Shown here: positions 1 through 64,000 of the stretch, in pieces | How the letters are laid out: every line of letters starts with the position of its first letter | Position numbering within the stretch: position 1 is the stretch's first letter | From: Staphylococcus sp. KG4-3 | GTDB taxonomy: Bacteria > Bacillota > Bacilli > Staphylococcales > Staphylococcaceae | Assembly (NCBI RefSeq): GCF_033597815.2 | Contig: NZ_CP166245.1 | Coordinates: 2,907,460-2,971,459, forward strand | Direction: 5' to 3' | DNA length: 64,000 nucleotides | The notes under the pieces: model-generated | What the model was told of the DNA's origin: nothing | The model's input: only the letters and a program-made list of their open reading frames with translations | Database searches by the model: none | Translations under genes and position numbers: made by a program

Positions 1-2090
1 TTGATGTCACAAATTTTGATTTTGAAAATAATATTATTTATGACGCTGTGCCAATTGGACAACCTATTGCAAATACGCAAGCTTATATTATGAACGAAGA
101 TAATAATCTCATGGGTATTGGTGTGCCAGGAGAACTTTGTATTGGTGGTATAGGTGTAACTGATGGTTATTTAAATCGTCCTGAATTAACAAAAGAAAGG
201 TTTATTGATAACCCCTTTGGTAAAGGTAAATTATATCGTACAGGTGACTTAGCGAAGTGGAATGTCGACGGCAATATTAGCTACTTAGGTCGTATAGATG
301 AGCAAGTTAAAATCCGTGGTTATCGTATTGAACTAGGAGAAATTGAAAATACTTTACGTCGAATTGACCAAGTTTCAGACGTTACAGTTGTTGCTAAACC
401 AATGGGAGGCGAAGAATTAGCTATTTGTGCGTATTTACTCTCAGACGAAAAAATAGCGTTTGATGATATCAAAACGAAGTTAAGTGAAAAATTACCGACC
501 TATATGATTCCGTCTTATATGACACAAATAGACAAGTTACCCGTAACGTCCAATGGTAAATTAGATAAAAAGCAATTACCTGAAATTAAAGTTGAAAGTA
601 AAACTTATATTGAGCCAAGTAATAAAATGGAAAGCATAGTTGCGGAGGCATTTGAATCAATATTAAATATGAATCGTGTAAGTGTACAGGACAATTTTTT
701 TGAAATTGGTGGAGATTCGATTAAAGCCATCAAATTAACATCATTGTTATCAAGATCATACAATATATCTATTAAAGATATATTTGAATTAAAAACGGTT
801 AGATGTATTAGTAAAGCGTTACTTGAACGTGGAGAAACGAATACCATAGAAAAATTGAATACACTTAAAGACATTAATAGGGAACAAAAAACTCATTTTC
901 ATAGCGAGTTTATGAATGCTATCAACGATTATAAAGAGAAAAGTACTGAAAATTATAAAAACATCGATAAAAATATAATTAAATTAGATAAGCAAGTGCT
1001 ATTAACAGGTGCGACAGGTTATTTTGGTATCCATGTATTAAAAGATTTACTTGCCCGTACAGATTTCACTATTTATATCATGGTAAGAAATAGTGAAGAA
1101 TTAAGTGGCGAAATGAAACTAAAGGAAAATTGGTTATATTATTTTGATTCTCCACTAAAACCAAAATATGAAAAGCGCATTCATTTTGTGGAAGGAAATA
1201 TTGAAATGGAACGTTTAGGTTTTGACAATGATACTTATGAACACCTAACGAATAATGTAGATATTATTATTAATGCTGCTGCAAACGTAAATCATTTTGC
1301 AACCGAAAATTCATCATATAAAACAAACGTTAACGCAATTAATAATTTAGCCAAATTTGCTAAAGAAAATAAGTCTAAAGAAATTCATCATATGTCAACG
1401 AAAAGTGTTGCTTCAGGTAACATCGAAAATAAGAAGTTTGTTATTTTCTCAGAAGATGATATTGATATTGGTCAGAAACCAAACAATGTTTATATGGATG
1501 GTAAAATAGAAGCTGAAAAATTGCTCGTTGCTTACCGTGATGAAGGTATTCAAACAAATATTTATAGATTAGGTAATCTACAATGCGATTCTGAAACAGG
1601 TATTTTCCAGAAGAATGAAGAAAACAATGCTTTTTACAATGTCATCAAATCATTCAAGAAATTACAAAAATATCCGAAATTGGATAATTTAGACTTTACG
1701 CCAGTAAACAAAGCCGCACAAGCATGTAATAAATTGATATTGAATAATCAGTTACAAAATGAAATTTATCATGTTTATAATACACATTTCTTACCATTTA
1801 AAAAGTTAATGTCAATTTATAACGAAAATGGTAATTATATTGAAGATGTTCATTGGAATGATTTTATGGATTACTTAATAGAATGTATTGAATTAGATAT
1901 GTTAAATGATGAGGTCAACACTTTTTTACTACACACAGGTATTTTAGACAATACATTATTTAACAAATCACATTTTGAAACACTAGACTACAAAACTAAC
2001 TTTATACTCGAAAAATTAGATTTTCAATGGAGACCAATAACCTCAAACTTATTAACTAAAATGGTTAGCCACACTAAAAATAATTTCTAA
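1..2090 (+). CDS. Non-ribosomal peptide synthetase, C-terminal part (A-T-reductase), 5' end outside window
   Basis: The reading frame is open to the left edge of the window, so this is the last module of a larger synthetase. Late adenylation motifs are visible: YRTGDLAKW (about base 235), GRIDEQVKIRGYRIELGEIE (about 289-348) and a closing NGKLDKKQLP (about 552-581). A carrier domain follows with the phosphopantetheine serine in FFEIGGDSIKA (about 700-730). From about base 985 there is a thioester reductase with the NAD(P)-binding GATGYFGIH. Such enzymes release the peptide as an aldehyde by reduction. In staphylococci the known example is the aureusimine/pyrazinone synthetase AusA, which this resembles. 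The phosphopantetheinyl transferase gene that follows ausA in S. aureus is absent here, so I leave the symbol blank. Confidence 0.9.
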   Translation, partial: DVTNFDFENNIIYDAVPIGQPIANTQAYIMNEDNNLMGIGVPGELCIGGIGVTDGYLNRPELTKERFIDNPFGKGKLYRTGDLAKWNVDGNISYLGRIDEQVKIRGYRIELGEIENTLRRIDQVSDVTVVAKPMGGEELAICAYLLSDEKIAFDDIKTKLSEKLPTYMIPSYMTQIDKLPVTSNGKLDKKQLPEIKVESKTYIEPSNKMESIVAEAFESILNMNRVSVQDNFFEIGGDSIKAIKLTSLLSRSYNISIKDIFELKTVRCISKALLERGETNTIEKLNTLKDINREQKTHFHSEFMNAINDYKEKSTENYKNIDKNIIKLDKQVLLTGATGYFGIHVLKDLLARTDFTIYIMVRNSEELSGEMKLKENWLYYFDSPLKPKYEKRIHFVEGNIEMERLGFDNDTYEHLTNNVDIIINAAANVNHFATENSSYKTNVNAINNLAKFAKENKSKEIHHMSTKSVASGNIENKKFVIFSEDDIDIGQKPNNVYMDGKIEAEKLLVAYRDEGIQTNIYRLGNLQCDSETGIFQKNEENNAFYNVIKSFKKLQKYPKLDNLDFTPVNKAAQACNKLILNNQLQNEIYHVYNTHFLPFKKLMSIYNENGNYIEDVHWNDFMDYLIECIELDMLNDEVNTFLLHTGILDNTLFNKSHFETLDYKTNFILEKLDFQWRPITSNLLTKMVSHTKNNF

Positions 2091-2096
2091 AAAATA

Positions 2097-2121
2097 AGGT
2101 AGCAAATATATTTTGCTACCT
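2097..2121. terminator. Bidirectional terminator between convergent genes
   Basis: A 10-base stem (AGGTAGCAAA pairing with TTTGCTACCT) around a short AT loop sits between the stop of the synthetase and the stop of the convergent SDR gene. The right side is followed within a few bases by a T-rich tract (cattttttt), and the left side by A-rich sequence, so it can serve both directions. Confidence 0.7.
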
Positions 2122-2146
2122 CATTTCATCATTTTTTTCACTAAAT

Positions 2147-2965
2147 TTATTTAGATATTTGTTTTTTTAAAGTCCAATTAAATAATTTGATTGGTAATAT
2201 CGCATGTAAAATGATAAGTGGTTTAGCAATGAAACCTGTGACATATTTCGCTTGTACATGACGCTTCTCAATGGACTTAATAATAACTTTTGCTACTACA
2301 GATGGATGTGAGAGTATGTTGAGAGATTGCTGTTTAATCATTGATTGTGCCATTTTTAAAGCTTTTTCTTCATAGTGGCCCCCTTTTGCAACTGATTTAA
2401 GATTTTGAGCTGCAATCGTTCCCCACTCCGTTTTTATACCACCTGGTTCAATAATAATAACGTCTATACCGAAATCAGAAAGCTCTAGCCGTAAACTTTC
2501 ACTATATCCTTCTAATGCATATTTAGATGCATGATACCAAGTTCCAAAATAGTTAGGTATACGTCCCCCAATAGATGAGATATTAATAATTTTTCCTGCT
2601 TTTTGTTCACGCATAGAAGGTATAACAGCTCTTGTTAATTCTGATAAACCAAACAAATTCACTTCAAATTGTCTTTTTGCCTCTTCAATAGAAACATCTT
2701 CAACAGCACCATAGGATCCATACCCAGCATTATTTATTAAAATATCTATATGTCCCTCTCGGATTAAGATATGATTAACAACTTCATGAATTGCATTATA
2801 ATCTGTTATATCTAATTGAATTATGTTAACATTATACGCTAATAAAGCTTGCATGTTTTTTATATTTCTTGAAACAGCATAAACGCGATAGTCTTTTTTT
2901 GCTAACATTTTAGCTGTTTCAAAACCAATTCCACTACTTGCGCCCGTAATTAAAGCAACTGTCAT
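2147..2965 (-). CDS. Short-chain dehydrogenase/reductase (classical SDR), 272 aa
   Basis: A cytoplasmic NAD(P)-dependent oxidoreductase of unknown substrate. The Rossmann motif TGASSGIG is at residues 7-14, NNAG near residue 86, a catalytic serine in ISSIG near 138, and the YHASK active site (Tyr and Lys) near 151-155. This set is typical of classical SDRs, and the length matches the family. The C-terminus has hydrophobic stretches (LIILHAILP), as in SDRs associated with membranes or lipid substrates. The start is supported by AAAAGGTG five bases before the ATG. It is a single gene convergent with the peptide synthetase, and there is no evidence that it acts on that product. Confidence 0.9.
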   Translation of the reverse strand: MTVALITGASSGIGFETAKMLAKKDYRVYAVSRNIKNMQALLAYNVNIIQLDITDYNAIHEVVNHILIREGHIDILINNAGYGSYGAVEDVSIEEAKRQFEVNLFGLSELTRAVIPSMREQKAGKIINISSIGGRIPNYFGTWYHASKYALEGYSESLRLELSDFGIDVIIIEPGGIKTEWGTIAAQNLKSVAKGGHYEEKALKMAQSMIKQQSLNILSHPSVVAKVIIKSIEKRHVQAKYVTGFIAKPLIILHAILPIKLFNWTLKKQISK

Positions 2966-3566
2966 CTAAATCACCTTTTCTTTAAAGTATGAAACAAGCA
3001 TATCACCTATAATATTTTTTTAAAAATTATAAAATTTATATTTTTTAATTAAAGATATACTTAATGATTAGCATAATAGGTTGTTACAAGAACCTAAATG
3101 AACATTTTTTGTAAAAAGCCTTGTTTACGCATTTTTAATCAATTAAATTTAGTTAATTGTTTCTCAACCAATTATTTAAAGTGTTATCTCGTTCTTCAAA
3201 GCTACACAACTTAAACCCTTTTATCATTATAGCAGTTAACCCCTATTATAATTATTTTCCTACTAAAAATAACAAACCTTTCTACAATACTTCTGTAAGT
3301 AATATTTGTTCTAAATTTATAAGGATACCCTATTCACTTAACTGATCTTGCCTATCTAGTATTTTTTCTTTAGTAAACAATTCCAAAACTACAACTGCAC
3401 AGATTAAGTAAATATTCTTGAGTTTTTATCTATATCTTTAAAGCTAACATCTTATAAGAAATATCTATATAGATTCTCCACAATTCATTCCACCAGAATT
3501 TTATAACTTAAATTTATATGGTATTATTTTTATATAATAAATATTTCATAAAATGAGGAGGCTAAT
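2966..3566. other. Intergenic, 600 bp, AT-rich, holds an hsdS remnant
   Basis: No intact gene is recognisable. The left part (3072-3170) is a decayed hsdS 3' end, listed separately. The remainder up to 3480 contains only short unlikely frames. A 62-codon frame at 3157-3345 has no ribosome binding site and overlaps the remnant, so I do not call it. The last 30 bases hold the AGGAGG binding site of the ATP-grasp gene. Confidence 0.6.
3072..3170 (-). pseudogene. Decayed 3' end of a type I restriction specificity gene (hsdS)
   Basis: Read on the minus strand, this block translates to TKFN, stop, then LKMRKQGFLQKMFI and the gene stop at 3094-3096. The intact hsdS at 18865-20100 ends TKIDLLKQRKQGLLQKMFV, so the two align residue for residue, with the internal stop standing where a Leu codon is expected (tta to tga). 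DNA similarity continues past the stop: cataataggttgttacaagaac here against cataataggccgttatcagaac at 18845. Upstream the similarity fades. The fragment shows that another type I system, or a copy of this one, once lay here. Confidence 0.75.
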
Positions 3567-4820
3567 ATGAAAGAATATCTATTGTTGTTAGGTGCAGATC
3601 AGTTTCTTAGAGAACGGTCTTATGCAGGTGGTAAAGTAATCGGAGATTTTCAAATTTGGACAGCTATTAAAAATGCGAAATATCAATATAATTCATATTT
3701 TGATTATTGTATTAATGCCAATCCTTTAAGCTATGAAGAATTAAAAAATGAAATAGCTTATCATAAATCTCAAGGGTACGAACCAAAAGCTATCGTTCCT
3801 TTAAATGATTGGACGCTAAAAGTTGCCAATAGGCTAAATCAAGACTACGGTTTGCCTTACCTCGAAGAACAAATTATCGATGCATGTAGAAATAAAAGCA
3901 TCATGAAATCAATATTTGAAAAAGTCAGTATTCCTACACCAAAGTCTATGTATTTTAATAATGCTTTACAATTAAAGCAGCTAATGAATGAATTTAATTT
4001 TCCAGTAATTATAAAGCCGGTTGATTTTGGAGGTAGTGGTGGTGTTTACTTAGCCAATAATAAACAAGAATGTATGGATGTCTATGCTAAATAGAAACAA
4101 ATTATGGAGGTTTATGCAGATGACTTCCAAGTATCTAAAAGTGAATTTCTAATCGAAGAATTTATTGATAGTGATGACGAAGTTTCAGTTGAAGTATTGT
4201 GCGGCCACAATTTCTATGAAGTTATTACTGTTACAGAGAAATATTTATCTCCTAGACCGTGGTTTACTGAAATGGGTCATTTAGTTCCCAGTTTCAGGTA
4301 TAAAGATATAAATATTAAAGACCTTGCAATACAGGCTTGTAAATCTTTAGGTATTACACGTGGCGTCGCTCATGTCGAAATAAAAATAAAAGACAACAAC
4401 CTCTATGTCATAGAAGCTGCAGCTAGACCTGGTGGCGATGCTATTATGGATTTAGTCGAATCTTCTTATGACATTAACCCTTACAAACTTCATATATCTA
4501 TGTATATTAATAACGAAGTAAAACCTACATATGCATTTACGCCCAAAAAAACGTCTGCCATAGCATTTATGAAAGCACAAAAAGGTAAGATAATGTACAT
4601 TCATTATCCAGATGTATCAAAAGATACCGAAATCAAAAAAATAAATGTATTTAAAAATGTCGGGGATACCGTAGCTGATCCTGAAAATTGGAGTAATCGT
4701 GAGGGGCTTATTCAATTTAACTGGCCTGAGTTACCAACTACAAAAACATACAAACATATTCACAAAGCTAATGAATTAGCAAATAAAATTTTTGATTGCA
4801 GTGATGCTCACAATGACTAA
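3567..4820 (+). pseudogene. ATP-grasp ligase interrupted by an in-frame TAG
   Basis: Two halves in the same frame are separated only by a TAG at 4092-4094. Together they give a 417-codon ATP-grasp enzyme. The first half has the start supported by GAGGAGG and the nucleotide-binding region FPVIIKPVDFGGSGG (about residues 147-161). The second half has the C-terminal metal-binding region VEIKI followed by EAAARPGGD. ATP-grasp enzymes of this kind join a carboxylate to an amine via an acyl-phosphate, as in amino-acid ligases of dipeptide synthesis. The next gene is an MFS transporter overlapping by 8 bases, recalling the ligase-exporter pairing in bacilysin loci. Substrate unknown. The stop separates the ATP-binding loop from the metal site, so neither half should work alone. 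Confidence 0.8.
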
Positions 4821-5916
4821 CTATTTAACCATTACTGCACTATACCGATTTATCTGTGGTGGTTTAATCCTCATTATAAATTGGGAACTAGCAAATCCTG
4901 AATCTACCAGTGAGTTAGCCATTGCTACAATTCTTTCATTTGTTCCAGCAATATTCACTCCATTTTTAATTAAGTTATATTTTAAAAATTATTCAGGTGC
5001 TGGCCTTACAAAATTATCTTTCTTAATACTATTTTATATAGTCATTGTCATAACGGTATGCTATCAAAATGCACTGCAATTAATTATTCTAAACTTTACT
5101 TTATGGATTGTATTTTTTCTGTTGGAAACAAGTTTAGAATTTTGGTTTTCACAATTAGTCGAAAAGAAAAGTGAACGATTTATTAACCAGTATAGTTCCC
5201 TTTCAATGACAATAAATCAAGTTGCTTTAATGATAGGTCCTTTATTTGCTTCAATAATCATTAAATTTATTGCACTTCGTTGGATATTTTTAATGTATGC
5301 CTTAATCTATCTATTACTTTACTTTGCTATTAGGAAACAAAATAAGGGTGATCAGCTTCTTTCTAAAGATGGGAAAGTTTATACTAAAGAACCTGTAAAA
5401 CTTACACATTACTTCATAAGTATGCTTATGTGGCCAATATTGGGGACTATCAACTTCATGTTACCTACCTTTACAACTTTTAAGCGTGGAGAAGTTCATG
5501 AAGTCGCACTATCGGACTGTGCTTTAGGTCTAGGGATGGCTTTGATTGGGATGATACTCAGCAAATTTCTATCTAATAATTGGTTGCACTTATTTTTTAT
5601 AGTAAGTATTTCTATCACTGTCTTGTGGTATTTGGCTGAAGATACGCTCGTAATTAAATTACTATTAATGTTATTGTTCGGTTTCACATTTGGTGGCGCA
5701 AGAATTATTTTCAGGAAAACCATTGTTACAGTATACTCCAGTCATACTGTAAAACACATTTATTCCCTGGGAAATGCTTTAGGTCTTCCAATCCTTGCAC
5801 TCTGTATTTATCTAAGTATATTAAATTTAAACTTTGTTTGGTTACCATCATTTATTTTATTAATTGTATTAATGCTTTTGTTGAAAATTGAATATCTTAA
5901 ATATTTTCATAATTAA
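4813..5916 (+). CDS. Major facilitator superfamily transporter, about 367 aa
   Basis: A hydrophobic protein with about ten to twelve predicted membrane segments (for example AIATILSFVPAIFTPFLI, LSFLILFYIVIVITVC and LWIVFFLLETSLEFWF), matching small MFS exporters. I favour the ATG at 4813, which overlaps the stop of the ATP-grasp gene (ATGACTAA) and suggests translational coupling. Starts at 4792 (TTG) or 4804 (ATG) are possible but have no better ribosome binding site. The context suggests export of, or immunity to, the product of the upstream ligase. That ligase carries a nonsense codon, so the transporter may now be without its partner. Substrate unknown. Confidence 0.75.
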   Translation: MTNYLTITALYRFICGGLILIINWELANPESTSELAIATILSFVPAIFTPFLIKLYFKNYSGAGLTKLSFLILFYIVIVITVCYQNALQLIILNFTLWIVFFLLETSLEFWFSQLVEKKSERFINQYSSLSMTINQVALMIGPLFASIIIKFIALRWIFLMYALIYLLLYFAIRKQNKGDQLLSKDGKVYTKEPVKLTHYFISMLMWPILGTINFMLPTFTTFKRGEVHEVALSDCALGLGMALIGMILSKFLSNNWLHLFFIVSISITVLWYLAEDTLVIKLLLMLLFGFTFGGARIIFRKTIVTVYSSHTVKHIYSLGNALGLPILALCIYLSILNLNFVWLPSFILLIVLMLLLKIEYLKYFHN

Positions 5917-6083
5917 AATTAGTGTATAAAAGTAAAGATAGTTATAAAAAATAAATCCTTGCTAATAGAAACAGTTATTGAAAAATGTATATTGATCATA
6001 CTTTTCTATGAATCAAAAATAATATGAAAAACAGGTAATTTAAATTTGACAACCTGAATGTAATGAGAGTGTAGAGGGAAAAA

Positions 6084-6122
6084 TCCCCTTAAAAGTTCAC
6101 TGTTGTTTTTCTTTTAAGGGGA
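6084..6122 (-). terminator. Terminator of the sorbitol operon
   Basis: A 12-base perfect stem (TCCCCTTAAAAG with CTTTTAAGGGGA) is followed on the minus strand by TTTTTCCC. It lies just past the stop of srlB and closes the minus-strand sorbitol operon. Confidence 0.8.
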
Positions 6123-6136
6123 AAGATTTTATAAAA

Positions 6137-6487
6137 CTATTTAATTTCTATTTTTGTGCCTTCTTCTATATTAGCAAGAGGCTTATCTTCTAAATATAAT
6201 GTTCCAGATTGTTCAGCTTCTGTACTCCCATCAAACTTCAAAGTAATATGACCTAAATTATTTAAATTTTTATTAACAGTAGAACCTACTTTTGTAATTT
6301 TATATTCGTTATCATCTAGAAATAACTTTTGTGATTCAGTTATTTCTCCATCTATTTCATTTATATCAATTATGTAGCAATAATCTACTAACTCAGCAGG
6401 AGCATTATCACCAAATAATATAACCATTTTTTCAGATTCGAATGCTGATGCATCTTTTCCTATACGCTTTATCTCTGTCTTGTACAT
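6137..6487 (-). CDS. srlB: PTS glucitol/sorbitol-specific EIIA component
   Basis: A 116-residue protein of the GutA/SrlB type IIA family. It relays phosphate from HPr to the IIB domain during sorbitol uptake. The length and the GHITLKF segment (the His near residue 79 is the likely phosphorylation site) match the family, which is unrelated to the glucose or mannitol IIA types. It is the last gene of the operon, 17 bases after srlE, and is followed by a strong terminator. Cytoplasmic. Confidence 0.88.
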   Translation of the reverse strand: MYKTEIKRIGKDASAFESEKMVILFGDNAPAELVDYCYIIDINEIDGEITESQKLFLDDNEYKITKVGSTVNKNLNNLGHITLKFDGSTEAEQSGTLYLEDKPLANIEEGTKIEIK

Positions 6488-6504
6488 TATCTATACACTC
6501 CTTC

Positions 6505-7518
6505 TTATTTATATAATCCAAAGCTTGCTAACCATGCTATAAATACACGCGGTACACCGTTTAAGAAACGTGAATACAATACAGATGGCACACCTACTTC
6601 TATTGTTTTAGTTTCTGCTTCTGCTAACCCTAAACCTACTGGTATAAAATCAGCAGCATTTTGAGTATTGATTGCAAATAATGCTGGTAACGCTAAATTT
6701 GGTGGTATATTCCCTTTACCAATTTCTACACCAATTAAGGTTCCTAATACTTGTCCAATTACACCACCTGGGCCTAATAATGGGCTTAAAAATGGTAGTG
6801 AACATATAAATCCAATTATAAGTAGGCCCCAAATATTACCTGCTAACGGTGACATAACCTTAGCAAATAAATCTCCTATTCCAGAGCCTTGGATAATGCC
6901 GATTAATAGTGCTACAAATCCCATAAACGGTAAAATAGTGTGTAACATTGTATCTACCGCATCACGTGCCGCTTGATAAAAAGTATTAATCACTTTACCT
7001 GCTGCAAGACCGATTTTGGTTAAGAAGGATTTATTTTCTTGTTCTGCTCTTGTTTCCATGATTTTTTTATCTCTAGTATAAGAAGCAGTTTCATTATTTT
7101 TTGTTGTCTCAGTCGAAGTAGTTAACACCGATTTTTCATTGGTATCACTTTCATCCACTACACTAACTTGATTTACGTCCACATTCGATACATAGATATC
7201 TTCTGTAATATGTTGTCTCAATGGCCCACTTTTACCTGTTGCCATAATATTCACAGTAGGGATACCCTTTTGAGGATAAATACCACATCTCAATGTCCCG
7301 CCGCAATCTATAACAGCAACCATAATTTCATCTTCAGGTACTGATGTTTCGAAACCATTTACGGGTGACCCTCCAGTAATTTCACATATTTTATCTACTA
7401 TTTCAGGTCTGTGGCCGCCTGTAACGTACATAACTTTGTCTTTCTTACCTTCTATTCCAATTTCTAAAGGACCTCCAAAGCCTCCTGAACCTTTTACAAT
7501 TCTAGCCTTTTTACTCAT
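6505..7518 (-). CDS. srlE: PTS glucitol/sorbitol-specific EIIBC component
   Basis: The N-terminus ([18 protein letters not shown]) and a cysteine in [11 protein letters not shown] (about residues 93-103) form the IIB domain. A hydrophilic linker of about residues 130-165 follows, then a membrane IIC portion (for example [18 protein letters not shown] and [18 protein letters not shown]). Length about 337 aa, as usual for SrlE. An earlier in-frame ATG exists at 7527, but AAGG lies directly against it. The ATG at 7518 is placed better behind GAAGGATGAGG. Together with SrlA this forms the sorbitol channel and the phosphorylating enzyme. Confidence 0.9.
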
Positions 7519-7528
7519 ACGCCTCACC

Positions 7529-8080
7529 TCATCCTTCTAATTTTACTTTTGTACTTAATTTTACTTTTTGTTGTTTTTCTACATAACTAGTTGTAAAGTC
7601 AGTAACCCATCCGCCTATAAAGTTCATAACTAAACCAACAAGTAGATATCTTACTGCTAAATCTGTCATTGGTAGCCCTAATTGTTGAACGCCATTTGCG
7701 ATACCTAAGAATATAAATAATTCTGCTGGATTAATGTGTGGGAATAGGCCGTTACTTGTATGCGCGAACTGTGCTGCTGATGCAAAATAACTTGGCTTAT
7801 ACTTTTCTGGCATAAATCTTCCTAGAGAGTGAACCATTGGATTGGCTAACATAAATGAACCTAAAAATGGTAATACTAAATATCTTAAAAATGGGTTTTT
7901 AGATGATTTTTGTGCAATAATATTAATTCTTTTTTCACCTATTAATTGAATTAATGTGTTCATCGCAATTAATAACATCAATACTAAAGGTACAATTGTT
8001 GTCATCCAGTCTATAAATGTATCTGCGCCTGTTTGAAATAGATTGATAAAACCTTCAGCTAACTTAACTATGAAGTCCAT
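7529..8080 (-). CDS. srlA: PTS glucitol/sorbitol-specific EIIC component
   Basis: A 183-residue membrane protein beginning [20 protein letters not shown], typical of GutA/SrlA EIIC2. Several membrane helices are visible, such as [17 protein letters not shown] and [17 protein letters not shown]. It pairs with the IIC part of SrlE to make the full sugar-translocating unit. It overlaps gutM upstream by 13 bases, and srlE may begin just downstream, so the genes are co-transcribed and probably translationally coupled. Confidence 0.92.
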
Positions 8081-8538
8081 GTTGATTTACTCCCTTCTTT
8101 TTTAAACATTCTATTTATTTTTTTAACCGCTTTCATCATTGGGGAAGGTATTTTTTCAATTTCTCCTCCAGATTGAATAATATTAAATGTGTGTTGAGCG
8201 TCTAAGATAGCTTTTATTAATAATTTGTTGTACTTTTTTAAATCAGTATCCCTTAATTTATAAATTTTATAACCTTCTAAACCTTTTAACTTCTTGAATT
8301 TAGAAAATACTGTGACACCTTGCATATAACGCGCATCTTCAATTTCATTACGTCTATTGATTTGGAATAAAACTAATGTTCCTGATTTAAAAATAGCTGG
8401 TCTTCTTCCTATAGCCACGCGTCCATTTTCTCGCAATTCTGTGTAATGTTTAGTGAAATTTTTGATTTGAACCAAACCAAGTAAGTATTGAACTACAAAT
8501 CCAACAGCTAATATGACAATTAACATGATAAAAAACAT
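8068..8538 (-). CDS. srlM: GutM/SrlM family glucitol operon activator protein
   Basis: A 156-residue protein with one N-terminal membrane segment (FFIMLIVILAVGFVVQYLLG) followed by a basic soluble region with the GRVAIGRRPA motif common to the GutM family. In enteric bacteria GutM is an accessory activator of the sorbitol operon, and its mechanism is poorly defined. The gene sits 2 bases after the PRD regulator and overlaps srlA. The placement between regulator and PTS genes supports the family assignment. Confidence 0.85.
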   Translation of the reverse strand: MFFIMLIVILAVGFVVQYLLGLVQIKNFTKHYTELRENGRVAIGRRPAIFKSGTLVLFQINRRNEIEDARYMQGVTVFSKFKKLKGLEGYKIYKLRDTDLKKYNKLLIKAILDAQHTFNIIQSGGEIEKIPSPMMKAVKKINRMFKKEGSKSTWTS

Positions 8539-8540
8539 AG

Positions 8541-10424
8541 CTAAACCCTCATTTCATTATTTAGTATATGTGCAAGCGTTATGTAATCCGTATCTTTACA
8601 TATTTGGTTTATAATATAACTATTGGTCGTAATAGCTAAAATTTCCTCATATAGCCGGATTAGTACCGCTTCGTTTACTTCTGCTTCTGGTGTCGCAACG
8701 AGCACAACTAGTTTTACCGTTTCACAATCTTGAAGGGGCTGATTAACAATTGCTAATTTTAGCCATATGCCATGATAAAGATGACTAGTATGTGGAAATC
8801 CTAAAGCTCCTGTTATTGTTGATTTATGTTTTTCTCTCTCTAAAATTTTTGTAATAAAAGTATGATCAACTCTATTCTCATTAATCAACTCGTTTGATAA
8901 ATAAGCTATTACTTTTTCATACGTCATATTTTTATTAACGTGATAAACATCTTGTTCAGTTAGAAAATCTACTATTATACTTTTGTTAAATAGCTTTTTA
9001 TTGCTTACGTCTTTGTAAATCATAAATTGTTCGATTTTAAGTTTTAGTGCTTGTTCATCTAAAATGTTGTCTATATAAATAATTCTGTTAAACAATCTAT
9101 TGATTTTAATAGTTGATACTATTAAATCATAGTTATCAATTTGAAATTGATTTAACTCATTTTCGTTAATTACATCTATCATTATTTGATTACCAAATAT
9201 TTTTTGTAATTGAATTTTCATCAATTTCACACTACTCAAACCTTGGTTTGTAATAAATGCGACTGAATGAATTTCTTTAAATTTTTGTTCTAACTGCTGT
9301 AAATAAACACTGAAATAAATTGATAAGAACCCAAGTTCATTTAATGGAACTTTAATTTTGATTTCTTTTTCAATATTAGTTGCTAACACTTTAGACAGTT
9401 CATATGCAAATGGATACTTATTTTCAACTTCATCAATAAAATCACTTTGTATTCTAATATCAAATATCAGTCTATTGATAAGGTATTTAATATGAAGTTG
9501 TATGTCTGTACTAAACAATTCATCATCAATTTTGATAGTATAATAAAAATCAATATCATCTATTGTTTGCTGAATAATACGATTTAAAGTAGATTGATCA
9601 TCTTCTGAAATAAATTCATCTAATAATGATGCTCTTCTACCAATAATTTGAAAAACAATTTGTAAAATTTCTAAATTAGGAAATTTTACTGAGTAGTGTT
9701 GGATTAAATAATCCCTAATTTCGCTTAAAGCTATAAAATCTTTAGACTCAAATACGCTATCGTCGATTTGTACTTTTTGACTTATCTCATAACCGTTTTC
9801 TATTCTAGATAAAACAACTTTAGTAGCGGTAATAAGACGTTCAAATGTTGCATTGTCTAAATTATATTGCCTTTTCGTCTCGTTAAGAATCGCATATATA
9901 GAACCCGGCAATGTGTGAGAACTATACTGTCTATTGAATAGTTCTATCAATACCTTTCTTACTTCTAATTCATTACCTTCTATACGTAAACCTACGTTTT
10001 GTGTACCTCTAATATTCACCCTATAGCCTTCTAATAGATTTTTAATTTCATTTATCTTATTATTAACTACACTTTTACTCAGAAATAAATCTTCAGCTAT
10101 GTCATCTATCGTACAAACCCCGTTATAAAGTAAATAATGAAATATGTTTTCTCCACGTTCCTCTATTTCATCTAAATGGTTATAAACTTGAAACTCTAAA
10201 TCTTTAATTAAATTAAGAAATTTCATTTCATCAGTTACTATCATTGAAAGAGATTTATTTTGCTTAAATATACTAATAGATCCTTCAAAATAAATTTGAA
10301 GTTGATTAATGTAATTCGTTAAAGTTCTTTGGGAGATAGAAAGTTTATGGGAAAGTTTATCAATTGAGATATTTTGTTTTTTAAGCGTTTCAATAATTAA
10401 TAAATGCTTTTTGTTTAATATCAA
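8541..10424 (-). CDS. PRD-domain transcriptional activator of the sorbitol operon (BglG/MtlR-like)
   Basis: A 627-residue multidomain regulator. It starts with a helix-turn-helix (about residues 10-45, LSHKLSISQRTLTNYINQL) and a second HTH-like segment near 95-120. Two PTS regulation domains span roughly 190-410. A IIB-like segment lies around 415-500, and a C-terminal EIIA-like domain has GFPHTSHLYHG near 555, where the first His is the likely phosphorylation site. Such proteins read PTS flux through His phosphorylation and activate the operon when substrate is present. It is embedded inside the operon it is expected to control, between srlD and gutM. GutR or MtlR would be the closest named relatives. 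Confidence 0.85.
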   Translation of the reverse strand: MILNKKHLLIIETLKKQNISIDKLSHKLSISQRTLTNYINQLQIYFEGSISIFKQNKSLSMIVTDEMKFLNLIKDLEFQVYNHLDEIEERGENIFHYLLYNGVCTIDDIAEDLFLSKSVVNNKINEIKNLLEGYRVNIRGTQNVGLRIEGNELEVRKVLIELFNRQYSSHTLPGSIYAILNETKRQYNLDNATFERLITATKVVLSRIENGYEISQKVQIDDSVFESKDFIALSEIRDYLIQHYSVKFPNLEILQIVFQIIGRRASLLDEFISEDDQSTLNRIIQQTIDDIDFYYTIKIDDELFSTDIQLHIKYLINRLIFDIRIQSDFIDEVENKYPFAYELSKVLATNIEKEIKIKVPLNELGFLSIYFSVYLQQLEQKFKEIHSVAFITNQGLSSVKLMKIQLQKIFGNQIMIDVINENELNQFQIDNYDLIVSTIKINRLFNRIIYIDNILDEQALKLKIEQFMIYKDVSNKKLFNKSIIVDFLTEQDVYHVNKNMTYEKVIAYLSNELINENRVDHTFITKILEREKHKSTITGALGFPHTSHLYHGIWLKLAIVNQPLQDCETVKLVVLVATPEAEVNEAVLIRLYEEILAITTNSYIINQICKDTDYITLAHILNNEMRV

Positions 10425-10451
10425 TACTTTCCCTCCTTTCTCTATTTTAAG

Positions 10452-11249
10452 TTATCCCCTTGATTTACCACCTGATATATTAATTGTTGTACCAGTAATG
10501 TAACTTGATTTGTCCGAACTTAAATAACAAACTAAATCAGCTACTTCTGACAATTTACCAACTCTACCTAGAGGAATAGATTTTGAATAATCACCATTTA
10601 ATTTATCTACTGTCGTATTTCTACTATAAGCTAATGCTTCTTCATATTGTTTGGTTCTTAGACCGGTTTCTTCTAAAATACCTGGTGCTATAGCAACAAC
10701 TTTAATGTTATGTTTCCCTAACTCTTTAGCCCAACTTCGCGTAAATCCAATTAAAGCTGCTTTTGTAGCAGAATATATACTTTGACCCTCTGACCCTTCT
10801 TGACCAGCTTCACTAGCAATATTTACGATAATACCTTTATTTTGCTTAATAAAATGTCTGCTTACTGCTTGGCTAAATAGAATTGGCCCTTTTAAGTTTA
10901 CACCGAACATTAAATCTAAATCCTTCATATTAATCTCATACTCTGGCCTTTCACCTTTATCATCAACTAATAAGCGTGGTAAGTTAATACCAGCATTATT
11001 AATTAATACATCTATACGAGATTGTTTTTCCACAATCGTATTCACTGCCTTTTCAACAGCTTCTTCACTTGTTACATCAGCCTCTATAAAATGATAATCC
11101 TTGTTATCAATTGGGTCATCTTTTAAGTCTATATTATAAACAATTGCAGCATTTTCTAATAATGAATTTACAATTTGTCTACCAATACCAGAAGTTCCGC
11201 CTGTGACGATGATTACTTTCCCATTTATATCTAACCAATTTCTAGCCAT
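10452..11249 (-). CDS. srlD: Sorbitol-6-phosphate 2-dehydrogenase (SDR family)
   Basis: A classical SDR with TGGTSGIG near the start, NNAGIN near residue 85, an active-site serine region (VNIASEAG) and YSATK. It is expected to oxidise sorbitol 6-phosphate to fructose 6-phosphate with NAD. It is the first gene of the sorbitol PTS operon, which makes this substrate clear by context. I choose the ATG at 11249 (MARNWLDINGK) because TTAGGAGG lies 7 bases upstream. The longer frame from 11282 has no binding site. About 265 aa, normal for the family. Confidence 0.9.
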   Translation of the reverse strand: MARNWLDINGKVIIVTGGTSGIGRQIVNSLLENAAIVYNIDLKDDPIDNKDYHFIEADVTSEEAVEKAVNTIVEKQSRIDVLINNAGINLPRLLVDDKGERPEYEINMKDLDLMFGVNLKGPILFSQAVSRHFIKQNKGIIVNIASEAGQEGSEGQSIYSATKAALIGFTRSWAKELGKHNIKVVAIAPGILEETGLRTKQYEEALAYSRNTTVDKLNGDYSKSIPLGRVGKLSEVADLVCYLSSDKSSYITGTTINISGGKSRG

Positions 11250-11282
11250 GTTTTTGCCTCCTAATGAATATTGTTCATTCAT

Positions 11283-11790
11283 TATAAATTCAAAATCCTT
11301 TATAATTAATTTTTACTTTTATGCACTATTAAGAAATCAAGAAAATAATACATAAAATTCATGGTATTTTTTATACAGTACTATAATTGATATTAAAGGT
11401 TACGCTACGGGGGTTTTATACTATGGAACATTAGTATTGTTTTTGGAAAAGCTGGCAGGATAATTACTAAAAGTTTACTAGTCGGGGGAGCAAGTAGATG
11501 TAGTGGAATAAAATTCAAATATGAAAAAAACGTTGGTATTTAATTTCTAATTAGTATTAAAAAGCGAAGGACACATCCAAATGGATGTGCCCTTCAAACC
11601 AAAGAACTAAAGTAAATACATCTAATTAAAATCATTATATTTAGTATTATTATCTTTACTTTTGTCTATTGGATACTTTTATTTATTTACTACAAAAACT
11701 TAAAACTTCATGCTTTTCTAAATAGTTATTTTAGCTCTATGTATAAATTTATTTATACCAACTATCTAATTTTTCAAATTTCTAGATAAA
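11283..11790. other. Intergenic, about 500 bp: sorbitol operon promoter region and possible gene scar
   Basis: The right half carries the terminator of the minus-strand mcrBC pair (11558-11597), and the left edge must hold the promoter of srlD. I could not fix the promoter with confidence. Between 11400 and 11530 the plus strand can be read as short coding-like segments (for example YYGTLVLFLEKLAG before a stop) with shifts and stops. This looks like a decayed gene, but I could not identify a family. Confidence 0.4.
11558..11597 (-). terminator. Terminator downstream of mcrC
   Basis: Stem GAAGGACACATCC with GGATGTGCCCTTC (one mismatch) and an AAAT loop. On the minus strand it is followed by GCTTTTT, so it terminates transcription arriving from mcrBC, about 190 bases after the mcrC stop. 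Confidence 0.75.
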
Positions 11791-13113
11791 TTATATTTCA
11801 CCCAAAAATTCTTGTTCAGCTTTTTTCATTCCCTCAGAAAATTCCTTGTAATCTCTAACTGCTTTAGGGATAGAGAGACCAAGTTTAATTACTTTTATAT
11901 CCTCACGCATTTGCACATCCCTTTCATAGCTTAGTCCTTGATTTAAATATAATACTTCATCCTGAATTTCTTTATGATTTGGATAGAAATAATAACCTGT
12001 TTTAGCATTAAATCTAAACATATAAGCTAAAACTTGCAAATAGTCTCTATTACCTATATTTTGAATTGGTTTATATTTGGCATCTCCAATTATTCTATTT
12101 TCTTGATTACGCCCAATAAAGTCTGGATAAACTAGCCCTATTTTTGTACCTAAATGGCTACTAAACAACCTTTGGGACCCACTACCGCCCTTATTTTTAG
12201 GATGATAAAAATCTGCGCTAACTAACGTATCAATATATTCTTCCCACAACCATGCTCCATCAAATAAAATACCATGAATTTTCTCTTTACCATTACCAAT
12301 ATAATGCTTATGACGCTGTAAAATTGTTAAACAAAGTTTCTGCAACTCTCTATATTCCTTATAATAAGCATGTCTTATAGGTCGCTTATTATTAAACATT
12401 ATTATTTTATTTCTATCCATATGATTATAACTTGTAGTAACTTCACGAATTTCCTTCACTTCGTTCCTGACACTATTTAACACGCCTGCGCCTTCTTTTC
12501 TTTTTTTAATAAATTCTATCGTATGTCTAATTAACTGAAGCATATAATTATCATATGAAAATTCTCTCTGAGAATAAGCAATATTACCTATAAAAGGTGT
12601 GTTATTCTTAATATGTCTTTGAATATCAATAGTGCCCTTTATATTATTATTGTTATATTCATTTCTTGTATATTGCTTGAACAGACCTTTGCGCATAGCT
12701 TTCTTTAAATAATATGGAAAAATAAATATAAACAAATCAATAATTTTATTGTCTTGGTCAATTATTGTATTTAGATCAATAACATAAGGTATTTTCAAAA
12801 CATTTTCGATTAAATATTGAAAAAAATAATCTTGTTGTCCTTCCGAAAAACGCGATTCAATGATTAAATTTTCCTCATTATAGCCTAGAAATCCCATAAT
12901 ATTACTGGAACGATATTCTTGGCCAAATTTATTAAGAATAAATTGATCTGTTGTTATACCTTCTTGCTCTTTTAAACTATTTGGGAATACAAATATGCCC
13001 GTCTCATCAAGTTCTGATATACTTTTATCTAATATTGAAGAAATTATATTGGGAATTTCACTAAACTCATTGGGAGATTCAGTAGAATTATCCTTAATTT
13101 TAACCAACTTCAT
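11791..13113 (-). CDS. mcrC: McrC-like nuclease subunit of a type IV (modified-DNA) restriction system
   Basis: A 440-residue protein of the McrC family. The N-terminal half contacts the McrB ring. The C-terminal half contains a PD-(D/E)xK nuclease signature, with YPDFIG near residue 338 and IIGDAKYKP about 15 residues later. The family cleaves DNA carrying modified cytosines when activated by McrB GTP hydrolysis. It overlaps the end of mcrB by 14 bases, the usual two-gene arrangement, and is followed by a terminator. Modified-base specificity cannot be read from the sequence. Confidence 0.88.
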   Translation of the reverse strand: MKLVKIKDNSTESPNEFSEIPNIISSILDKSISELDETGIFVFPNSLKEQEGITTDQFILNKFGQEYRSSNIMGFLGYNEENLIIESRFSEGQQDYFFQYLIENVLKIPYVIDLNTIIDQDNKIIDLFIFIFPYYLKKAMRKGLFKQYTRNEYNNNNIKGTIDIQRHIKNNTPFIGNIAYSQREFSYDNYMLQLIRHTIEFIKKRKEGAGVLNSVRNEVKEIREVTTSYNHMDRNKIIMFNNKRPIRHAYYKEYRELQKLCLTILQRHKHYIGNGKEKIHGILFDGAWLWEEYIDTLVSADFYHPKNKGGSGSQRLFSSHLGTKIGLVYPDFIGRNQENRIIGDAKYKPIQNIGNRDYLQVLAYMFRFNAKTGYYFYPNHKEIQDEVLYLNQGLSYERDVQMREDIKVIKLGLSIPKAVRDYKEFSEGMKKAEQEFLGEI

Positions 13114-15073
13114 CTTCTGAACCTAATTCTGAACTTATTTGTGGGTTATCATAAACCGATTTAAATAATTCCATAATCTCTTCTTCATTAAACATTCCTC
13201 TTATATAATCAGATAATAGCGGTTCTAAAAAGTCTTCCCATAGTTCTTCAAAACTTATATCTTTTAATTTCAAGAAATATGCAGCACCTATATGATAATT
13301 TCTATCCAACTCATCAACTTGAGATATTGCGTCATTAAGGCTAATCATCCTATTAATTGCTTCATCTTTGTCATCTCCGAGAGACTCTAACATTTCTAAA
13401 TTTTCATTGGCCTTAATCTCGACAAATCTAAATCTACGTCTCATTGCAAAATCAAAAGTATCTACAGAGCGATCGATATCATTCATAGTTCCTATAATAT
13501 AAACGTTCTCAGGAACATAGAATTTGTCTTTTTCAGACTCCATATTTGAATACTGTGTTTTTACTGCTCCAGCTATTCCTCTATAACTAGGATCTATTGA
13601 AAAAAACAATTCTCCAAATATCTTTGAAATTTCTCCTCTATTTATTTCATCAATTACAAAGATATACTTTTTATGATTATCACCATATTTAATGTGATTT
13701 TCATGTTTTTCCATCGTTTTATCTGAATAATTACTACTTTGTGTCTCTAAAGCTTGCTCACAAAACATTTTGAATATTCCTGGTTTTAAATCAAACCCCA
13801 TAGTTCCATCATGAGATATAACAGGTCTAATGCCTTCAACAAAATCAGTATAATCATAATTGGGATGAAATTGAACAAACTCAAATTGTTCTGAAGACTC
13901 TAGATCTTCATTAGAAGTCCCTATCATATTACAAGCTATTGCTTTCGCTAGATAACTCTTACCTGTTCCAGGAGCACCCCTTAATATGAGGTTTTTGGAT
14001 TTTAATAATTTATCTGTTAACTCTTTCACTATTCCACTTTCTATCATTGGTGCCACCTCAATTTTGTAACTCATATAATCATCATAAAATTGCTTGAAAT
14101 ATTCATTGGGGGGATTATCAGAAAAAAGGTCCATTTTTGCAACACTATAAGTTTGTTCCGTTTCTTGCTCTTTTTGTGCTTCTTCATCCCATAAAGTAAA
14201 TCGAACGGCAGTCATGTTATAATTTTTAAAAGTTGTTCTAATGGTTACCCATCTTGAATTCGAATCTTTATAACACATATATGGAATTTTACCGCTTCCA
14301 CTACCGTTTTTTCTACCATATTGTCCACTATTAAATAAATGAATATGAAATTCGACATCATTAATTAACACAGAGTTAAAGTCTTTAATTTTAGTGATTT
14401 TCACCTCATCAAGACCTTCATGTTTTATTTCAGTACTTTTGTCATTACTCGTAATATTAATTTGACTTTGTTCTACAAAATTTCTAAATAAATTTTTGAA
14501 CATTTGATATTTTTTTTCATCAGAATTTAATATATATTGATAAAATTGATCAAGATTTTGCCCATTTTCTCTATATTTAGCAACTAACTGCTCATAATCA
14601 TTCAATAATTTATTCATATCATTTTCAATTATTGATGAATCAGGCAAATCATTTATATAATATTCGAAGCCACTAATCGTGGTTTTTTCATAACCTTTCC
14701 CTAATGATGTCTTAGCTTTTAAATCAATATCAATAGGCGCGCTTTCAGGAGAATCTAATATTTCATAGATCGTGTTTGATGCTTTTACTATGTCATGTTT
14801 TTTTAATTTTTTATTTTTAAAATACGTAACACCTTGATTTAAAGTAAGAAATACCTTCTCTCCATCTCCACTAAATAAGAAAACAATATAGATACCTTCA
14901 GTAGTACTTTTTGTTATATTTCCATCCATAATAGCAACCCATGGTACTTCTGCAAAATTCCCATTTCCAATACTACCTTTGAGTTTAAAACCCTTCAGCT
15001 GTTCTATATTTTTTAGTTCATCGACCATCTGATTTCTTACTAATTTTCCAACTGGTGCCCCCCGTAAATTCAC
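13100..15073 (-). CDS. mcrB: McrB-like AAA+ GTPase of a type IV restriction system, N-terminus probably frameshifted
   Basis: An N-terminal DUF3578 (MrcB_N) region spans about residues 1-190, then an AAA+ GTPase. Walker A is RGAPGTGKS (near 367), Walker B VIDEINRGEIS, and the McrB signature GTMNDIDRSVD is followed by the RRRF arginines. It powers McrC cleavage. The visible frame begins at a GTG at 15073 without a good ribosome binding site. An ATG at 15134 in another frame reads MTLSKLIKEIGDTYLKEKKAGEFTG, and would continue directly into APVGKLVRN if one base were removed from the run of six G (six C at 15058-15063 on the plus strand). I think the true start is 15134 and the gene is shifted at this tract. 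Confidence 0.85.
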   Translation of the reverse strand: MNLRGAPVGKLVRNQMVDELKNIEQLKGFKLKGSIGNGNFAEVPWVAIMDGNITKSTTEGIYIVFLFSGDGEKVFLTLNQGVTYFKNKKLKKHDIVKASNTIYEILDSPESAPIDIDLKAKTSLGKGYEKTTISGFEYYINDLPDSSIIENDMNKLLNDYEQLVAKYRENGQNLDQFYQYILNSDEKKYQMFKNLFRNFVEQSQINITSNDKSTEIKHEGLDEVKITKIKDFNSVLINDVEFHIHLFNSGQYGRKNGSGSGKIPYMCYKDSNSRWVTIRTTFKNYNMTAVRFTLWDEEAQKEQETEQTYSVAKMDLFSDNPPNEYFKQFYDDYMSYKIEVAPMIESGIVKELTDKLLKSKNLILRGAPGTGKSYLAKAIACNMIGTSNEDLESSEQFEFVQFHPNYDYTDFVEGIRPVISHDGTMGFDLKPGIFKMFCEQALETQSSNYSDKTMEKHENHIKYGDNHKKYIFVIDEINRGEISKIFGELFFSIDPSYRGIAGAVKTQYSNMESEKDKFYVPENVYIIGTMNDIDRSVDTFDFAMRRRFRFVEIKANENLEMLESLGDDKDEAINRMISLNDAISQVDELDRNYHIGAAYFLKLKDISFEELWEDFLEPLLSDYIRGMFNEEEIMELFKSVYDNPQISSELGSEDEVG

Positions 15074-15318
15074 CTGCTTTTTTTTCTTTAAGGTATGTAT
15101 CCCCTATCTCTTTAATTAATTTTGAAAGTGTCATTATTAATTATCCCCATTCGTAAAAGTTTTATTAACTTTTCAACTTATCTATTCAAATATAATTTTA
15201 GCATATCAAAAACTTTTATAGAGAAGTATATTAATCTAACAAGCGTTGAGAAAATTTAGCGAGATAAGTAACTAAAACATCTAAATTTTTTAAAATGTTA
15301 TAAATTCATTACTTGGTT

Positions 15319-15354
15319 TCATTTATGATACGCTTCTGCTTATCGGATGGTGAT
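15319..15354 (-). other. SCC attachment site 1 (left limit of the cassette cluster)
   Basis: On the minus strand this reads GCAGAAGCGTATCATAAATGA, the sequence of the 3' end of rlmH (orfX) where Ccr recombinases integrate SCC elements (reading EAYHK then stop). The higher-coordinate side carries the associated terminal repeat tgcttatcggatggtgatgagg followed by a T run, as expected for the rlmH-distal end of the element lying to the right. No other such site was seen to the left. Confidence 0.8.
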
Positions 15355-15369
15355 GAGGTTTTTATAACA

Positions 15370-15448
15370 AAAATGATAAATCTTATTTTATCTCTATATT
15401 ATTCCAATCAATTTGAATATTTACTGATAAAATAAGATTCATCATTTT
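15370..15448. repeat. 23-bp inverted repeat just inside the left end of SCC-like element 1
   Basis: Arms at 15370-15392 and 15426-15448 are complementary over 23 bases with one mismatch (AAAATGATAAATCTTATTTTATC against the reverse complement of the right arm), separated by 33 bases. It lies 34 bases inside att site 1. Neither arm is part of a gene. No T run follows directly, so it is not an ordinary terminator; the role is unknown. Confidence 0.75.
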
Positions 15449-15478
15449 CAATTTATATTCATAATATATTAATATGTA

Positions 15479-15513
15479 AGGTGCCCCTAAAAGTTATACT
15501 TTTAGGGGCACCT
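15479..15513. terminator. Strong hairpin after the sugar symporter gene
   Basis: A 15-base perfect stem, AGGTGCCCCTAAAAG with CTTTTAGGGGCACCT, around a TTATA loop. It lies 80 bases past the stop of the minus-strand symporter gene. No U tract follows on either strand, so it is either a processed or stabilising hairpin or an atypical terminator. Confidence 0.55.
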
Positions 15514-15595
15514 GTCAAAATGCAAAATTAAAGAATTGATTTTATTAACTTCATCCTTATAAACAAGTATTTACTGAATAGAAAATATTTATTTA

Positions 15596-16855
15596 TCATG
15601 ATTTATTTAAACCTTGTTCATTTAATGATACTGTTTGTAAAGAGGGTTTGTCTGTCTTCATAAGTAATGCTCCTAGGCAAACTAAAATACCAATTATAGC
15701 TGACATTACTAAATACGTGTATTGAAACCCTATTTCTACATATAACCTACCAATTACAATTGAGAAGAAAGCGACTCCGAGTTGCTTGGCTACATTAAAC
15801 GCTAACATGTAAACTGTCGCTGATAACCTTACGTCGAATACGCTAATTATATATTTCATAATAGAAATAAGCATCAATGGCATTTCAATTGCTGCTAACA
15901 ATCTAAAGAATGATAATAGCCAAACTTCATCTGTAAATGCAGTTCCCACTACTCTAATGAATAATATAACACCGTATAAGAATAGACCATTTTTTGCACC
16001 TATTCTATTAATAATCCATGGCATAAATACCATCACAATTGCTTCAATGAATATTTGTGTAGATGTAAGTCTACTGAACAGTGTTTCACCTGATGAGGCA
16101 TCATCAAAAAATCTGGTAAAGTAATTAGGAAATTGTTGGTCGAATACGTCGTATAAACTTGCACTACCGATTATTAATAAACAAAGTCCCCAAAAACTTT
16201 TGTTTTTAAATAATTTAAAGATACTTTCTTTGTTTACAAATTCTTTTTCATCTTGTACATTATCATCTTTTTGGTAATTAAGTTTCTTAACTTTAATGCT
16301 CCAAAGTATGACTCCTAATAAAAGTGCTGATACTGAACACACCCAAAAAATGCTGAAGGGATTTTTTATAAACATAATTCCACCTATAAATGCAAATAAA
16401 CCTCCTGCAAGTGAACCGAATAGTCTAGTATGTCCATATTCAAATTTATTCGCACGGCTTGATTTTTCACAATATGCTTCAACTACGCCCACGCCACTAT
16501 ATAAACACAGACTTAGGAATGAACCTCCAATAATACTTCCCATCAGCACGTTCATATCTAATAAAGGAATAAATAAATATTCAAAAAACGGTCCAATTAA
16601 TGCTAAACAAAAAATAACAAATGCGAACAGGTATTTTTTCAACCCTAACTTATCTTGAATAATGCCATAAATAGGTTCTAATATAATCGCTACTACTGAC
16701 ATCGTAGCGAACACTATCCCCGCTTGTGATGCATCTAAATTAGCCACTCTATTAAGCCAAAGTGGTAAAAAAATTATTATTAAAGTTCAAATAGCAAAAT
16801 AAAAGAAATTAATGCCACCAAATCTCAAGAATACACTTTCCTTAAATTTATTCAT
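15596..16855 (-). pseudogene. Oligosaccharide:H+ symporter (LacY-like MFS) with an in-frame TGA at codon 23
   Basis: Starting from the ATG at 16855 the frame reads MNKFKESVFLRFGGINFFYF then AI, stop (TGA, 16787-16789), and continues TLIIIFLPLWLNRVANLDAS through to 15596. The full frame is 419 residues, the normal size of LacY-type sugar/proton symporters with 12 membrane helices. The stop falls in the first helix where the family usually has Trp (AIW), so TGG to TGA is the simplest cause. The start overlaps the end of the GH43 gene by 8 bases, so the pair was co-expressed for uptake and hydrolysis of a sugar oligomer. Reinitiation at the GTG at 16747 would lack helix 1. Confidence 0.82.
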
Positions 16856-17843
16856 GGACTTCGCCTCCCAGTACTTTCGGAGTTTCTGGCGTCCAACATT
16901 TATCTGGTAATGGTATTCCAAATTGAGGATTATTATTTTCATCCCAATTAATTATCTGAGCCCTAGCATGACGATTAGGGTCAAACAAAGGGTCCCCTTT
17001 GATGTTTTGATAGTTTCTTGCATGATACACGATAATATCATGCTTACCATCTTTAGACTTTGTAAATGAATTATGACCTGGGCCATATTGTTTGTTTTTA
17101 ATACTAGTTTCAAATACTGGTTTATTATGTTTAATCCAAGAGGCAGCGTTCAACAAATCACTACCAATATCGGCACTTAACATTCCTACACAATAATCAA
17201 TACCTGTTGCACTTGCTGAATATGTTAAAAATATTTTTTCTTCTTTTATTAAAATAGCTGGTCCTTCATTTACCCAAAAACCTTTGATTTCCCACTCAAA
17301 TTCAGGAATAGTTAGTAATGTGATTTTACCTTCTAAAGTCCAAGGGTTTTTCATTTTAGAAATATAAATATTTGAATGTCCTTTAATGTTTAAATCTTGT
17401 TGCGACCAAACATAGTAAAGTTCATTATTTAAAGTAAATACTGTTGCATCTAAAGCAAAAGTTTCCCATCCTGTATCAATTTGCCCTTTGTCTACCCATT
17501 CACCTTCCAAAATATTATCTGATTCATTTTCTAATACGTACATTCTATGGTTAAACGTATCATCATCGATATTAGTATTAGGCGCAGCAGCATAATATAT
17601 GTACCACTTGTCATTAACTCTATGCAATTCAGGAGCCCATATTAATTCGCTCTTAGGACCTTTTGAATCCTTCAACCGTACTGTGTATTCCTTTGCATCT
17701 TTCAAATCGTTTAACGAATTCGATATTCTTAAAATAATACGATTATATAAAGGATACGAACCTGTGAAATAATATTGTCCTTCATGTTGTAATACAAATG
17801 GATCTGCCCTTTGTAACACTATTGGATTATTTATATCTTCCAT
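16848..17843 (-). CDS. Glycoside hydrolase family 43 enzyme (arabinan/xylan-type), 331 aa
   Basis: A five-bladed beta-propeller glycosidase. RADPFVLQHEGQYYFTGS (residues 13-30) holds the catalytic-base Asp in the usual position. IWAPELH near 67 contains a conserved blade motif, NEGPAIL (near 190) carries the likely acid Glu, and GPGHNSF is a late conserved loop. No signal peptide, so it acts in the cytoplasm on sugars brought in by the symporter encoded immediately downstream. The ATG has no ribosome binding site and begins exactly where a truncated DUF1643 gene starts in the other direction. Its promoter and leader appear to have been removed by a rearrangement. Confidence 0.85.
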   Translation of the reverse strand: MEDINNPIVLQRADPFVLQHEGQYYFTGSYPLYNRIILRISNSLNDLKDAKEYTVRLKDSKGPKSELIWAPELHRVNDKWYIYYAAAPNTNIDDDTFNHRMYVLENESDNILEGEWVDKGQIDTGWETFALDATVFTLNNELYYVWSQQDLNIKGHSNIYISKMKNPWTLEGKITLLTIPEFEWEIKGFWVNEGPAILIKEEKIFLTYSASATGIDYCVGMLSADIGSDLLNAASWIKHNKPVFETSIKNKQYGPGHNSFTKSKDGKHDIIVYHARNYQNIKGDPLFDPNRHARAQIINWDENNNPQFGIPLPDKCWTPETPKVLGGEVHE

Positions 17844-18050
17844 TTGATGAAAGCGATAAGTGAAAGTGACACAGTGATACTAGCTTATGGTGCCTATGCG
17901 AAGCGGCCAGTTGTTGTAGAACGTGTTGAACAAGTAATGGAAATGTTAAAACCTCATAAAAAGAAAGTCAAAAAGCTCACTAATCCAGTAACGAATGAAA
18001 TCATGCCTCCACTTAACCCTAAAGCACGTCAAAAATGGACGTTGAAATAA
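17844..18050 (+). pseudogene. 3' fragment of an SCC DUF1643 gene
   Basis: The 68 codons match the last third of the intact DUF1643 gene in this window (53011-53517): SDTVILAYGAYAK against SDEVILAWGAYAK, and identical endings KARQKWTLK. The first 100 residues are missing, and the fragment abuts the start of the GH43 gene. DUF1643 proteins are standard passengers near ccr genes, so this marks the former ccr-proximal region of an older SCC. Function of the family is unknown. Confidence 0.85.
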
Positions 18051-18064
18051 AAGGAGGATTATCT

Positions 18065-18286
18065 ATGAACCATGACACTACACAATCAGATTGGCATAGG
18101 GTTGCTAATTGTTTAGCATCACATGATTACGTTTCAATAGTAAAAGGACTAGTACATCACTTCACAGCAATTGAAGAGGAGGAAATACTTGATAAAATCT
18201 ATGACGATTTTATGAATGATGACTCTATAACAACGGTACTTAACAATGATTTACAGATAATTATTAATCATTACCTATCAAAATGA
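18065..18286 (+). CDS. Small SCC-associated protein of unknown function, 73 aa
   Basis: Starts at ATG 18065 behind a strong AAAGGAGG. An acidic, mostly helical-looking protein (HDYVSIVKGLVHHF, EEEEILDKIYDDFMNDD), with no membrane segment or known motif that I recognise. It lies 14 bases after the DUF1643 fragment and is followed by a terminator, as expected for the tail of an SCC companion operon whose upstream part has been lost. It may no longer have its own promoter. Confidence 0.65.
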   Translation: MNHDTTQSDWHRVANCLASHDYVSIVKGLVHHFTAIEEEEILDKIYDDFMNDDSITTVLNNDLQIIINHYLSK

Positions 18287-18313
18287 ACATTATATTACTT
18301 ACAATAAAAATAG

Positions 18314-18347
18314 AGCATCCTTCACTTAGCGGTGAGGGATGCTTTTA
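18314..18347 (+). terminator. Terminator after the small SCC gene
   Basis: Stem GCATCCTTCAC with GTGAGGGATGC (one G-T pair) followed by TTTTATCTTTATTTTTTT. It closes the short plus-strand unit at 17844-18286. Confidence 0.8.
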
Positions 18348-18435
18348 TCTTTATTTTTTTCTTATGTTTAATTTCATATATTTTTATGAATAATACTAAC
18401 AGTATTTTTCAATTATAGATGGACTAATAGATTTG

Positions 18436-18819
18436 TTATACTACCAGTTCATTTGAGACATATATACTTTTTTCTGTTTTATTAAAACTATCACGTTCAA
18501 TAGGAATTTTCACTAATATTCCTAAATCATTCAAACGAACTTTATAATAATTATTATTTTCTTTAGTATACAAATCGAAATTTGTATTTATCTTATCTAT
18601 GAGTTCTTTTGTTAATGAATAATATTCAGGAATAAGATACAAATAAGGTTGATTACTTGCAGAAGTATTTCCTAAAAATATAATTTGTTCTTTACGAACC
18701 AATAATTCCAGTATTTCTTCTATCTTTTCTTTTTCTTGGTTTAAAAATCTAAATTGCTTAGCTTTTAAAGAAATGTCAATTAGCACTGACATAATAATGT
18801 TTAAATTTTCATCTTTCAT
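18436..18819 (-). CDS. Hypothetical protein downstream of hsdS, 127 aa
   Basis: I choose the ATG at 18819 (MKDENLNIIMSVLID) because AAAGGAGG stands 9 bases before it; a longer frame from 18846 lacks a site. The protein is soluble and mixed charge, with a heptad-like N-terminal half (FRFLNQEKEKIEEILELLVRKE starts it) and no recognised domain. It follows hsdS by 45 bases on the same strand, so it may be co-transcribed with the restriction genes, perhaps as a modulator, but there is no sequence evidence for that. Confidence 0.6.
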   Translation of the reverse strand: MKDENLNIIMSVLIDISLKAKQFRFLNQEKEKIEEILELLVRKEQIIFLGNTSASNQPYLYLIPEYYSLTKELIDKINTNFDLYTKENNNYYKVRLNDLGILVKIPIERDSFNKTEKSIYVSNELVV

Positions 18820-18864
18820 TAATACATACCTCCTTTTAGTTAACATAATAGGCCGTTATCAGAA

Positions 18865-20100
18865 CTACACAAACATCTTTTGTAACAAACCTTGTTTTCG
18901 TTGTTTTAATAAGTCAATTTTTGTAGATTGACGTTTAATCGAATTCTCTATTTTCTCTAAAAAATGACCTATTTTTATTTGTTCTTCATAATTTGGAAAC
19001 AATATAGGCATATCCATAAATAAATCTATTTTTATGGTAAACCTATCCGATCTAGCACCTGAGTCACCATTCAATTTCATAAATTTATGCCACTTGGTTG
19101 TTTTGAAATAATATTCTAAATATTTTTTATCGATACCTTCAGTTTTAAAAACAGTATACAAAGGTGACATTATACCAGTTCGATTTAATTTATTTCTATT
19201 TATAGGACCGACTGGAGCATAATTAGAAATTCTTGGATTATAGACAAAGTCATCTTTTTCTACAATATAATAATTTACCAAACTTTTTGAATTAGATATA
19301 TCTTTATCAAAATAATCACGTTGTGAAATGATTCCCAATTCAGCAGAATTTGTTAAAGTTTCGTTATACTTATTATCCTTGTTTTTAGATTTGACTTTTG
19401 AGGCTACATCTTCTAATTTTTTAATTTCCCATACTGGGTATACATTTCCATTTGCATCTTTAAATCTTAACTCTTGAGAGAAAATCTTTTGCATATAGCC
19501 TTTCTTTTGTTGCTCTAAAAGTTCAAGTTTTTCTTCTTCTAACTCAATCTGTCGGTCGAGTTTCCTAAAGAAATTACCTATTTTATTTTGCTCATTCAAT
19601 GAAGGAATAGATAATAAAATAGTAAAAAATTCATTTACTGAAATATTTAATAATCCATGATTTCTAGCTCCTTCTACAGCAATTGCAGATACTTCTTTAT
19701 GCCATTTTGATGTTTCAAAGTATTGTTTCATATATTCTGTATTTTGATTTTCATTAAATCTAAAGCAAATATATAGTGTCGAAAGTACGCCCTTATCATA
19801 TTTTTCTAATCTTTTAATTGCACCTAATGGATATCCATTAGAATAACTTTTGTTATATGCAAACTCTCCCTTTTTAATAAGTGTATAATTCTCTAAATTT
19901 TTAGCGGATACCGATTTACTAAAATAGGTTACTTGATCTACTAAACCTAAGTTTCCAGAAATAGTGAGAGGCATTTTTGATTCTAAATTTTGATTTTTTC
20001 TCTTTACTCTATCACTAATATTTCCTAATTTCTCACTCTTCCATTCTTCACTAAAATCAGAAAATCTTAACTCAGGAACATTCTTCACTTCATTAGTCAT
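18865..20100 (-). CDS. hsdS: Type I restriction-modification specificity subunit (two TRDs)
   Basis: A 411-residue HsdS with the usual twofold layout. TRD1 begins ELRFSDFSEEW (about residue 10), followed by a central conserved helix around residues 170-205. TRD2 begins near ELRFKDANGNVYPVW (about 210), followed by a second helix ending in QRKQGLLQKMFV. Each TRD reads one half of the bipartite target. The gene overlaps hsdM by 8 bases, so the two are translationally coupled. The recognition sequence cannot be predicted without relatives of known specificity. A decayed copy of its 3' end lies at about 3.1 kb. Confidence 0.93.
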   Translation of the reverse strand: MTNEVKNVPELRFSDFSEEWKSEKLGNISDRVKRKNQNLESKMPLTISGNLGLVDQVTYFSKSVSAKNLENYTLIKKGEFAYNKSYSNGYPLGAIKRLEKYDKGVLSTLYICFRFNENQNTEYMKQYFETSKWHKEVSAIAVEGARNHGLLNISVNEFFTILLSIPSLNEQNKIGNFFRKLDRQIELEEEKLELLEQQKKGYMQKIFSQELRFKDANGNVYPVWEIKKLEDVASKVKSKNKDNKYNETLTNSAELGIISQRDYFDKDISNSKSLVNYYIVEKDDFVYNPRISNYAPVGPINRNKLNRTGIMSPLYTVFKTEGIDKKYLEYYFKTTKWHKFMKLNGDSGARSDRFTIKIDLFMDMPILFPNYEEQIKIGHFLEKIENSIKRQSTKIDLLKQRKQGLLQKMFV

Positions 20101-21649
20101 GTTTTAGTACTCCTAATTCTTTAAGATAACTATTAATTTCTTGTTCTACTTCGATAATTTCATCATCAATTTGATTTAAGTCTATTTGAACTTGTTCTAA
20201 ATCAATAGGTTCTTCTTCTTCAAATGTATCGACATATCTTGGGATATTAAGATTGTAATCATTTTCTGCAATTTCTTCTAAACTTGCCGCATAACTATAT
20301 TTATCTATTGTTTCTCGATTTTTATAAGTTTCAACAATTTTTTCAACATCTTCAGTTGTTAAATGGTTTTGATTTTTACCTTTTTCAAATGATTGTGATG
20401 CATCAATAAACAATACATTATCATCTTCTTCACGACACTTTTTAAAGACAAGTATACTTGTTGGTATCGATGTACCGAAGAATAAATTGGATGGTAAACC
20501 AATAATTGCGTCTAAATAATTTTTTTCTTTAATTAAATACTGGCGAATAACACCTTCAGCTGCGCCACGGAATAACACGCCATGCGGTAAAACGACAGCC
20601 ATTGTGCCATTATCATCTAGATGATAAATCATATGTTGAATGAATGCAAAATCTGCTTTTGATTTAGGGGCTAATTTTCCATAGTTACTAAAGCGTGGAT
20701 CTTCTAAGAATTGTGGATCTGAGCTCCATTTCGCACTATAAGGCGGATTCGCCACCACTGCCTCAAAATGTTCATCTGAAATGGCTGGATCTTCTATCGT
20801 ATCTCCATTTTCAATTTTAAAATTCGCATAGTTCACATCATGTAACAACATGTTCATACGTGCTAAGTTGTATGTTGTACTATTGTACTCTTGACCGTAA
20901 TATTGACGCACATTAGCTTCACGACCGACACGGAGTAGTAATGATCCTGATCCACATGTAGGGTCATAAACACTTTTAATATCTTTTTTATTTGCTGTTA
21001 CGATTTTAGCTAAAATCGTTGAAACTTGTTGTGGTGTATAAAATTCTCCAGCTTTTTTACCTGAACTTGCTGCGAATTGACCAATTAAGTATTCGTAAGC
21101 ATCACCTAACATATCAATCTCCATATCACTATGAACAAAGGGTAATGTCGATATTTTCATAATAACTTTTGAAATCAATTTTGTACGTGCAGCATTAGAG
21201 TTACCCAAACGTGAAGAATTAAGGTCTAAATCATCAAATAAGTGAATAAAGTCATCTTCACTATCATGACCCCGTGTAGAATTTTCTATGTTTTTAATCG
21301 CGTTACTCAGGTCTTCCATTTCAAAAACTTGTTTCTCAATTTTTTTAACTAAGTGACTAAATAGATATTGTGGTTCAATCACATAACCGATACGTGAAAT
21401 AAATTCTTGTTCTAAGACGGGTCTATAATCTTCATCTGCCATCGCAGTTTCATAATCTATATTGTCTTCAGCTAAGAGTATTTGTGCTTGTTCTTCAATT
21501 TTTTCACTTAAGAAACGATAAAAAATCATACCTAAGATATAGTTTTTAAACTCGTTGGCATCCATATTGCCACGTAAGTCATCAGCGATAGACCATAGAT
21601 TTTTTTGTAATTCAGCTTGTTGTTGGCGTTGTTTTTCCGTAATAGACAT
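20093..21649 (-). CDS. hsdM: Type I restriction-modification DNA methyltransferase subunit
   Basis: A 518-residue N6-adenine methyltransferase. The SAM-binding motif DPTCGSGSLLL (near residue 231) and catalytic NPPYSAKW (near 304) are both intact. The N-terminal helical domain (WSIADDLRGNMDANEFKNYI) is the standard HsdM_N. It works as an M2S complex to protect host DNA and with HsdR to cut unmodified DNA. Its AGGAGG binding site lies within the end of the preceding short S-like gene, directly adjacent, so they share an operon. Confidence 0.95.
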   Translation of the reverse strand: MSITEKQRQQQAELQKNLWSIADDLRGNMDANEFKNYILGMIFYRFLSEKIEEQAQILLAEDNIDYETAMADEDYRPVLEQEFISRIGYVIEPQYLFSHLVKKIEKQVFEMEDLSNAIKNIENSTRGHDSEDDFIHLFDDLDLNSSRLGNSNAARTKLISKVIMKISTLPFVHSDMEIDMLGDAYEYLIGQFAASSGKKAGEFYTPQQVSTILAKIVTANKKDIKSVYDPTCGSGSLLLRVGREANVRQYYGQEYNSTTYNLARMNMLLHDVNYANFKIENGDTIEDPAISDEHFEAVVANPPYSAKWSSDPQFLEDPRFSNYGKLAPKSKADFAFIQHMIYHLDDNGTMAVVLPHGVLFRGAAEGVIRQYLIKEKNYLDAIIGLPSNLFFGTSIPTSILVFKKCREEDDNVLFIDASQSFEKGKNQNHLTTEDVEKIVETYKNRETIDKYSYAASLEEIAENDYNLNIPRYVDTFEEEEPIDLEQVQIDLNQIDDEIIEVEQEINSYLKELGVLKHD

Positions 21650-22225
21650 TTAATTGTCCTCCTTGAATAAAGTGTTAGATAAGAATTGCTTTTTTAATCG
21701 ACTTTGTCTTTGTTTTAATACGTTTAATTGTTTTTCTTTAATACCAATTTGTCCAATCAACCATTGTCGTTCACTTGAAGGTAAAGTTATGTGTAATGAT
21801 TTTAACTGTTGGTGGGTTAATTTTTTAATTGTTGAGCCCCCCTGCATATATTGCTTATATTGTGATTGTACCTCCGGTGCTAGTTGAAACCAATAGACTA
21901 AAAAAGCAGGTTCCAATAATTCTGAAGTAACTTCTATTTTTGTATAGTTATAAGGTAAAATTGAACCGTCGTGTCTTGAGCTCACTAAGGTACACTCACC
22001 CGTAATCATACTTATGACAATATCATCTTTACGTACAACGGTTGCTCTTGATGCATCTTTTAATCTTATGACTCTAGGTTGATATGTATCATCTATGGTT
22101 AAACCTAAATCTATATCTAACATATTTTGATCATATACCATATAATGATTCCCTATGCCGCTCTCATCAACTTCTAAACGTTGTATTAATGTGCCACTTT
22201 GATAATTAACATAATCTTTTAACAT
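21650..22225 (-). CDS. Short HsdS-like protein with a single target recognition domain, 191 aa
   Basis: About half the size of a normal S subunit. It has one TRD-like region and the C-terminal helix with SLHITLPSSERQWLIGQIGI followed by KEKQLNVLKQRQSRLKKQFL, which resembles the conserved helical spacer of HsdS. An AGGAGG site precedes the ATG and it is the first gene of the hsdM-hsdS operon. Half-size S proteins can dimerise to form a palindromic specificity. This one could be an alternative specificity, a modulator of HsdS, or a former S subunit reduced by recombination. Confidence 0.75.
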   Translation of the reverse strand: MLKDYVNYQSGTLIQRLEVDESGIGNHYMVYDQNMLDIDLGLTIDDTYQPRVIRLKDASRATVVRKDDIVISMITGECTLVSSRHDGSILPYNYTKIEVTSELLEPAFLVYWFQLAPEVQSQYKQYMQGGSTIKKLTHQQLKSLHITLPSSERQWLIGQIGIKEKQLNVLKQRQSRLKKQFLSNTLFKEDN

Positions 22226-22283
22226 ATCAAACCTCCTGTAGTTATGTTTTTCTACAAAACAAATATACCATGACTTTAAAATA

Positions 22284-22320
22284 AAAACAAGTGTAGTTTT
22301 GAAAAACTACACTTGTTTTA
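22284..22320 (-). terminator. Terminator of hsdR
   Basis: Stem AAAACAAGTGTAGTTTT with AAACTACACTTGTTTT and a GAA loop, immediately after the hsdR stop on the minus strand. The T-rich arm end gives the U tract. It separates hsdR from the downstream S-M-S operon, which must have its own promoter in the short space at 22226-22284. Confidence 0.85.
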
Positions 22321-22322
22321 CG

Positions 22323-25109
22323 TTAAACACTATATTTTTTAACCATGTCTTTGATAAATGATTTAACACGTTTTATTTTTTTAGTACGTATTAAAAGACC
22401 GCCAGAAACGCCTTCTTCAATTAAGTTATTATTTAAATGACCACTAAACTCAAATTCCTTAACTAATGATTTCAATAATTCTAACGGATAATCTGTTTCC
22501 TCAGAAAATTGTTCCAGCTCTCCGACCTTCACTTTCGATTCATAATTATAATAAGCATCATCAATTGAATCTCCTTCATTTAAGTTCGGTACGACTTTAT
22601 CTAGGAATGTTCGAATTAAATCAGATTTCAATCTCAATTGATCATCGTCAGCTTTATCAAGCACTTTACGAATCTCTTTAATATCTTTTTCTTGTTGCTC
22701 TGTATCGCTTAAATCAATTTGATTTAATAAATCTAAAATATACTGAACATTAATCAAATCATTTCGTAAAATCTCAATATTAAAATCAATATTATCTAAT
22801 ATAGATTCTCCCTCTACAGTTTCTTTATCAGATCGTATCACTTTATCATAGATATCTAAATATTTACCTTTATAATCTTCATATGTTTGTTCATCAATGC
22901 CTAATGTTTCCTTATCAAATGCAAATTCATCAAACGTTTTTAACTTTTGCATATGCTTCGCTAACTCACGATATGCAATAACAAATTCACGCTGATCTTC
23001 TTCTCTTTCTAATTGGTCTACGGCTTGAGGTGTTTCAGCTAATTCAAATAGTTCGGTCAGAGCCTGTTTGAATTTCGTTAAGTACGCTTGGAACGATAAG
23101 CTCAATACAGTATCTGTATTGTCTGTTTTAGAGAAGAGCTCAATAGCCTCGTCCGTTTTTTCTTTTAAGTTTCTATAAGCAACAATATTTCCATAGGGTT
23201 TCGTTGGCTCTTCCACACGATTGGTACGTGAGTATGCTTGAATAAGCGTATGATGCTGTAAATTACGATCTACATATAACGTATTAAGTTTTTTACTATC
23301 AAAGCCTGTTAAGAACATATCGACAACGATAAGAATATCTAATTTTTGATCGGGTGATCCTTTTTTGACACGGTTTGATACATCATTGAAGTAACCATCA
23401 AACGTATCCGTTGAGAAATTTTTATCAAAGGTCTCGTTATACGTTTGAATGATACCTTCTAATATGTCTCTTCTCGTTTGTTCATCCATCGTATCATCTA
23501 TGGCTTCATTATCTTGATAACTGAATATTGTAGCGACATTAAAATTATGTACACCTTGTTTCTTCAATTTTTGGAAAACATGATAATATTGAATTGCCAT
23601 TGGAATACTTTGAACTGTCAACATACCTGTGTACATTTGGTCACGTGTTTTCTTATTATGATTCGCAATAATATGTTCTGCTACTTTTTGAACACGTTCG
23701 TCTGCCATCCATATTTCAGCTTCATTAATTTTATTAACATAACCATCTTCGGTAATTTTTTCACTGCGATCAAATGTATTCATATATTCAACAGAAAAAC
23801 CTAGCACGTTGCCATCTCTAATCGCATCTTTAATTAGATAATGGTGTAGACATTCTCCAAAAATATCCGCAGTCGCGCGTCCATCTTGACTCGCATTCTC
23901 TTCAAATCTAGGTGTTCCCGTAAAACCAAAGTATTGGGCGTTTCCGAAATGTTGTCTGATGATGCGGTGCATTGAACCAAATTGCGTTCGATGACATTCG
24001 TCAATAATGAAAACGACTTTATCTTCTTTATAACGTTCCATTGCTGGATGTCCTGATTTAATCGCATTATCCATTTTTTGAATCGTCGTAACAATTAGTT
24101 TCCGTGTAGGATCATCCATTTGTTTGAGTAACTTTTTAGTATTGAATGTCCTATCAACAGAATCTGACTCAAACTTATTAAATTCCCCTAAAGTTTGACC
24201 ATCTAGGTCTTTACGATCGACTAAGAATATAACTTTCTTAATATCTGGTTCTTGCGCTAAGATTTGACTCGCTTTAAACGATGTGAGGGTTTTACCACTC
24301 CCTGTCGTATGCCAAATATAACCATTGTTATTTGTTTCTATAGCACGATTTAACAAAGCCTCTACAGCATAGACTTGATATGGTCTCAAAGCCATTAATA
24401 TTTTATCCGTTTCATTAATAATCATATAACGGCTAATCATTTTAGCAATATGGCAAGGTTTTAAAAAGGATTCAATAAAATCTTTAAGCACATTAATGCG
24501 TTCATTTTTTTCATCGCTCCAATAAAACATATGACTTTTCATGATTTTTTGATCGCTATTCGCATAGTAACGTGTTTCCATTTTATTACTCACAACAAAC
24601 ATTTGTATGAATCTAAATAGACCTGTATAGTTTTGACGGCGATAACGTTCAATCTGATTAAAAGCTTCTGTAATCGCAACACCGCTACGTTTAAGCTCAA
24701 TTTGAACCAAAGGTAAGCCATTAATTAAAACAGTTACGTCATAACGACTTTTATGTGTATCATTTACGCTTACCTGATTTGTGACTTGAAAAGTGTTTTG
24801 ACACCACTTTTTTATATTCATTAAGCTAAGATAAACTTTTGTTTCATCATCACGTTCTAGTACATATTTATCTCTTAATATTTGAGCACTTTCAAATACA
24901 CTTTTATCACTTATATCAATCATGATACGTTTGAATTCACTATCTGATATAGGTGTACCCTCTAATTTATCTGCATTTCGTTCATTTAAAATGCGTCTAA
25001 AATTCTCTATCAATTGTTCTTCATTGCGCAATGATACACGCTCATATCCCAAATCTTGTAGTTGTTTAACTACATTTTCTTCTAAACCATATTCACTTTG
25101 GTATCCCAC
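22323..25109 (-). CDS. hsdR: Type I restriction endonuclease motor subunit
   Basis: A 928-residue HsdR. The nuclease domain near residues 120-145 carries the PD-(D/E)xK residues (YDVTVLI then QIELKRSG). SF2 translocase motifs follow: HTTGSGKT (near 268), [11 protein letters not shown] (DECH box) and QAYSRTNR (motif VI). It translocates DNA and cuts when unmodified sites are met. The likely start is the GTG at 25109 behind GGAGA, since no in-frame ATG lies upstream before a stop. It has its own terminator, and the divergent promoter region is shared with the three-gene operon to the right. Confidence 0.95.
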
Positions 25110-25457
25110 TTTAATATCTCTCCACTCTATGCCGTCTACTATTTAATTAAATTTTAACATAATGTGCACTAATATATATAGTCTTCTTAATTTTCAAACA
25201 ATTGTAAAATTACATATCCGTAAATTTCAGACTATAAGTCCAATAAAATTATAGATTACTAATATTTATTTTATACAATGGCCATATTAGTTATACTTAT
25301 ATATATTGTATAATATAAGTATAGAAAAATGTAGAAAATTTCCACTTATAACGATATCATTAAAAAAGTCATTTAAAATTATATTTAGAAATTTATATCA
25401 TAGAAAGGGTGACTAACAAAATTGATTTCTAATTAATCTTAGGAAAGGAATAAAATA
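25110..25457. other. Divergent promoter region with an 11-bp inverted repeat
   Basis: 348 bases between hsdR (leftward) and the McrBC-like operon (rightward). An 11-base perfect inverted repeat (TATACTTATAT at 25292-25302 and ATATAAGTATA at 25313-25323) surrounds TATAAT at 25309-25314, which could be a -10 box for the rightward operon. This arrangement fits an operator over a promoter. A GGAAAGGAA binding site precedes the first gene at 25458. Confidence 0.45.
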
Positions 25458-26399
25458 ATGCAAAAATCAAAAGCTATAAAAGAATTATTTAAAGTTCAAG
25501 ACACTAAAAATAAATTCAAAATAGTAAAAGATTACGATTTACAAATAAAAGGATTCTCAAATATAACGATTGATCTACTTGAACAAAATGAAATATATAT
25601 TTCTAATCAAATAGCAAGCACACAGAATATCAAAAAAATTACAAATATTATTAAAAGCAAAATTAAAAGTGAACAAAACTTAGATTATTTATTATCGATA
25701 GAAAAGATTTTCGAAAAATATAATCAAGAATTTAATGGTCTATTAACCATATTTGAAAACGACAAATACAGCGAATTAACCGAAAAAATTATAACTAGTT
25801 TAACTATAGATAGTTCATTAATAAAGCATGAAAATTCAACTGAAAACGAAGATAAAGAAACCGTACTAAGAGGTATAATACAGTCCTTGGAATTAAAATT
25901 ACAAACTAAAGATCAAAAAATAGATGAGATACTTAAATTGAATAGAGAGTTAGAAAAAAAAATTAAAAACCTTGAAAATCAAACTGTAAAACTAAATAGT
26001 TCAATTAAATTGAAAACTTCCGATTTAAATACAAAAGAAGAAATTTTACAAAGTAAAATAATCGAATTAGAACGATTAAATGAACAGCTCCAATCAAAAG
26101 AGAAACATTTCCTTCATTTAAAAAACAAAGAATTAAATATTAATAATACTAAAATCAATATAATTGGTGCTCCAGATTTATGGAAGTTAGAAAAATCTGA
26201 AAATACACAATTTTATAATGAGGATAATATTGATGCTTTTATACATAGTTATAATAATACCAATAATTCGAAATTTTACGTTGTAAAATTCGGTATTACT
26301 TCATATACGTCTAGAAAACTTAAGAAGCAAATCCATGTAGTTTTTATTAATAATAAAGAAGAATTTATAAAAATAATAAGAGGAGATTTTAAAAAATGA
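25458..26399 (+). CDS. Coiled-coil protein, first gene of an McrBC-like operon, 313 aa
   Basis: The middle of the protein, about residues 135-225, is a long predicted coiled coil rich in Lys, Glu and Leu (LELKLQTKDQKIDEILKLN begins it). The C-terminal 80 residues form a compact basic domain (INIIGAPDLWKLEKSENTQF). I recognise no catalytic motif. It overlaps the next gene, an McrB-like ATPase/GTPase, by 4 bases. Coiled-coil partners are known in McrBC-related systems such as the CoCoNuTs, where they are thought to sense or bridge targets. Assignment to that group is not proven here. Confidence 0.7.
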   Translation: MQKSKAIKELFKVQDTKNKFKIVKDYDLQIKGFSNITIDLLEQNEIYISNQIASTQNIKKITNIIKSKIKSEQNLDYLLSIEKIFEKYNQEFNGLLTIFENDKYSELTEKIITSLTIDSSLIKHENSTENEDKETVLRGIIQSLELKLQTKDQKIDEILKLNRELEKKIKNLENQTVKLNSSIKLKTSDLNTKEEILQSKIIELERLNEQLQSKEKHFLHLKNKELNINNTKINIIGAPDLWKLEKSENTQFYNEDNIDAFIHSYNNTNNSKFYVVKFGITSYTSRKLKKQIHVVFINNKEEFIKIIRGDFKK

Positions 26400-28300
26400 A
26401 AAATAATTGGGAGAAAGTTGATTTAATTGGAATTCTCGCTACAGAAGAGGAAATTAATAAAGCTTATAATAAAGAAAATATTTTCATAAATTCTAATGAT
26501 TTTATTCAATTCTATATAAAATTAATTTCCACGACACCTTATGATTATCCAAATTTAGACAATAAAACTAAATATATATCTTGTTTCTCAACTAGCTTAT
26601 ATGATTTATATAAAGATGATACGAGCAAATCTGAAACTGAAAGAATTGATGATTTTTATAATTTTATTCATGATAAATTCGTTTGCTTAAATGTAGAGCA
26701 AAAGGAAGATTATACAATCCTAAATAAATATTTTTATAATGGCCATATTAAAGAAGTATTACCCCGACCTTCAAAAATTGAACAGGCTGATGTATTACAT
26801 CCAGTGCCAATATTTAATAAAAGTAACGCTGCAAAAGATATAAATAGTTTTTTAAACGATTTATCTAAAAACCTTAAATTTGGAAGTAACTCTCACATAT
26901 CCAAAGAACTGGATGACACACCTGAAATGATTTTCTATGAAGATAATGATAACGATATATTTGCCATAGGAGAAATCAAATCATTTGATTTTAATGAAGA
27001 CATAGGCATTTCATTTGATTTTGATGAAAAAATACATTTTTTCAAGTTAGAGGACGATGACTATAAAAGTTTAATAGTAAACAAAAACAACATAGCATTT
27101 ATAACAACTGCCTTAATTCAAAAAATTGAAGACAAGATTTTAAAAGATACTGAGAATATTATTGAACTAGAAACTGATAAAAAAGCTGAAAATGATGAAC
27201 TAGAAGAAAAGTTTTTAAAACACTTTATAGATAAACTTTCTAATGAAAATTTAGTTTATAGTCCGAAAGATATTTTAAATTTTCACACTGCAATGAAAAC
27301 TTCAAAATTAGTTATTTTATCAGGGATGAGCGGTACAGGAAAGTCAAAATTGATTAAAGCCTATGCAAATTCTCTAGGTCTAAAAGATAATTTTAAATTT
27401 ATACCGGTCAGTCCAAGTTGGACAGAAGATTCAGACATTATTGGTTATGCAGATACATTAAATATGATTTATAGACCCGATGACCATGGTTTAATAGAGA
27501 CCCTTATTCAAGCAAAACTTAATCCTGACAAACTATTTATAGTTTGCTTTGATGAAATGAATTTAGCTCGTATAGAACATTACTTTTCTCAATTTTTATC
27601 TTTACTAGAATCAGATGTAGAAAATCGTAAACTACAATTATATAACAAAGAATTAGGTGGTAAATTATATAATTCCTCTAAATATAATCATGAAATTACT
27701 ATTGGGAAAAACGTTAGATTTGTAGGTACTGTCAATATAGACGAATCAACTCATCATTTTTCAAATAAAGTACTAGATAGAGCAGATTTAATCACTTTAG
27801 AAGTAATGCCATTTAAGCAGTTAGTTGAAATTGCTAACTCTGAAAAAATCAAAACTACAGAAGGTATTTCTTTCGAGCAAGATTATATTGAGAGTTTCTT
27901 TAAAAATAGTAAAACAATTGATTTAGATAATGATACTATTGATTTCTTACAAGAAATGCACAACACTCTATTAACTATAAATAATCAATCTGGTATAGGA
28001 CCTAGGGTCATAAAACATATTGATTACTACTTAAAAAACATTCCTAATTATGAAGGTATCTTAAGTTATGGAGAAGGTTTGGACTTTCAAGTTATCCAGA
28101 GAATTTTATCAAAAATCAGAGGTTCAAGAGAAGAGCTTGAATTTTTAATAGGTTCATATAATCCTGATAACAATTCAGTAATTTCTTCTAATTTATTAGT
28201 ATTAATGGATAAGTATAAAAGTATTTCTGATTTCACAAATTCTAAAAAGGTAATTTTAAATAAATCTAAGGAGTTATATATAAATGGATTTACATTCTAA
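26396..28300 (+). CDS. McrB-like AAA+ NTPase, 634 aa
   Basis: The first 290 residues have no recognised domain and may be a target-binding region. The AAA+ part follows: Walker A GMSGTGKSKL (near residue 313), Walker B FDEMNLARIEHYFSQ (near 384), and the sensor segment GTVNIDESTHHFSNKVLDRA. The last replaces the MNxxDRS signature of classical McrB with VNIDEST, as in many McrB homologues paired with DUF2357 proteins. It likely forms a nucleotide-driven ring that activates the nuclease encoded by the next gene, which overlaps by 17 bases. Confidence 0.85.
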   Translation: MKNNWEKVDLIGILATEEEINKAYNKENIFINSNDFIQFYIKLISTTPYDYPNLDNKTKYISCFSTSLYDLYKDDTSKSETERIDDFYNFIHDKFVCLNVEQKEDYTILNKYFYNGHIKEVLPRPSKIEQADVLHPVPIFNKSNAAKDINSFLNDLSKNLKFGSNSHISKELDDTPEMIFYEDNDNDIFAIGEIKSFDFNEDIGISFDFDEKIHFFKLEDDDYKSLIVNKNNIAFITTALIQKIEDKILKDTENIIELETDKKAENDELEEKFLKHFIDKLSNENLVYSPKDILNFHTAMKTSKLVILSGMSGTGKSKLIKAYANSLGLKDNFKFIPVSPSWTEDSDIIGYADTLNMIYRPDDHGLIETLIQAKLNPDKLFIVCFDEMNLARIEHYFSQFLSLLESDVENRKLQLYNKELGGKLYNSSKYNHEITIGKNVRFVGTVNIDESTHHFSNKVLDRADLITLEVMPFKQLVEIANSEKIKTTEGISFEQDYIESFFKNSKTIDLDNDTIDFLQEMHNTLLTINNQSGIGPRVIKHIDYYLKNIPNYEGILSYGEGLDFQVIQRILSKIRGSREELEFLIGSYNPDNNSVISSNLLVLMDKYKSISDFTNSKKVILNKSKELYINGFTF

Positions 28301-30008
28301 CTTCGACGTAATTGTTAGTAATGGGAACCGAGAAAATGTCTTTAATATTGTATTCAAAGAATCAATAAAAGATATAAATTTTGAAAAAGATGTATTATCC
28401 TTCAAAGAGTACCATTCTATGAAATTTCGACATAAATCTATTAACAAAAATGAAAAATTGTATTTCAATGGTTTCGATATTATTGTAGATGAAGTATTAA
28501 AAGTTGATGAGAAAGGGGAAAGTTACCTTTCAAATGCCACACTAGATATAATTAACTATAATAGTAACTCTAATCAGAATGTGCTAGTTCCAGGCTACTA
28601 TTTATTAACCCTAGTAAATGAAAAAACTAAATATGCAATTATTAAAATAGTTCCTAAAGATTTTACTGAGGAAGAATGGAAATCTTTATATGAATCTGTA
28701 AATGCTTACTTAAATGGTTTAGCAAATTCTTTTATCAATGAAAGTAACGCTAAAGTAATTCAAAATAAATCGAACAATAGTTTACGTGATAAAATTAATT
28801 TTATCAATAAGTATTATATAGACATTGTAAATTCTATAAATCAATTAATAGTAAATCCTAGACAAACAATCCATAAAAAATATAACTGGGTACATACACA
28901 CACACAACCGCCTGTTGATAAAAACACTTTTAAATACTCGGCTAAATATCCAAGCAAAAAGCAATACTTATATACTTATAAACGACATATTAATTTTAAT
29001 ATTCCAGAAAATGTATGGGTTAAATTTGTGATAGAATTTTTATTAAAAGAATTAAACTCAATTGATAAAACCATTGCATTAAAAATTGAAAATGAAACGT
29101 CTAAATTTAATTCAAAATATAAAAATGAAATCATAGAAGCTAGGATTACAAAGCAAAATTTAGAGCACTTTCAAAACAATACAAATGTAATTAAAAATTT
29201 AATAATAAAACTCAGAAAGACTGAATGGTATAACGTGGTTTCCTATAAAAATCATATAATACCACCACAATCATCACTTATGAACAAAAATTACAATTTA
29301 TTATATAAATGGTACATAGAGTTTAATAAAAGTAATCTTGATTTCATTTTTTCAGAAAAAATATTGAATTCGTGGAAAAAAACAGATGAGCTATATGAAA
29401 TATGGTGTTATATCAATATCGTTGAAATGATAAGAAACAGTGGCTTTACTCCTGTAAAAGGATGGGTTTTCAATGGAGATATCCAAAGCAACCTCGATGA
29501 AGGCACCTATGTAACTATGGAAAAAGGGGAAATCACTTTAAATATTCATTATAATTCGCTTCTTAAGTATAAAAGTTCTGAAACTGACATCATAAATCCA
29601 CTGTATACTGGAAATATAAAAAACAAACCGGATATAAGAATTGATATTTTTATAGATGATATTTATTTGAAAAGTATACCAATGGATGTTAAATACAGAA
29701 AACTAAAAAATATAACTGATGAAAAAATAGGATCCCTTAGACAGTTACTTGCTTACAGGGATTCTCCTAAGTCTTTATTGCATTTAGAAGGCGCTAAAGA
29801 TATTAGAAAAAACAACCATACAGTTATTACAAAAGTTATTATTTTATATCCTAAAGACGCTAGTTCAAATTCTAAAACCGATATTTTATCTTTTGAACAT
29901 GGTTTATTATTTTATGAATTTGGACCTAATTATATGGATACATCATTAAAAAATACATTAAATGAGGAAATTAAAGAAGCATTTGAAATTTACAATGACA
30001 TTTATTAA
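28284..30008 (+). CDS. DUF2357/McrC-like nuclease, 574 aa
   Basis: The N-terminal and middle parts (WKSLYESVNAYLNGLANSFI near 130, then a long helical region near 260-320) fit DUF2357. The C-terminal third has a PD-(D/E)xK core: KPDIRIDIFIDD near 451 and PMDVKYRKLK near 468. It is the probable effector of the operon and would cleave nucleic acid when switched on by the upstream AAA+ protein. Whether the target is modified DNA or RNA cannot be told from sequence. A strong terminator follows. Confidence 0.82.
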   Translation: MDLHSNFDVIVSNGNRENVFNIVFKESIKDINFEKDVLSFKEYHSMKFRHKSINKNEKLYFNGFDIIVDEVLKVDEKGESYLSNATLDIINYNSNSNQNVLVPGYYLLTLVNEKTKYAIIKIVPKDFTEEEWKSLYESVNAYLNGLANSFINESNAKVIQNKSNNSLRDKINFINKYYIDIVNSINQLIVNPRQTIHKKYNWVHTHTQPPVDKNTFKYSAKYPSKKQYLYTYKRHINFNIPENVWVKFVIEFLLKELNSIDKTIALKIENETSKFNSKYKNEIIEARITKQNLEHFQNNTNVIKNLIIKLRKTEWYNVVSYKNHIIPPQSSLMNKNYNLLYKWYIEFNKSNLDFIFSEKILNSWKKTDELYEIWCYINIVEMIRNSGFTPVKGWVFNGDIQSNLDEGTYVTMEKGEITLNIHYNSLLKYKSSETDIINPLYTGNIKNKPDIRIDIFIDDIYLKSIPMDVKYRKLKNITDEKIGSLRQLLAYRDSPKSLLHLEGAKDIRKNNHTVITKVIILYPKDASSNSKTDILSFEHGLLFYEFGPNYMDTSLKNTLNEEIKEAFEIYNDIY

Positions 30009-30117
30009 AATTATAAATTATTAACCTAAAACTCTAATTTTTTGAATCCAATATGAATGTACAATACATTATTATCATTACTAATTCCATATAAAATTTC
30101 AGTACTGAATTTATACT

Positions 30118-30148
30118 CCGCAATCTTATTATAAGATTGCGGCTTTTT
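30118..30148 (+). terminator. Terminator after the McrBC-like operon
   Basis: Perfect 11-base stem CCGCAATCTTA with TAAGATTGCGG, TTA loop, followed by CTTTTTATT on the plus strand. Confidence 0.9.
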
Positions 30149-30196
30149 ATTATTGTGTTTAATAGAACTTTAATTAAACACAACTTATTTTTAGTT

Positions 30197-30235
30197 TTAT
30201 TTATGATACGCTTCCGCTTATCGGTTCATAATGAG
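30197..30235 (-). other. SCC attachment site 2
   Basis: The core TTTATGATACGCTTC (30200-30214) and the flank cgcttatcggttcataatgagg with a T run match site 1. To the left, acaacttatttttagttttat matches the left flank of site 4 almost base for base, as expected if both are right ends of related cassettes. It separates element 1 from the Hachiman cassette. Confidence 0.8.
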
Positions 30236-30277
30236 GTTTTTATCTTATAAGTTATGCTTTAAAAATTATGCTTAAAT

Positions 30278-32386
30278 TTAAATATTATTCAGAAGTATCT
30301 CCTCATACTTTGTTAAATTATTATTACTTTTAATGATTTGTTGAATTCTTTGTTTGATTTCTTCTTTTGTTTTTAGTTCAATAGAAATATTTTTTTGAAT
30401 TTTTCTTAATGTACTTGTTGGTATTCCATAATCTATTAAAAACATTAAATTTTCTTTCACTCTTTCTGATTCTAATAATGTTGAAAAATAAGTATAATCA
30501 ATTTTACAATCCGTTTTATTTTTATAAATAAAATTAAGTATAGATTGGAGAATCATTAAGTATTTGGGTATTTTATAACCTGATTCTCTCTTTAAAAATC
30601 TAAATGTATGTAATATCGCATTATCCAAGCATCTTATTTCTGTCTTATATTTTTTTGATTTTTTATAATAATTAAATTCATTTATTATTATTTGAGATAA
30701 AGGTACTTCATTTATTATTTTTAAACACTTAATACTTAAAGAATTTGTATATTTATCGTTTATCTTTTTATTTTCTAAATTTTTATATACAAGAAAAAGC
30801 GTCTCTTTTAATTCACTATAAGAAGGAATATTACTTTTCCAAAATAAATTGTTTTCATATTCACTTATATTTTCCAATACATCAAAATATAATTTTTTTT
30901 GTCGTTCAATTGAAAAAGCATTATCTCTAAATATTTCTACTAGTTCTGCTGGTAATTTACTTTTAATTTCTTGAATTCTTTCCTTATTTTCATAATTAAT
31001 ATCATTATCTCTTAAATTTAATAAAACTTCATCGCTAACCTTTTCTTGATCTATAAATGGTACATCTAAACTAAATTTTTCTTTTTTAGGTGGGGTCTCA
31101 AAGTTATAAATTTTCCCTATATAATGTTTACCCATTCTACCTGCTCTACCTTTTATATTTTGGTAATCAAAATAATCAAGAACATTTTTACCTTTCTTTT
31201 TGCTATAAATAAGTACATTTTTTGCAGATGTATTAACTCCTTCTATTAAAGAAGTTGTAACAAATAAAACATCCAACAACTCCTCTTCAAAATATTTAAG
31301 CTGATTTATTGTCATGTGTCTCGGAAAATCTCCGTTATGTATCCCAATTCTATGAGATAATATATCTTTCATTTCCCACTTTTGTGAAATCGTGCTTTCT
31401 ATCCATTCTATTAATGGGATTTCATCATTGAATACTGGCTTTAGCTCTTTTGACTTTAAATAATCCATATAATCATGTGCCAAATTATAGGCCACTTTAG
31501 CAGATTCAACGTAAACTAAGGATGGAGTTTTTAAAGAATTCAATATATCAAACAATTTCTTTTTTTTATCCTTTGAATCGTTATATTCTATATCAATTAT
31601 TTCATTTGTGACTAGTGAAAAGGTTGTATTTAAAAAATTAATATTATATTTTTCTAAAAATGATTTTGAAATTTCATCAATATTAGGTGTCAAAAAAAGT
31701 ATTTGAGGGTTCATATACATTATTCTAGCTATTGCAATATTTAGTACGTCGATACGCTCATCATCAATTCTGTTACTTATTTTGTAAAATTCATCAACAA
31801 CTAAGAAATTAATTTGAGGAAGACTTTTCATTTCTAGAACACGTTCAGCTGTTAAAATAAAAATATTTTTGTCTTTTATTTCTTGTTTTGAATTTACTAC
31901 TATATTATAGTCGTTATACTTATTTAATTTTCTTCTTGTTTCATCTATAAGTGCCAGGGTCGGCTGTATAATGAGCAAGTTATCATATTTCTTACTAGCG
32001 ATTACTTCTTCAATAATTAAGCTTTTACCAAAACTAGTTGGAGCACTGACTACAATATTCTCATTTTTATTTAATGCTATTTCAATTTCTTTCTGTTTCA
32101 CATGAAAATATACTTCTTCTAAATTTTCTGATTTGAACCAATTCCTTCTCAAACTACCTTGTAAGCTCAATTTCTCATAGTCAAGATTTGATATATATGG
32201 ATAAAATCCTGCTCTCTCAATTAAATTCACCCAAATTTCTTGTGATTCTCTACAAACACTATTCCAATTTTCTAATACTTTAATTACAATATTTCTTCCT
32301 TCTTCTTGATCAATTTTACTAGATACATATTTAGCTAATTCAAACATATCTGAAAAATTTTGATATTCAATATTATTATTTTTCAT
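30278..32386 (-). CDS. hamB: Hachiman defence helicase HamB
   Basis: A 702-residue SF2 helicase. Walker A is SAPTSFGKS (near residue 110), the DExH position is VVDEFYK (near 191), VTTSLIEGVNTSAKN is motif V, and KGRAGRMGKH is motif VI, giving a Ski2/HamB-like layout. The C-terminal 200 residues are helical. Its overlap by one base with a DUF1837 gene upstream identifies the pair as Hachiman, in which HamB loads on DNA and releases the HamA nuclease when DNA integrity is disturbed by phage. Confidence 0.9.
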   Translation of the reverse strand: MKNNNIEYQNFSDMFELAKYVSSKIDQEEGRNIVIKVLENWNSVCRESQEIWVNLIERAGFYPYISNLDYEKLSLQGSLRRNWFKSENLEEVYFHVKQKEIEIALNKNENIVVSAPTSFGKSLIIEEVIASKKYDNLLIIQPTLALIDETRRKLNKYNDYNIVVNSKQEIKDKNIFILTAERVLEMKSLPQINFLVVDEFYKISNRIDDERIDVLNIAIARIMYMNPQILFLTPNIDEISKSFLEKYNINFLNTTFSLVTNEIIDIEYNDSKDKKKKLFDILNSLKTPSLVYVESAKVAYNLAHDYMDYLKSKELKPVFNDEIPLIEWIESTISQKWEMKDILSHRIGIHNGDFPRHMTINQLKYFEEELLDVLFVTTSLIEGVNTSAKNVLIYSKKKGKNVLDYFDYQNIKGRAGRMGKHYIGKIYNFETPPKKEKFSLDVPFIDQEKVSDEVLLNLRDNDINYENKERIQEIKSKLPAELVEIFRDNAFSIERQKKLYFDVLENISEYENNLFWKSNIPSYSELKETLFLVYKNLENKKINDKYTNSLSIKCLKIINEVPLSQIIINEFNYYKKSKKYKTEIRCLDNAILHTFRFLKRESGYKIPKYLMILQSILNFIYKNKTDCKIDYTYFSTLLESERVKENLMFLIDYGIPTSTLRKIQKNISIELKTKEEIKQRIQQIIKSNNNLTKYEEILLNNI

Positions 32387-33300
32387 TATATTTGTTGCGC
32401 CCCTTTTAATTTAATATGCAAATCCTTGACTAACTCCTTTTTGTCATTTAATGGGAATAAAAATAAGTATATATCTAAATAATTAACCCATGCATGCGAA
32501 TCCTTTTTTTGATTAAGTGAGTTTAATAAATCAATAGACTCCTTACTCAATTCTTTATTGAATGTATCATTATCTTCAAATTCATTTCTATTACTTATAT
32601 GTTTACTCGTAAACCCCGCGAATAATGCAATTTTTATATTTGCTAATTTATCTAAACAAAGCGTCTCAGGGGAAATTAATGTTTTCATGAAATCATCTAG
32701 CTCAGCATCATCATCTTGTACTCTATTATTAATAATTGTAAATTCTGAATTGAAAAAATCTCTGTTAAAATGTGCCTTAAGGTCATTTACTAATTCTCTA
32801 ATTGCTGAATTACCATCTTGATATAATTTTGATTCACCTAACCATAGCTCTCTATTAGATTCATTTACATGTACAGCATCAAATCCGTGAGCTGCTAAAT
32901 TATTACTATCTTTAAAATATATTTTTGAAATTAGCGATTCTGCTTGAAAATAATGATGTAGAAAATGATATAGAATAAGCTCACCAAATTCACCTTTTTT
33001 TAAATATTTATCTTCTACTTCATTATTATTTAAATAGTAATCACTAGCTTCTTTAATTTCAGGTATGCTATAAATTTTTTTTAAAGCTTCTCTATTAATT
33101 CTTACTATATTAGTATTGTTGTTCAATCTTTTTTCAACTTGTCTCTGACCAAAAGCAAAATTAGGTATATCTTCAAATAATGTGTTATAAAATTCTTCTT
33201 TAACTTGCTCTAACTCACCAGTATCACTTAAATCAAAGTCTATATAGAATGTGTGTAATTTATTTTGATTATCTTCGTTAAATACAATTTGTTTCACCAT
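32386..33300 (-). CDS. hamA: Hachiman defence nuclease HamA (DUF1837)
   Basis: A 304-residue DUF1837 protein. The conserved core is KGEFGELILYHFLHHYF (near residue 102), AAHGFDAVHV (near 133) and LWLGESKLY (near 151). The Asp in GFDAV and Glu/Lys in GESK form the PD-(D/E)xK-like nuclease site. It is first in the operon, with hamB starting at its last base. In the characterised systems HamA is held inactive by HamB and degrades DNA on activation, stopping phage growth. Confidence 0.92.
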   Translation of the reverse strand: MVKQIVFNEDNQNKLHTFYIDFDLSDTGELEQVKEEFYNTLFEDIPNFAFGQRQVEKRLNNNTNIVRINREALKKIYSIPEIKEASDYYLNNNEVEDKYLKKGEFGELILYHFLHHYFQAESLISKIYFKDSNNLAAHGFDAVHVNESNRELWLGESKLYQDGNSAIRELVNDLKAHFNRDFFNSEFTIINNRVQDDDAELDDFMKTLISPETLCLDKLANIKIALFAGFTSKHISNRNEFEDNDTFNKELSKESIDLLNSLNQKKDSHAWVNYLDIYLFLFPLNDKKELVKDLHIKLKGAQQI

Positions 33301-33773
33301 GAATAACTCTCCTTAATAATTTTATAATAAAAAACCGTATCACTTATGATACGCTTCCCCTTATTAGTGATTTCACTAATAATATATATAGGAATTCTCT
33401 TGAAATAGAGCGCCCTTATTTACTACATTTACCTACCAATTATTGTAGTCTCCTCACTTAGTCCTACAATACACTTCTATACGATACCCAATCTATAAAA
33501 ACTACCAATATTAATACTTCTTGCGTTTTTTTATAGCATATAGCCTCATTTGTGAAATTGCCAAAAACCAGTTAGTTACTTAATATTTTTTCGTGTAAAA
33601 AATCATAAGATTAAAGAGTGAATTATTGGAACATGAGCATTAATAATCCTCTTAGGTATTTGTAAGAACAAGATATATAAAATATGGTGTTTTATTTTAA
33701 ACTAATTTATACTCTTCTATATAAGAAACTATTGTTATTTAATGATAAAAGCAATGGTCATTTTAATGAGGTG
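33301..33773. other. Boundary region between Hachiman cassette and ccrC element
   Basis: About 470 bases holding attachment site 3 (33331-33382), then AT-rich sequence to the sigma-54 gene. A hairpin TTATTAGTGA/TCACTAATAA adjoins the att core. The stretch 33400-33680 shows no gene that I can support. A promoter for rpoN must lie here but is not clear; TTGTAA then TATAAA near 33660-33682 is a weak candidate. Confidence 0.5.
33331..33382 (-). other. SCC attachment site 3
   Basis: Core CTTATGATACGCTTC (33343-33357) preceded by aaaaaccgtatca, the canonical inverted partner at the rlmH-proximal end of SCC elements. The right flank (cccttattagtgatttcactaataa) differs from sites 1, 2 and 4, showing that the element to the right belongs to a different end-type or has lost its usual end. 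Confidence 0.72.
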
Positions 33774-33779
33774 ATGTTT

Positions 33780-35075
33780 TTGATACTAGATATATTTCAA
33801 AATCAACGTACAACAATATCAATGACGCAACAGCTTAGCCAGTCAATATCGCTGTTACAGTATTCAACAATGGAATTAAAAGAATTTATACAAGAAGCGG
33901 CATTAGGAAATCCCTTGGTTGAAATAGAAGATAAAAAGTATATGACTACAAAAACAAATTCAACTAAAGCGGCAAATGACAGTGACGATGATTATATTGA
34001 GCGAATACCTAATGAAGAAAATTTAATTTGGGATGAATTACTAAAGGAAATTCAAATTTCTAATTGCACAAATAGAGAAAGAGTAATTTTAGCTAAAATT
34101 ATTTTAAATCTAAATGAAAGCGGTTTCTTAGATGGAGATTATTCTACATTAACCCGAGAGTGCGATATTACAGACGCTGAATTAGACGAACACATTATTT
34201 TGTTACAAAATTTTGGACCTCAAGGTGTAGGCGCGAGAAGTCTAAAAGAATGTCTAAAACTACAAGTTAGAAATGAATCAGCATATTTTCAAACAATAGT
34301 GCAACATTCAATTAAAGAAATTACAGAAGGAAATTGGGAAAAAATTGCGCAACAATTTAAAATGTCTGGAAAAGAACTAACAACATTTATTGAAATGGCA
34401 AAAAAGCTTAAAATTAAACCATTTGTCTATGAACGAGTAAGTTCGGAATATTTACATTTATATCCAGATGTTATTATAGAAAAATATAACCAAGGTTTTA
34501 CCGTACGCTTAAACGAATCATGTATACCTAATATTAAAGTGAACGAATATTACATGTCTTTAGAAAAACAAAATAAAGAATTAAAAACTTATATAAAAAA
34601 GCATTATAAAGATTATTTATGGTTAACGCATAGTATTGAAAAAAGGCAAGAGACATTAATGAATGTTACGAAATCGATTTTAATGTATCAACAGGATTTA
34701 TTTGATAAGAAAAGTAACATGATAAATCCAATGACACTAGAAGCAATAGCAAGTGATATTGATATGAGTGTGTCCACTATAAGTAGAACAATAAAAAATA
34801 AAGTTATTCAATCACCAATAGGCACATTTTATTTGGCAGATTTATTCTCTTCTAAACTATGTTCTAATATGGGAGACAATGTGTCATCTATTAATGTCAA
34901 AAATTTAATTAATACCTATATTAAAGAAGAAAATAAGGCAGCACCTTTATCAGATAATGCACTTTCGACTATGTTAAAAGAACAAAATGGAATAGAGATT
35001 TCACGTCGTACTGTTACGAAATATAGAAAAACAATGAAGATTGGTAGCTCGACTGATAGAAAGAAGAAAATGTAA
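33780..35075 (+). CDS. rpoN: RNA polymerase sigma-54 factor
   Basis: Region I at the N-terminus has the typical Gln/Leu-rich activator-contact sequence (MTQQLSQSISLLQYSTMEL). The core-binding region follows (about residues 70-280), then the DNA-binding part with ASDIDMSVSTISRTIKNK, and the RpoN box ISRRTVTKYRKTMKI near the end (consensus ARRTVAKYRE). All signature parts are present, so it should be functional. I place the start at TTG 33780, with GAGGTG 6 bases upstream. An ATG at 33774 abuts that site, and the longer frame from 33684 adds a segment foreign to the family. Sigma-54 needs an AAA+ activator, which is encoded 2.5 kb away. S. aureus has no sigma-54, so this gene is unusual for the genus. 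Confidence 0.95.
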   Translation: MILDIFQNQRTTISMTQQLSQSISLLQYSTMELKEFIQEAALGNPLVEIEDKKYMTTKTNSTKAANDSDDDYIERIPNEENLIWDELLKEIQISNCTNRERVILAKIILNLNESGFLDGDYSTLTRECDITDAELDEHIILLQNFGPQGVGARSLKECLKLQVRNESAYFQTIVQHSIKEITEGNWEKIAQQFKMSGKELTTFIEMAKKLKIKPFVYERVSSEYLHLYPDVIIEKYNQGFTVRLNESCIPNIKVNEYYMSLEKQNKELKTYIKKHYKDYLWLTHSIEKRQETLMNVTKSILMYQQDLFDKKSNMINPMTLEAIASDIDMSVSTISRTIKNKVIQSPIGTFYLADLFSSKLCSNMGDNVSSINVKNLINTYIKEENKAAPLSDNALSTMLKEQNGIEISRRTVTKYRKTMKIGSSTDRKKKM

Positions 35076-35100
35076 ATCATTGTTACCTTTTTATAGTATT

Positions 35101-35116
35101 TGGCACACTTCTTGCA
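35101..35116 (+). promoter_or_regulatory. Sigma-54 (-24/-12) promoter of ald
   Basis: TGGCAC, five bases, TTGCA: an exact match to the sigma-54 consensus TGGCAC-N5-TTGCW. It starts 26 bases after the rpoN stop and ends 39 bases before the ald ATG, giving transcription start near 35127. Confidence 0.88.
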
Positions 35117-35155
35117 TGTTGATAAGTGTAAGGTCAAATAATAGGAGGTATAATT

Positions 35156-36271
35156 ATGAAAATTGGAATTGTTAAAGAAATTAAGAACAATGAGAACAGA
35201 GTGAGTTTATCGCCAAGTGGTGTACACGCATTAGTAGAACAAGGACATAGTGTCGTTGTTGAAACTGCTGCCGGTTTAGGGTCATATTTTGAAGATGTTG
35301 ATTATGAGCAGGCAGGCGCTCAAATTGTAAATTCACAGGAAGAAGCATGGCGAGCCGATATGGTTATAAAGGTTAAAGAACCATTATCAGAAGAGTTTCA
35401 GTATTTTAGAAAAGATTTAATATTGTTTACTTATTTACATTTAGCCAATGAACCAAAATTGACTGAAGCATTACAAGATTATAAAGTAACGAGTATTGCT
35501 TATGAAACAGTACAATTACCAGACCGTTCATTACCTTTATTAACACCAATGAGTGAAGTAGCAGGACGTATGTCAACGCAAATTGGTGCAGAGTTTTTAC
35601 AAAAATATAAAGGTGGTATGGGGATTTTATTAGGTGGCGTACCTGGCGTATCTAAAGGTCAAGTTACTATTATCGGTGGCGGTCAAGCTGGTACTAACGC
35701 TGCAAAAATAGCGCTAGGATTAGGTGCTGACGTTACTATTTTAGATGTTAATCCAAAACGACTTCAACAATTAGAAGATTTATTCAATGGTCGTGTACAT
35801 ACGATTATGTCTAACCCATTAAATATTGAGCAGTGCGTAAAAAATAGCGACTTAGTGATTGGTGCCGTATTGATTCCAGGTGCAAAAGCGCCAAATCTTG
35901 TCACAGAAGAAATGGTTAAATCTATGAGAGATGGGTCAGTTATCGTCGATATTGCAATAGACCAAGGTGGTATCTTTGAAACAACTGATAGAATTTCGAC
36001 ACACGACAATCCAACGTATAAAAAACATGGTGTTGTACATTACGCTGTAGCTAATATGCCCGGTGCAGTGCCACGTACATCAACGATAGCTTTAAACAAT
36101 GCAACTTTACCTTATGCATTACAAATCGCTAATAAAGGTCTCGATGCCGTGATAAAAAGTAATAATGCATTAGCGTTAGGATTAAATACTTACAATGGCA
36201 ACATTATGAACCGTGAAGTTGCAAGTGCATTGAATAAAAAATATTACGCTTACAATACAGAATTAGTGTAA
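35156..36271 (+). CDS. ald: Alanine dehydrogenase
   Basis: A 371-residue NAD-dependent alanine dehydrogenase converting L-alanine to pyruvate and ammonia. N-terminal [20 protein letters not shown] and the substrate-binding KVKEP are typical. The NAD fold has [11 protein letters not shown] (near 173) with the acidic end DVNPKRL, and GAVPRTST (near 297) is conserved. AGGAGG precedes the ATG. It is driven by an exact sigma-54 promoter. Next to a pyruvate-type aminotransferase operon, its likely task is to recycle alanine made by transamination, returning pyruvate and releasing nitrogen. Confidence 0.93.
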
Positions 36272-36382
36272 CTACCAATAGTAAATAAGTTAACGGAACC
36301 CCACAAAATAACGTTGAAACTTAAAATAATTAATCTTCCCCTGATTATATTTCTAAATTGATAATTAATTCTGTTGAACTTT

Positions 36383-36418
36383 AAGAAGCCACCCAATTTA
36401 TTTTTGGGTGGCTTCTTA
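36383..36418. terminator. Bidirectional terminator after ald
   Basis: A 14-base stem AAGAAGCCACCCAA with TTGGGTGGCTTCTT, lying between the convergent ald and aguA genes. T-rich on the plus side and A-rich on the other, so usable in both directions. Confidence 0.85.
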
Positions 36419-36433
36419 TTATGGATTTACATA

Positions 36434-36467
36434 AAAACACTTTCTTTAATGAAAACAAAAGTGTTTA
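36434..36467 (-). terminator. Probable terminator of aguA
   Basis: A 9-base stem AAACACTTT with AAAGTGTTT around a loop, just past the minus-strand aguA stop, followed on that strand by TTTATG. Weaker than the neighbouring hairpin. Confidence 0.5.
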
Positions 36468-36496
36468 AAGGTAGTGAATAGTTCCCTTTATATGCG

Positions 36497-37591
36497 CTAT
36501 TTTGGTTGTTGTTGGGTGATGCAATGAATATTTCCACCACCTACAGAAATCTCTCGTGTGTAAACTTGAACTATTTTGCGATCTGGGAATAATTCTTGGA
36601 ACTTGTCGTATGCAATATCATCTTGGGGGTCATTAAATTTAGGTATTATAACGCCACCGTTACAGATATAACAATTTACATAAGTTGCGATAAAAAGTGT
36701 TTCTTCAGAACGTTCAAAACTCGAAGCACTTAAGTCGAGTTCATCACTTTCTTGTGCTGTAAGTGTTATTTGTTCAGGCATAGGTAACTTGTGTATTTTT
36801 AAAGTTCGTCTTTTAGCGTCGGTAACGTTTTGTAGTTGTTCATAGACTGATTGGATTAATTTATATTGCGGATGATTAACATCTTCCGTCCATCCTATAG
36901 CTACTTCTCCTGGTTTTACATAAAATAAAACTTCATCAATATGACCGTCTGTCTCATCATCGATTAACCCATTTTCTATCCATATGACTTTTTCAATGTT
37001 AAGGAAATTGCCTAATTGTGTTTCCATATTACTTTTGGAAATTGCTGGATTTCTATTGTTGTTAAGTATGCATTGTTCAGTTGTAATAACTGTTCCATCG
37101 CCATCTACACAAATGGAACCTCCTTCTAAAACAATGTGACTCGCATCATATCCATCAATTTGAGTTAATTCGAATATCTTGTTTTTTACTAATTGGTCTT
37201 GGTCCCAAGGAAAATAAAGACCTTCGTCAAGGCCACCCCATGAATTAAATGACCAATTTATACCTCTTATAGCTCCTTGATCGTTTTTTAAAAAGGTTGG
37301 ACCGATATCTCGCATCCAAGCATCATTAGAGGATATTTCAATAACACGAACTGAATCAGGTAATCTATTTCTAGCATCTTCATATTGCTCTCTATTAACG
37401 CAGACCGTAACAGGTTCAAATTGTGAAATAGACATAGCTACTTCGGTAAACGCTTTTTGTGCTGGTTTAGCACCTGCACGCCAAGTATCCGTTCTATGTG
37501 GCCATAACATCCAAGTTTGCGCATGAGGTTCATATTCCCCAGGCATTCTGTAACCGTCTTGTTTAGGTAATGTTTCGTTTATCAGTAACAT
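36497..37591 (-). CDS. aguA: Agmatine deiminase
   Basis: A 364-residue member of the guanidino-group modifying family. The start GYRMPGEYEPHAQTWMLWP is diagnostic of agmatine deiminase. Catalytic residues are in DAWMRDIGPTF, GGSICVDGDG, DGHIDEV and the C-terminal nucleophile Cys in GGGNIHCITQQ. It hydrolyses agmatine to N-carbamoylputrescine and ammonia. An AGGAGG binding site and a sigma-54 promoter lie directly upstream. No carbamoyltransferase (AguB) or carbamate kinase gene accompanies it, so energy-yielding fermentation of agmatine is not indicated. Instead an M20 amidohydrolase encoded 1.7 kb away may take the product further. Confidence 0.95.
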   Translation of the reverse strand: MLLINETLPKQDGYRMPGEYEPHAQTWMLWPHRTDTWRAGAKPAQKAFTEVAMSISQFEPVTVCVNREQYEDARNRLPDSVRVIEISSNDAWMRDIGPTFLKNDQGAIRGINWSFNSWGGLDEGLYFPWDQDQLVKNKIFELTQIDGYDASHIVLEGGSICVDGDGTVITTEQCILNNNRNPAISKSNMETQLGNFLNIEKVIWIENGLIDDETDGHIDEVLFYVKPGEVAIGWTEDVNHPQYKLIQSVYEQLQNVTDAKRRTLKIHKLPMPEQITLTAQESDELDLSASSFERSEETLFIATYVNCYICNGGVIIPKFNDPQDDIAYDKFQELFPDRKIVQVYTREISVGGGNIHCITQQQPK

Positions 37592-37618
37592 AATATTCCT
37601 CCTTTATAACTAACATAA

Positions 37619-37634
37619 TGCAAAATTCGTACCA
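37619..37634 (-). promoter_or_regulatory. Sigma-54 (-24/-12) promoter of aguA
   Basis: On the minus strand TGGTAC, five bases, TTGCA, one base from the best consensus and with the invariant GG and GC correctly spaced. It lies in the 47-base gap between the activator gene and aguA, so any upstream activator site must fall inside the 3' part of the activator gene. Confidence 0.82.
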
Positions 37635-37638
37635 AACT

Positions 37639-39051
37639 TTAATTATTATGAGCGTCAATATTATATTTTTTAAGTTTTCTTACATAAGTTGTTTGAGAAA
37701 TATTTAATGCATCTGCAGCTTTTCTCGTAGACTTATATTTTTCTTGAAATTGTGACAAAATATCTTTTTCAATATTGTTTAAATAATCAGGAAGTGAATC
37801 AATTTCAAATAGGTCACGAGTGTTTGTATTTGTTGATGATTTTTTAGTTTGTAATATCTTATTAGGTAAGTGAGAAACATTAATATTATCGTTCTTGGCA
37901 ATTACGACTAAGTATTCGATTACGTTTTCTAATTCTCTTATATTACCTGGCCAATCGTAAGCTTCTAAGTATGAAAGTATAACTTTATCCAAAATAATTT
38001 TACGATTATATTTTTTATTAAAATAATTCGTAAAATGATTTACGAATACGAGAATATCTTCCTTTCGTTCTCTTAATGACGGGATATTAATATCTATAAC
38101 ATTAAGTCTATAGTATAAATCAGCACGAAATGTTTTTTCATCCACCATAGCAATTAAATCTTTATTTGTAGCTGTAATTATACGTACATTAATTTTTTCT
38201 TCTTTAGATGCTCCTATAGGTACATAAGTATGATCTTGTATAAGCTGTAAAATCTTTGGTTGTAGAGTAAGTGGCAATTCCCCAATTTCATCTAAAAATA
38301 AAGTACCACCATGTGCCTGTGACACCAGTCCTTCTTTACCGTTTACATTTGCGCCTGTAAATGCGCCTTTTTTATAACCGAAAAGTTCTGATTCTAATAA
38401 CGTTTCAGGGATTGCACTACAGTTAATCTTAATAAACGGTTTGTTTGATCGATCACTTAAACGATGGATCTCTTTGGCGAATTTACTTTTACCGACACCT
38501 GTTTCCCCAGTTAATAAGGTGTTCGTATCTACAATAGCTATACGTTCAATAATATCTAATACATCTTTTATTTTATTGCTATTACCTTTAATTAACTTAT
38601 CCTGTTGTCGTTTCTTATAGGCGGGCGCATAGTTAATTGCCTTTTTGTAGTTTTTTAGTAATTCTTCAGATTTTTCGAGCTTTAATGATGATTTTACCGT
38701 TTCGGTTATGTCGCGAACTTGTACTAAAACATATTGTTGAGGGTCATTTGGAAATTTTATAAGTTTCCCAGTTGCCAAATATTTATAATCATTTGAAGTT
38801 TGTATTTTCGTCGTCATTTTATTGTTTTGTAGAACGAAACGTGTAACAGAAGGTTTAAATAAACCATCCTTTTCCAAAATACTTATATGTTTCCCGATTA
38901 GTTGTGAACGTGGTGTGTTCAATTGTTTCGTACTTGTATCATTCATCCACACTACGATGCCAGCATAATTAGTTATAAAAATACCGTCGTTTAATGCGTT
39001 AAACACAGACTTTATATCTTCGTCATTATATTCGTAAGTATTTAAGTTCAT
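37639..39051 (-). CDS. Sigma-54-dependent transcriptional activator (PAS, AAA+, Fis HTH)
   Basis: An N-terminal PAS sensor (about residues 10-115; GIFITNYAGIVVWMND) is followed by the AAA+ domain. Walker A is GETGVGKSKF, the GAFTGAN loop touches sigma-54, Walker B is GTLFLDEIGELPL, and the arginine-rich sensor region follows. A Fis-type helix-turn-helix (STRKAADALNISQTTYVRKL) ends the protein. This is the complete architecture of a bacterial enhancer-binding protein, with the intact loop that distinguishes true sigma-54 activators. The signal is unknown and the PAS ligand may be a pathway metabolite. I take the ATG at 39051 with AGGGG just upstream. A longer frame from 39099 has no site. Confidence 0.93.
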   Translation of the reverse strand: MNLNTYEYNDEDIKSVFNALNDGIFITNYAGIVVWMNDTSTKQLNTPRSQLIGKHISILEKDGLFKPSVTRFVLQNNKMTTKIQTSNDYKYLATGKLIKFPNDPQQYVLVQVRDITETVKSSLKLEKSEELLKNYKKAINYAPAYKKRQQDKLIKGNSNKIKDVLDIIERIAIVDTNTLLTGETGVGKSKFAKEIHRLSDRSNKPFIKINCSAIPETLLESELFGYKKGAFTGANVNGKEGLVSQAHGGTLFLDEIGELPLTLQPKILQLIQDHTYVPIGASKEEKINVRIITATNKDLIAMVDEKTFRADLYYRLNVIDINIPSLRERKEDILVFVNHFTNYFNKKYNRKIILDKVILSYLEAYDWPGNIRELENVIEYLVVIAKNDNINVSHLPNKILQTKKSSTNTNTRDLFEIDSLPDYLNNIEKDILSQFQEKYKSTRKAADALNISQTTYVRKLKKYNIDAHNN

Positions 39052-39145
39052 CATACCCCTCATTTCTCTTAATTTATTAGTGATGCAATTTTGACTCATT
39101 GATGTAAATGTAACTCACAATTAATCAATATAATTCTCATTTTAA

Positions 39146-39160
39146 TAGAAAACGCTTCCA
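39146..39160 (+). promoter_or_regulatory. Candidate catabolite-repression (cre) site
   Basis: TAGAAAACGCTTCCA matches the CcpA operator consensus WTGNAANCGNWWNCA at 14 of 15 positions. It lies 44 bases before the -24 element of the carbamoyl-amidohydrolase operon and about 95 bases before the divergent activator gene. A site here would place the module under carbon control. Based on one match only. Confidence 0.45.
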
Positions 39161-39203
39161 ACAAAAAGGATTAATCTGTAAATTTTCAGCTATCAAAATA
39201 AGT

Positions 39204-39219
39204 TGGCACGAAGTTTGCA
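39204..39219 (+). promoter_or_regulatory. Sigma-54 (-24/-12) promoter of the amidohydrolase operon
   Basis: TGGCAC, five bases, TTGCA: an exact consensus match, 25 bases before the GTG start of the first gene, with AAGGGGGG between them. It should drive the four-gene operon 39245-44787. Confidence 0.88.
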
Positions 39220-39244
39220 TATAGCAAAGTAAGGGGGGATATAT

Positions 39245-40483
39245 GTGGAAACACCGGAATTAAAAGTAGATGAAACTTATTTATTTGAAAAAATTAATGA
39301 AAGTTCTGAGATTGGTAAGACCGCAAATAATGGACTAAATCGTTTAGCGTTGACTGACGAAGATAAGTTAATGCGGGATGATTTTATTTCTTGGATGAAA
39401 GAAGAATCATTAGAAGTTCGTGTTGATGACTTTGGTAATATTTATGGTCGACGCGAAGGAATAAATAATGAGGCTTTACCTATCGTTATTGGGTCTCACC
39501 TTGACACGCAACCTTATGGTGGCCGCTTTGACGGTGTACTAGGTGTGCTTGGAGGCTTGACTGTAATTAAAACATTAAATGAATACAATATTAAAACAGA
39601 AAGACCCATTGAACTTGTTAACTTCACCAATGAAGAGGGCGCGAGATTTCCACAACCAATGGTTGCCTCTGGAGGCTTAATTGGAGAATTTAAAAAATCA
39701 TATATCTATAATCTTACTGATAACGAAGGAACTACTTATGAAGAGGCATTAAAGCAAATTGATTATAAAGGGTTAGAATCTCAACGTATTAAAGAGGCAT
39801 ATAGTTTCCTTGAATTGCATATTGAACAAGGACCTGTCTTAGAAAATGAGCATAAAGAAATTGGCATTGTTCAAGGTATTCAAGGGATGACGTGGTTATC
39901 TATAAATATTAAAGGTTTTTCAAATCATGCCGGTTCTACACCGATGCAACATAGAAAAGATGCATTTCATAAAGCTACTACAGTAATACAAGATATTTAT
40001 GAAATAGCTAAAAAACAAAAAGGGTTAAATATCACAATAGGTAAGGTGAATGTTTCGCCAAATGTACCGAATGTCATTCCTGGCGAAGTGCAATTTATAG
40101 TAGATATACGACATCAAAATAAGAGTGTCTTAACAGAATGCCAAAACAAAATAGTACAACTTATTACTGCGGTATCAAATGAACAAGACTACCAAGCTAC
40201 TGTGGCTGTTGATTGGGCAGCTGAACCGATAGCATTTGCGGATAATGTTACTCAGGCTATTAAAGATAGCACTGAAGCATTAAATTATTCTTATCTAGAA
40301 ATGTATAGTGGGCCAGGTCACGATGCAAAAAATATGGCTAATATGACTGATACTGCCATGATATTTGTTCCTAGCCATAAAGGCATTAGTCACAATGAAG
40401 CAGAGTTAACCTATGATAAGCATATTATTCAAGGTGTAGAGGTATTACTAAGGACAGTAAATGAACTAGCAAATAATAAATAA
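39245..40483 (+). CDS. M20-family amidohydrolase (N-carbamoyl amino acid/beta-ureidopropionase type), 412 aa
   Basis: A zinc-dependent hydrolase of the HyuC/AllC/beta-ureidopropionase group. Metal ligands are visible in GSHLDTQPYGGRFDG (near residue 79), FTNEEGARF (near 126) and LEIHIEQGP-like LELHIEQGP (near 193), with a late His in GPGHDAKN. HLDTQPxGGRFDGVLG is closest to carbamoyl-beta-alanine hydrolases. The family cleaves N-carbamoyl groups to amine, CO2 and ammonia. Because the regulon contains agmatine deiminase, N-carbamoylputrescine is a plausible substrate, which would be new for this family. Beta-ureidopropionate remains an alternative. Start is GTG behind AAGGGGGG. First gene of the sigma-54 operon. 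Confidence 0.85.
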   Translation: METPELKVDETYLFEKINESSEIGKTANNGLNRLALTDEDKLMRDDFISWMKEESLEVRVDDFGNIYGRREGINNEALPIVIGSHLDTQPYGGRFDGVLGVLGGLTVIKTLNEYNIKTERPIELVNFTNEEGARFPQPMVASGGLIGEFKKSYIYNLTDNEGTTYEEALKQIDYKGLESQRIKEAYSFLELHIEQGPVLENEHKEIGIVQGIQGMTWLSINIKGFSNHAGSTPMQHRKDAFHKATTVIQDIYEIAKKQKGLNITIGKVNVSPNVPNVIPGEVQFIVDIRHQNKSVLTECQNKIVQLITAVSNEQDYQATVAVDWAAEPIAFADNVTQAIKDSTEALNYSYLEMYSGPGHDAKNMANMTDTAMIFVPSHKGISHNEAELTYDKHIIQGVEVLLRTVNELANNK

Positions 40484-40499
40484 AATTGGAGTGTTAATT

Positions 40500-41864
40500 A
40501 TGACAAACGAAAAAAACTTATTTGAATTAGATCGCGAACATATTATTCATCCACAAAGTAATCCGAAAGAACATTATGAACAAGGACCTAAAATTATATT
40601 TGATGAAGGGAACGGCATCTATTTGAAAGATGTTGAAGGCCATGAATATATTGACGGCGTTTCTATGTTATGGAATGTCAACTTAGGTCATGGTAATAAA
40701 GAATTAGCGGAAGCGGCATATAACCAAATGACTAAAGCAGCATATACAACAACATTTTATAATTATACAAATGAACCTTCAGTAAAATTAGCAGAGAAAA
40801 TTACGTCATTAGCACCTGGAGATTTAAATTCAATTTTCTATACATCAGGCGGTTCAGAGTCTAACGATACAGCATTTAAATTATCTAGATTTTATTGGCA
40901 ACAAAAAGGTTACGACAATAAAAACATTATCATTTCACTAAAAAGAGGTTACCACGGTGTAACAATTGCAGCACAACGCGCTACTGGTATTGGCGCGTAT
41001 AGAGATTTCTCAGGAGTTCTTGAGCAAAAGATTATTAATGCAGAAGCTCATTTAACTGAATGTGAGTTAGGCGATAAATCACATCCAGATTATGACAAAA
41101 GTATTAGCGGTTTAATTGACGAATTGGGTGCGGATAGAATAGCAGCAATTATTATTGAACCTGTACAAGGTGCAGGAGGTGTCCATGTTTCTCCAAACGG
41201 CTATTTACAAGCTGTAAGGAGTTTGTGTGATAAAAATCACATCCATTTTATAGCCGATGAAGTTATTTGTGGATTTGGTAGAACAGGAGAAATGTTCGGC
41301 TGTAATCATTGGGATGTAGTACCTGACTTTATGTGTGTAGCTAAAGGGCTTACTAGTGGCTATATTCAATTAGGTGGCGTAATTATGAGAGATGAAATTA
41401 AAAACACATTAAATGAATTTGATGACATGATACCACATGGCTTTACTTATAGTGGTCACCCTACGGCATGTGCAGTAGGTCTTAAAAATATAGAAATTTT
41501 AGAAAGAGATAATTGGGTATCACATGCAAAAGAAATGGGCGACAAATTATTAGCCGGCTTGCAAAAACTAGAAGAAAAATATTCATTCTTTGCTAATCCT
41601 CGAGCAAAAGGCTTATTAGCAGGTATTGATTTAGTGAAAAATAAAGAAACAAATGAACCATTCGATTTTGGAGATAGAGCAGCGAATCAACTTATTACGG
41701 AATGTTTTAACCGTGATTTATTAATTCGTGCGTTTGATTTCGAACCAGGTATGAACATCGTAGCTATTGCACCACCATTAATTGTGAATGAAGAAGAAAT
41801 CGACAACATTATCAATATCATAGATGCAGCGGCAGCTAAAATTAAAAAAACATTATATAAATAA
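40500..41864 (+). CDS. Class III omega-aminotransferase (pyruvate-dependent type), 454 aa
   Basis: A PLP enzyme of aminotransferase class III. SGGSESNDTAFKLSR (near residue 119) binds cofactor phosphate, IIIEPVQGAGG is conserved, ADEVICGFGRTG carries the PLP-pairing Asp, and CVAKGLTSGY holds the lysine. It is most like beta-alanine or putrescine:pyruvate aminotransferases, which produce alanine. Alanine dehydrogenase encoded in the same regulon would then recover pyruvate. I use the ATG at 40500 because GGAG lies 9 bases upstream; an in-frame GTG at 40491 overlaps that site. Second gene of the operon, 16 bases after the hydrolase. Confidence 0.88.
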   Translation: MTNEKNLFELDREHIIHPQSNPKEHYEQGPKIIFDEGNGIYLKDVEGHEYIDGVSMLWNVNLGHGNKELAEAAYNQMTKAAYTTTFYNYTNEPSVKLAEKITSLAPGDLNSIFYTSGGSESNDTAFKLSRFYWQQKGYDNKNIIISLKRGYHGVTIAAQRATGIGAYRDFSGVLEQKIINAEAHLTECELGDKSHPDYDKSISGLIDELGADRIAAIIIEPVQGAGGVHVSPNGYLQAVRSLCDKNHIHFIADEVICGFGRTGEMFGCNHWDVVPDFMCVAKGLTSGYIQLGGVIMRDEIKNTLNEFDDMIPHGFTYSGHPTACAVGLKNIEILERDNWVSHAKEMGDKLLAGLQKLEEKYSFFANPRAKGLLAGIDLVKNKETNEPFDFGDRAANQLITECFNRDLLIRAFDFEPGMNIVAIAPPLIVNEEEIDNIINIIDAAAAKIKKTLYK

Positions 41865-41882
41865 TTTTAATGGGGGAGTTAT

Positions 41883-43364
41883 ATGACTGCTACACAAAAT
41901 AAAGTAATACCAGAAGTTCAAACATTTTTAAATACGCCAATCCCGTTATTTATTAACGGTGATTGGCATACACCTAAAGACAAAGCAACTTTTATTGCTG
42001 AAAATCCAGCTACTGGCAACTCGTTAGCAACTGTATATGAAGCAAAAGAAAATGAAGTGAATATGGCAGTAGATGCAGCAGAACGTGCGTTTCACGATAG
42101 CGAATGGTCACGAATGAGTGCTTATGACAGATCAAAACTGATGTTCAGGTTAGCTGATTTAATGGAAAGAGATTTTGAAATTATAGCTCAATTAGATTCA
42201 TTAGATAACGGGAAACCAGTGGATGAAGTAAGAGAGAGTGACTTACCTAATGCGATTGAAAATTTACGTTATTTTGCTGGTTGGACTACCAAATTAACAG
42301 GACAAACTATTCCAATAGATACTGAATTTTTCAATTATACAAGACACGAACCTGTAGGCGTGGTAGGTCAAATTATTCCATGGAATTTCCCTATTATGAT
42401 GGGTTTGTGGAAAATTGCGCCAGCAATTGCAACAGGTTGTACGGTTGTACTTAAACCTGCCGAACAAACACCTGTGTCAGCCCTGTATTTAGGAAAATTA
42501 ATTAAAGAAAGTGGCTTTCCTGATGGAGTCATAAATATCATTAGTGGTTTTGGTAAAGAAGCGGGACATTATTTAGTAAATCATCAAAAAGTTAATAAGA
42601 TTGCATTTACTGGATCAACTGCCACTGGGCAACAAATTATGAAACAAGCAGCCGATACGATGAAACGAGTCACATTAGAACTTGGCGGTAAATCACCGAA
42701 TATTATTTTAGAAGACGCCGATTTAGAAAAGGCTGTTCCAGGTGTATTTAACGGCATCATGGTTAACCAAGGTGAAGTATGTTGTGCAGGTTCACGTGTC
42801 TTTATACCAGAAAAGATTTTTGATCAAGTCGTACAAAAACTGAAAAGTTTTGCGGACAACACTGTATTAGGCATGGGTATCGAAGAAGGCACGACTATGG
42901 GGCCATTGGTTTCTCAAAAGCAATATGACACTGTTACTGCTTATATTGAGAAGGGTCTTAACGAAGGTGCAACAATGGTTACAGGTGGTACTAAGGATGG
43001 TGAAGGCTATTTTGTAAAACCTACAATTTTTACTGACGTGAACAAAGAAATGTCTATTGTAAAAGAAGAAATATTTGGTCCCGTTGCTGTACTAATACCT
43101 TATTCAGAAATTGATGAAGTTGTAGATATGGCAAATGATACTGAATATGGGTTAGCTGCAGGAGTTTGGACGCAAAATTTAAAAAATGCACATACAGTAG
43201 CTAATAAATTGAAGGCTGGGACAGTTTGGATAAATTGTTATAACTTAACGAATGCTGCGACACCTTTTGGAGGCTACAAACAATCAGGATTTGGACGTGA
43301 AATGGGATCATATGCATTGGAAAATTATACAGAAGTTAAAAGCGTGTGGGTCAATTTAGATTAA
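41883..43364 (+). CDS. NAD(P)-dependent aldehyde dehydrogenase, 493 aa
   Basis: An ALDH superfamily enzyme. IPWNFPIMMGLWKIAPA (near residue 164) and FTGSTATGQ (near 240) bind the cofactor, LELGGKSPNI contains the general base Glu (near 264), and NQGEVCCAGSR holds the catalytic Cys (near 298). The pattern is that of the ALDH1/2/9 type acting on free aldehydes rather than the CoA-acylating methylmalonate-semialdehyde type. In this operon it should oxidise the semialdehyde or aminoaldehyde made by the aminotransferase, such as 4-aminobutyraldehyde to GABA. GGGGGAG precedes the ATG. Confidence 0.92.
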   Translation: MTATQNKVIPEVQTFLNTPIPLFINGDWHTPKDKATFIAENPATGNSLATVYEAKENEVNMAVDAAERAFHDSEWSRMSAYDRSKLMFRLADLMERDFEIIAQLDSLDNGKPVDEVRESDLPNAIENLRYFAGWTTKLTGQTIPIDTEFFNYTRHEPVGVVGQIIPWNFPIMMGLWKIAPAIATGCTVVLKPAEQTPVSALYLGKLIKESGFPDGVINIISGFGKEAGHYLVNHQKVNKIAFTGSTATGQQIMKQAADTMKRVTLELGGKSPNIILEDADLEKAVPGVFNGIMVNQGEVCCAGSRVFIPEKIFDQVVQKLKSFADNTVLGMGIEEGTTMGPLVSQKQYDTVTAYIEKGLNEGATMVTGGTKDGEGYFVKPTIFTDVNKEMSIVKEEIFGPVAVLIPYSEIDEVVDMANDTEYGLAAGVWTQNLKNAHTVANKLKAGTVWINCYNLTNAATPFGGYKQSGFGREMGSYALENYTEVKSVWVNLD

Positions 43365-43449
43365 CACTTTAATAATGATGAAGTATTGTATTCAAATATA
43401 ACTTTATCAATTAATTTCCTGTATTCAAATACATGGAAGGAATGATTTT

Positions 43450-44787
43450 ATGGATGACGAAAGACAGATTGAACGAAAACTTAAACTTGTTCACATCATT
43501 ACACTTGGCCTAGCCTATATGGCACCATTTGCTGTATTTGATACTTTTGGCATAGCTTCTAATATTTCTTCTGGGCATGTACCATTTGCATATGTTTTTG
43601 TATTTTTAGCTATTTTATTAACTGCGTTAAGTTATGGTAAATTAGTGAAAAAATATCCATCTTCTGGTTCAGTCTATGCTTATACTAGAAATATTATTAA
43701 TCCTTACGTCGGCATTTTGGTAGGATGGTTATCATTTATAGCTTATTTGTCACTACCAATGATTAATTCACTGTTAGCCAAAATATTTATTTCATCACTG
43801 TTACCACAAATACCAGGTTGGACTTGGATCGTTGGATTAGTGATACTGATTACGTTATTAAATATATTTGGCATTGAGTTTGCAGCAGCGCTTAATATTG
43901 GACTGGTTTTCGTTCAAATTCTTGTAGGAATCGTATTTATAACTTTAACGATACATGATATAAATAATGGCCCAGGTCACTTCATGTCATTTAGTGAATT
44001 GATGCCTAAATTCCAGGAATTAAGTGGTTTCTTTGGAGCCTCAGCACTGTTAGGCATGAGTTTTATAGGTTTTGATGCAGTAACAACATTAGCAGAAGAC
44101 ACAGTAAACCCTAAGAAAACAATACCTAAAGCAATATTTTTTATTACGATTATAGGCGGCGTATTTTTCTTCACTGTGACGTACTTTATGCAATCACTTA
44201 TTCCTAATGTATCAATTTTAAAGAATATTCAAGGTGCGTCTCCTGAAATAGCTACTATTATTGGTGGAAAAGCATATTTAATATTTTTCATCTTAGGAGG
44301 TATGTTATCAGTGTTTGCATCTGGCTTAGCAGCACAAATTAGCGCTTCAAGACTATTATATGCTATGGGAAGAGATAGCGTTATACCTAAAAAATGCTTT
44401 GGTTATCTAAACAAAAAAACAAAAACACCTATTTTCAACATAATTATTACAGGTATTTTAGCTTTATCTGCTTTATTTTTAAATTTACAACAGGCTACAT
44501 CACTCGTTAATGTCGGCGCATATACTGCATTTCTCGTAGTTAATATATGTGTAGTAAAAAATTATTTTACACTCGATAATAAAAGTAATATCTATCGTAT
44601 AATTACAGAACTCTGCTTTCCTGGGATTGGCCTAATTTTTATCTTGTATCTATGGTTTAATTTAGATAAATTCGCAATTGTCATGGGTGTAATTTGGTTT
44701 ATTATTGGCGTTATATACTTATTGACTACTACACGTTGTTTTACAAAAGAGCCAGTAGATATAGCATTTGAAGAATTAGAAGATTAG
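43450..44787 (+). CDS. APC-family amino acid/polyamine permease, 445 aa
   Basis: A membrane protein with about 12 helices. The first helix region HIITLGLAYMAPFAVFDTFG is characteristic of the amino acid-polyamine-organocation family, with the conserved GMSFIGFDAVTTLAEDTVNPKK part near residue 200 (quoted here in two pieces: GMSFIGFDAV and TTLAEDTVNPKK). It is the last gene of the sigma-54 operon, 85 bases after the aldehyde dehydrogenase with no -24/-12 element in between. It probably brings in the substrate, agmatine or putrescine by context. AGGAATG precedes the ATG. Confidence 0.9.
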   Translation: MDDERQIERKLKLVHIITLGLAYMAPFAVFDTFGIASNISSGHVPFAYVFVFLAILLTALSYGKLVKKYPSSGSVYAYTRNIINPYVGILVGWLSFIAYLSLPMINSLLAKIFISSLLPQIPGWTWIVGLVILITLLNIFGIEFAAALNIGLVFVQILVGIVFITLTIHDINNGPGHFMSFSELMPKFQELSGFFGASALLGMSFIGFDAVTTLAEDTVNPKKTIPKAIFFITIIGGVFFFTVTYFMQSLIPNVSILKNIQGASPEIATIIGGKAYLIFFILGGMLSVFASGLAAQISASRLLYAMGRDSVIPKKCFGYLNKKTKTPIFNIIITGILALSALFLNLQQATSLVNVGAYTAFLVVNICVVKNYFTLDNKSNIYRIITELCFPGIGLIFILYLWFNLDKFAIVMGVIWFIIGVIYLLTTTRCFTKEPVDIAFEELED

Positions 44788-45289
44788 AATGAGAATGCAA
44801 GTTCGATAAAGTTACTATAAAGGACTAAAATAGAAAAACATTTATCCTCATTCTAAAGGGCCATCCTTTTTTAATTGTTTCACTCTCTTTTCCTCTGTTA
44901 TATTTTAAGAAAAGAATAATTTATAAGGTGGAGTTATTAATTATAGTAAATCAACAATTGTATTCAAATATAAATTATGTATCTAATTCTTTTTGAAGAA
45001 AAATGATGAATTGTCTATGTAAGAAGATAAATATAAGTATTTGAGCAGAAAATATTTTCCGCTTTCCAGAAAAATTATGGACAACGATATTAATAATAAT
45101 TCTAAGTATTGATAAAGTATGGTAGTAATTCAAAAAAATCAGTAAAACGTGTGTTACTTAAAAATTAATCAAAAAATCTACTAGATAAAATTGTAAAAAT
45201 CACCCACCTTTAGTATTATTCGCTAAAAGTGGGTGATTTTTCATTTAACTTTAGTAAATATTTTTAAAATCACTTCTCAAGTGAGTATT
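44788..45289. other. Intergenic, 500 bp, between catabolic module and teichoic-acid genes
   Basis: No gene is recognisable. A 10-base inverted repeat (TTAGAATGAG at 44784-44793, CTCATTCTAA at 44847-44856) spans the end of the permease gene and could act in termination. The strong terminator of the minus-strand glycosyltransferase gene lies at 45195-45241. The sequence between is AT-rich with no feature I can support, and may be the seam between two cargo segments. Confidence 0.5.
45195..45241 (-). terminator. Terminator after the GT2-TagF gene
   Basis: Stem AAAAATCACCCACCTTTAG with CTAAAAGTGGGTGATTTTT (one mismatch). T-rich ends on both strands let it work in both directions. It is about 50 bases after the minus-strand stop. 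Confidence 0.85.
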
Positions 45290-48163
45290 TTATGATATTA
45301 AATCAATTATTCTTTCTCTATTAAATTCATCATCGAATTCAAAAAATGATTCAACTCTTCTAAGATAAAATTTACTTATTTTATAATTATTTTTCTTGAT
45401 TTTTATTAGTTCCGAAGCCAAAGTTTGAGAATCATTAACAACAGGACCAAATCCATTCTCTAAATAGTTAAAATAACCAGGTTCATAAGCAGAATATGAA
45501 TAGATATCATCAATATCAAAATGATAATATAGAATAGGTTTTTTTAAATATGCAACATCAAATGCTATAGATGATACATCAGTAATTAAAATATCCGTAT
45601 TGCTTATTACATCTTTATAGTTAACACGATCCATAACTTCAATATTAGGTATTGTATCAAAGAACTTCGAAAACCTCGCTTGCATTTTCGGGTGCAAACA
45701 TAATTTAACTTTCATATTACTTTGCTTTGCTATCTTTTGAATTTCAGAATTAGATAAAAATTCTATTAAGCTCTTAAAGAATAAACTGTTCAAAAATTCA
45801 TTATCACTTACACTCAGTAAATTTGGTCTCCAAGTTGGCATAATTGTAATACATTTTTCCTTCTTCTTATTATTACTTTTTAACAAATCAAATCTAGGTA
45901 AACCGGAAAGTAAAACTTCATTTTCACTAAAACCATATTTTTGAATAACCTCTTCTTTTTCTTTTTTGGCACTTGTAATAAAGTAGTCCATAGGTTTATT
46001 ACGTTTGTGTAATAAGGTAGAAAGGTCATTTTGAAGAATACCATGTTGTAGAAAAACAAATTCAAAATCTAATAACTCTCTTATAAATTTACCGTTAATT
46101 GTGCCAAAAGGATTGTTTAAATAAGCCTCAGAATGTGAAGAAAATACTTTTTCTGCCTTAAACATTAACAGATGATGTTTTTTACTATTAAAGCCAACAA
46201 CTTTTGATCCATATTTGTTTCGTAATTTTATATAATCTGGACTAGATGAATTAATTAAAAAGAAAGGTGTTACATCTTTTTTATTCTTATAGACATAATC
46301 AAATAATGCCTCTGCATTATCTCCTGCCTTTTCCAATCTATCTACAAATAACCACACTTTTTGATTATTGATTTTTTTGTTAATAATACCTATCGATTTA
46401 TATATCCCAGACTTTCTAGTGTGCTGTTTTTTTATTAAGCCTAAGATATTTTTAATAACTGGCATTCTATGTTTTCTAGAATTTATTATTTTTTTATTAT
46501 CTTTCAATTTCAAAGTTCTATTTTTGTATTGCCTAAACGGAATCTTGGTATTGCTGAAATTTGTATGCTGCGTTTTACTTACTTGTTTAATATCTTCCAA
46601 TGCTTGATTGTTAACTAAATATTTCACTTCTATCGTCTTAATACCATCGTGTAAGTGAATATCAAAACGATAAAATTTATTATAACTAATATTCATATTT
46701 AAAAATGTTTGTTCAGTAATAATTGTTTCGTTGTTGGGTTGTATTATCTCTTTTTTATTAATAACTAATACTGGTGTGACATCTATATTCATATTAATAT
46801 TTGGCAAACTATATCCGCATTTTAATACTTTATTTTTTTCATAGATATATTCCGTTTTAAGGTACATATCTGTAATATTTTTAATAAAAATATTATTTGA
46901 AAAGATTTTATGGATACCCTCTTCTTTACTTATATTGAAATTATAGCCTTCATATTTCACTGATAAAATAGCTACTTGGTATACAGCATTAATATGTTTT
47001 AAGTTTGGATTAGATATCACGTCATCGTCCATTACTTTTAATAAATTAATAATGTGTTGAGTATAATTATCAATTTGATTCTTATTTAATGTAGAAAAAG
47101 TAGTTGTTTGATATTTTAGACGATATTGCAAGTCATACAAAATCATCATTTGTACATATTTAGGTATTTTATTATTTTGGTAATCATTTACTAAGTAATT
47201 ATGAAAATTTTCTAATGTATGACTATAATAATTTTCTTTAGTTAATGCTGTATCGATAGCAGATGATTCATCTTTCCTTTTTCTATACCAATAACAACCT
47301 TGAATATAACTCATTAAACCAATTTTAAATGTTTTTTTCAAAACGTTATACACAAACTTTGCATCTTCAGCGTATTTTAAAGTGGTATCAAATTTCACAC
47401 CTTGTAAAGATGAAGCTCTAAAGAAGGAAGAAGAAGCATGCATTTGTATGTAATCATAGTTATAAGACAAATCTATAATTTTATTTTCTTTTTTACTATA
47501 TTTGTAATTTAATGGATGTTCGCCTACCATTCCATCAAAAAAGCTTAAACGCGTTGATATTACATCGATAGTAGGATTATCTTCGAAAAAGTTATATACA
47601 TTTTTGAATGTTGTTAGTCCCCATTTATCATCAGAGTCAATAAAATTAATATATTTTCCTTTCGCGTATTTTAACCCAGTATTTCTTGCAATTGAAACCC
47701 CTTCATTTTCTTTATAAATATACTTAATATTATCAGGATATAATTTTTGGAACTTAGATAAAATAAAATCAGAATCATCTGTTGATCCATCATTAACTAT
47801 AATAATTTGGATATCCTTTAATTCCATAGATTGGTTTATAATGCTATTTAAGGTTTCATGTATATAATCTTGAGTATTATATACAGGTATAATCACACTC
47901 ATTTTAAAGTCGTATGATTCATATAATAGCTCATTTAAGCTAATGATTTTAATATCCATTTTTTCAAATACATTTAAATCATTTAAGCTTTGAAAATTAA
48001 TTATTAAATCAAACTTTTCATTGAATTCACTACTATTAATTTTATATTTTGAATTTGTATTATTAGCGATGATAATCTTTCTATCATTGTTTTCTAACAT
48101 ACTCGATATTTGTTCTAGCTCCTTAGCAGAAGAAAAAGTCCCATATATTAAAACTGTATCCAT
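45290..48163 (-). CDS. Bifunctional GT2 glycosyltransferase / CDP-glycerol glycerophosphotransferase (TagF-like), 957 aa
   Basis: Three parts are visible. The first 85 residues have no clear match. A GT-A glycosyltransferase family 2 domain spans about 87-300 (VIIPVYNTQDYI, NDGSTDDS, and IDSDDKWG as the DxD-like site). The C-terminal 340 residues are a CDP-glycerol glycerophosphotransferase (FLQHGILQND, PTWRPNL, TDVSSIAFDVA). Such proteins extend and glycosylate polyol-phosphate wall polymers at the inner membrane face. The cognate sugar donor would come from UDP-glucose, matching galU encoded 19 bases upstream on the same strand. It is cargo on the SCC, so it may alter wall teichoic acid and phage adsorption. 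Confidence 0.88.
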   Translation of the reverse strand: MDTVLIYGTFSSAKELEQISSMLENNDRKIIIANNTNSKYKINSSEFNEKFDLIINFQSLNDLNVFEKMDIKIISLNELLYESYDFKMSVIIPVYNTQDYIHETLNSIINQSMELKDIQIIIVNDGSTDDSDFILSKFQKLYPDNIKYIYKENEGVSIARNTGLKYAKGKYINFIDSDDKWGLTTFKNVYNFFEDNPTIDVISTRLSFFDGMVGEHPLNYKYSKKENKIIDLSYNYDYIQMHASSSFFRASSLQGVKFDTTLKYAEDAKFVYNVLKKTFKIGLMSYIQGCYWYRKRKDESSAIDTALTKENYYSHTLENFHNYLVNDYQNNKIPKYVQMMILYDLQYRLKYQTTTFSTLNKNQIDNYTQHIINLLKVMDDDVISNPNLKHINAVYQVAILSVKYEGYNFNISKEEGIHKIFSNNIFIKNITDMYLKTEYIYEKNKVLKCGYSLPNINMNIDVTPVLVINKKEIIQPNNETIITEQTFLNMNISYNKFYRFDIHLHDGIKTIEVKYLVNNQALEDIKQVSKTQHTNFSNTKIPFRQYKNRTLKLKDNKKIINSRKHRMPVIKNILGLIKKQHTRKSGIYKSIGIINKKINNQKVWLFVDRLEKAGDNAEALFDYVYKNKKDVTPFFLINSSSPDYIKLRNKYGSKVVGFNSKKHHLLMFKAEKVFSSHSEAYLNNPFGTINGKFIRELLDFEFVFLQHGILQNDLSTLLHKRNKPMDYFITSAKKEKEEVIQKYGFSENEVLLSGLPRFDLLKSNNKKKEKCITIMPTWRPNLLSVSDNEFLNSLFFKSLIEFLSNSEIQKIAKQSNMKVKLCLHPKMQARFSKFFDTIPNIEVMDRVNYKDVISNTDILITDVSSIAFDVAYLKKPILYYHFDIDDIYSYSAYEPGYFNYLENGFGPVVNDSQTLASELIKIKKNNYKISKFYLRRVESFFEFDDEFNRERIIDLIS

Positions 48164-48182
48164 TTTATGTCTCCCTATATTT

Positions 48183-49052
48183 TTATATTAATTTATTTAT
48201 GGATTTAATAAATTCTTTAATTTCTTTTTTCATATAATCATCATTTAAAGCAAATTGTATTGTGGTTTTAACAAATCCTATTTTTTCACCTACATCATAA
48301 CGTTCACCTTCAAAATTATAAGCGTATACACAATCTTCAGAATTTAAATGTTCAATTGCATCTGTTAACTGTATCTCGCCACCTGCGCCTATTTCTTGTC
48401 GACCTAAATAATCAAATATTTGCGGTGTCAGTACATAACGTCCCATTATTGCTAAATTTGAAGGCGCTGTACCAATTTCTGGTTTTTCTACAAATTTATT
48501 TACACTAAACAACTCATTGTACGATTCTTTAGGATCAACAATACCGTATCTATGTGTTTCATTTTCATTTACTTGTTGTACTCCTATAATTGATTTACCT
48601 GTCGTTTCATATTGGTTCATCAATTGTTTAATTGCTGGAGTATCCGCTTGTACAATGTCATCTCCTAATAAAACAGCAAATGGTTCATTTCCTATAAATT
48701 GTCTAGCAGTCCATATAGCATGACCTAAACCTTTTTGTTCTTTTTGTCTTACATAAAACATATTTGCTAGGTTGTTTGAGTATTTTACTGATTGAAGTAA
48801 ATCAGACTTACCTTTTTCTTCCAGAGTCATTTCCAATTCTTTTTGATTGTCAAAATGATCTTCGATTGCTCTTTTATGCTTACCTGTAACTATAATAATA
48901 TCTTCAATTCCCGCTTCTACTGCTTCTTCTACTATATATTGGATAGTAGGCTTATCTAAAATAGGTAACATTTCTTTAGGCATCGCTTTAGTTGCTGGTA
49001 AAAATCTGGTCCCTAAACCTGCTGCTGGTATTATAGCTTTCTTAATTTTCAT
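48183..49052 (-). CDS. galU: UTP-glucose-1-phosphate uridylyltransferase
   Basis: A 289-residue nucleotidyltransferase with [20 protein letters not shown] at the start, LLGDDIVQ as the metal-binding segment, and [11 protein letters not shown] later; all are GalU signatures. It makes UDP-glucose for glycolipid and wall polymer glycosylation. It is the first gene of a two-gene operon with the GT2-TagF gene. Staphylococci normally have a housekeeping copy (gtaB) elsewhere, so this is probably an extra copy carried with its consumer. A 14-bp inverted repeat lies in its promoter region. Confidence 0.94.
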
Positions 49053-49116
49053 AAGTTACATCCTCCCTCTAATATTTCAAATCATTGATAAAGCTCCCAT
49101 ACTTTTATCAATAGAT

Positions 49117-49166
49117 TTTTATACTAGTACTAAATAAAGCACACTTTAAAATGTACTAGTATAAAA
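49117..49166. repeat. 14-bp perfect inverted repeat upstream of galU
   Basis: Arms TTTTATACTAGTAC (49117-49130) and GTACTAGTATAAAA (49153-49166) with a 22-base spacer. Each arm itself contains the palindrome TACTAGTA. It lies 65 bases before the galU start, so it looks like a regulator operator. Confidence 0.65.
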
Positions 49167-49346
49167 TCACACTTGTTTTAGTATAACAAAATTTAATAGT
49201 AAAAATATAGAGACATTCAATATATTTTAAATACTTTTTAATAGCAAAATAATATAAAGGAGTATGCTATATGCATTAATCCTTTATATTAGCCAATAAT
49301 TTTCATTTTTAGTTAGAATACATTTCTTTATATTTTTGCATTACCT

Positions 49347-49898
49347 TTAGTTTAATGTAACTTTTTGTTCTTCAATTTTTTCATTCATCAAGCCATCCCA
49401 AATTTGAACAGTTCCATCTTGATCTACAATAAAGGTATATGAACCGTGACCACTCTTATTATTTGCTGCTATTCTCCATAAGCCATCATCTTGTGCTGAA
49501 AATTCTGGTTGTTGAAATTTTATAACAGAAGCATCTCCACCATCAGTTTGATTAACAGCTGCTATGACGTAATCAAACACATTATCTCTATTCACTTTCA
49601 AATCAGAAAATTCATCTTTATCCGCAGTTCTTTCACTACTTCCTTCGTGAACTTTTACTGTTTGACTAACATCATTCTCTTGCTCTTGACTATTATTTTG
49701 ACTTTCATTCGATTGATTCTCATTATTAGATATTTCACTAACATTTTGAGAATTACTGTCGTCATTCTCTTTTTGCTGAGCTTGTAATTTATTTTTCTCT
49801 AACTCTACTTCTTGATACTTGTTGTATCCAAAAAATCCAACAGCTGCTAATATGCCAACAATAGCAATTATAGTTATTATACTTAATAATTTTTTCAT
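49347..49898 (-). CDS. Membrane-anchored small protein of unknown function, 183 aa
   Basis: One N-terminal membrane anchor (IITIIAIVGILAAVGFFGY, residues 7-25) with no lipobox. A Gln/Asn/Ser-rich linker (about 40-75) follows, then an outer domain of about 100 residues (DGLWRIAANNKSGHGSYTFI is its most regular part). The layout suggests the domain faces the cell wall. The next gene upstream encodes a protein with the same anchor-linker design, 19 bases away, so the two form an operon. No family recognised. Confidence 0.65.
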   Translation of the reverse strand: MKKLLSIITIIAIVGILAAVGFFGYNKYQEVELEKNKLQAQQKENDDSNSQNVSEISNNENQSNESQNNSQEQENDVSQTVKVHEGSSERTADKDEFSDLKVNRDNVFDYVIAAVNQTDGGDASVIKFQQPEFSAQDDGLWRIAANNKSGHGSYTFIVDQDGTVQIWDGLMNEKIEEQKVTLN

Positions 49899-49917
49899 GA
49901 TTTATTCATCCTCAAAT

Positions 49918-50520
49918 TTAATAATTGCCGCCTTGACCATTGGCGCGTGCTTCAACTTGACCTCTTAAATAACCAATATAATCTCCAGAACCTTCAGCTC
50001 TACTATCAACAGCGGCAGCTTCTTCTTCACTCATGCCTTCTTTATATGCATCTAAGAATTCATCATCAGACATGTTTTTTGCATCTTCAGCTGTATATTT
50101 AGGTGAGCTTTCATCTGTATTTTCTCCATTTGTAGTTCCACCACCAGATTGGGCCATAACACCTTTTTCAAACTCTTCCTCTTCTTCAGGAGAATCAAAT
50201 TCACCAGTATAGTCTATGCCATTCTTAGTTTTTTTAATTTCTTCACCATCTTCTGTTGTTAGCACTTCATTAGTATTGAGTTCTTCATTAGAATTATTAT
50301 TTGTGTTTGTTGATTCTTGAATTTCTGTTTGGTTTGTAGTTTGATTTTGTTGTTCTTTTTTGGAAGTTTTGTTTTTACTATCTTTTTGTTTGTTTTCAGT
50401 TACTTTAGTTTGTTCTTTTTTAAGTTCTAAATCTTTGTAACTTCCATATGCAAATACAACTGCAACTCCTAAAACTGCAACTAATAAAATAACACCTAAA
50501 CTTGCAAAAATTTTCTTCAC
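49918..50520 (-). CDS. Membrane-anchored small protein of unknown function, 200 aa
   Basis: An N-terminal anchor (LGVILLVAVLGVAVVFAYG) is followed by a Lys/Gln/Asn/Thr-rich linker and an acidic C-terminal part with EEEEEFEKGV, MSDDEFLDAYKEGMSEEEAA and a final GQGGNY. The anchor and the adjacent GSYKDLELKKEQ resemble GYNKYQEVELEKNK of the downstream protein, so the two may have arisen by duplication of the anchor. Function unknown; probably surface-exposed. Confidence 0.65.
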   Translation of the reverse strand: MKKIFASLGVILLVAVLGVAVVFAYGSYKDLELKKEQTKVTENKQKDSKNKTSKKEQQNQTTNQTEIQESTNTNNNSNEELNTNEVLTTEDGEEIKKTKNGIDYTGEFDSPEEEEEFEKGVMAQSGGGTTNGENTDESSPKYTAEDAKNMSDDEFLDAYKEGMSEEEAAAVDSRAEGSGDYIGYLRGQVEARANGQGGNY

Positions 50521-50656
50521 ATTGCTATCCCCATTCTATATTTATTTTAATTTTACATTAATCTATTTTGCTACGCTTTTCTATATTTATTCTAAAATAA
50601 TTGAAAAAAGAACACATTTTGAAATCAATGTGTCTTTGAAAATAGTTACTTTTCTA

Positions 50657-51145
50657 TTATTTTTTAATTTCTATCGGTTCTCCCAATTCATTTTCTATAA
50701 TTTGTGAAATTTCTTTTCCTAATGGACCTTTGATTACAAGCGTACGTCTTACAACTGAGGTAAGTATTCCAAATACGGCTCCGATGGCTAGTATACTTCC
50801 ACCAGAAGTCAAAGCAATTAGTGATCCTAATGCAATTTTCCCCAATTGTTTAAAAGGTTTTTTGTTAAATATAACTGTTAATCCAATAATATTAGGCGTG
50901 TTTGTTTCTCCTATAATAATTAAGTAATTACTTTTATGACTCTTAAAATGATAAGTTGTTATCTGTGCATTATCTTTAAATACTTTTAATAGTTCGCGCT
51001 CATGGCTATTCGATTTTTCAAGAATTTCTTCTTCTTTAAGGACTTCGCTTTCTTTACTAAATGTATATTTTTTATTTAAAGCAAGTGTTTTTAGTTCATT
51101 TTCAAAATCATTTAAAGATTTCGCTTCATAATATGCAAATTCCAT
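50657..51145 (-). CDS. Hypothetical protein with a central membrane segment, 162 aa
   Basis: The first 95 residues are soluble and charged (FENELKTLALNKKYTFSKES; then HERELLKVFKDNAQITTYHF). A Gly-rich hydrophobic stretch (LGSLIALTSGGSILAIGAVF, about residues 107-126) follows, then a short basic and acidic tail. I recognise no family. It lies 15 bases after another small gene on the same strand with a GAGTG ribosome binding region, indicating an operon. Confidence 0.6.
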   Translation of the reverse strand: MEFAYYEAKSLNDFENELKTLALNKKYTFSKESEVLKEEEILEKSNSHERELLKVFKDNAQITTYHFKSHKSNYLIIIGETNTPNIIGLTVIFNKKPFKQLGKIALGSLIALTSGGSILAIGAVFGILTSVVRRTLVIKGPLGKEISQIIENELGEPIEIKK

Positions 51146-51160
51146 TTATTTCACTCCCTG

Positions 51161-51451
51161 TTATTTTTCCCATTTGTTCGTTTCGTGATTATAAGTAAAT
51201 CCTCTCTCTTGTAATAAGGATTTAGCCGCAATATAAGTATCATAATCCCCATCATCTTTCTTCTGTATCTCATATATTTCCATTAAGTCTTGGTTAGAGC
51301 TATCACTTAAAGCGTCTCTCATCAAACCTCTATCGCCTGTTGTTTCCCAAATCGCACCGATGGCAGCGCCAACAGTCGCAACTGAATAATATGCTGCTGC
51401 ACCGACACCTTTCCCAATACCTTTACCTATCGTTTTTATTATGTTGCCCAT
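51161..51451 (-). CDS. Small glycine-rich protein of unknown function, 96 aa
   Basis: Start taken at the ATG 51451 because AAGGA lies 10 bases before it; an ATG at 51460 overlaps that site. The first 35 residues are Gly/Ala-rich and hydrophobic (GKGIGKGVGAAAYYSVATVG). The rest is hydrophilic and helical (DLMEIYEIQKKDDGDYDTYI), ending FTYNHETNKWEK. The C-terminal half resembles small helical modules found in phage and secretion-linked proteins, but I can name no family. Confidence 0.6.
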   Translation of the reverse strand: MGNIIKTIGKGIGKGVGAAAYYSVATVGAAIGAIWETTGDRGLMRDALSDSSNQDLMEIYEIQKKDDGDYDTYIAAKSLLQERGFTYNHETNKWEK

Positions 51452-51502
51452 GATTCCCATTCCTTTCGTATTTAATAATTTATAAAATATTGTAAATTAT
51501 GT

Positions 51503-52375
51503 TTATTCTTGAACCTGTTGTTTTAAATATGTTGACTGCAATAAAAGTAACTCATCAATCACTTGTTCTCTCAAATCAGGGGGTGAAATGATACGTATAT
51601 TGGATCGATACATAAAACAGAGTTGAATAGCTTCGGGCCTTGTCATCTTAAAAGTGACGATAAGATAATGTGCATCATATTTCTCTATCACATGAATTTG
51701 ATAATATCGATGCATTTTTAACCACACATCTTTAGCAATTTCAAAAGTAATATAGGTTAGTACCTTTGATTTTTCTTGTAGGTCCATAGATTTTTCAGAC
51801 AAACTCAGATTCATTTGATTAATATCATCGATATAAATTTCATCATCCATTCGATATACTAAGTAAAAAGTATACATTTGATAGTACATCGATAAAGGTA
51901 ATAATAGTTTTTGATTGTATTGAAGATATTTATTTTCGTTCATTGCTTGAACAGCTAATGATGACGTCAAAATACCTGTTTGATTTTTATCAATTTCAAA
52001 GCGGTCAAGATATTTTAATAATGTAGTTCGATGATCTGAGTGGTGTTTAATGATTAATAATTTAAGATATTGATAAAAGTAATGGCTTAATTTTGGTGTA
52101 GTCAGGTATAAAGCAGTCAAAATATCATACATAAAATACATATTTTCACTTTTATTTTGTTCGAACTTATAACTTTCTGATTTATAATCGTACGTAATTT
52201 CTTTAGGTGCACTTATCCACGATTTACTTTCATATAAGAAGTTTCTGATATCATCGATATCTCTTTGTATCGTTCGAGGACTTGTCTCAAGTTCTAATGT
52301 AAGTGATTGCTTGTTGACGGATTTATTTTGTAGTAACCGATTGTATATTGTTAATATTCGAAATGCACGATCCAA
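51503..52375 (-). CDS. WYL-domain transcriptional regulator, 290 aa
   Basis: An N-terminal DeoR-like winged helix (about residues 1-60; ETSPRTIQRDIDDIRNFL is the recognition part). The C-terminal half, about 150-270, fits a WYL-type sensor domain with the terminal WCX-like part (IEKYDAHYLIVTF). WYL regulators bind ligands or nucleic acids and are frequent next to SCC ccr genes and defence genes. It stands alone and close to the RadC-like gene, with a CACCTCC-complement binding site just upstream of the ATG. It could control the cassette or its defence cargo. Confidence 0.8.
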   Translation of the reverse strand: MDRAFRILTIYNRLLQNKSVNKQSLTLELETSPRTIQRDIDDIRNFLYESKSWISAPKEITYDYKSESYKFEQNKSENMYFMYDILTALYLTTPKLSHYFYQYLKLLIIKHHSDHRTTLLKYLDRFEIDKNQTGILTSSLAVQAMNENKYLQYNQKLLLPLSMYYQMYTFYLVYRMDDEIYIDDINQMNLSLSEKSMDLQEKSKVLTYITFEIAKDVWLKMHRYYQIHVIEKYDAHYLIVTFKMTRPEAIQLCFMYRSNIRIISPPDLREQVIDELLLLQSTYLKQQVQE

Positions 52376-52544
52376 TATGTCACCTCCTTTAAGTTATATA
52401 TTACAAAATAGGTTTGTCACAATAAGTCAATCCTACGTATATTTAATAAAAGTTGTGAAAAATATTTTTCAGATAAAAACAGTGATATAAAGGGATTTTA
52501 TAAATATTGGAAAATGACAAAGTAATCGTAGTGACAAAATACGG

Positions 52545-52991
52545 CTATACCTCTATCTTTAAATCATGTTGTCTAATGGAATAGGTATGACTATCTGAGA
52601 AAATAATATGGTCATAAAATAAAATGCCCATCATTTCACTGATGAGCATTAATCATTTGGTTACATTGATATCTTCAGGAGAGGGTGTTACATCTCCACT
52701 TGGATGATTATGACCGAGCATTATACTATTTGCGTTACTGAGTATCGCTGTTTTGAATATTTCTCTAGGGTGAATCACTGTTTGGTTAATAGATCCAATC
52801 GATAGTGTTTGAATATGTGTAGGTTCATTTTTACTGTTCATACATATGAGAATGAGATGCTCTCGGTCACTGTTTCCAATGAATGAACGCATGATTTTTG
52901 CCGCATCCTCAGGGTTTGAAATACGAGCTTTTAGATAACTTAATGTATCTGTTTTTATCATTTGTAGTGAAACGATATTGATTTCCTTCAT
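52545..52991 (-). pseudogene. RadC-like JAB/MPN protein with an in-frame TGA
   Basis: The frame runs MKEINIVSLQMIKTDTLSYL through the metal-binding HNHPSGDVTPSPED to VTK, then TGA (52653-52655). It continues LMLISEMMGILFYDHIIFSD to the proper end at 52545, 148 codons in all, which is the usual size of SCC RadC-like proteins. The family has Arg at the stop (TKRL), so CGA to TGA explains it. The truncated product keeps the HxHxxD metal motif but lacks the last strands. Function of these proteins in SCC is unknown. Confidence 0.82.
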
Positions 52992-53010
52992 AATTTACTC
53001 CATATATTGG

Positions 53011-53517
53011 TTATGCTTTCAAAGTCCATTTCTGTCTTGCTTTCGGATTAAGGGGGTGCATGATTTCATTGGTTGCTGGGTTCATGAGTTGTTTCACTTT
53101 CTTCTTATGTGGTTTCAACATTTCTAATACTTCATTAACACGTGCTTCGACGACGGTTTTTTTAGCGTAAGCGCCCCAAGCTAATATCACTTCATCTGAT
53201 TCTTTCACTGCCTTCATAATTTGAATATCTGTATGCTTATCATAGGCATTTTCTAAATGTTTGAGATTGATAGGTGTCGTAATATTAGAATATAGATTCA
53301 CAAAATTGATTGAACCAAATGCTTCCATTTCTGAAACTTTGTTCATAATGAGCTGAGTTGTTAGGTCGATGTTTAGAATGCCATCATAATGCGGATACAT
53401 CGTGATTATCGTAATCGTTTGTTTTTCACTATCCCATGTTTTCTTAAGTAGATAGCGATGTTGTTGGTCATCACTGAATATGGCCTCTGTTTCTAATGTG
53501 CTTTTGATTGTTTCCAT
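53011..53517 (-). CDS. DUF1643 family SCC protein, 168 aa
   Basis: A soluble protein of the DUF1643 family regularly found between ccr genes and the cassette end. Conserved parts: TIITMYPHYDGILNIDLTTQ near residue 35, FVNLYSNITTP near 75, AWGAYAK near 112, and NPATNEIMHPLNPKARQKW at the end. The function is unknown. It sits 15 bases after DUF960 in an apparent operon SAUGI, small gene, DUF960, DUF1643, RadC-like. A 3' fragment of a second copy lies at 17844. Confidence 0.88.
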   Translation of the reverse strand: METIKSTLETEAIFSDDQQHRYLLKKTWDSEKQTITIITMYPHYDGILNIDLTTQLIMNKVSEMEAFGSINFVNLYSNITTPINLKHLENAYDKHTDIQIMKAVKESDEVILAWGAYAKKTVVEARVNEVLEMLKPHKKKVKQLMNPATNEIMHPLNPKARQKWTLKA

Positions 53518-53532
53518 ATAGTTTTCACTCCT

Positions 53533-53844
53533 CTAGTATTCTTCCGGTAGTAACATGACGTAATAAGAAAGGTCTACATCATCTTCTCGGATGATGTAGA
53601 CCTTATTCATATTGATAGCTTTTGAATAATTAGCTTTATGAATTTTGACATACTCAGGACGTTCTTGTATGTGTTTGACATATAATTGATCATTGTGCAT
53701 GTTGAACTGGAAGATATGAAAGTAATCTATTGCTTCTAATTTCTCGGACTGTTCGTTTTCACGTTGCGCTACAAGTTGCAATAATTGATGTTGTAATGTG
53801 GTAGGTAAGTTTTGGGCAATACCCCTTGTGATATATCTATTCAT
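53533..53844 (-). CDS. DUF960 family SCC protein, 103 aa
   Basis: A small soluble protein starting MNRYITRGIAQNLPTTLQHQ with the conserved middle DYFHIFQFNMHNDQLYVKHI (near 44). DUF960 proteins accompany ccr genes in nearly all SCC elements; no function is established. The ATG overlaps the end of the 33-codon gene upstream (ATGAATAG), so translation is coupled. Confidence 0.88.
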   Translation of the reverse strand: MNRYITRGIAQNLPTTLQHQLLQLVAQRENEQSEKLEAIDYFHIFQFNMHNDQLYVKHIQERPEYVKIHKANYSKAINMNKVYIIREDDVDLSYYVMLLPEEY

Positions 53845-53938
53845 AAGCGTTTTCCTTTCGTTCTAATTCTTTCATCCATGTGATGATTTCGCTTAGGATA
53901 GTGATTGCTAGTTGTGTAATTTTGATATATTTATGCAT
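53837..53938 (-). CDS. Small SCC protein, 33 aa
   Basis: Reads MHKYIKITQLAITILSEIIT, then WMKELERKENAYE. An ideal AGGAGG lies 8 bases before the ATG, inside the end of the SAUGI gene. The gene overlaps DUF960 downstream. The first 20 residues are hydrophobic-amphipathic. The tight packing and binding site support a real gene; function unknown. Confidence 0.6.
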   Translation of the reverse strand: MHKYIKITQLAITILSEIITWMKELERKENAYE

Positions 53939-53939
53939 A

Positions 53940-54278
53940 TTATTGTCCTCCTGTTAGTAAGTATCGTTGATCCAAAAGGGTCATGACTGTGTTGTGTAGA
54001 TATAAGAAATCCATATCGTGATTTTCGTCGATATATCCGAGAGCTATGAGCTGTTTCTGATAGTAGAGAATGAAAGGGTAGATATTACTTTCGTGAAGTG
54101 TATCAGAGTAGTAGGTATAGGTTTGAAGTATTTTATTACTAAGTGGGCCAAGTCTTACATATTGGTCAGGTAGGATATCATCAGCAATTTCCTCGATAGA
54201 TTCGCAGTGCCATACTTCGTCCTTAGGCAGATTGAATAAGTTGGTTATATAGTGTTTGAGTTTTTCTTCAAGTGTCAT
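53940..54278 (-). CDS. Uracil-DNA glycosylase inhibitor SAUGI
   Basis: A 112-residue protein that I recognise as SAUGI (DUF950) from SCC elements of S. aureus. Characteristic parts are LKHYITNLFNLPKDE, CESIEEIADDILPDQYVRLG and the final LLDQRYLLTGGQ. It mimics DNA and blocks uracil-DNA glycosylase, presumably protecting uracil-containing or newly replicated cassette DNA. AGGAGG precedes the ATG. The sequence before it resembles the sequence before ccrC, so the two may be controlled together. Confidence 0.93.
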   Translation of the reverse strand: MTLEEKLKHYITNLFNLPKDEVWHCESIEEIADDILPDQYVRLGPLSNKILQTYTYYSDTLHESNIYPFILYYQKQLIALGYIDENHDMDFLYLHNTVMTLLDQRYLLTGGQ

Positions 54279-54321
54279 AATTATGACCTCCTAATGTATT
54301 TAATGGATGTATGAATGTGAT

Positions 54322-54373
54322 ACATCATTTTGATAATATATATTTGATTTTTATTTCATTTCGTTCACTTTTG
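54322..54373 (-). promoter_or_regulatory. Conserved promoter block upstream of SAUGI, shared with ccrC
   Basis: On the minus strand AAAAGTGA, an AATGAAA element, ATATATATTATC and ATGATGT occur in the same order and spacing as at 56111-56164 before ccrC. The common block suggests one regulator for the ccr gene and the SAUGI operon. Confidence 0.5.
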
Positions 54374-54383
54374 TCATTGAGAA

Positions 54384-56060
54384 TTAAGTGGTAAAAGTGA
54401 TAATTCGGTCAATGAAATAATTGTTTCGACCGTCTATTTCGAATTGGAATTTGGGCATAAAAAAAGACCCCCAATCTTTTTTCAAAGATTGAGGGATAAG
54501 GCTTTCGTCAATTTTATACCGTACGAGCTTCACTTTTTTATCTATAGTAATTTCAATAGAGTCAATCAACATCTTCATAAGTTGATTTTTTGCTTCTGGT
54601 GTAGCTTCTCTTAAGTAGACACTAAATCGGCTAATCATCATGGTTAAACGGCTTTTAAGTTTATCAAAATTAGGTACTTCAGCTTGTGATTCCGTAGCTT
54701 GTTGCGTTTCTTTAATTTGCTTATCTAACATCTCTAGTTGTTCATTCATCTGACTTTGTTTTGTTTTTAACATTTCGCTGTCCATTTGATCATCTAAGAA
54801 CAATTCTAACAATCGTTCTTGTTGTGTTTTAATCTTGGCTTTTTGTTTTTCCAAACTATCAATGTCATATTTAATTTCTGTTTGGCTACTATGCTTTTGT
54901 TTCAGTTCTTCTATCACTTTTGACGCAATCTGCTTTATAACATCAGGTTTAGACAGAATACGATTAAGATGAACATTAATCACCCGTTCGACTACTTCTG
55001 CATTAATCGCATTACTATGACATGCAGAACTCCCTGAACGATTGAATAAGGAACAAATGTAATAGCGTTTGATTGTCCGTTCTTTTGATTTTTTGGTTTT
55101 ATAATAAGTACGTCTACATACCATATTATTTCCGCACTCTGGACATTTGATGAGCCCACGAAGGTAGAAATCTCCACCAATGGGTCTACCTGGTTTAAAA
55201 CTTTTTGAAGCTAATTTCTCATGAACTTGATCAAATACATCTTCACTTATAATGGATTCATGCTTACCTTTGACCAATATCACATCATTTTTATCACTTT
55301 TACCACTTCTTCGCTGAACTGCCCAGTTTTGATGATTATTGAATCTAACATAGCCTTTATAGACTGGATTATTCAAAATATACTTAACGCCATATACTGA
55401 AAATGGCTTTTGATTAATGGTACGATACCCCTTTTGATTCAGTACGGTTGTAATGGCTTTGAGTCCTTTATTATGATTCAAATACAAATCGAAGATTTCA
55501 CGTACAATATTAGCTTCTTTTTCATTCATAACCAAATCATTTTTCTGTGTAAGTGGATTAAGTGATAACTTATATCCAAGTACTCGACCTGTAATTGCTT
55601 CTCCACTACGTGCTTTGGCATTCATCGACATCTTGACGTTACTGATAAGTGTTGAGCGTTCGATTGATCCTATTAACCCAAACATTGTAACGAGTACTTC
55701 TCCAGATGCATTGGATGTATCAATATTCTCAGAAATCGACTTATATCCTACGCCATGTTCTTTGAATTCATGAATGATATTAAACACATCTCTCATTGAA
55801 CGTGATATACGATTCAATTTCCAACTTAATACCATTTCGATTTTATTATCCTTAACATCTTGTAAAAGACGTTTCATTGCTGGACGACCTTCAATATTTT
55901 TACCTGATATACCAGAATCGATATAAGTTTCATAATCATAACCTGGGTGATTTTTAACAACTTCTTTGATGAGCACTTGTTCTTGTTCACGGATTGAATA
56001 TCCACGTTCTGACTGCTCAGACGTACTTACACGTGAATATAGTGCAATTTTCTTCTTCAT
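54384..56060 (-). CDS. ccrC: Cassette chromosome recombinase CcrC (large serine recombinase)
   Basis: A 558-residue large serine recombinase. The catalytic serine is in ALYSRVSTSEQ (residue about 11). The resolvase domain includes SGISGKNIEGRPAMKRLL and WKLNRISRSMRD. A recombinase domain (about 170-280) follows, then a zinc-ribbon IKCPECGNNM with a second Cys pair in YYICSLFNRSGSSACHS, and a C-terminal coiled coil (about 370-470). The sequence closely fits CcrC of type V SCCmec. It excises and integrates cassettes at the rlmH att sequence, four copies of which flank or lie in this cluster. Confidence 0.95.
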   Translation of the reverse strand: MKKKIALYSRVSTSEQSERGYSIREQEQVLIKEVVKNHPGYDYETYIDSGISGKNIEGRPAMKRLLQDVKDNKIEMVLSWKLNRISRSMRDVFNIIHEFKEHGVGYKSISENIDTSNASGEVLVTMFGLIGSIERSTLISNVKMSMNAKARSGEAITGRVLGYKLSLNPLTQKNDLVMNEKEANIVREIFDLYLNHNKGLKAITTVLNQKGYRTINQKPFSVYGVKYILNNPVYKGYVRFNNHQNWAVQRRSGKSDKNDVILVKGKHESIISEDVFDQVHEKLASKSFKPGRPIGGDFYLRGLIKCPECGNNMVCRRTYYKTKKSKERTIKRYYICSLFNRSGSSACHSNAINAEVVERVINVHLNRILSKPDVIKQIASKVIEELKQKHSSQTEIKYDIDSLEKQKAKIKTQQERLLELFLDDQMDSEMLKTKQSQMNEQLEMLDKQIKETQQATESQAEVPNFDKLKSRLTMMISRFSVYLREATPEAKNQLMKMLIDSIEITIDKKVKLVRYKIDESLIPQSLKKDWGSFFMPKFQFEIDGRNNYFIDRIITFTT

Positions 56061-56110
56061 AACTTATCTCTCCTTTTATTAGAATATCGCTATAGACCCT
56101 CGGTCTTATA

Positions 56111-56164
56111 ACATCATATGGATAATATATATTTATAACTTCGTTTCATTTTTATCACTTTTAC
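56111..56164 (-). promoter_or_regulatory. Conserved promoter block upstream of ccrC
   Basis: Same elements as before SAUGI: AAAAGTGA, AATGAAA, AAATATATATTATC, ATGATGT. It lies 50-105 bases before the ccrC ATG. Confidence 0.5.
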
Positions 56165-56179
56165 CAATTAATAATATGA

Positions 56180-56205
56180 GTACTACAGGCCAATGCCTGT
56201 AGTAC
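56180..56205. terminator. Perfect hairpin between the replication operon and ccrC
   Basis: An 11-base perfect stem GTACTACAGGC with GCCTGTAGTAC and CAAT loop. It lies 11 bases past the small gene that ends the replication operon. No U tract follows on either strand, so it could be a terminator of the read-through-limiting kind or an operator for the adjacent ccrC promoter. Confidence 0.55.
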
Positions 56206-56215
56206 GTAATTAGTT

Positions 56216-56293
56216 TTACTTACCTGTATTGATACGTTCTTCTATGATAGGCACAAGTACTTCTACAAATGCTTCAATTTGTTCATTATTCAT
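56216..56293 (-). CDS. Very small SCC protein, 25 aa
   Basis: Reads MNNEQIEAFVEVLVPIIEER then INTGK. The ATG overlaps the end of cch2 by 8 bases, giving coupled translation. An acidic amphipathic helix is likely. Confidence is moderate because of the size, but the tight coupling and the hairpin after its stop suggest a real last gene of the replication operon. Confidence 0.45.
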   Translation of the reverse strand: MNNEQIEAFVEVLVPIIEERINTGK

Positions 56294-57878
56294 CGTCAAA
56301 GTCCTCCCAATCAAAGTCTAAATCGTCTTCATGTAATATTTCATCGGCTGTTATATTTTCATTTTTATCGGCTTCTTGCCAACCTAAATCAATCCAATAA
56401 TCGTAACCATTGTATAGTTTAGTTTGAATATTAAAATTTGCTTGAATTAGCTTATTAATAACCTGAGAACTCATCTTTATTTCTTCATTAATAACTTTAT
56501 TTAACTCAGACACTTTGATTCGTGATCCTGGTTTGATTTCTATCAGTTTTCTGAGTAGATTAATACATGCTTTCTGATTTTTAGAGTTTGCTGACTTGCT
56601 GGGAACAAATTCATATCCGAAATTTAACCAATCATGAGAAATATCAGTAACACGCCCATTTTCGAGATTCTCTATATCTTCGTTAACAATTTTCTGATAC
56701 ACATACATCAAATAAAGGAATATCTCTTTCTTTTCATCCTGTAACTTTTCAATTAAGTCAGGGTCAGCTTTTTCAACGTAATGTTCACAGGGAATAACAA
56801 CAATTCTTCGTTCTAATGCTTTCGCATGTGTCGATGGAAAATTAAGTACAGCATTCGTATTAAAAATAAGTTTTAAATCTAGAGTGACTTCTACCTGTGT
56901 TCTTCCTTTACGGTCAGCATGAATTGGTTCAACAGATAGTAATTTCTTGAAATCATTCACAGTTGCTTCATCAACTTTAGCTTTCCCCACTTCATCACTC
57001 GCCATAATTCGTTTACCAATCAAACTTTCTTTATCAAAACGTCCACCAAGTTCATTAAGTGTTTTAGATACGATATCATTACTATAAAAGAATGACTTAA
57101 CTAATTTGATATAGACCGATTTCCCATTTTTTGCAGTTCCATACAAAATAAGTCCCCGACGTAGTTTAGTATCTGCAGTGAGTAACACCGCTGTATGTTG
57201 GAAAAGAAAGTATTGTAAATCAGAATCGAAATTAGCAAGTTCTAGCATATATTTATTGAAATACGGTGGTATCTTGTCAGTGATGACATCACTTTTATCT
57301 ATTGCCAAATTCAAGCGTGTTTTTGGGAAAATTTCTATGCAATTTTCCACTACTTCAAACGTATTCAGATTGAACATGTTTCTACCACAACCAATGTATT
57401 GTTTATGCTCAACAAGTTCTTCAACATCTGTTGATTTTTGTAAGCCATCTACTATGTTTTTCAGGGTGCTTAGTGAAGGTTTATAATCTACTAGCAACAC
57501 ATGTATCATTTTAGATATCAACCCTTGCAATTCATCTTCATTTACCTTTTGCCAACCTTTATCTTTAAAAATAAACAACTCTGAATCAAAGCGTTTAATA
57601 TGAAAAATATTTATCATCATATCCATTAATATTGTGTCATTCGGTTTTTTCTGAATACCAAAATAACTATGAATGTTAGGTCGATAGTCGACATCTTTAG
57701 GAATGTTAAGTTGTAACTTATCAATAAGCTCGTTATAAACCGTTATAGCTTGTTCAGACTCATCTATTTCATCATCATTTCCAATACTACTTGTTAGGAG
57801 TGCAATCAGACCTTGACGGTCGATTGCCTCCTTAGCCACATTTAATAACTTGAATAACATTTGTAGTATATGATTCAT
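56286..57878 (-). CDS. cch2: SCC replicative helicase Cch2
   Basis: A 530-residue SF3-like AAA+ helicase. The D5_N-like region lies before the ATPase (about residues 200-290; FNKYMLELANFDSDLQYFLF). Walker A is LYGTAKNGKSVYIK (near 256), Walker B IMASDEVGKAK, and the sensor FNTNAVLNFPS. A C-terminal winged helix (about 440-520) follows. It matches the Cch2 helicases of ccrC-type SCCs, which with CCPol-MP are thought to replicate the excised circle. It overlaps MP by one base. Confidence 0.9.
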   Translation of the reverse strand: MNHILQMLFKLLNVAKEAIDRQGLIALLTSSIGNDDEIDESEQAITVYNELIDKLQLNIPKDVDYRPNIHSYFGIQKKPNDTILMDMMINIFHIKRFDSELFIFKDKGWQKVNEDELQGLISKMIHVLLVDYKPSLSTLKNIVDGLQKSTDVEELVEHKQYIGCGRNMFNLNTFEVVENCIEIFPKTRLNLAIDKSDVITDKIPPYFNKYMLELANFDSDLQYFLFQHTAVLLTADTKLRRGLILYGTAKNGKSVYIKLVKSFFYSNDIVSKTLNELGGRFDKESLIGKRIMASDEVGKAKVDEATVNDFKKLLSVEPIHADRKGRTQVEVTLDLKLIFNTNAVLNFPSTHAKALERRIVVIPCEHYVEKADPDLIEKLQDEKKEIFLYLMYVYQKIVNEDIENLENGRVTDISHDWLNFGYEFVPSKSANSKNQKACINLLRKLIEIKPGSRIKVSELNKVINEEIKMSSQVINKLIQANFNIQTKLYNGYDYWIDLGWQEADKNENITADEILHEDDLDFDWEDFDDE

Positions 57879-58255
57879 TATAATAATCCTCCATTTTCGT
57901 TTAATGGTGCTACATCTTGGACATAATAATTACCGTTATATTGACTAATAAGAATTAAATGCTTTCGGTCAATATAAGGTTCATACGTTTCGTAATCCAC
58001 GCTATAGTTGCTATGACACTTTAGCCAATCATTGATTGACACCTGCTTAGTTGTCGCTTGTGTTGAAATATTACGATTCGCATATACAATTTGATTGTTC
58101 ACTTCAATTTCATATGTGAATTGGTGTTTTACTTCACCTGAGAAATCTGTTTGACTAACAGAATGTAACCTAGCTACATATATATTATTTTCTTTGAATG
58201 GTGTACTACTTGGGATGTGTAGGCTTTGTCCTCTATCATTATTCATGGTCTTCAC
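57878..58255 (-). CDS. MP, the small partner of the SCC primase-polymerase
   Basis: A 125-residue protein with a compact mostly-beta pattern (NNIYVARLHSVSQTDFSGEV; HQFTYEIEVNNQIVYANR), consistent with an OB-like single-strand DNA-binding fold. Its position between CCPol and Cch2, overlapping both, identifies it as MP, which binds CCPol and supports primer synthesis in the characterised SCC systems. Confidence 0.85.
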   Translation of the reverse strand: MKTMNNDRGQSLHIPSSTPFKENNIYVARLHSVSQTDFSGEVKHQFTYEIEVNNQIVYANRNISTQATTKQVSINDWLKCHSNYSVDYETYEPYIDRKHLILISQYNGNYYVQDVAPLNENGGLL

Positions 58256-59348
58256 CTCCCAGTTCTTCCACTGTCACATACGCAAATTCACCATTGAACA
58301 ACTGGTTAGCTGTATCTTTCATTAGCTGAGCAACATCACGTGCAATTACTTCATCATCACATTCAATCATAATCGCATCGTGTATTGGCACAATAATTTT
58401 GAACGTTTTTTGTTCGCATTGTGCTTTGTACGCTTCCAATAGAATGTGCTTGAAAATATAACTCGCTACAGTTTGTACATAGAATGCCATGATACTACTA
58501 CCTTGAAATGCGTTCATATCATGTTCAATACCATAAGGCATAGGCATCGATTTATTCTCATCGATGTGTTTCTTTAGTTCAATGACTTTTGTAAACTGGC
58601 TGACCGCATCCAACCATTGCACTTCACTTACATATTGATTCAGCTTGAATTTAGGACTATTGAAGTTGCCACCAAATAGAAACGAACCAATAAATGCACG
58701 TTTAACAAATACTCGTTGCTCATACGGTAAGCCTAATTCACTTAGCAATGCGTCATACAGTCCGTCTTTCTGATTCAAAAAGTCAATCAGTTTTGAATCT
58801 TGAGTCATGTACGCTACAACTGATGGTTCAAACGATTTAAAATCGACTGTATAGACTTTCTTAAATTTTGAAGGTAAAATCGTATGTTGAACTGCTTTAG
58901 GTAAGCCTTGAAGATTAAAATTTTTAGTTGTGATTCGATGTGTTCGTGTACCAATCAACGATAATTGCGTATATAATCGATTTGTACCATTTAATGCCTG
59001 TTCTAATCTATCAAATAGCTTTTCGATCTTGTCAGAATGTTCATCGTTCTTGGCCCTTTCAAGCAATGTTGCTTTGATATCGGGTAATTTATCGATATTA
59101 AGCGTAATAGGTTCTGATTCAATCTCTTCCTTTAATGCTTCCAATCCTTGATGTACTTCCACGTATTGGTCTAACTTAGCTTGTTCATCAGCTAAAAGTG
59201 CATTATAATGTCGATCTAGCTGTTGGCTGAATTGTTGTTGTAGCTGCTGAACTTCATCTTGATTTGAAAATTTGTTCATTAAAAAGCTTTCTGTTTTATT
59301 GCTTTGAGGCAATTTTATAATTAAATCACGTGTATTTGTTTGATACAT
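58239..59348 (-). CDS. A-family DNA polymerase used as SCC primase (CCPol)
   Basis: A 369-residue short A-family polymerase. Motif A is VYTVDFKSFEPSVVAYMT (near 170), with the first Asp catalytic. Motif B-like KRAFIGSFLFGGNFN lies near 215, and motif C is VPIHDAIMIECDDE (near 318), with HD as in Pol I. There is no 5' or 3' nuclease domain. Homologues in SCC elements have primase activity in complex with MP. It is the first gene of the operon CCPol, MP, Cch2, small gene. TATAA-rich sequence upstream should hold the promoter. Confidence 0.88.
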   Translation of the reverse strand: MYQTNTRDLIIKLPQSNKTESFLMNKFSNQDEVQQLQQQFSQQLDRHYNALLADEQAKLDQYVEVHQGLEALKEEIESEPITLNIDKLPDIKATLLERAKNDEHSDKIEKLFDRLEQALNGTNRLYTQLSLIGTRTHRITTKNFNLQGLPKAVQHTILPSKFKKVYTVDFKSFEPSVVAYMTQDSKLIDFLNQKDGLYDALLSELGLPYEQRVFVKRAFIGSFLFGGNFNSPKFKLNQYVSEVQWLDAVSQFTKVIELKKHIDENKSMPMPYGIEHDMNAFQGSSIMAFYVQTVASYIFKHILLEAYKAQCEQKTFKIIVPIHDAIMIECDDEVIARDVAQLMKDTANQLFNGEFAYVTVEELGGEDHE

Positions 59349-59509
59349 GGTGTTTTGCTCCTTCTATAAGTTATTACACAACAATCTCCCGGTTGATTAT
59401 CGTATGAACATCACAACGTTGTATCTATAATATAAATGATTAAAACTAATTAAATAATTGCTTCCATCACATTCATTTCCGTAATGGAAGCGTAAAATTA
59501 CAATAAAAA

Positions 59510-59533
59510 AGCCAACTCATTTTTGAGTTGGCT
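59510..59533 (-). terminator. Terminator of the nuclease-helicase operon
   Basis: Stem AGCCAACTCA with TGAGTTGGCT, loop of T, followed on the minus strand by TTTTTTATTG. It overlaps the stop codon of the 663-residue gene. Confidence 0.88.
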
Positions 59534-61508
59534 CATTATATTTATTGTTTTTTTTATTTGGACTAAGATCGTACAAATTACCTCTAATTTTAGCTGACAA
59601 TAAATTATCGATATAATCACTTATATTCCTTTTTAATTTGAAGTAAATATCGTTCTTATCATCAAAAGCATGATCTGCTTCTTCTTTATTTTTTCTTCTC
59701 TCTTCTTTATCAGCAGCATCAGGATACTGTATTCCTCTTCCAATAGAGCTACTTATTTCAAGAGAAAATGGTTTTAATTTACTTTTTATTCTACTAAGTT
59801 CTTTTAAAAACGATCTATAATATCTTGCATTTTCGTCATTTGATTTTATACCATTATATAGTAAATAAATGCCTAATCTGTCTATTGAATATTCGATATC
59901 ATTGAAAAGTTTTTTAAATAAATCTGAATCGTCTTTTTCATACTTAAATTTGTTAGCCGCCATTAACTTTTCAATGGAACTACTTCTATCATATTTTTCT
60001 TTTTCAAACATTGTTTGCATATTATAGTTAATACTTTCCTTACCTATTTCTTGGTTCAAACTATTTATCAATAATTGATCCAAAAAAGGCATTTTTATTT
60101 TATATTTATCTACAAAAAACAAGATATAATTTTTACTATCATTATCTTTTGCTTTTACTATACTATTACTAAACTCAAAACAACGATATAAATAATCAAA
60201 GTTTAGTTTCTGATTTAGATTTGTATTATTGGATTCTACCTTATGATATTCATTTTGAATATCATTAATAACTTTACCATTGAATTCAGTAATATTCTCA
60301 CTAATTTGCTCCCAATTCTTCACTTGGTCATCTGATAAAAAGTAATCTTTAAAATAATTGAAATGAACCTTATCTTCATCATACTCATTGATTGTTTCTT
60401 CAATTGCGTGAGACAACATTCTAAATAAATTGCTACCTTCATAATAATTACTATCCAAAACTTTATACATAAAGCTTTCAAGTTGCAATTTTAATTTTTT
60501 GCTTTCATAGTACCATCTACATTGGGATTGATATGTAAAATCAGTCAATAATTTTTCCTTTAAGAAAGAATTATCCATGTTCATAATTTCTTTCACTATG
60601 TCTTCAAAATACTCATAAAAACTATGAGAATCATCACTTAATATTGTTTTTTCAATAATTGGGTTATATTTATAATTATTATCTGACTTTGGTAATGGGT
60701 GCTTATCAAGAATTTTCGATAGCATCTCTATAATTTGATATTGAAGTCTATTAAATTCATAGTTAGATTTTTGAGAAATATACCTTTCACCAAATTGACC
60801 TGTTTCATATTCAGGATTATTAGAGTTGTAAAATGGCTGATATTTTGTAACATCTACATCATACATTTTCTTTAATAATTTTAATTTGTTTGTGAAAGTA
60901 GTACCCTTGATACCTTGCTTCTCTTGTAAATGTCTTTTTTTATAAGTTATTTTATGATTTTCTTGTACAAGATTGAAATAAGTAGATGCCTGATAGTCAT
61001 ATTTATATTTTTCTTTATTATAGATATAAATATCATTATAAATTTTAAATACTTCTTGAAAAGCTTGTTTTTTATTCCTTGGGTCATTCATAAGTTGTCT
61101 TAATGATTTGTATAGTTCATTTTTATCTTCTTCTGAAATTTGTTTTAAGAATCTACATAAGTACCATTCTTTAGTCACGCCTACGTCATTTATTAGATTA
61201 TACGAAGGATATCGTTCTTGAATACTTTGTTGAATACTGTATAACGATTCGCTTTCAACCTTTATTTTTACACCTTGATTATCCAAAATTACTTTACCAA
61301 AATTAATTATAAACTGCCCATACATAGTTATAAAATCTTGTATCTCTCCTGCATATTCTGGTTGAAATAGCGGTGATAATGGAATTTTGTCTTTCATAGG
61401 CAAAACTTCAAATTTTTCTATACACTCTTTTACGTTATCAATAATTTGATCATCTATGTGAATGGAATATTGAAAGCACAATGTATTATTACCTGTTCGT
61501 TTACACAC
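59517..61508 (-). CDS. Unrecognised 663-aa protein, partner of a nuclease-helicase
   Basis: A large, soluble, Lys/Asn/Tyr-rich protein with no motif that I recognise. The middle (about 240-420) is helical with many aromatic residues (QCRWYYESKKLKLQLESFMY). The C-terminal 150 residues are charged and helical and include DDKNDIYFKLKRNISDYIDN. It overlaps the end of the upstream helicase gene by 8 bases, so the products are made in step and probably form a complex. The two genes have their own terminator and sit next to the cassette end, the usual place for defence cargo. Effector or sensor role is open. Confidence 0.7.
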   Translation of the reverse strand: MCKRTGNNTLCFQYSIHIDDQIIDNVKECIEKFEVLPMKDKIPLSPLFQPEYAGEIQDFITMYGQFIINFGKVILDNQGVKIKVESESLYSIQQSIQERYPSYNLINDVGVTKEWYLCRFLKQISEEDKNELYKSLRQLMNDPRNKKQAFQEVFKIYNDIYIYNKEKYKYDYQASTYFNLVQENHKITYKKRHLQEKQGIKGTTFTNKLKLLKKMYDVDVTKYQPFYNSNNPEYETGQFGERYISQKSNYEFNRLQYQIIEMLSKILDKHPLPKSDNNYKYNPIIEKTILSDDSHSFYEYFEDIVKEIMNMDNSFLKEKLLTDFTYQSQCRWYYESKKLKLQLESFMYKVLDSNYYEGSNLFRMLSHAIEETINEYDEDKVHFNYFKDYFLSDDQVKNWEQISENITEFNGKVINDIQNEYHKVESNNTNLNQKLNFDYLYRCFEFSNSIVKAKDNDSKNYILFFVDKYKIKMPFLDQLLINSLNQEIGKESINYNMQTMFEKEKYDRSSSIEKLMAANKFKYEKDDSDLFKKLFNDIEYSIDRLGIYLLYNGIKSNDENARYYRSFLKELSRIKSKLKPFSLEISSSIGRGIQYPDAADKEERRKNKEEADHAFDDKNDIYFKLKRNISDYIDNLLSAKIRGNLYDLSPNKKNNKYNEPTQK

Positions 61509-62982
61509 TATTTATACAACTCTCTTTTTTAACATAATCACTATTTTCTATTTCTTTCTCCATTTTTCTTGTAACTATTCCTTGCACTTTTATGTATACA
61601 TCTGGGTTATCTATTATTATGAGCTCTAATTTACTTTTTGTCCTGGTAAGAGCTTGGTATATCCCTTCTTTTTCTAAATATGGATAAAATTTAATATATT
61701 TTGAATCTAATTCATTATTTTCATTATAATAAAAATGGCAATCTATTGGTACTAATACTTTATCGAATTCTCTCCCAATAACTTCATGAACATCTTTTGA
61801 TAAATACGATACCTTTTTTCTTTTATCAATATTTGATGATTTTGTAGTGTATGTTGTCAACTCAATTGAGACGTAACCGAATTTTTCAATTTTTTCTTCA
61901 ATATAACTTTGTGCTTCAATTTTATTATCAAAATACGTAATTTCAACATCTTTGTAATTATAGTCATGATGATGTTTTACATTTAATTTATTAAATTTTT
62001 CAATAAAAGAAATTATCTCTGGGTTAGTTCTAATTCTATTTTTCAACTTAAAATTCTTTATATTAGAATTAGTTAAAATCATATCACTAGTTCCAACTTC
62101 AACTTCTTTATAAGATAATATTTGCTTTTTATCTATAGCAAATATTACATTAACACCATCTTTTTCTACCACTTCACTATATTGTGTTAGGTATAGTCTT
62201 TGTGCTTCATCTATTAATACAACATCATACTCATCTAGTCGTACATTAGAAAAATCTTTTATTGACTTAATTTCAAAACCTATAATCTCAGATAGTTGTT
62301 TAGAATTATTTAACTTAGCACATATAAATAATATAACTTTTTTATTTTTATTATTATAATGTTTTCCAATGTCAAATAGTAGTAATGATTTACCTGTTCC
62401 TGACTCTCCTTCAATACATATTTTATTAAATTCAGAATCTAATATATCTTCTTTAATTTTTGATTGTAATTGGTTTAAGTAGTATTTATGATCAAAAAAA
62501 TCAATTGGTTGACTATATGGAGAAATTATTAACTTTGATAAATCTATATTTTCTAATTCATTCACCTCATTAAAACTCTCATCCAACAAACTTGATATTT
62601 CATTTTCATTAGTTACTTCTAATACCCCTTGACTATTTAATTTATAAATTTCGTTACAATCCGATATGTAAACAAATGAGTATATTTCCTTGTCCAAAGC
62701 TTTTAAAACGTATCTATGTCTTTTAAGTTGCTCCTCAACTTTTTTCATTCCTTTTTTTGGTATTGCACTTTTTAATTCTATATTCAATACACAGCCTTTA
62801 TTGAATCTTAATAAATCAAATTCTTCATCAATGTTATTACTAATCTTGTATCCTAAAAAGAAACCAGATAAGTTAAGGTACTCATTTTTGTCTTTTAATA
62901 TTTCAACTAAATTATACAAAGCTTTTATCTCTCTATCGGCTCTGCTAATTCTCTTATTTACATAATAACAATAATGATACAT
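61501..62982 (-). CDS. PD-(D/E)xK nuclease fused to an SF1 (UvrD/DUF2075-like) helicase, 493 aa
   Basis: The N-terminal domain (residues 1-130) has FDLLRF then LNIELKSAIPK, a PD-(D/E)xK-like arrangement (Asp about 57, Glu and Lys about 70-72). The helicase follows: Walker A EGESGTGKS (near 192), Walker B VVLIDEAQR (near 254), motif IV-like KNRIRTNPE, motif V HEVIGREFDKVLVP and motif VI YQALTRTKS. The architecture resembles DUF2075-type ATPases. The nuclease reading of the N-terminus rests on the short motif only. Its fixed partner downstream is unrecognised. Likely an anti-phage or anti-plasmid function by context. Confidence 0.78.
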   Translation of the reverse strand: MYHYCYYVNKRISRADREIKALYNLVEILKDKNEYLNLSGFFLGYKISNNIDEEFDLLRFNKGCVLNIELKSAIPKKGMKKVEEQLKRHRYVLKALDKEIYSFVYISDCNEIYKLNSQGVLEVTNENEISSLLDESFNEVNELENIDLSKLIISPYSQPIDFFDHKYYLNQLQSKIKEDILDSEFNKICIEGESGTGKSLLLFDIGKHYNNKNKKVILFICAKLNNSKQLSEIIGFEIKSIKDFSNVRLDEYDVVLIDEAQRLYLTQYSEVVEKDGVNVIFAIDKKQILSYKEVEVGTSDMILTNSNIKNFKLKNRIRTNPEIISFIEKFNKLNVKHHHDYNYKDVEITYFDNKIEAQSYIEEKIEKFGYVSIELTTYTTKSSNIDKRKKVSYLSKDVHEVIGREFDKVLVPIDCHFYYNENNELDSKYIKFYPYLEKEGIYQALTRTKSKLELIIIDNPDVYIKVQGIVTRKMEKEIENSDYVKKESCINSV

Positions 62983-63438
62983 TTTTAGGAATGATTGTAA
63001 TAAACTTTCATCTTCTGTTTTATAAATAGTACTAAAGTACTTCAGGTTAAACGATTTAATAGTATACCTCTCCTTTTATGTTTTGGACAACTTAATTTTT
63101 AGTTTTATTTGTGATACGCTTCTGCTTATCGATTTATGATGCAGTTTTTGGTTAATAAATAGCCGGTTTCAATATGAAACCAGCTAAACAAATTTTATGA
63201 TTTTTATATATTAGGGTAGTAACTACAATAATCTTTTAGCAATATGAACAGTAATTTTAGTATGAATGAATTAACTGATAGCAACCTACATGTATAATAC
63301 AAATATGTAGAGGTTGGTTTCTTATAATAAATGACTCAATATTCTTACTAATATGATTACGATTAATAAACGTTAAATTTTCATTTTTCAAATATCTAAG
63401 TTACAGCGGATACTTTAATTTAGTGAAATTAACTTACT
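62983..63438. other. Intergenic, 456 bp, with cassette boundary
   Basis: Contains the promoter region of the nuclease-helicase operon (62983-63060), then attachment site 4 (63080-63153). A hairpin (tagccggtttca / tgaaaccagcta, 63160-63186) lies immediately inside the next element. The rest is AT-rich with no gene I can support. Confidence 0.6.
63080..63153 (-). other. SCC attachment site 4
   Basis: Core TTTGTGATACGCTTC (63108-63122), reading on the minus strand GCAGAAGCGTATCACAAATAA, i.e. AEAYHK then stop. The left flank ggacaacttaatttttagttttat matches that of site 2. The right flank tgcttatcgatttatgatgcag with T run matches sites 1 and 2. The codons before EAYHK are not those of rlmH, so this is an internal junction between cassettes and not the chromosomal gene. 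Confidence 0.8.
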
Positions 63439-63927
63439 TTAGTAGTACTTTTTTAAAAATGTCTTTTCAAAATTCATGAGCTGATACATAAATTTTTCAA
63501 AATCTTCTCTAACAAAACAACTTAACAAAAGTAACTTTATTTCTTTTATTAAGTTTATTTTCATTTCTTTTAATAAGCGTTCTCCATTATGCGTCAAACT
63601 CACTAATTTAGTACGTTTATCATTCGAATAAACTCGTTGCACATAACCTTTACTTTCTAACTTCTTAACACGTTTTGATGCAGCTGTCTTATAAGTACGT
63701 TGTTTATTTGCTAAATCGTTAACCGATACTTTTTCATTATGCTGAATAAAATACATTGTTTCTATTTGTTCATAAGATAAGTAACGATCTGGTTCCAATT
63801 CTTTAATCATGTTAGTAATTGTTTTATTAATATTCGCTGTAGCATCATAGAATTGGTTAATTATTATTTCTAAGTCTCCCTCTTTATACTCCATATTAAC
63901 CTTCCTTACTAAACTATCGTTTTTCAA
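63439..63927 (-). CDS. MarR-family transcriptional regulator, 162 aa
   Basis: A winged-helix regulator of MarR type. The HTH is at about residues 70-95 (VSVNDLANKQRTYKTAASKR), the wing follows with SKGYVQRVYSNDKRTKLVSL, and flanking helices give the dimer interface. The start at 63927 may be one codon block early; an in-frame ATG at residue 10 (MEYKEGDLEII) has a GGAAGG-type site upstream. No target gene is visible in the remaining window. It belongs to whatever lies to the right of attachment site 4. Confidence 0.85.
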   Translation of the reverse strand: MKNDSLVRKVNMEYKEGDLEIIINQFYDATANINKTITNMIKELEPDRYLSYEQIETMYFIQHNEKVSVNDLANKQRTYKTAASKRVKKLESKGYVQRVYSNDKRTKLVSLTHNGERLLKEMKINLIKEIKLLLLSCFVREDFEKFMYQLMNFEKTFLKKYY

Positions 63928-64000
63928 CCATCATTTATTTTTTTAAAAATTAAATATTACTTATTATAAGCATAATAACTTTATTCCATTACATCACTTT

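Follow-up and report, generated by a model that had tools for sequence, protein, structure and literature searches.

A candidate mobile sigma-54 regulon for agmatine-type amine catabolism carried on a staphylococcal cassette chromosome element

An 11.2 kb module in the genome of Staphylococcus sp. KG4-3 (G000), lying within the 64,000-nucleotide stretch analysed here (the window), is probably a self-contained sigma-54 regulon that moves horizontally and serves agmatine-type amine catabolism, in a host that otherwise has no sigma-54. Its eight genes encode RpoN, an enhancer-binding activator, alanine dehydrogenase (Ald), an AguA-type agmatine deiminase, an M20 amidohydrolase, a class-III aminotransferase, an aldehyde dehydrogenase and a permease. 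A second species (G024) carries the same stretch, and none of the eight reading frames is broken in either species. An earlier note on this DNA had recognised a compact unit, which is real; its extent is set here by the conserved stretch shared with G024.

Table 1 Features of the sigma-54 module and its surroundings (window positions; bit scores are given against model cut-offs).
Feature	Position	Strand	Remarks
SCC att repeat GAAGCGTATCATAAGTGA	33340..33357	-	module-side end of the ccrC element
Sigma-54 module	33656..44837	.	stretch common to G000 and G024, 86.5% identity
rpoN, sigma-54 factor	33774..35075	+	start at ATG 33774 or at TTG 33780; the longest open frame begins at 33684
-24/-12 promoter TGGCACACTTCTTGCA upstream of ald	35101..35116	+	exact to TGGCACN5TTGCW
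ald, alanine dehydrogenase	35156..36271	+	TIGR00518, 568.9 vs 391.85 bits
aguA-type agmatine deiminase	36497..37591	-	TIGR03380, 532.2 vs 381.8 bits
-24/-12 promoter TGGTACGAATTTTGCA upstream of aguA	37619..37634	-	one letter off TGGCACN5TTGCW
Enhancer-binding protein	37639..39099	-	PAS, AAA+ with GAFTGA, lid, HTH_50
Candidate activator-binding region	39080..39130	.	also conserved in G024; has an imperfect tandem repeat judged by eye; weak
-24/-12 promoter TGGCACGAAGTTTGCA upstream of catabolic operon	39204..39219	+	exact to TGGCACN5TTGCW
M20 hydantoinase/carbamoylase-type amidohydrolase	39245..40483	+	TIGR01879, 435.8 vs 204 bits
Class-III aminotransferase, amine-transaminase-like	40491..41864	+	no NCBIfam equivalog passed
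Aldehyde dehydrogenase	41883..43364	+	none of 25 NCBIfam models shown passed cut-off
APC-family amino acid/amine permease	43450..44787	+	Pfam/NCBIfam scan
ccrC, cassette chromosome recombinase	54384..56060	-	NF047347, 1198 vs 900 bits
SCC att repeat	63105..63122	-	rlmH-proximal end of the ccrC element

The regulatory proteins are as the earlier note described them. RpoN, for which an intact region I and an RpoN box had been claimed, has the domains for activator interaction (region I), core binding and DNA binding, with all three Pfam models above cut-off (PF00309, 52.6 bits; PF04963, 133.3; PF04552, 170.2), and passes TIGR02395 (368.5 against a cut-off of 277.35). Its RpoN box, SRRTVTKYR, was aligned with those of six relatives, and region I also aligns with RpoN of other Bacilli. 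The activator matches the sigma-54 AAA+ domain PF00158 (223.5 bits) and HTH_50 (51.7 bits) and has the letters GAFTGA in its loop, in agreement with the PAS domain, GAFTGA loop and Fis-type helix-turn-helix reported earlier. It passes none of the NCBIfam models shown, the best being PrdR (395 against 795). A search for activator sites found only weak repeats, among them the candidate binding region about 75–125 bp upstream of the M20 promoter.

Three -24/-12 promoters, also claimed previously, were located 39 bp before ald (35101), 27 bp before aguA (37619) and 25 bp before the M20 gene (39204). All three are conserved in G024: two are identical there over their full 16 letters, and the third differs by a single change in the spacer. 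The pattern TGGYACN5TTGCW occurs 14 times in the whole KG4-3 genome, three times in the module. The other 11 sites all lie in open frames (108 to 367 codons) and have letter-identical counterparts in G083, a draft genome of the same species; no wider regulon was thus found genome-wide with the TGGYAC form at zero mismatches, the TGGCAT forms having been counted in the window alone. Taking these 11 sites in 3.02 Mb as background, 0.04 sites are predicted in the module against three seen (Poisson P ~1e-5). Single matches to the pattern mean little, since the reversed pattern matched five times in KG4-3 (against 14) and genomes without rpoN contain 4 to 12 matches. With two mismatches allowed, the window holds 25 sites against a shuffle mean of 15.8, a count reached by 5 of 100 shuffles and hence no enrichment beyond the upper range of chance; the argument for the promoters is based on the exact sites and where they lie. 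Relaxing the pattern to TGGYAYN5TTGCH added three window sites (15878, 21556 and 43869), each within a coding frame, and that at 43869 is not retained in G024. Sites of the TGGCAT form apparently serve sigma-54 in G005, a third rpoN carrier, and are also used in Bacillus. A scan for sigma-70-type promoters gave 55 matches against a shuffle mean of 61.3, no excess, and so pointed to no promoter for rpoN or for the activator.

The substrate assignment is drawn from protein families. AguA passes its agmatine-specific model, and the module's eight genes include none of AguB, AguY and putrescine transcarbamylase. The permease passed no substrate-specific NCBIfam model, and none was passed by the aminotransferase or the aldehyde dehydrogenase among the 25 top models listed for them. 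Besides TIGR01879, the M20 enzyme passes two models that carry the name allantoate amidohydrolase. Its higher-scoring PDB matches are named only deacylase or amidase; the first with named carbamoyl substrates are 8c46 and 8apz (carbamoyl-beta-alanine and carbamoyl amino acids). The enzyme keeps E130, Q195, R289 and H383, which match Glu131, Gln196, Arg291 and His385 of the 8c46 enzyme with a numbering offset of 6 (PMC10952681). Initially it was considered an N-carbamoylputrescine amidohydrolase, an idea dropped given the retained carboxylate-binding arginine. Because this arginine is kept, the favoured order would be agmatine, N-carbamoylputrescine, 4-ureidobutanal, 4-ureidobutyrate and GABA.

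The 8c46 and 8apz matches and the same arginine would also suit a cargo that degrades N-carbamoyl-beta-alanine (from reductive pyrimidine breakdown), an allantoate-like compound or another ureido acid under the same sigma-54 control, with AguA acting beside it. A Bacillus badius plasmid offers a parallel in an aminotransferase–aldehyde dehydrogenase pair with an M20 hydrolase 3–5 kb away and no aguA match (58%, 61% and 31% identity to the module aminotransferase, aldehyde dehydrogenase and M20 enzyme). We regard this reading as unlikely, though the most serious of the alternatives, as AguA not only passes the agmatine-specific model but is under the same -24/-12 control. Alanine dehydrogenase suits any pyruvate-dependent aminotransferase and does not discriminate between the two cargoes. 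Of 157 genomes of the order, only the two that have this module encode a protein closely matching its aminotransferase (E ≤ 1e-150).

The working mode of sigma-54 and its activators is established for these families. From the sequence we infer the transcription, inducer, substrate and pathway order of an agmatine module as follows. RpoN would replace the usual sigma factor on core RNA polymerase and keep the polymerase closed at the three promoters. The PAS domain of the activator would sense a small molecule, most simply an amine or a pathway intermediate, and the activator, bound upstream, would open the promoters through its GAFTGA loop and ATP hydrolysis. Uptake by the permease and breakdown of agmatine or a close relative would follow. 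AguA would deiminate agmatine, and the aminotransferase would pass the amino group to pyruvate, giving alanine, from which alanine dehydrogenase would regenerate pyruvate. The aldehyde dehydrogenase would then oxidise the product and the M20 enzyme take off the carbamoyl group, leaving GABA and ammonia. We know of no published description of such a carbamoyl-protected route from agmatine to GABA via 4-ureidobutyrate.

The earlier note placed the module in a ccrC-bearing SCC, and CcrC and the att repeats support this in KG4-3. Five exact att repeats lie on one strand, at window positions 15319, 30197, 33340 and 63105 and at the 3' end of rlmH, the continuity of the series to rlmH assuming that contig C1 is circular. 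A further copy with a mismatch is found far away at C1:855152. The module lies between the sites at 33340 and 63105, and judged by these boundaries it is cargo of the ccrC element. A fusion of tandem SCCs through loss of an att site between module and ccrC element was considered and rejected, the best att-like matches at 44701–45300 having five mismatches (on the wrong strand) or six. In G072 the ccrC element has att at both ends and does not carry the module. SCC is not the module's only setting, however: in G024 it lies outside any recognised SCC, in a chromosomal insert whose place is empty in the relatives G038 and G039. Only one common 10-mer was found as a repeat at the module ends in G024, and a search of plasmid DNA with the module sequence gave no match.

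Sigma-54 is, on the genomes surveyed, rarely found in the genus Staphylococcus. Judged on score and length together with RpoN protein or Pfam evidence, rpoN is real in 3 of 84 genus genomes (G000, G024 and G005) and in the same three of 108 family genomes. PF04552 matched 7 of 84 and 9 of 108 at E ≤ 0.001 and four in each set over the Pfam cut-off, including G073 (23.5 against 22.8 bits). The frames in G020, G048, G051 and G073 (290 codons), G093 (125) and G104 (266) were rejected, with PF04552 scores of only 20.3–23.5 bits, and the RpoN protein query matched none of these six genomes. The three carriers represent three settings, an SCC (G000), the chromosomal insert (G024) and the upstream side of rlmH (G005), and G005 has a different sigma-54 module, probably for hydroxyproline, with a divergent RpoN. 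The check proposed earlier, whether many Staphylococcus species have rpoN as an ordinary gene in a conserved location, did not refute the reading, and the distribution of the module fits horizontal mobility. In genome contigs, a scan with the RpoN protein returned 24 pattern-matching stretches and no confirmed relative, and a seven-row RpoN alignment matched at least 591 stretches, at least 581 of which encode a relative; KG4-3 itself may have been left out of both scans. None of the best 80 of these relatives (26–37% identity) is titled Staphylococcus. Distant matches to RpoN (<60% identity) occur in 15 phage records, and no name among these points to a staphylococcal phage.

All eight module genes are under purifying selection: dN/dS (NG86) between G000 and G024 is 0.17 in rpoN and 0.04–0.07 in the other seven. 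That rpoN changes fastest of the eight proteins (79% identity) might indicate a module that is decaying or silent, its sigma factor incompatible with the host polymerase or its activator never firing. The intact frames in both species, the low dN/dS and the conserved promoters make this very improbable. Fourfold-site divergence between the two copies is 0.41, so their common ancestry is not recent, and lies below the 0.53 of 23 core genes (rows with less than 60% protein identity or 70% coverage were excluded; three poor rows, two antisense frames and one misaligned, still counted).

This lower divergence also bears on whether the genes are a relic of an ancestral Staphylococcales sigma-54, lost by most Staphylococcaceae, kept by a few and later captured by SCC. 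In the rpoN tree, G000 and G024 stand beside other Staphylococcales sigma-54s, and together with G005 on the side of family f4, which belongs to this order and has sigma-54 in 19 genomes; by this placement the factor may be old in the order. The branches are long, however, and leave the placement unsure. The three settings with two different cargoes, the lack of any rpoN match in G083 and the failure to see any common syntenic location with rpoN traces among the 84 genomes further speak against a relic, which we consider improbable, and the mobile module remains our preferred reading.

Sigma-54 is usually viewed as a global chromosomal regulator. In the module it behaves as cargo devoted to one catabolic regulon in hosts otherwise without sigma-54, and we infer that it would provide a separate transcription channel in a new host. 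More tentatively, SCC and related islands could serve to pass complete, orthogonal transcription systems from one staphylococcus to another. A host free of sigma-54 would thereby gain a second kind of RNA polymerase, with the three co-travelling promoters as its regulon and the carbamoyl-protected agmatine route under their control. If true, the genus would have used the strategy more than once, given the hydroxyproline-type module of G005 and the divergent RpoN that comes with it. The module offers a natural test of whether sigma-54 can function with a naive polymerase, and staphylococcal genetics might gain an orthogonal expression channel from it.

The earlier note considered this a candidate for an undescribed system. 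A self-contained sigma-54 module in an SCC stands, but the module is not wholly new in kind, because mobile precedents exist on a Lacticaseibacillus paracasei plasmid and in Mesorhizobium. The plasmid p1CACC566 (NZ_CP048004.1), typed as mobilizable, combines rpoN with a neighbouring gene annotated as a sigma-54-interacting regulator and with an operon whose first PTS gene is preceded, at 33 bp, by a -24/-12 site (TGGCACGAAACTTGCT). This system differs in its 2.8 kb activator gene, its mannose-class PTS sugar operon, an RpoN of 27% identity and its location on a plasmid rather than an SCC. The integrative element ICEMlSymR7A of Mesorhizobium loti likewise carries rpoN2 with an activator, nifA2, and rpoN2 is described as essential for nitrogen fixation; unlike our module it belongs to a proteobacterial host with a chromosomal rpoN1 as well, and serves a nif/fix regulon (PMC3538637). 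The gab and roc clusters of Bacillus thuringiensis resemble the module in their PAS activators and amino-acid/amine catabolic operons, with sigma-54 promoters given as TTGGYAY-N5-TTGCW, but there one sigma factor serves many activators, and agmatine is not named in that text (PMC4428206). The AguA-AguB and AguA-AguY pathways, as outlined in PMC12283126, share agmatine deiminase as the first step and proceed by an AguB or AguY amidase, instead of which the module has an M20 carbamoylase-type enzyme. The element itself resembles ACME as an SCC-type carrier of catabolic cargo; no arc family was found in the 40 of 57 window ORFs scanned, so that by arc content it is not classed as an ACME. The cargo of ACME comprises arc, opp and speG and is not known to include a sigma factor. 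The module widens the known cargo range of SCC elements.

The window forms the final 64 kb of contig C1 (2,971,459 bp) in a genome of 3.02 Mb, whose CcrC, att site at rlmH and second-contig matches point to Staphylococcus. The module at 33656–44837 carries, in order, rpoN, ald, aguA (reverse), the gene for an enhancer-binding protein (reverse), and genes for an M20 amidohydrolase, a class-III aminotransferase, an aldehyde dehydrogenase and a permease. RpoN retains all three sigma-54 domains and the RpoN box and gives the single PF04552 match in the genome. The activator combines PAS, AAA+ with GAFTGA, and Fis-type HTH domains; both proteins have the domains that an earlier note had claimed. 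dN/dS (NG86) is about 0.17 for rpoN and 0.04–0.07 for the other seven genes. The observation of that note, a complete sigma-54 set on a mobile cassette, is confirmed and its interpretation is largely right; we regard the module as a predicted portable sigma-54 regulon.

Each of the three proposed -24/-12 promoters precedes its gene (ald, aguA or the M20 gene) by 25–39 bp. Genome-wide, TGGYACNNNNNTTGCW occurs 14 times with zero mismatches. The 11 sites outside the module all fall within open frames that are 108 to 367 codons long, and each has a letter-identical counterpart in G083, a same-species draft without rpoN; the module's three are thus the sole sites of that form absent there. At background density, 0.04 sites would be expected in the module, where three are observed (P ~1e-5). 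When the TGGCAT form is also allowed, a count that covers the window, three more sites appear, all within coding frames; the one at 43869, in the permease gene, is not conserved in G024, a second rpoN-bearing genome of the genus.

Coordinates of predicted promoters, a defence unit and a second sigma-54 module (window positions unless stated)
Feature	Position	Strand	Remarks
Promoter TGGCACACTTCTTGCA	35101		39 bp before ald
Promoter TGGTACGAATTTTGCA	37619	minus	27 bp before aguA
Promoter TGGCACGAAGTTTGCA	39204		25 bp before M20 gene
Hachiman pair	HamB 30278–32386; HamA 32386–33300		nothing else between its two att repeats (30197–33357)
G005 sigma-54 module	G005:C16:156002–165652 (L018:6002–15652)		

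Exact att repeats in a single orientation were found at the rlmH end (C1:11115) and at window positions 63105, 33340, 30197 and 15319; an additional att-like repeat with one mismatch lies far away at C1:855152. Both ccrC and the module fall within 33340–63122 (29.8 kb), between two of these repeats, in agreement with the claimed ccrC-bearing SCC. The ccrC element of the comparison genome G072, bounded by att repeats spaced 17.3 kb apart, matches window 45114–59282 at 90.7% and lacks the module. Its end reads att, then CCCCTTATTAGTGAT, joined directly to sequence located past the module in KG4-3, so the module looks like cargo inserted just within the end of a pre-existing SCC.

Beside it, the Hachiman pair resembles a 3-kb ccr-less SCC unit with a single defence system. 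Three genes at 25458–30008, encoding an unknown protein, an AAA_5 protein (PADLOC PDC-M26A, 160 bits) and a DUF2357/PDDEXK_7 protein, form a candidate defence system. The att at 15319 is flanked by a McrBC-type pair (11791–15073) and a type I restriction-modification set (18865–25109). An ORF at 48–2090, combining AMP-binding, carrier and NAD_binding_4 reductase domains, resembles a peptide synthetase end.

Sigma-54 is rare in the genus: with weaker Pfam matches left out, we count three of the 84 genus genomes (KG4-3, G024 and G005) as carrying a genuine rpoN, the same three being found among 108 family genomes. Matches occur in 22 of 157 order genomes, 19 of them (one with an internal stop) in family f4, probably Salinicoccaceae, and in 275 of 398 genomes of the class sample. 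The G024 copy is 86.5% identical over 11.2 kb and lies on the SCC side of rlmH, 64 kb away; no further att within one mismatch was found in the 120 kb examined, and an att-like site with two mismatches lies on the opposite strand at C1:121105 of G024. Its neighbours are syntenic in two comparison genomes, G038, where ~1.2 kb replaces the module, and G039, which has 0.35 kb at the site and lacks ~2.4–3 kb more to the right. Fourfold-site differences between KG4-3 and G024 are 0.41 in the module (473/1157) and 0.53 in the core (1431/2697; 23 rows, including three poor ones; Fisher P 4e-12); the module copies therefore diverged after the species split, though not recently.

In a quick RpoN tree of 128 rows, KG4-3 and G024 group together (support 99) and adjoin G005 and 17 f4 rows, separate from the remaining 108. 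Its long branches drew a warning from the tool itself. Apart from G024, the best class-sample match has 40% identity. At L104 (Bhargavaea ginsengi), L113 (a Bacilli bin) and L076 (G370), rpoN lies within ~0.4 kb of an activator, and for 12 of 80 named rpoN loci the fetched flanks contain an activator match; linked pairs therefore recur in Bacilli.

The G005 module lies upstream of rlmH and off the SCC side. Its genes encode, in order, an activator, a flavin oxidoreductase, a proline racemase, a protein that matched no Pfam family, a transporter, a DHDPS-family enzyme, an aldehyde dehydrogenase and a divergent RpoN; sites of the TGGCAT form occur at L018:7465 and 5980. A PF00309 search of region I of its RpoN gave no match. 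We read it as a predicted hydroxyproline regulon, on the pattern of the hydroxyproline pathway.

For the KG4-3 module, we infer both the pathway substrate and the order of steps. AguA scores above the agmatine deiminase model cut-off (best PDB match 2jer). The aminotransferase best matches the amine transaminase 6fyq and, lower, putrescine aminotransferase and polyamine:pyruvate transaminase; close matches (E<=1e-150) occur in 2 of 157 order genomes, the module carriers. The M20 enzyme passes a hydantoinase/carbamoylase model and two models named allantoate amidohydrolase, and its structure matches are deacylases and carbamoylases. It retains all four ligand residues given for 8c46, among them the arginine that binds the carboxylate, so that 4-ureidobutyrate would fit better as substrate than N-carbamoylputrescine. 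Alanine dehydrogenase may recycle the alanine produced by a pyruvate-dependent aminotransferase.

A sigma-54 survey (PMC3162934) names sporulating Bacilli, Listeria, Enterococcus faecalis and a few lactobacilli as bearers of the factor, and the stem "staphylococc" is absent from its main text. Among the open-access matches listed for sigma-54 (rpoN) in Staphylococcus, on SCC or in relatives, no report of such a module appeared. To our knowledge, such a sigma-54 regulon is unreported in Staphylococcus or on SCC, with precedents elsewhere. Precedents of kind for a mobile sigma-54 module are a Lacticaseibacillus paracasei plasmid (p1CACC566), the 221 plasmid records with rpoN matches, many of them rhizobial, and a Mesorhizobium ICE (PMC3538637).
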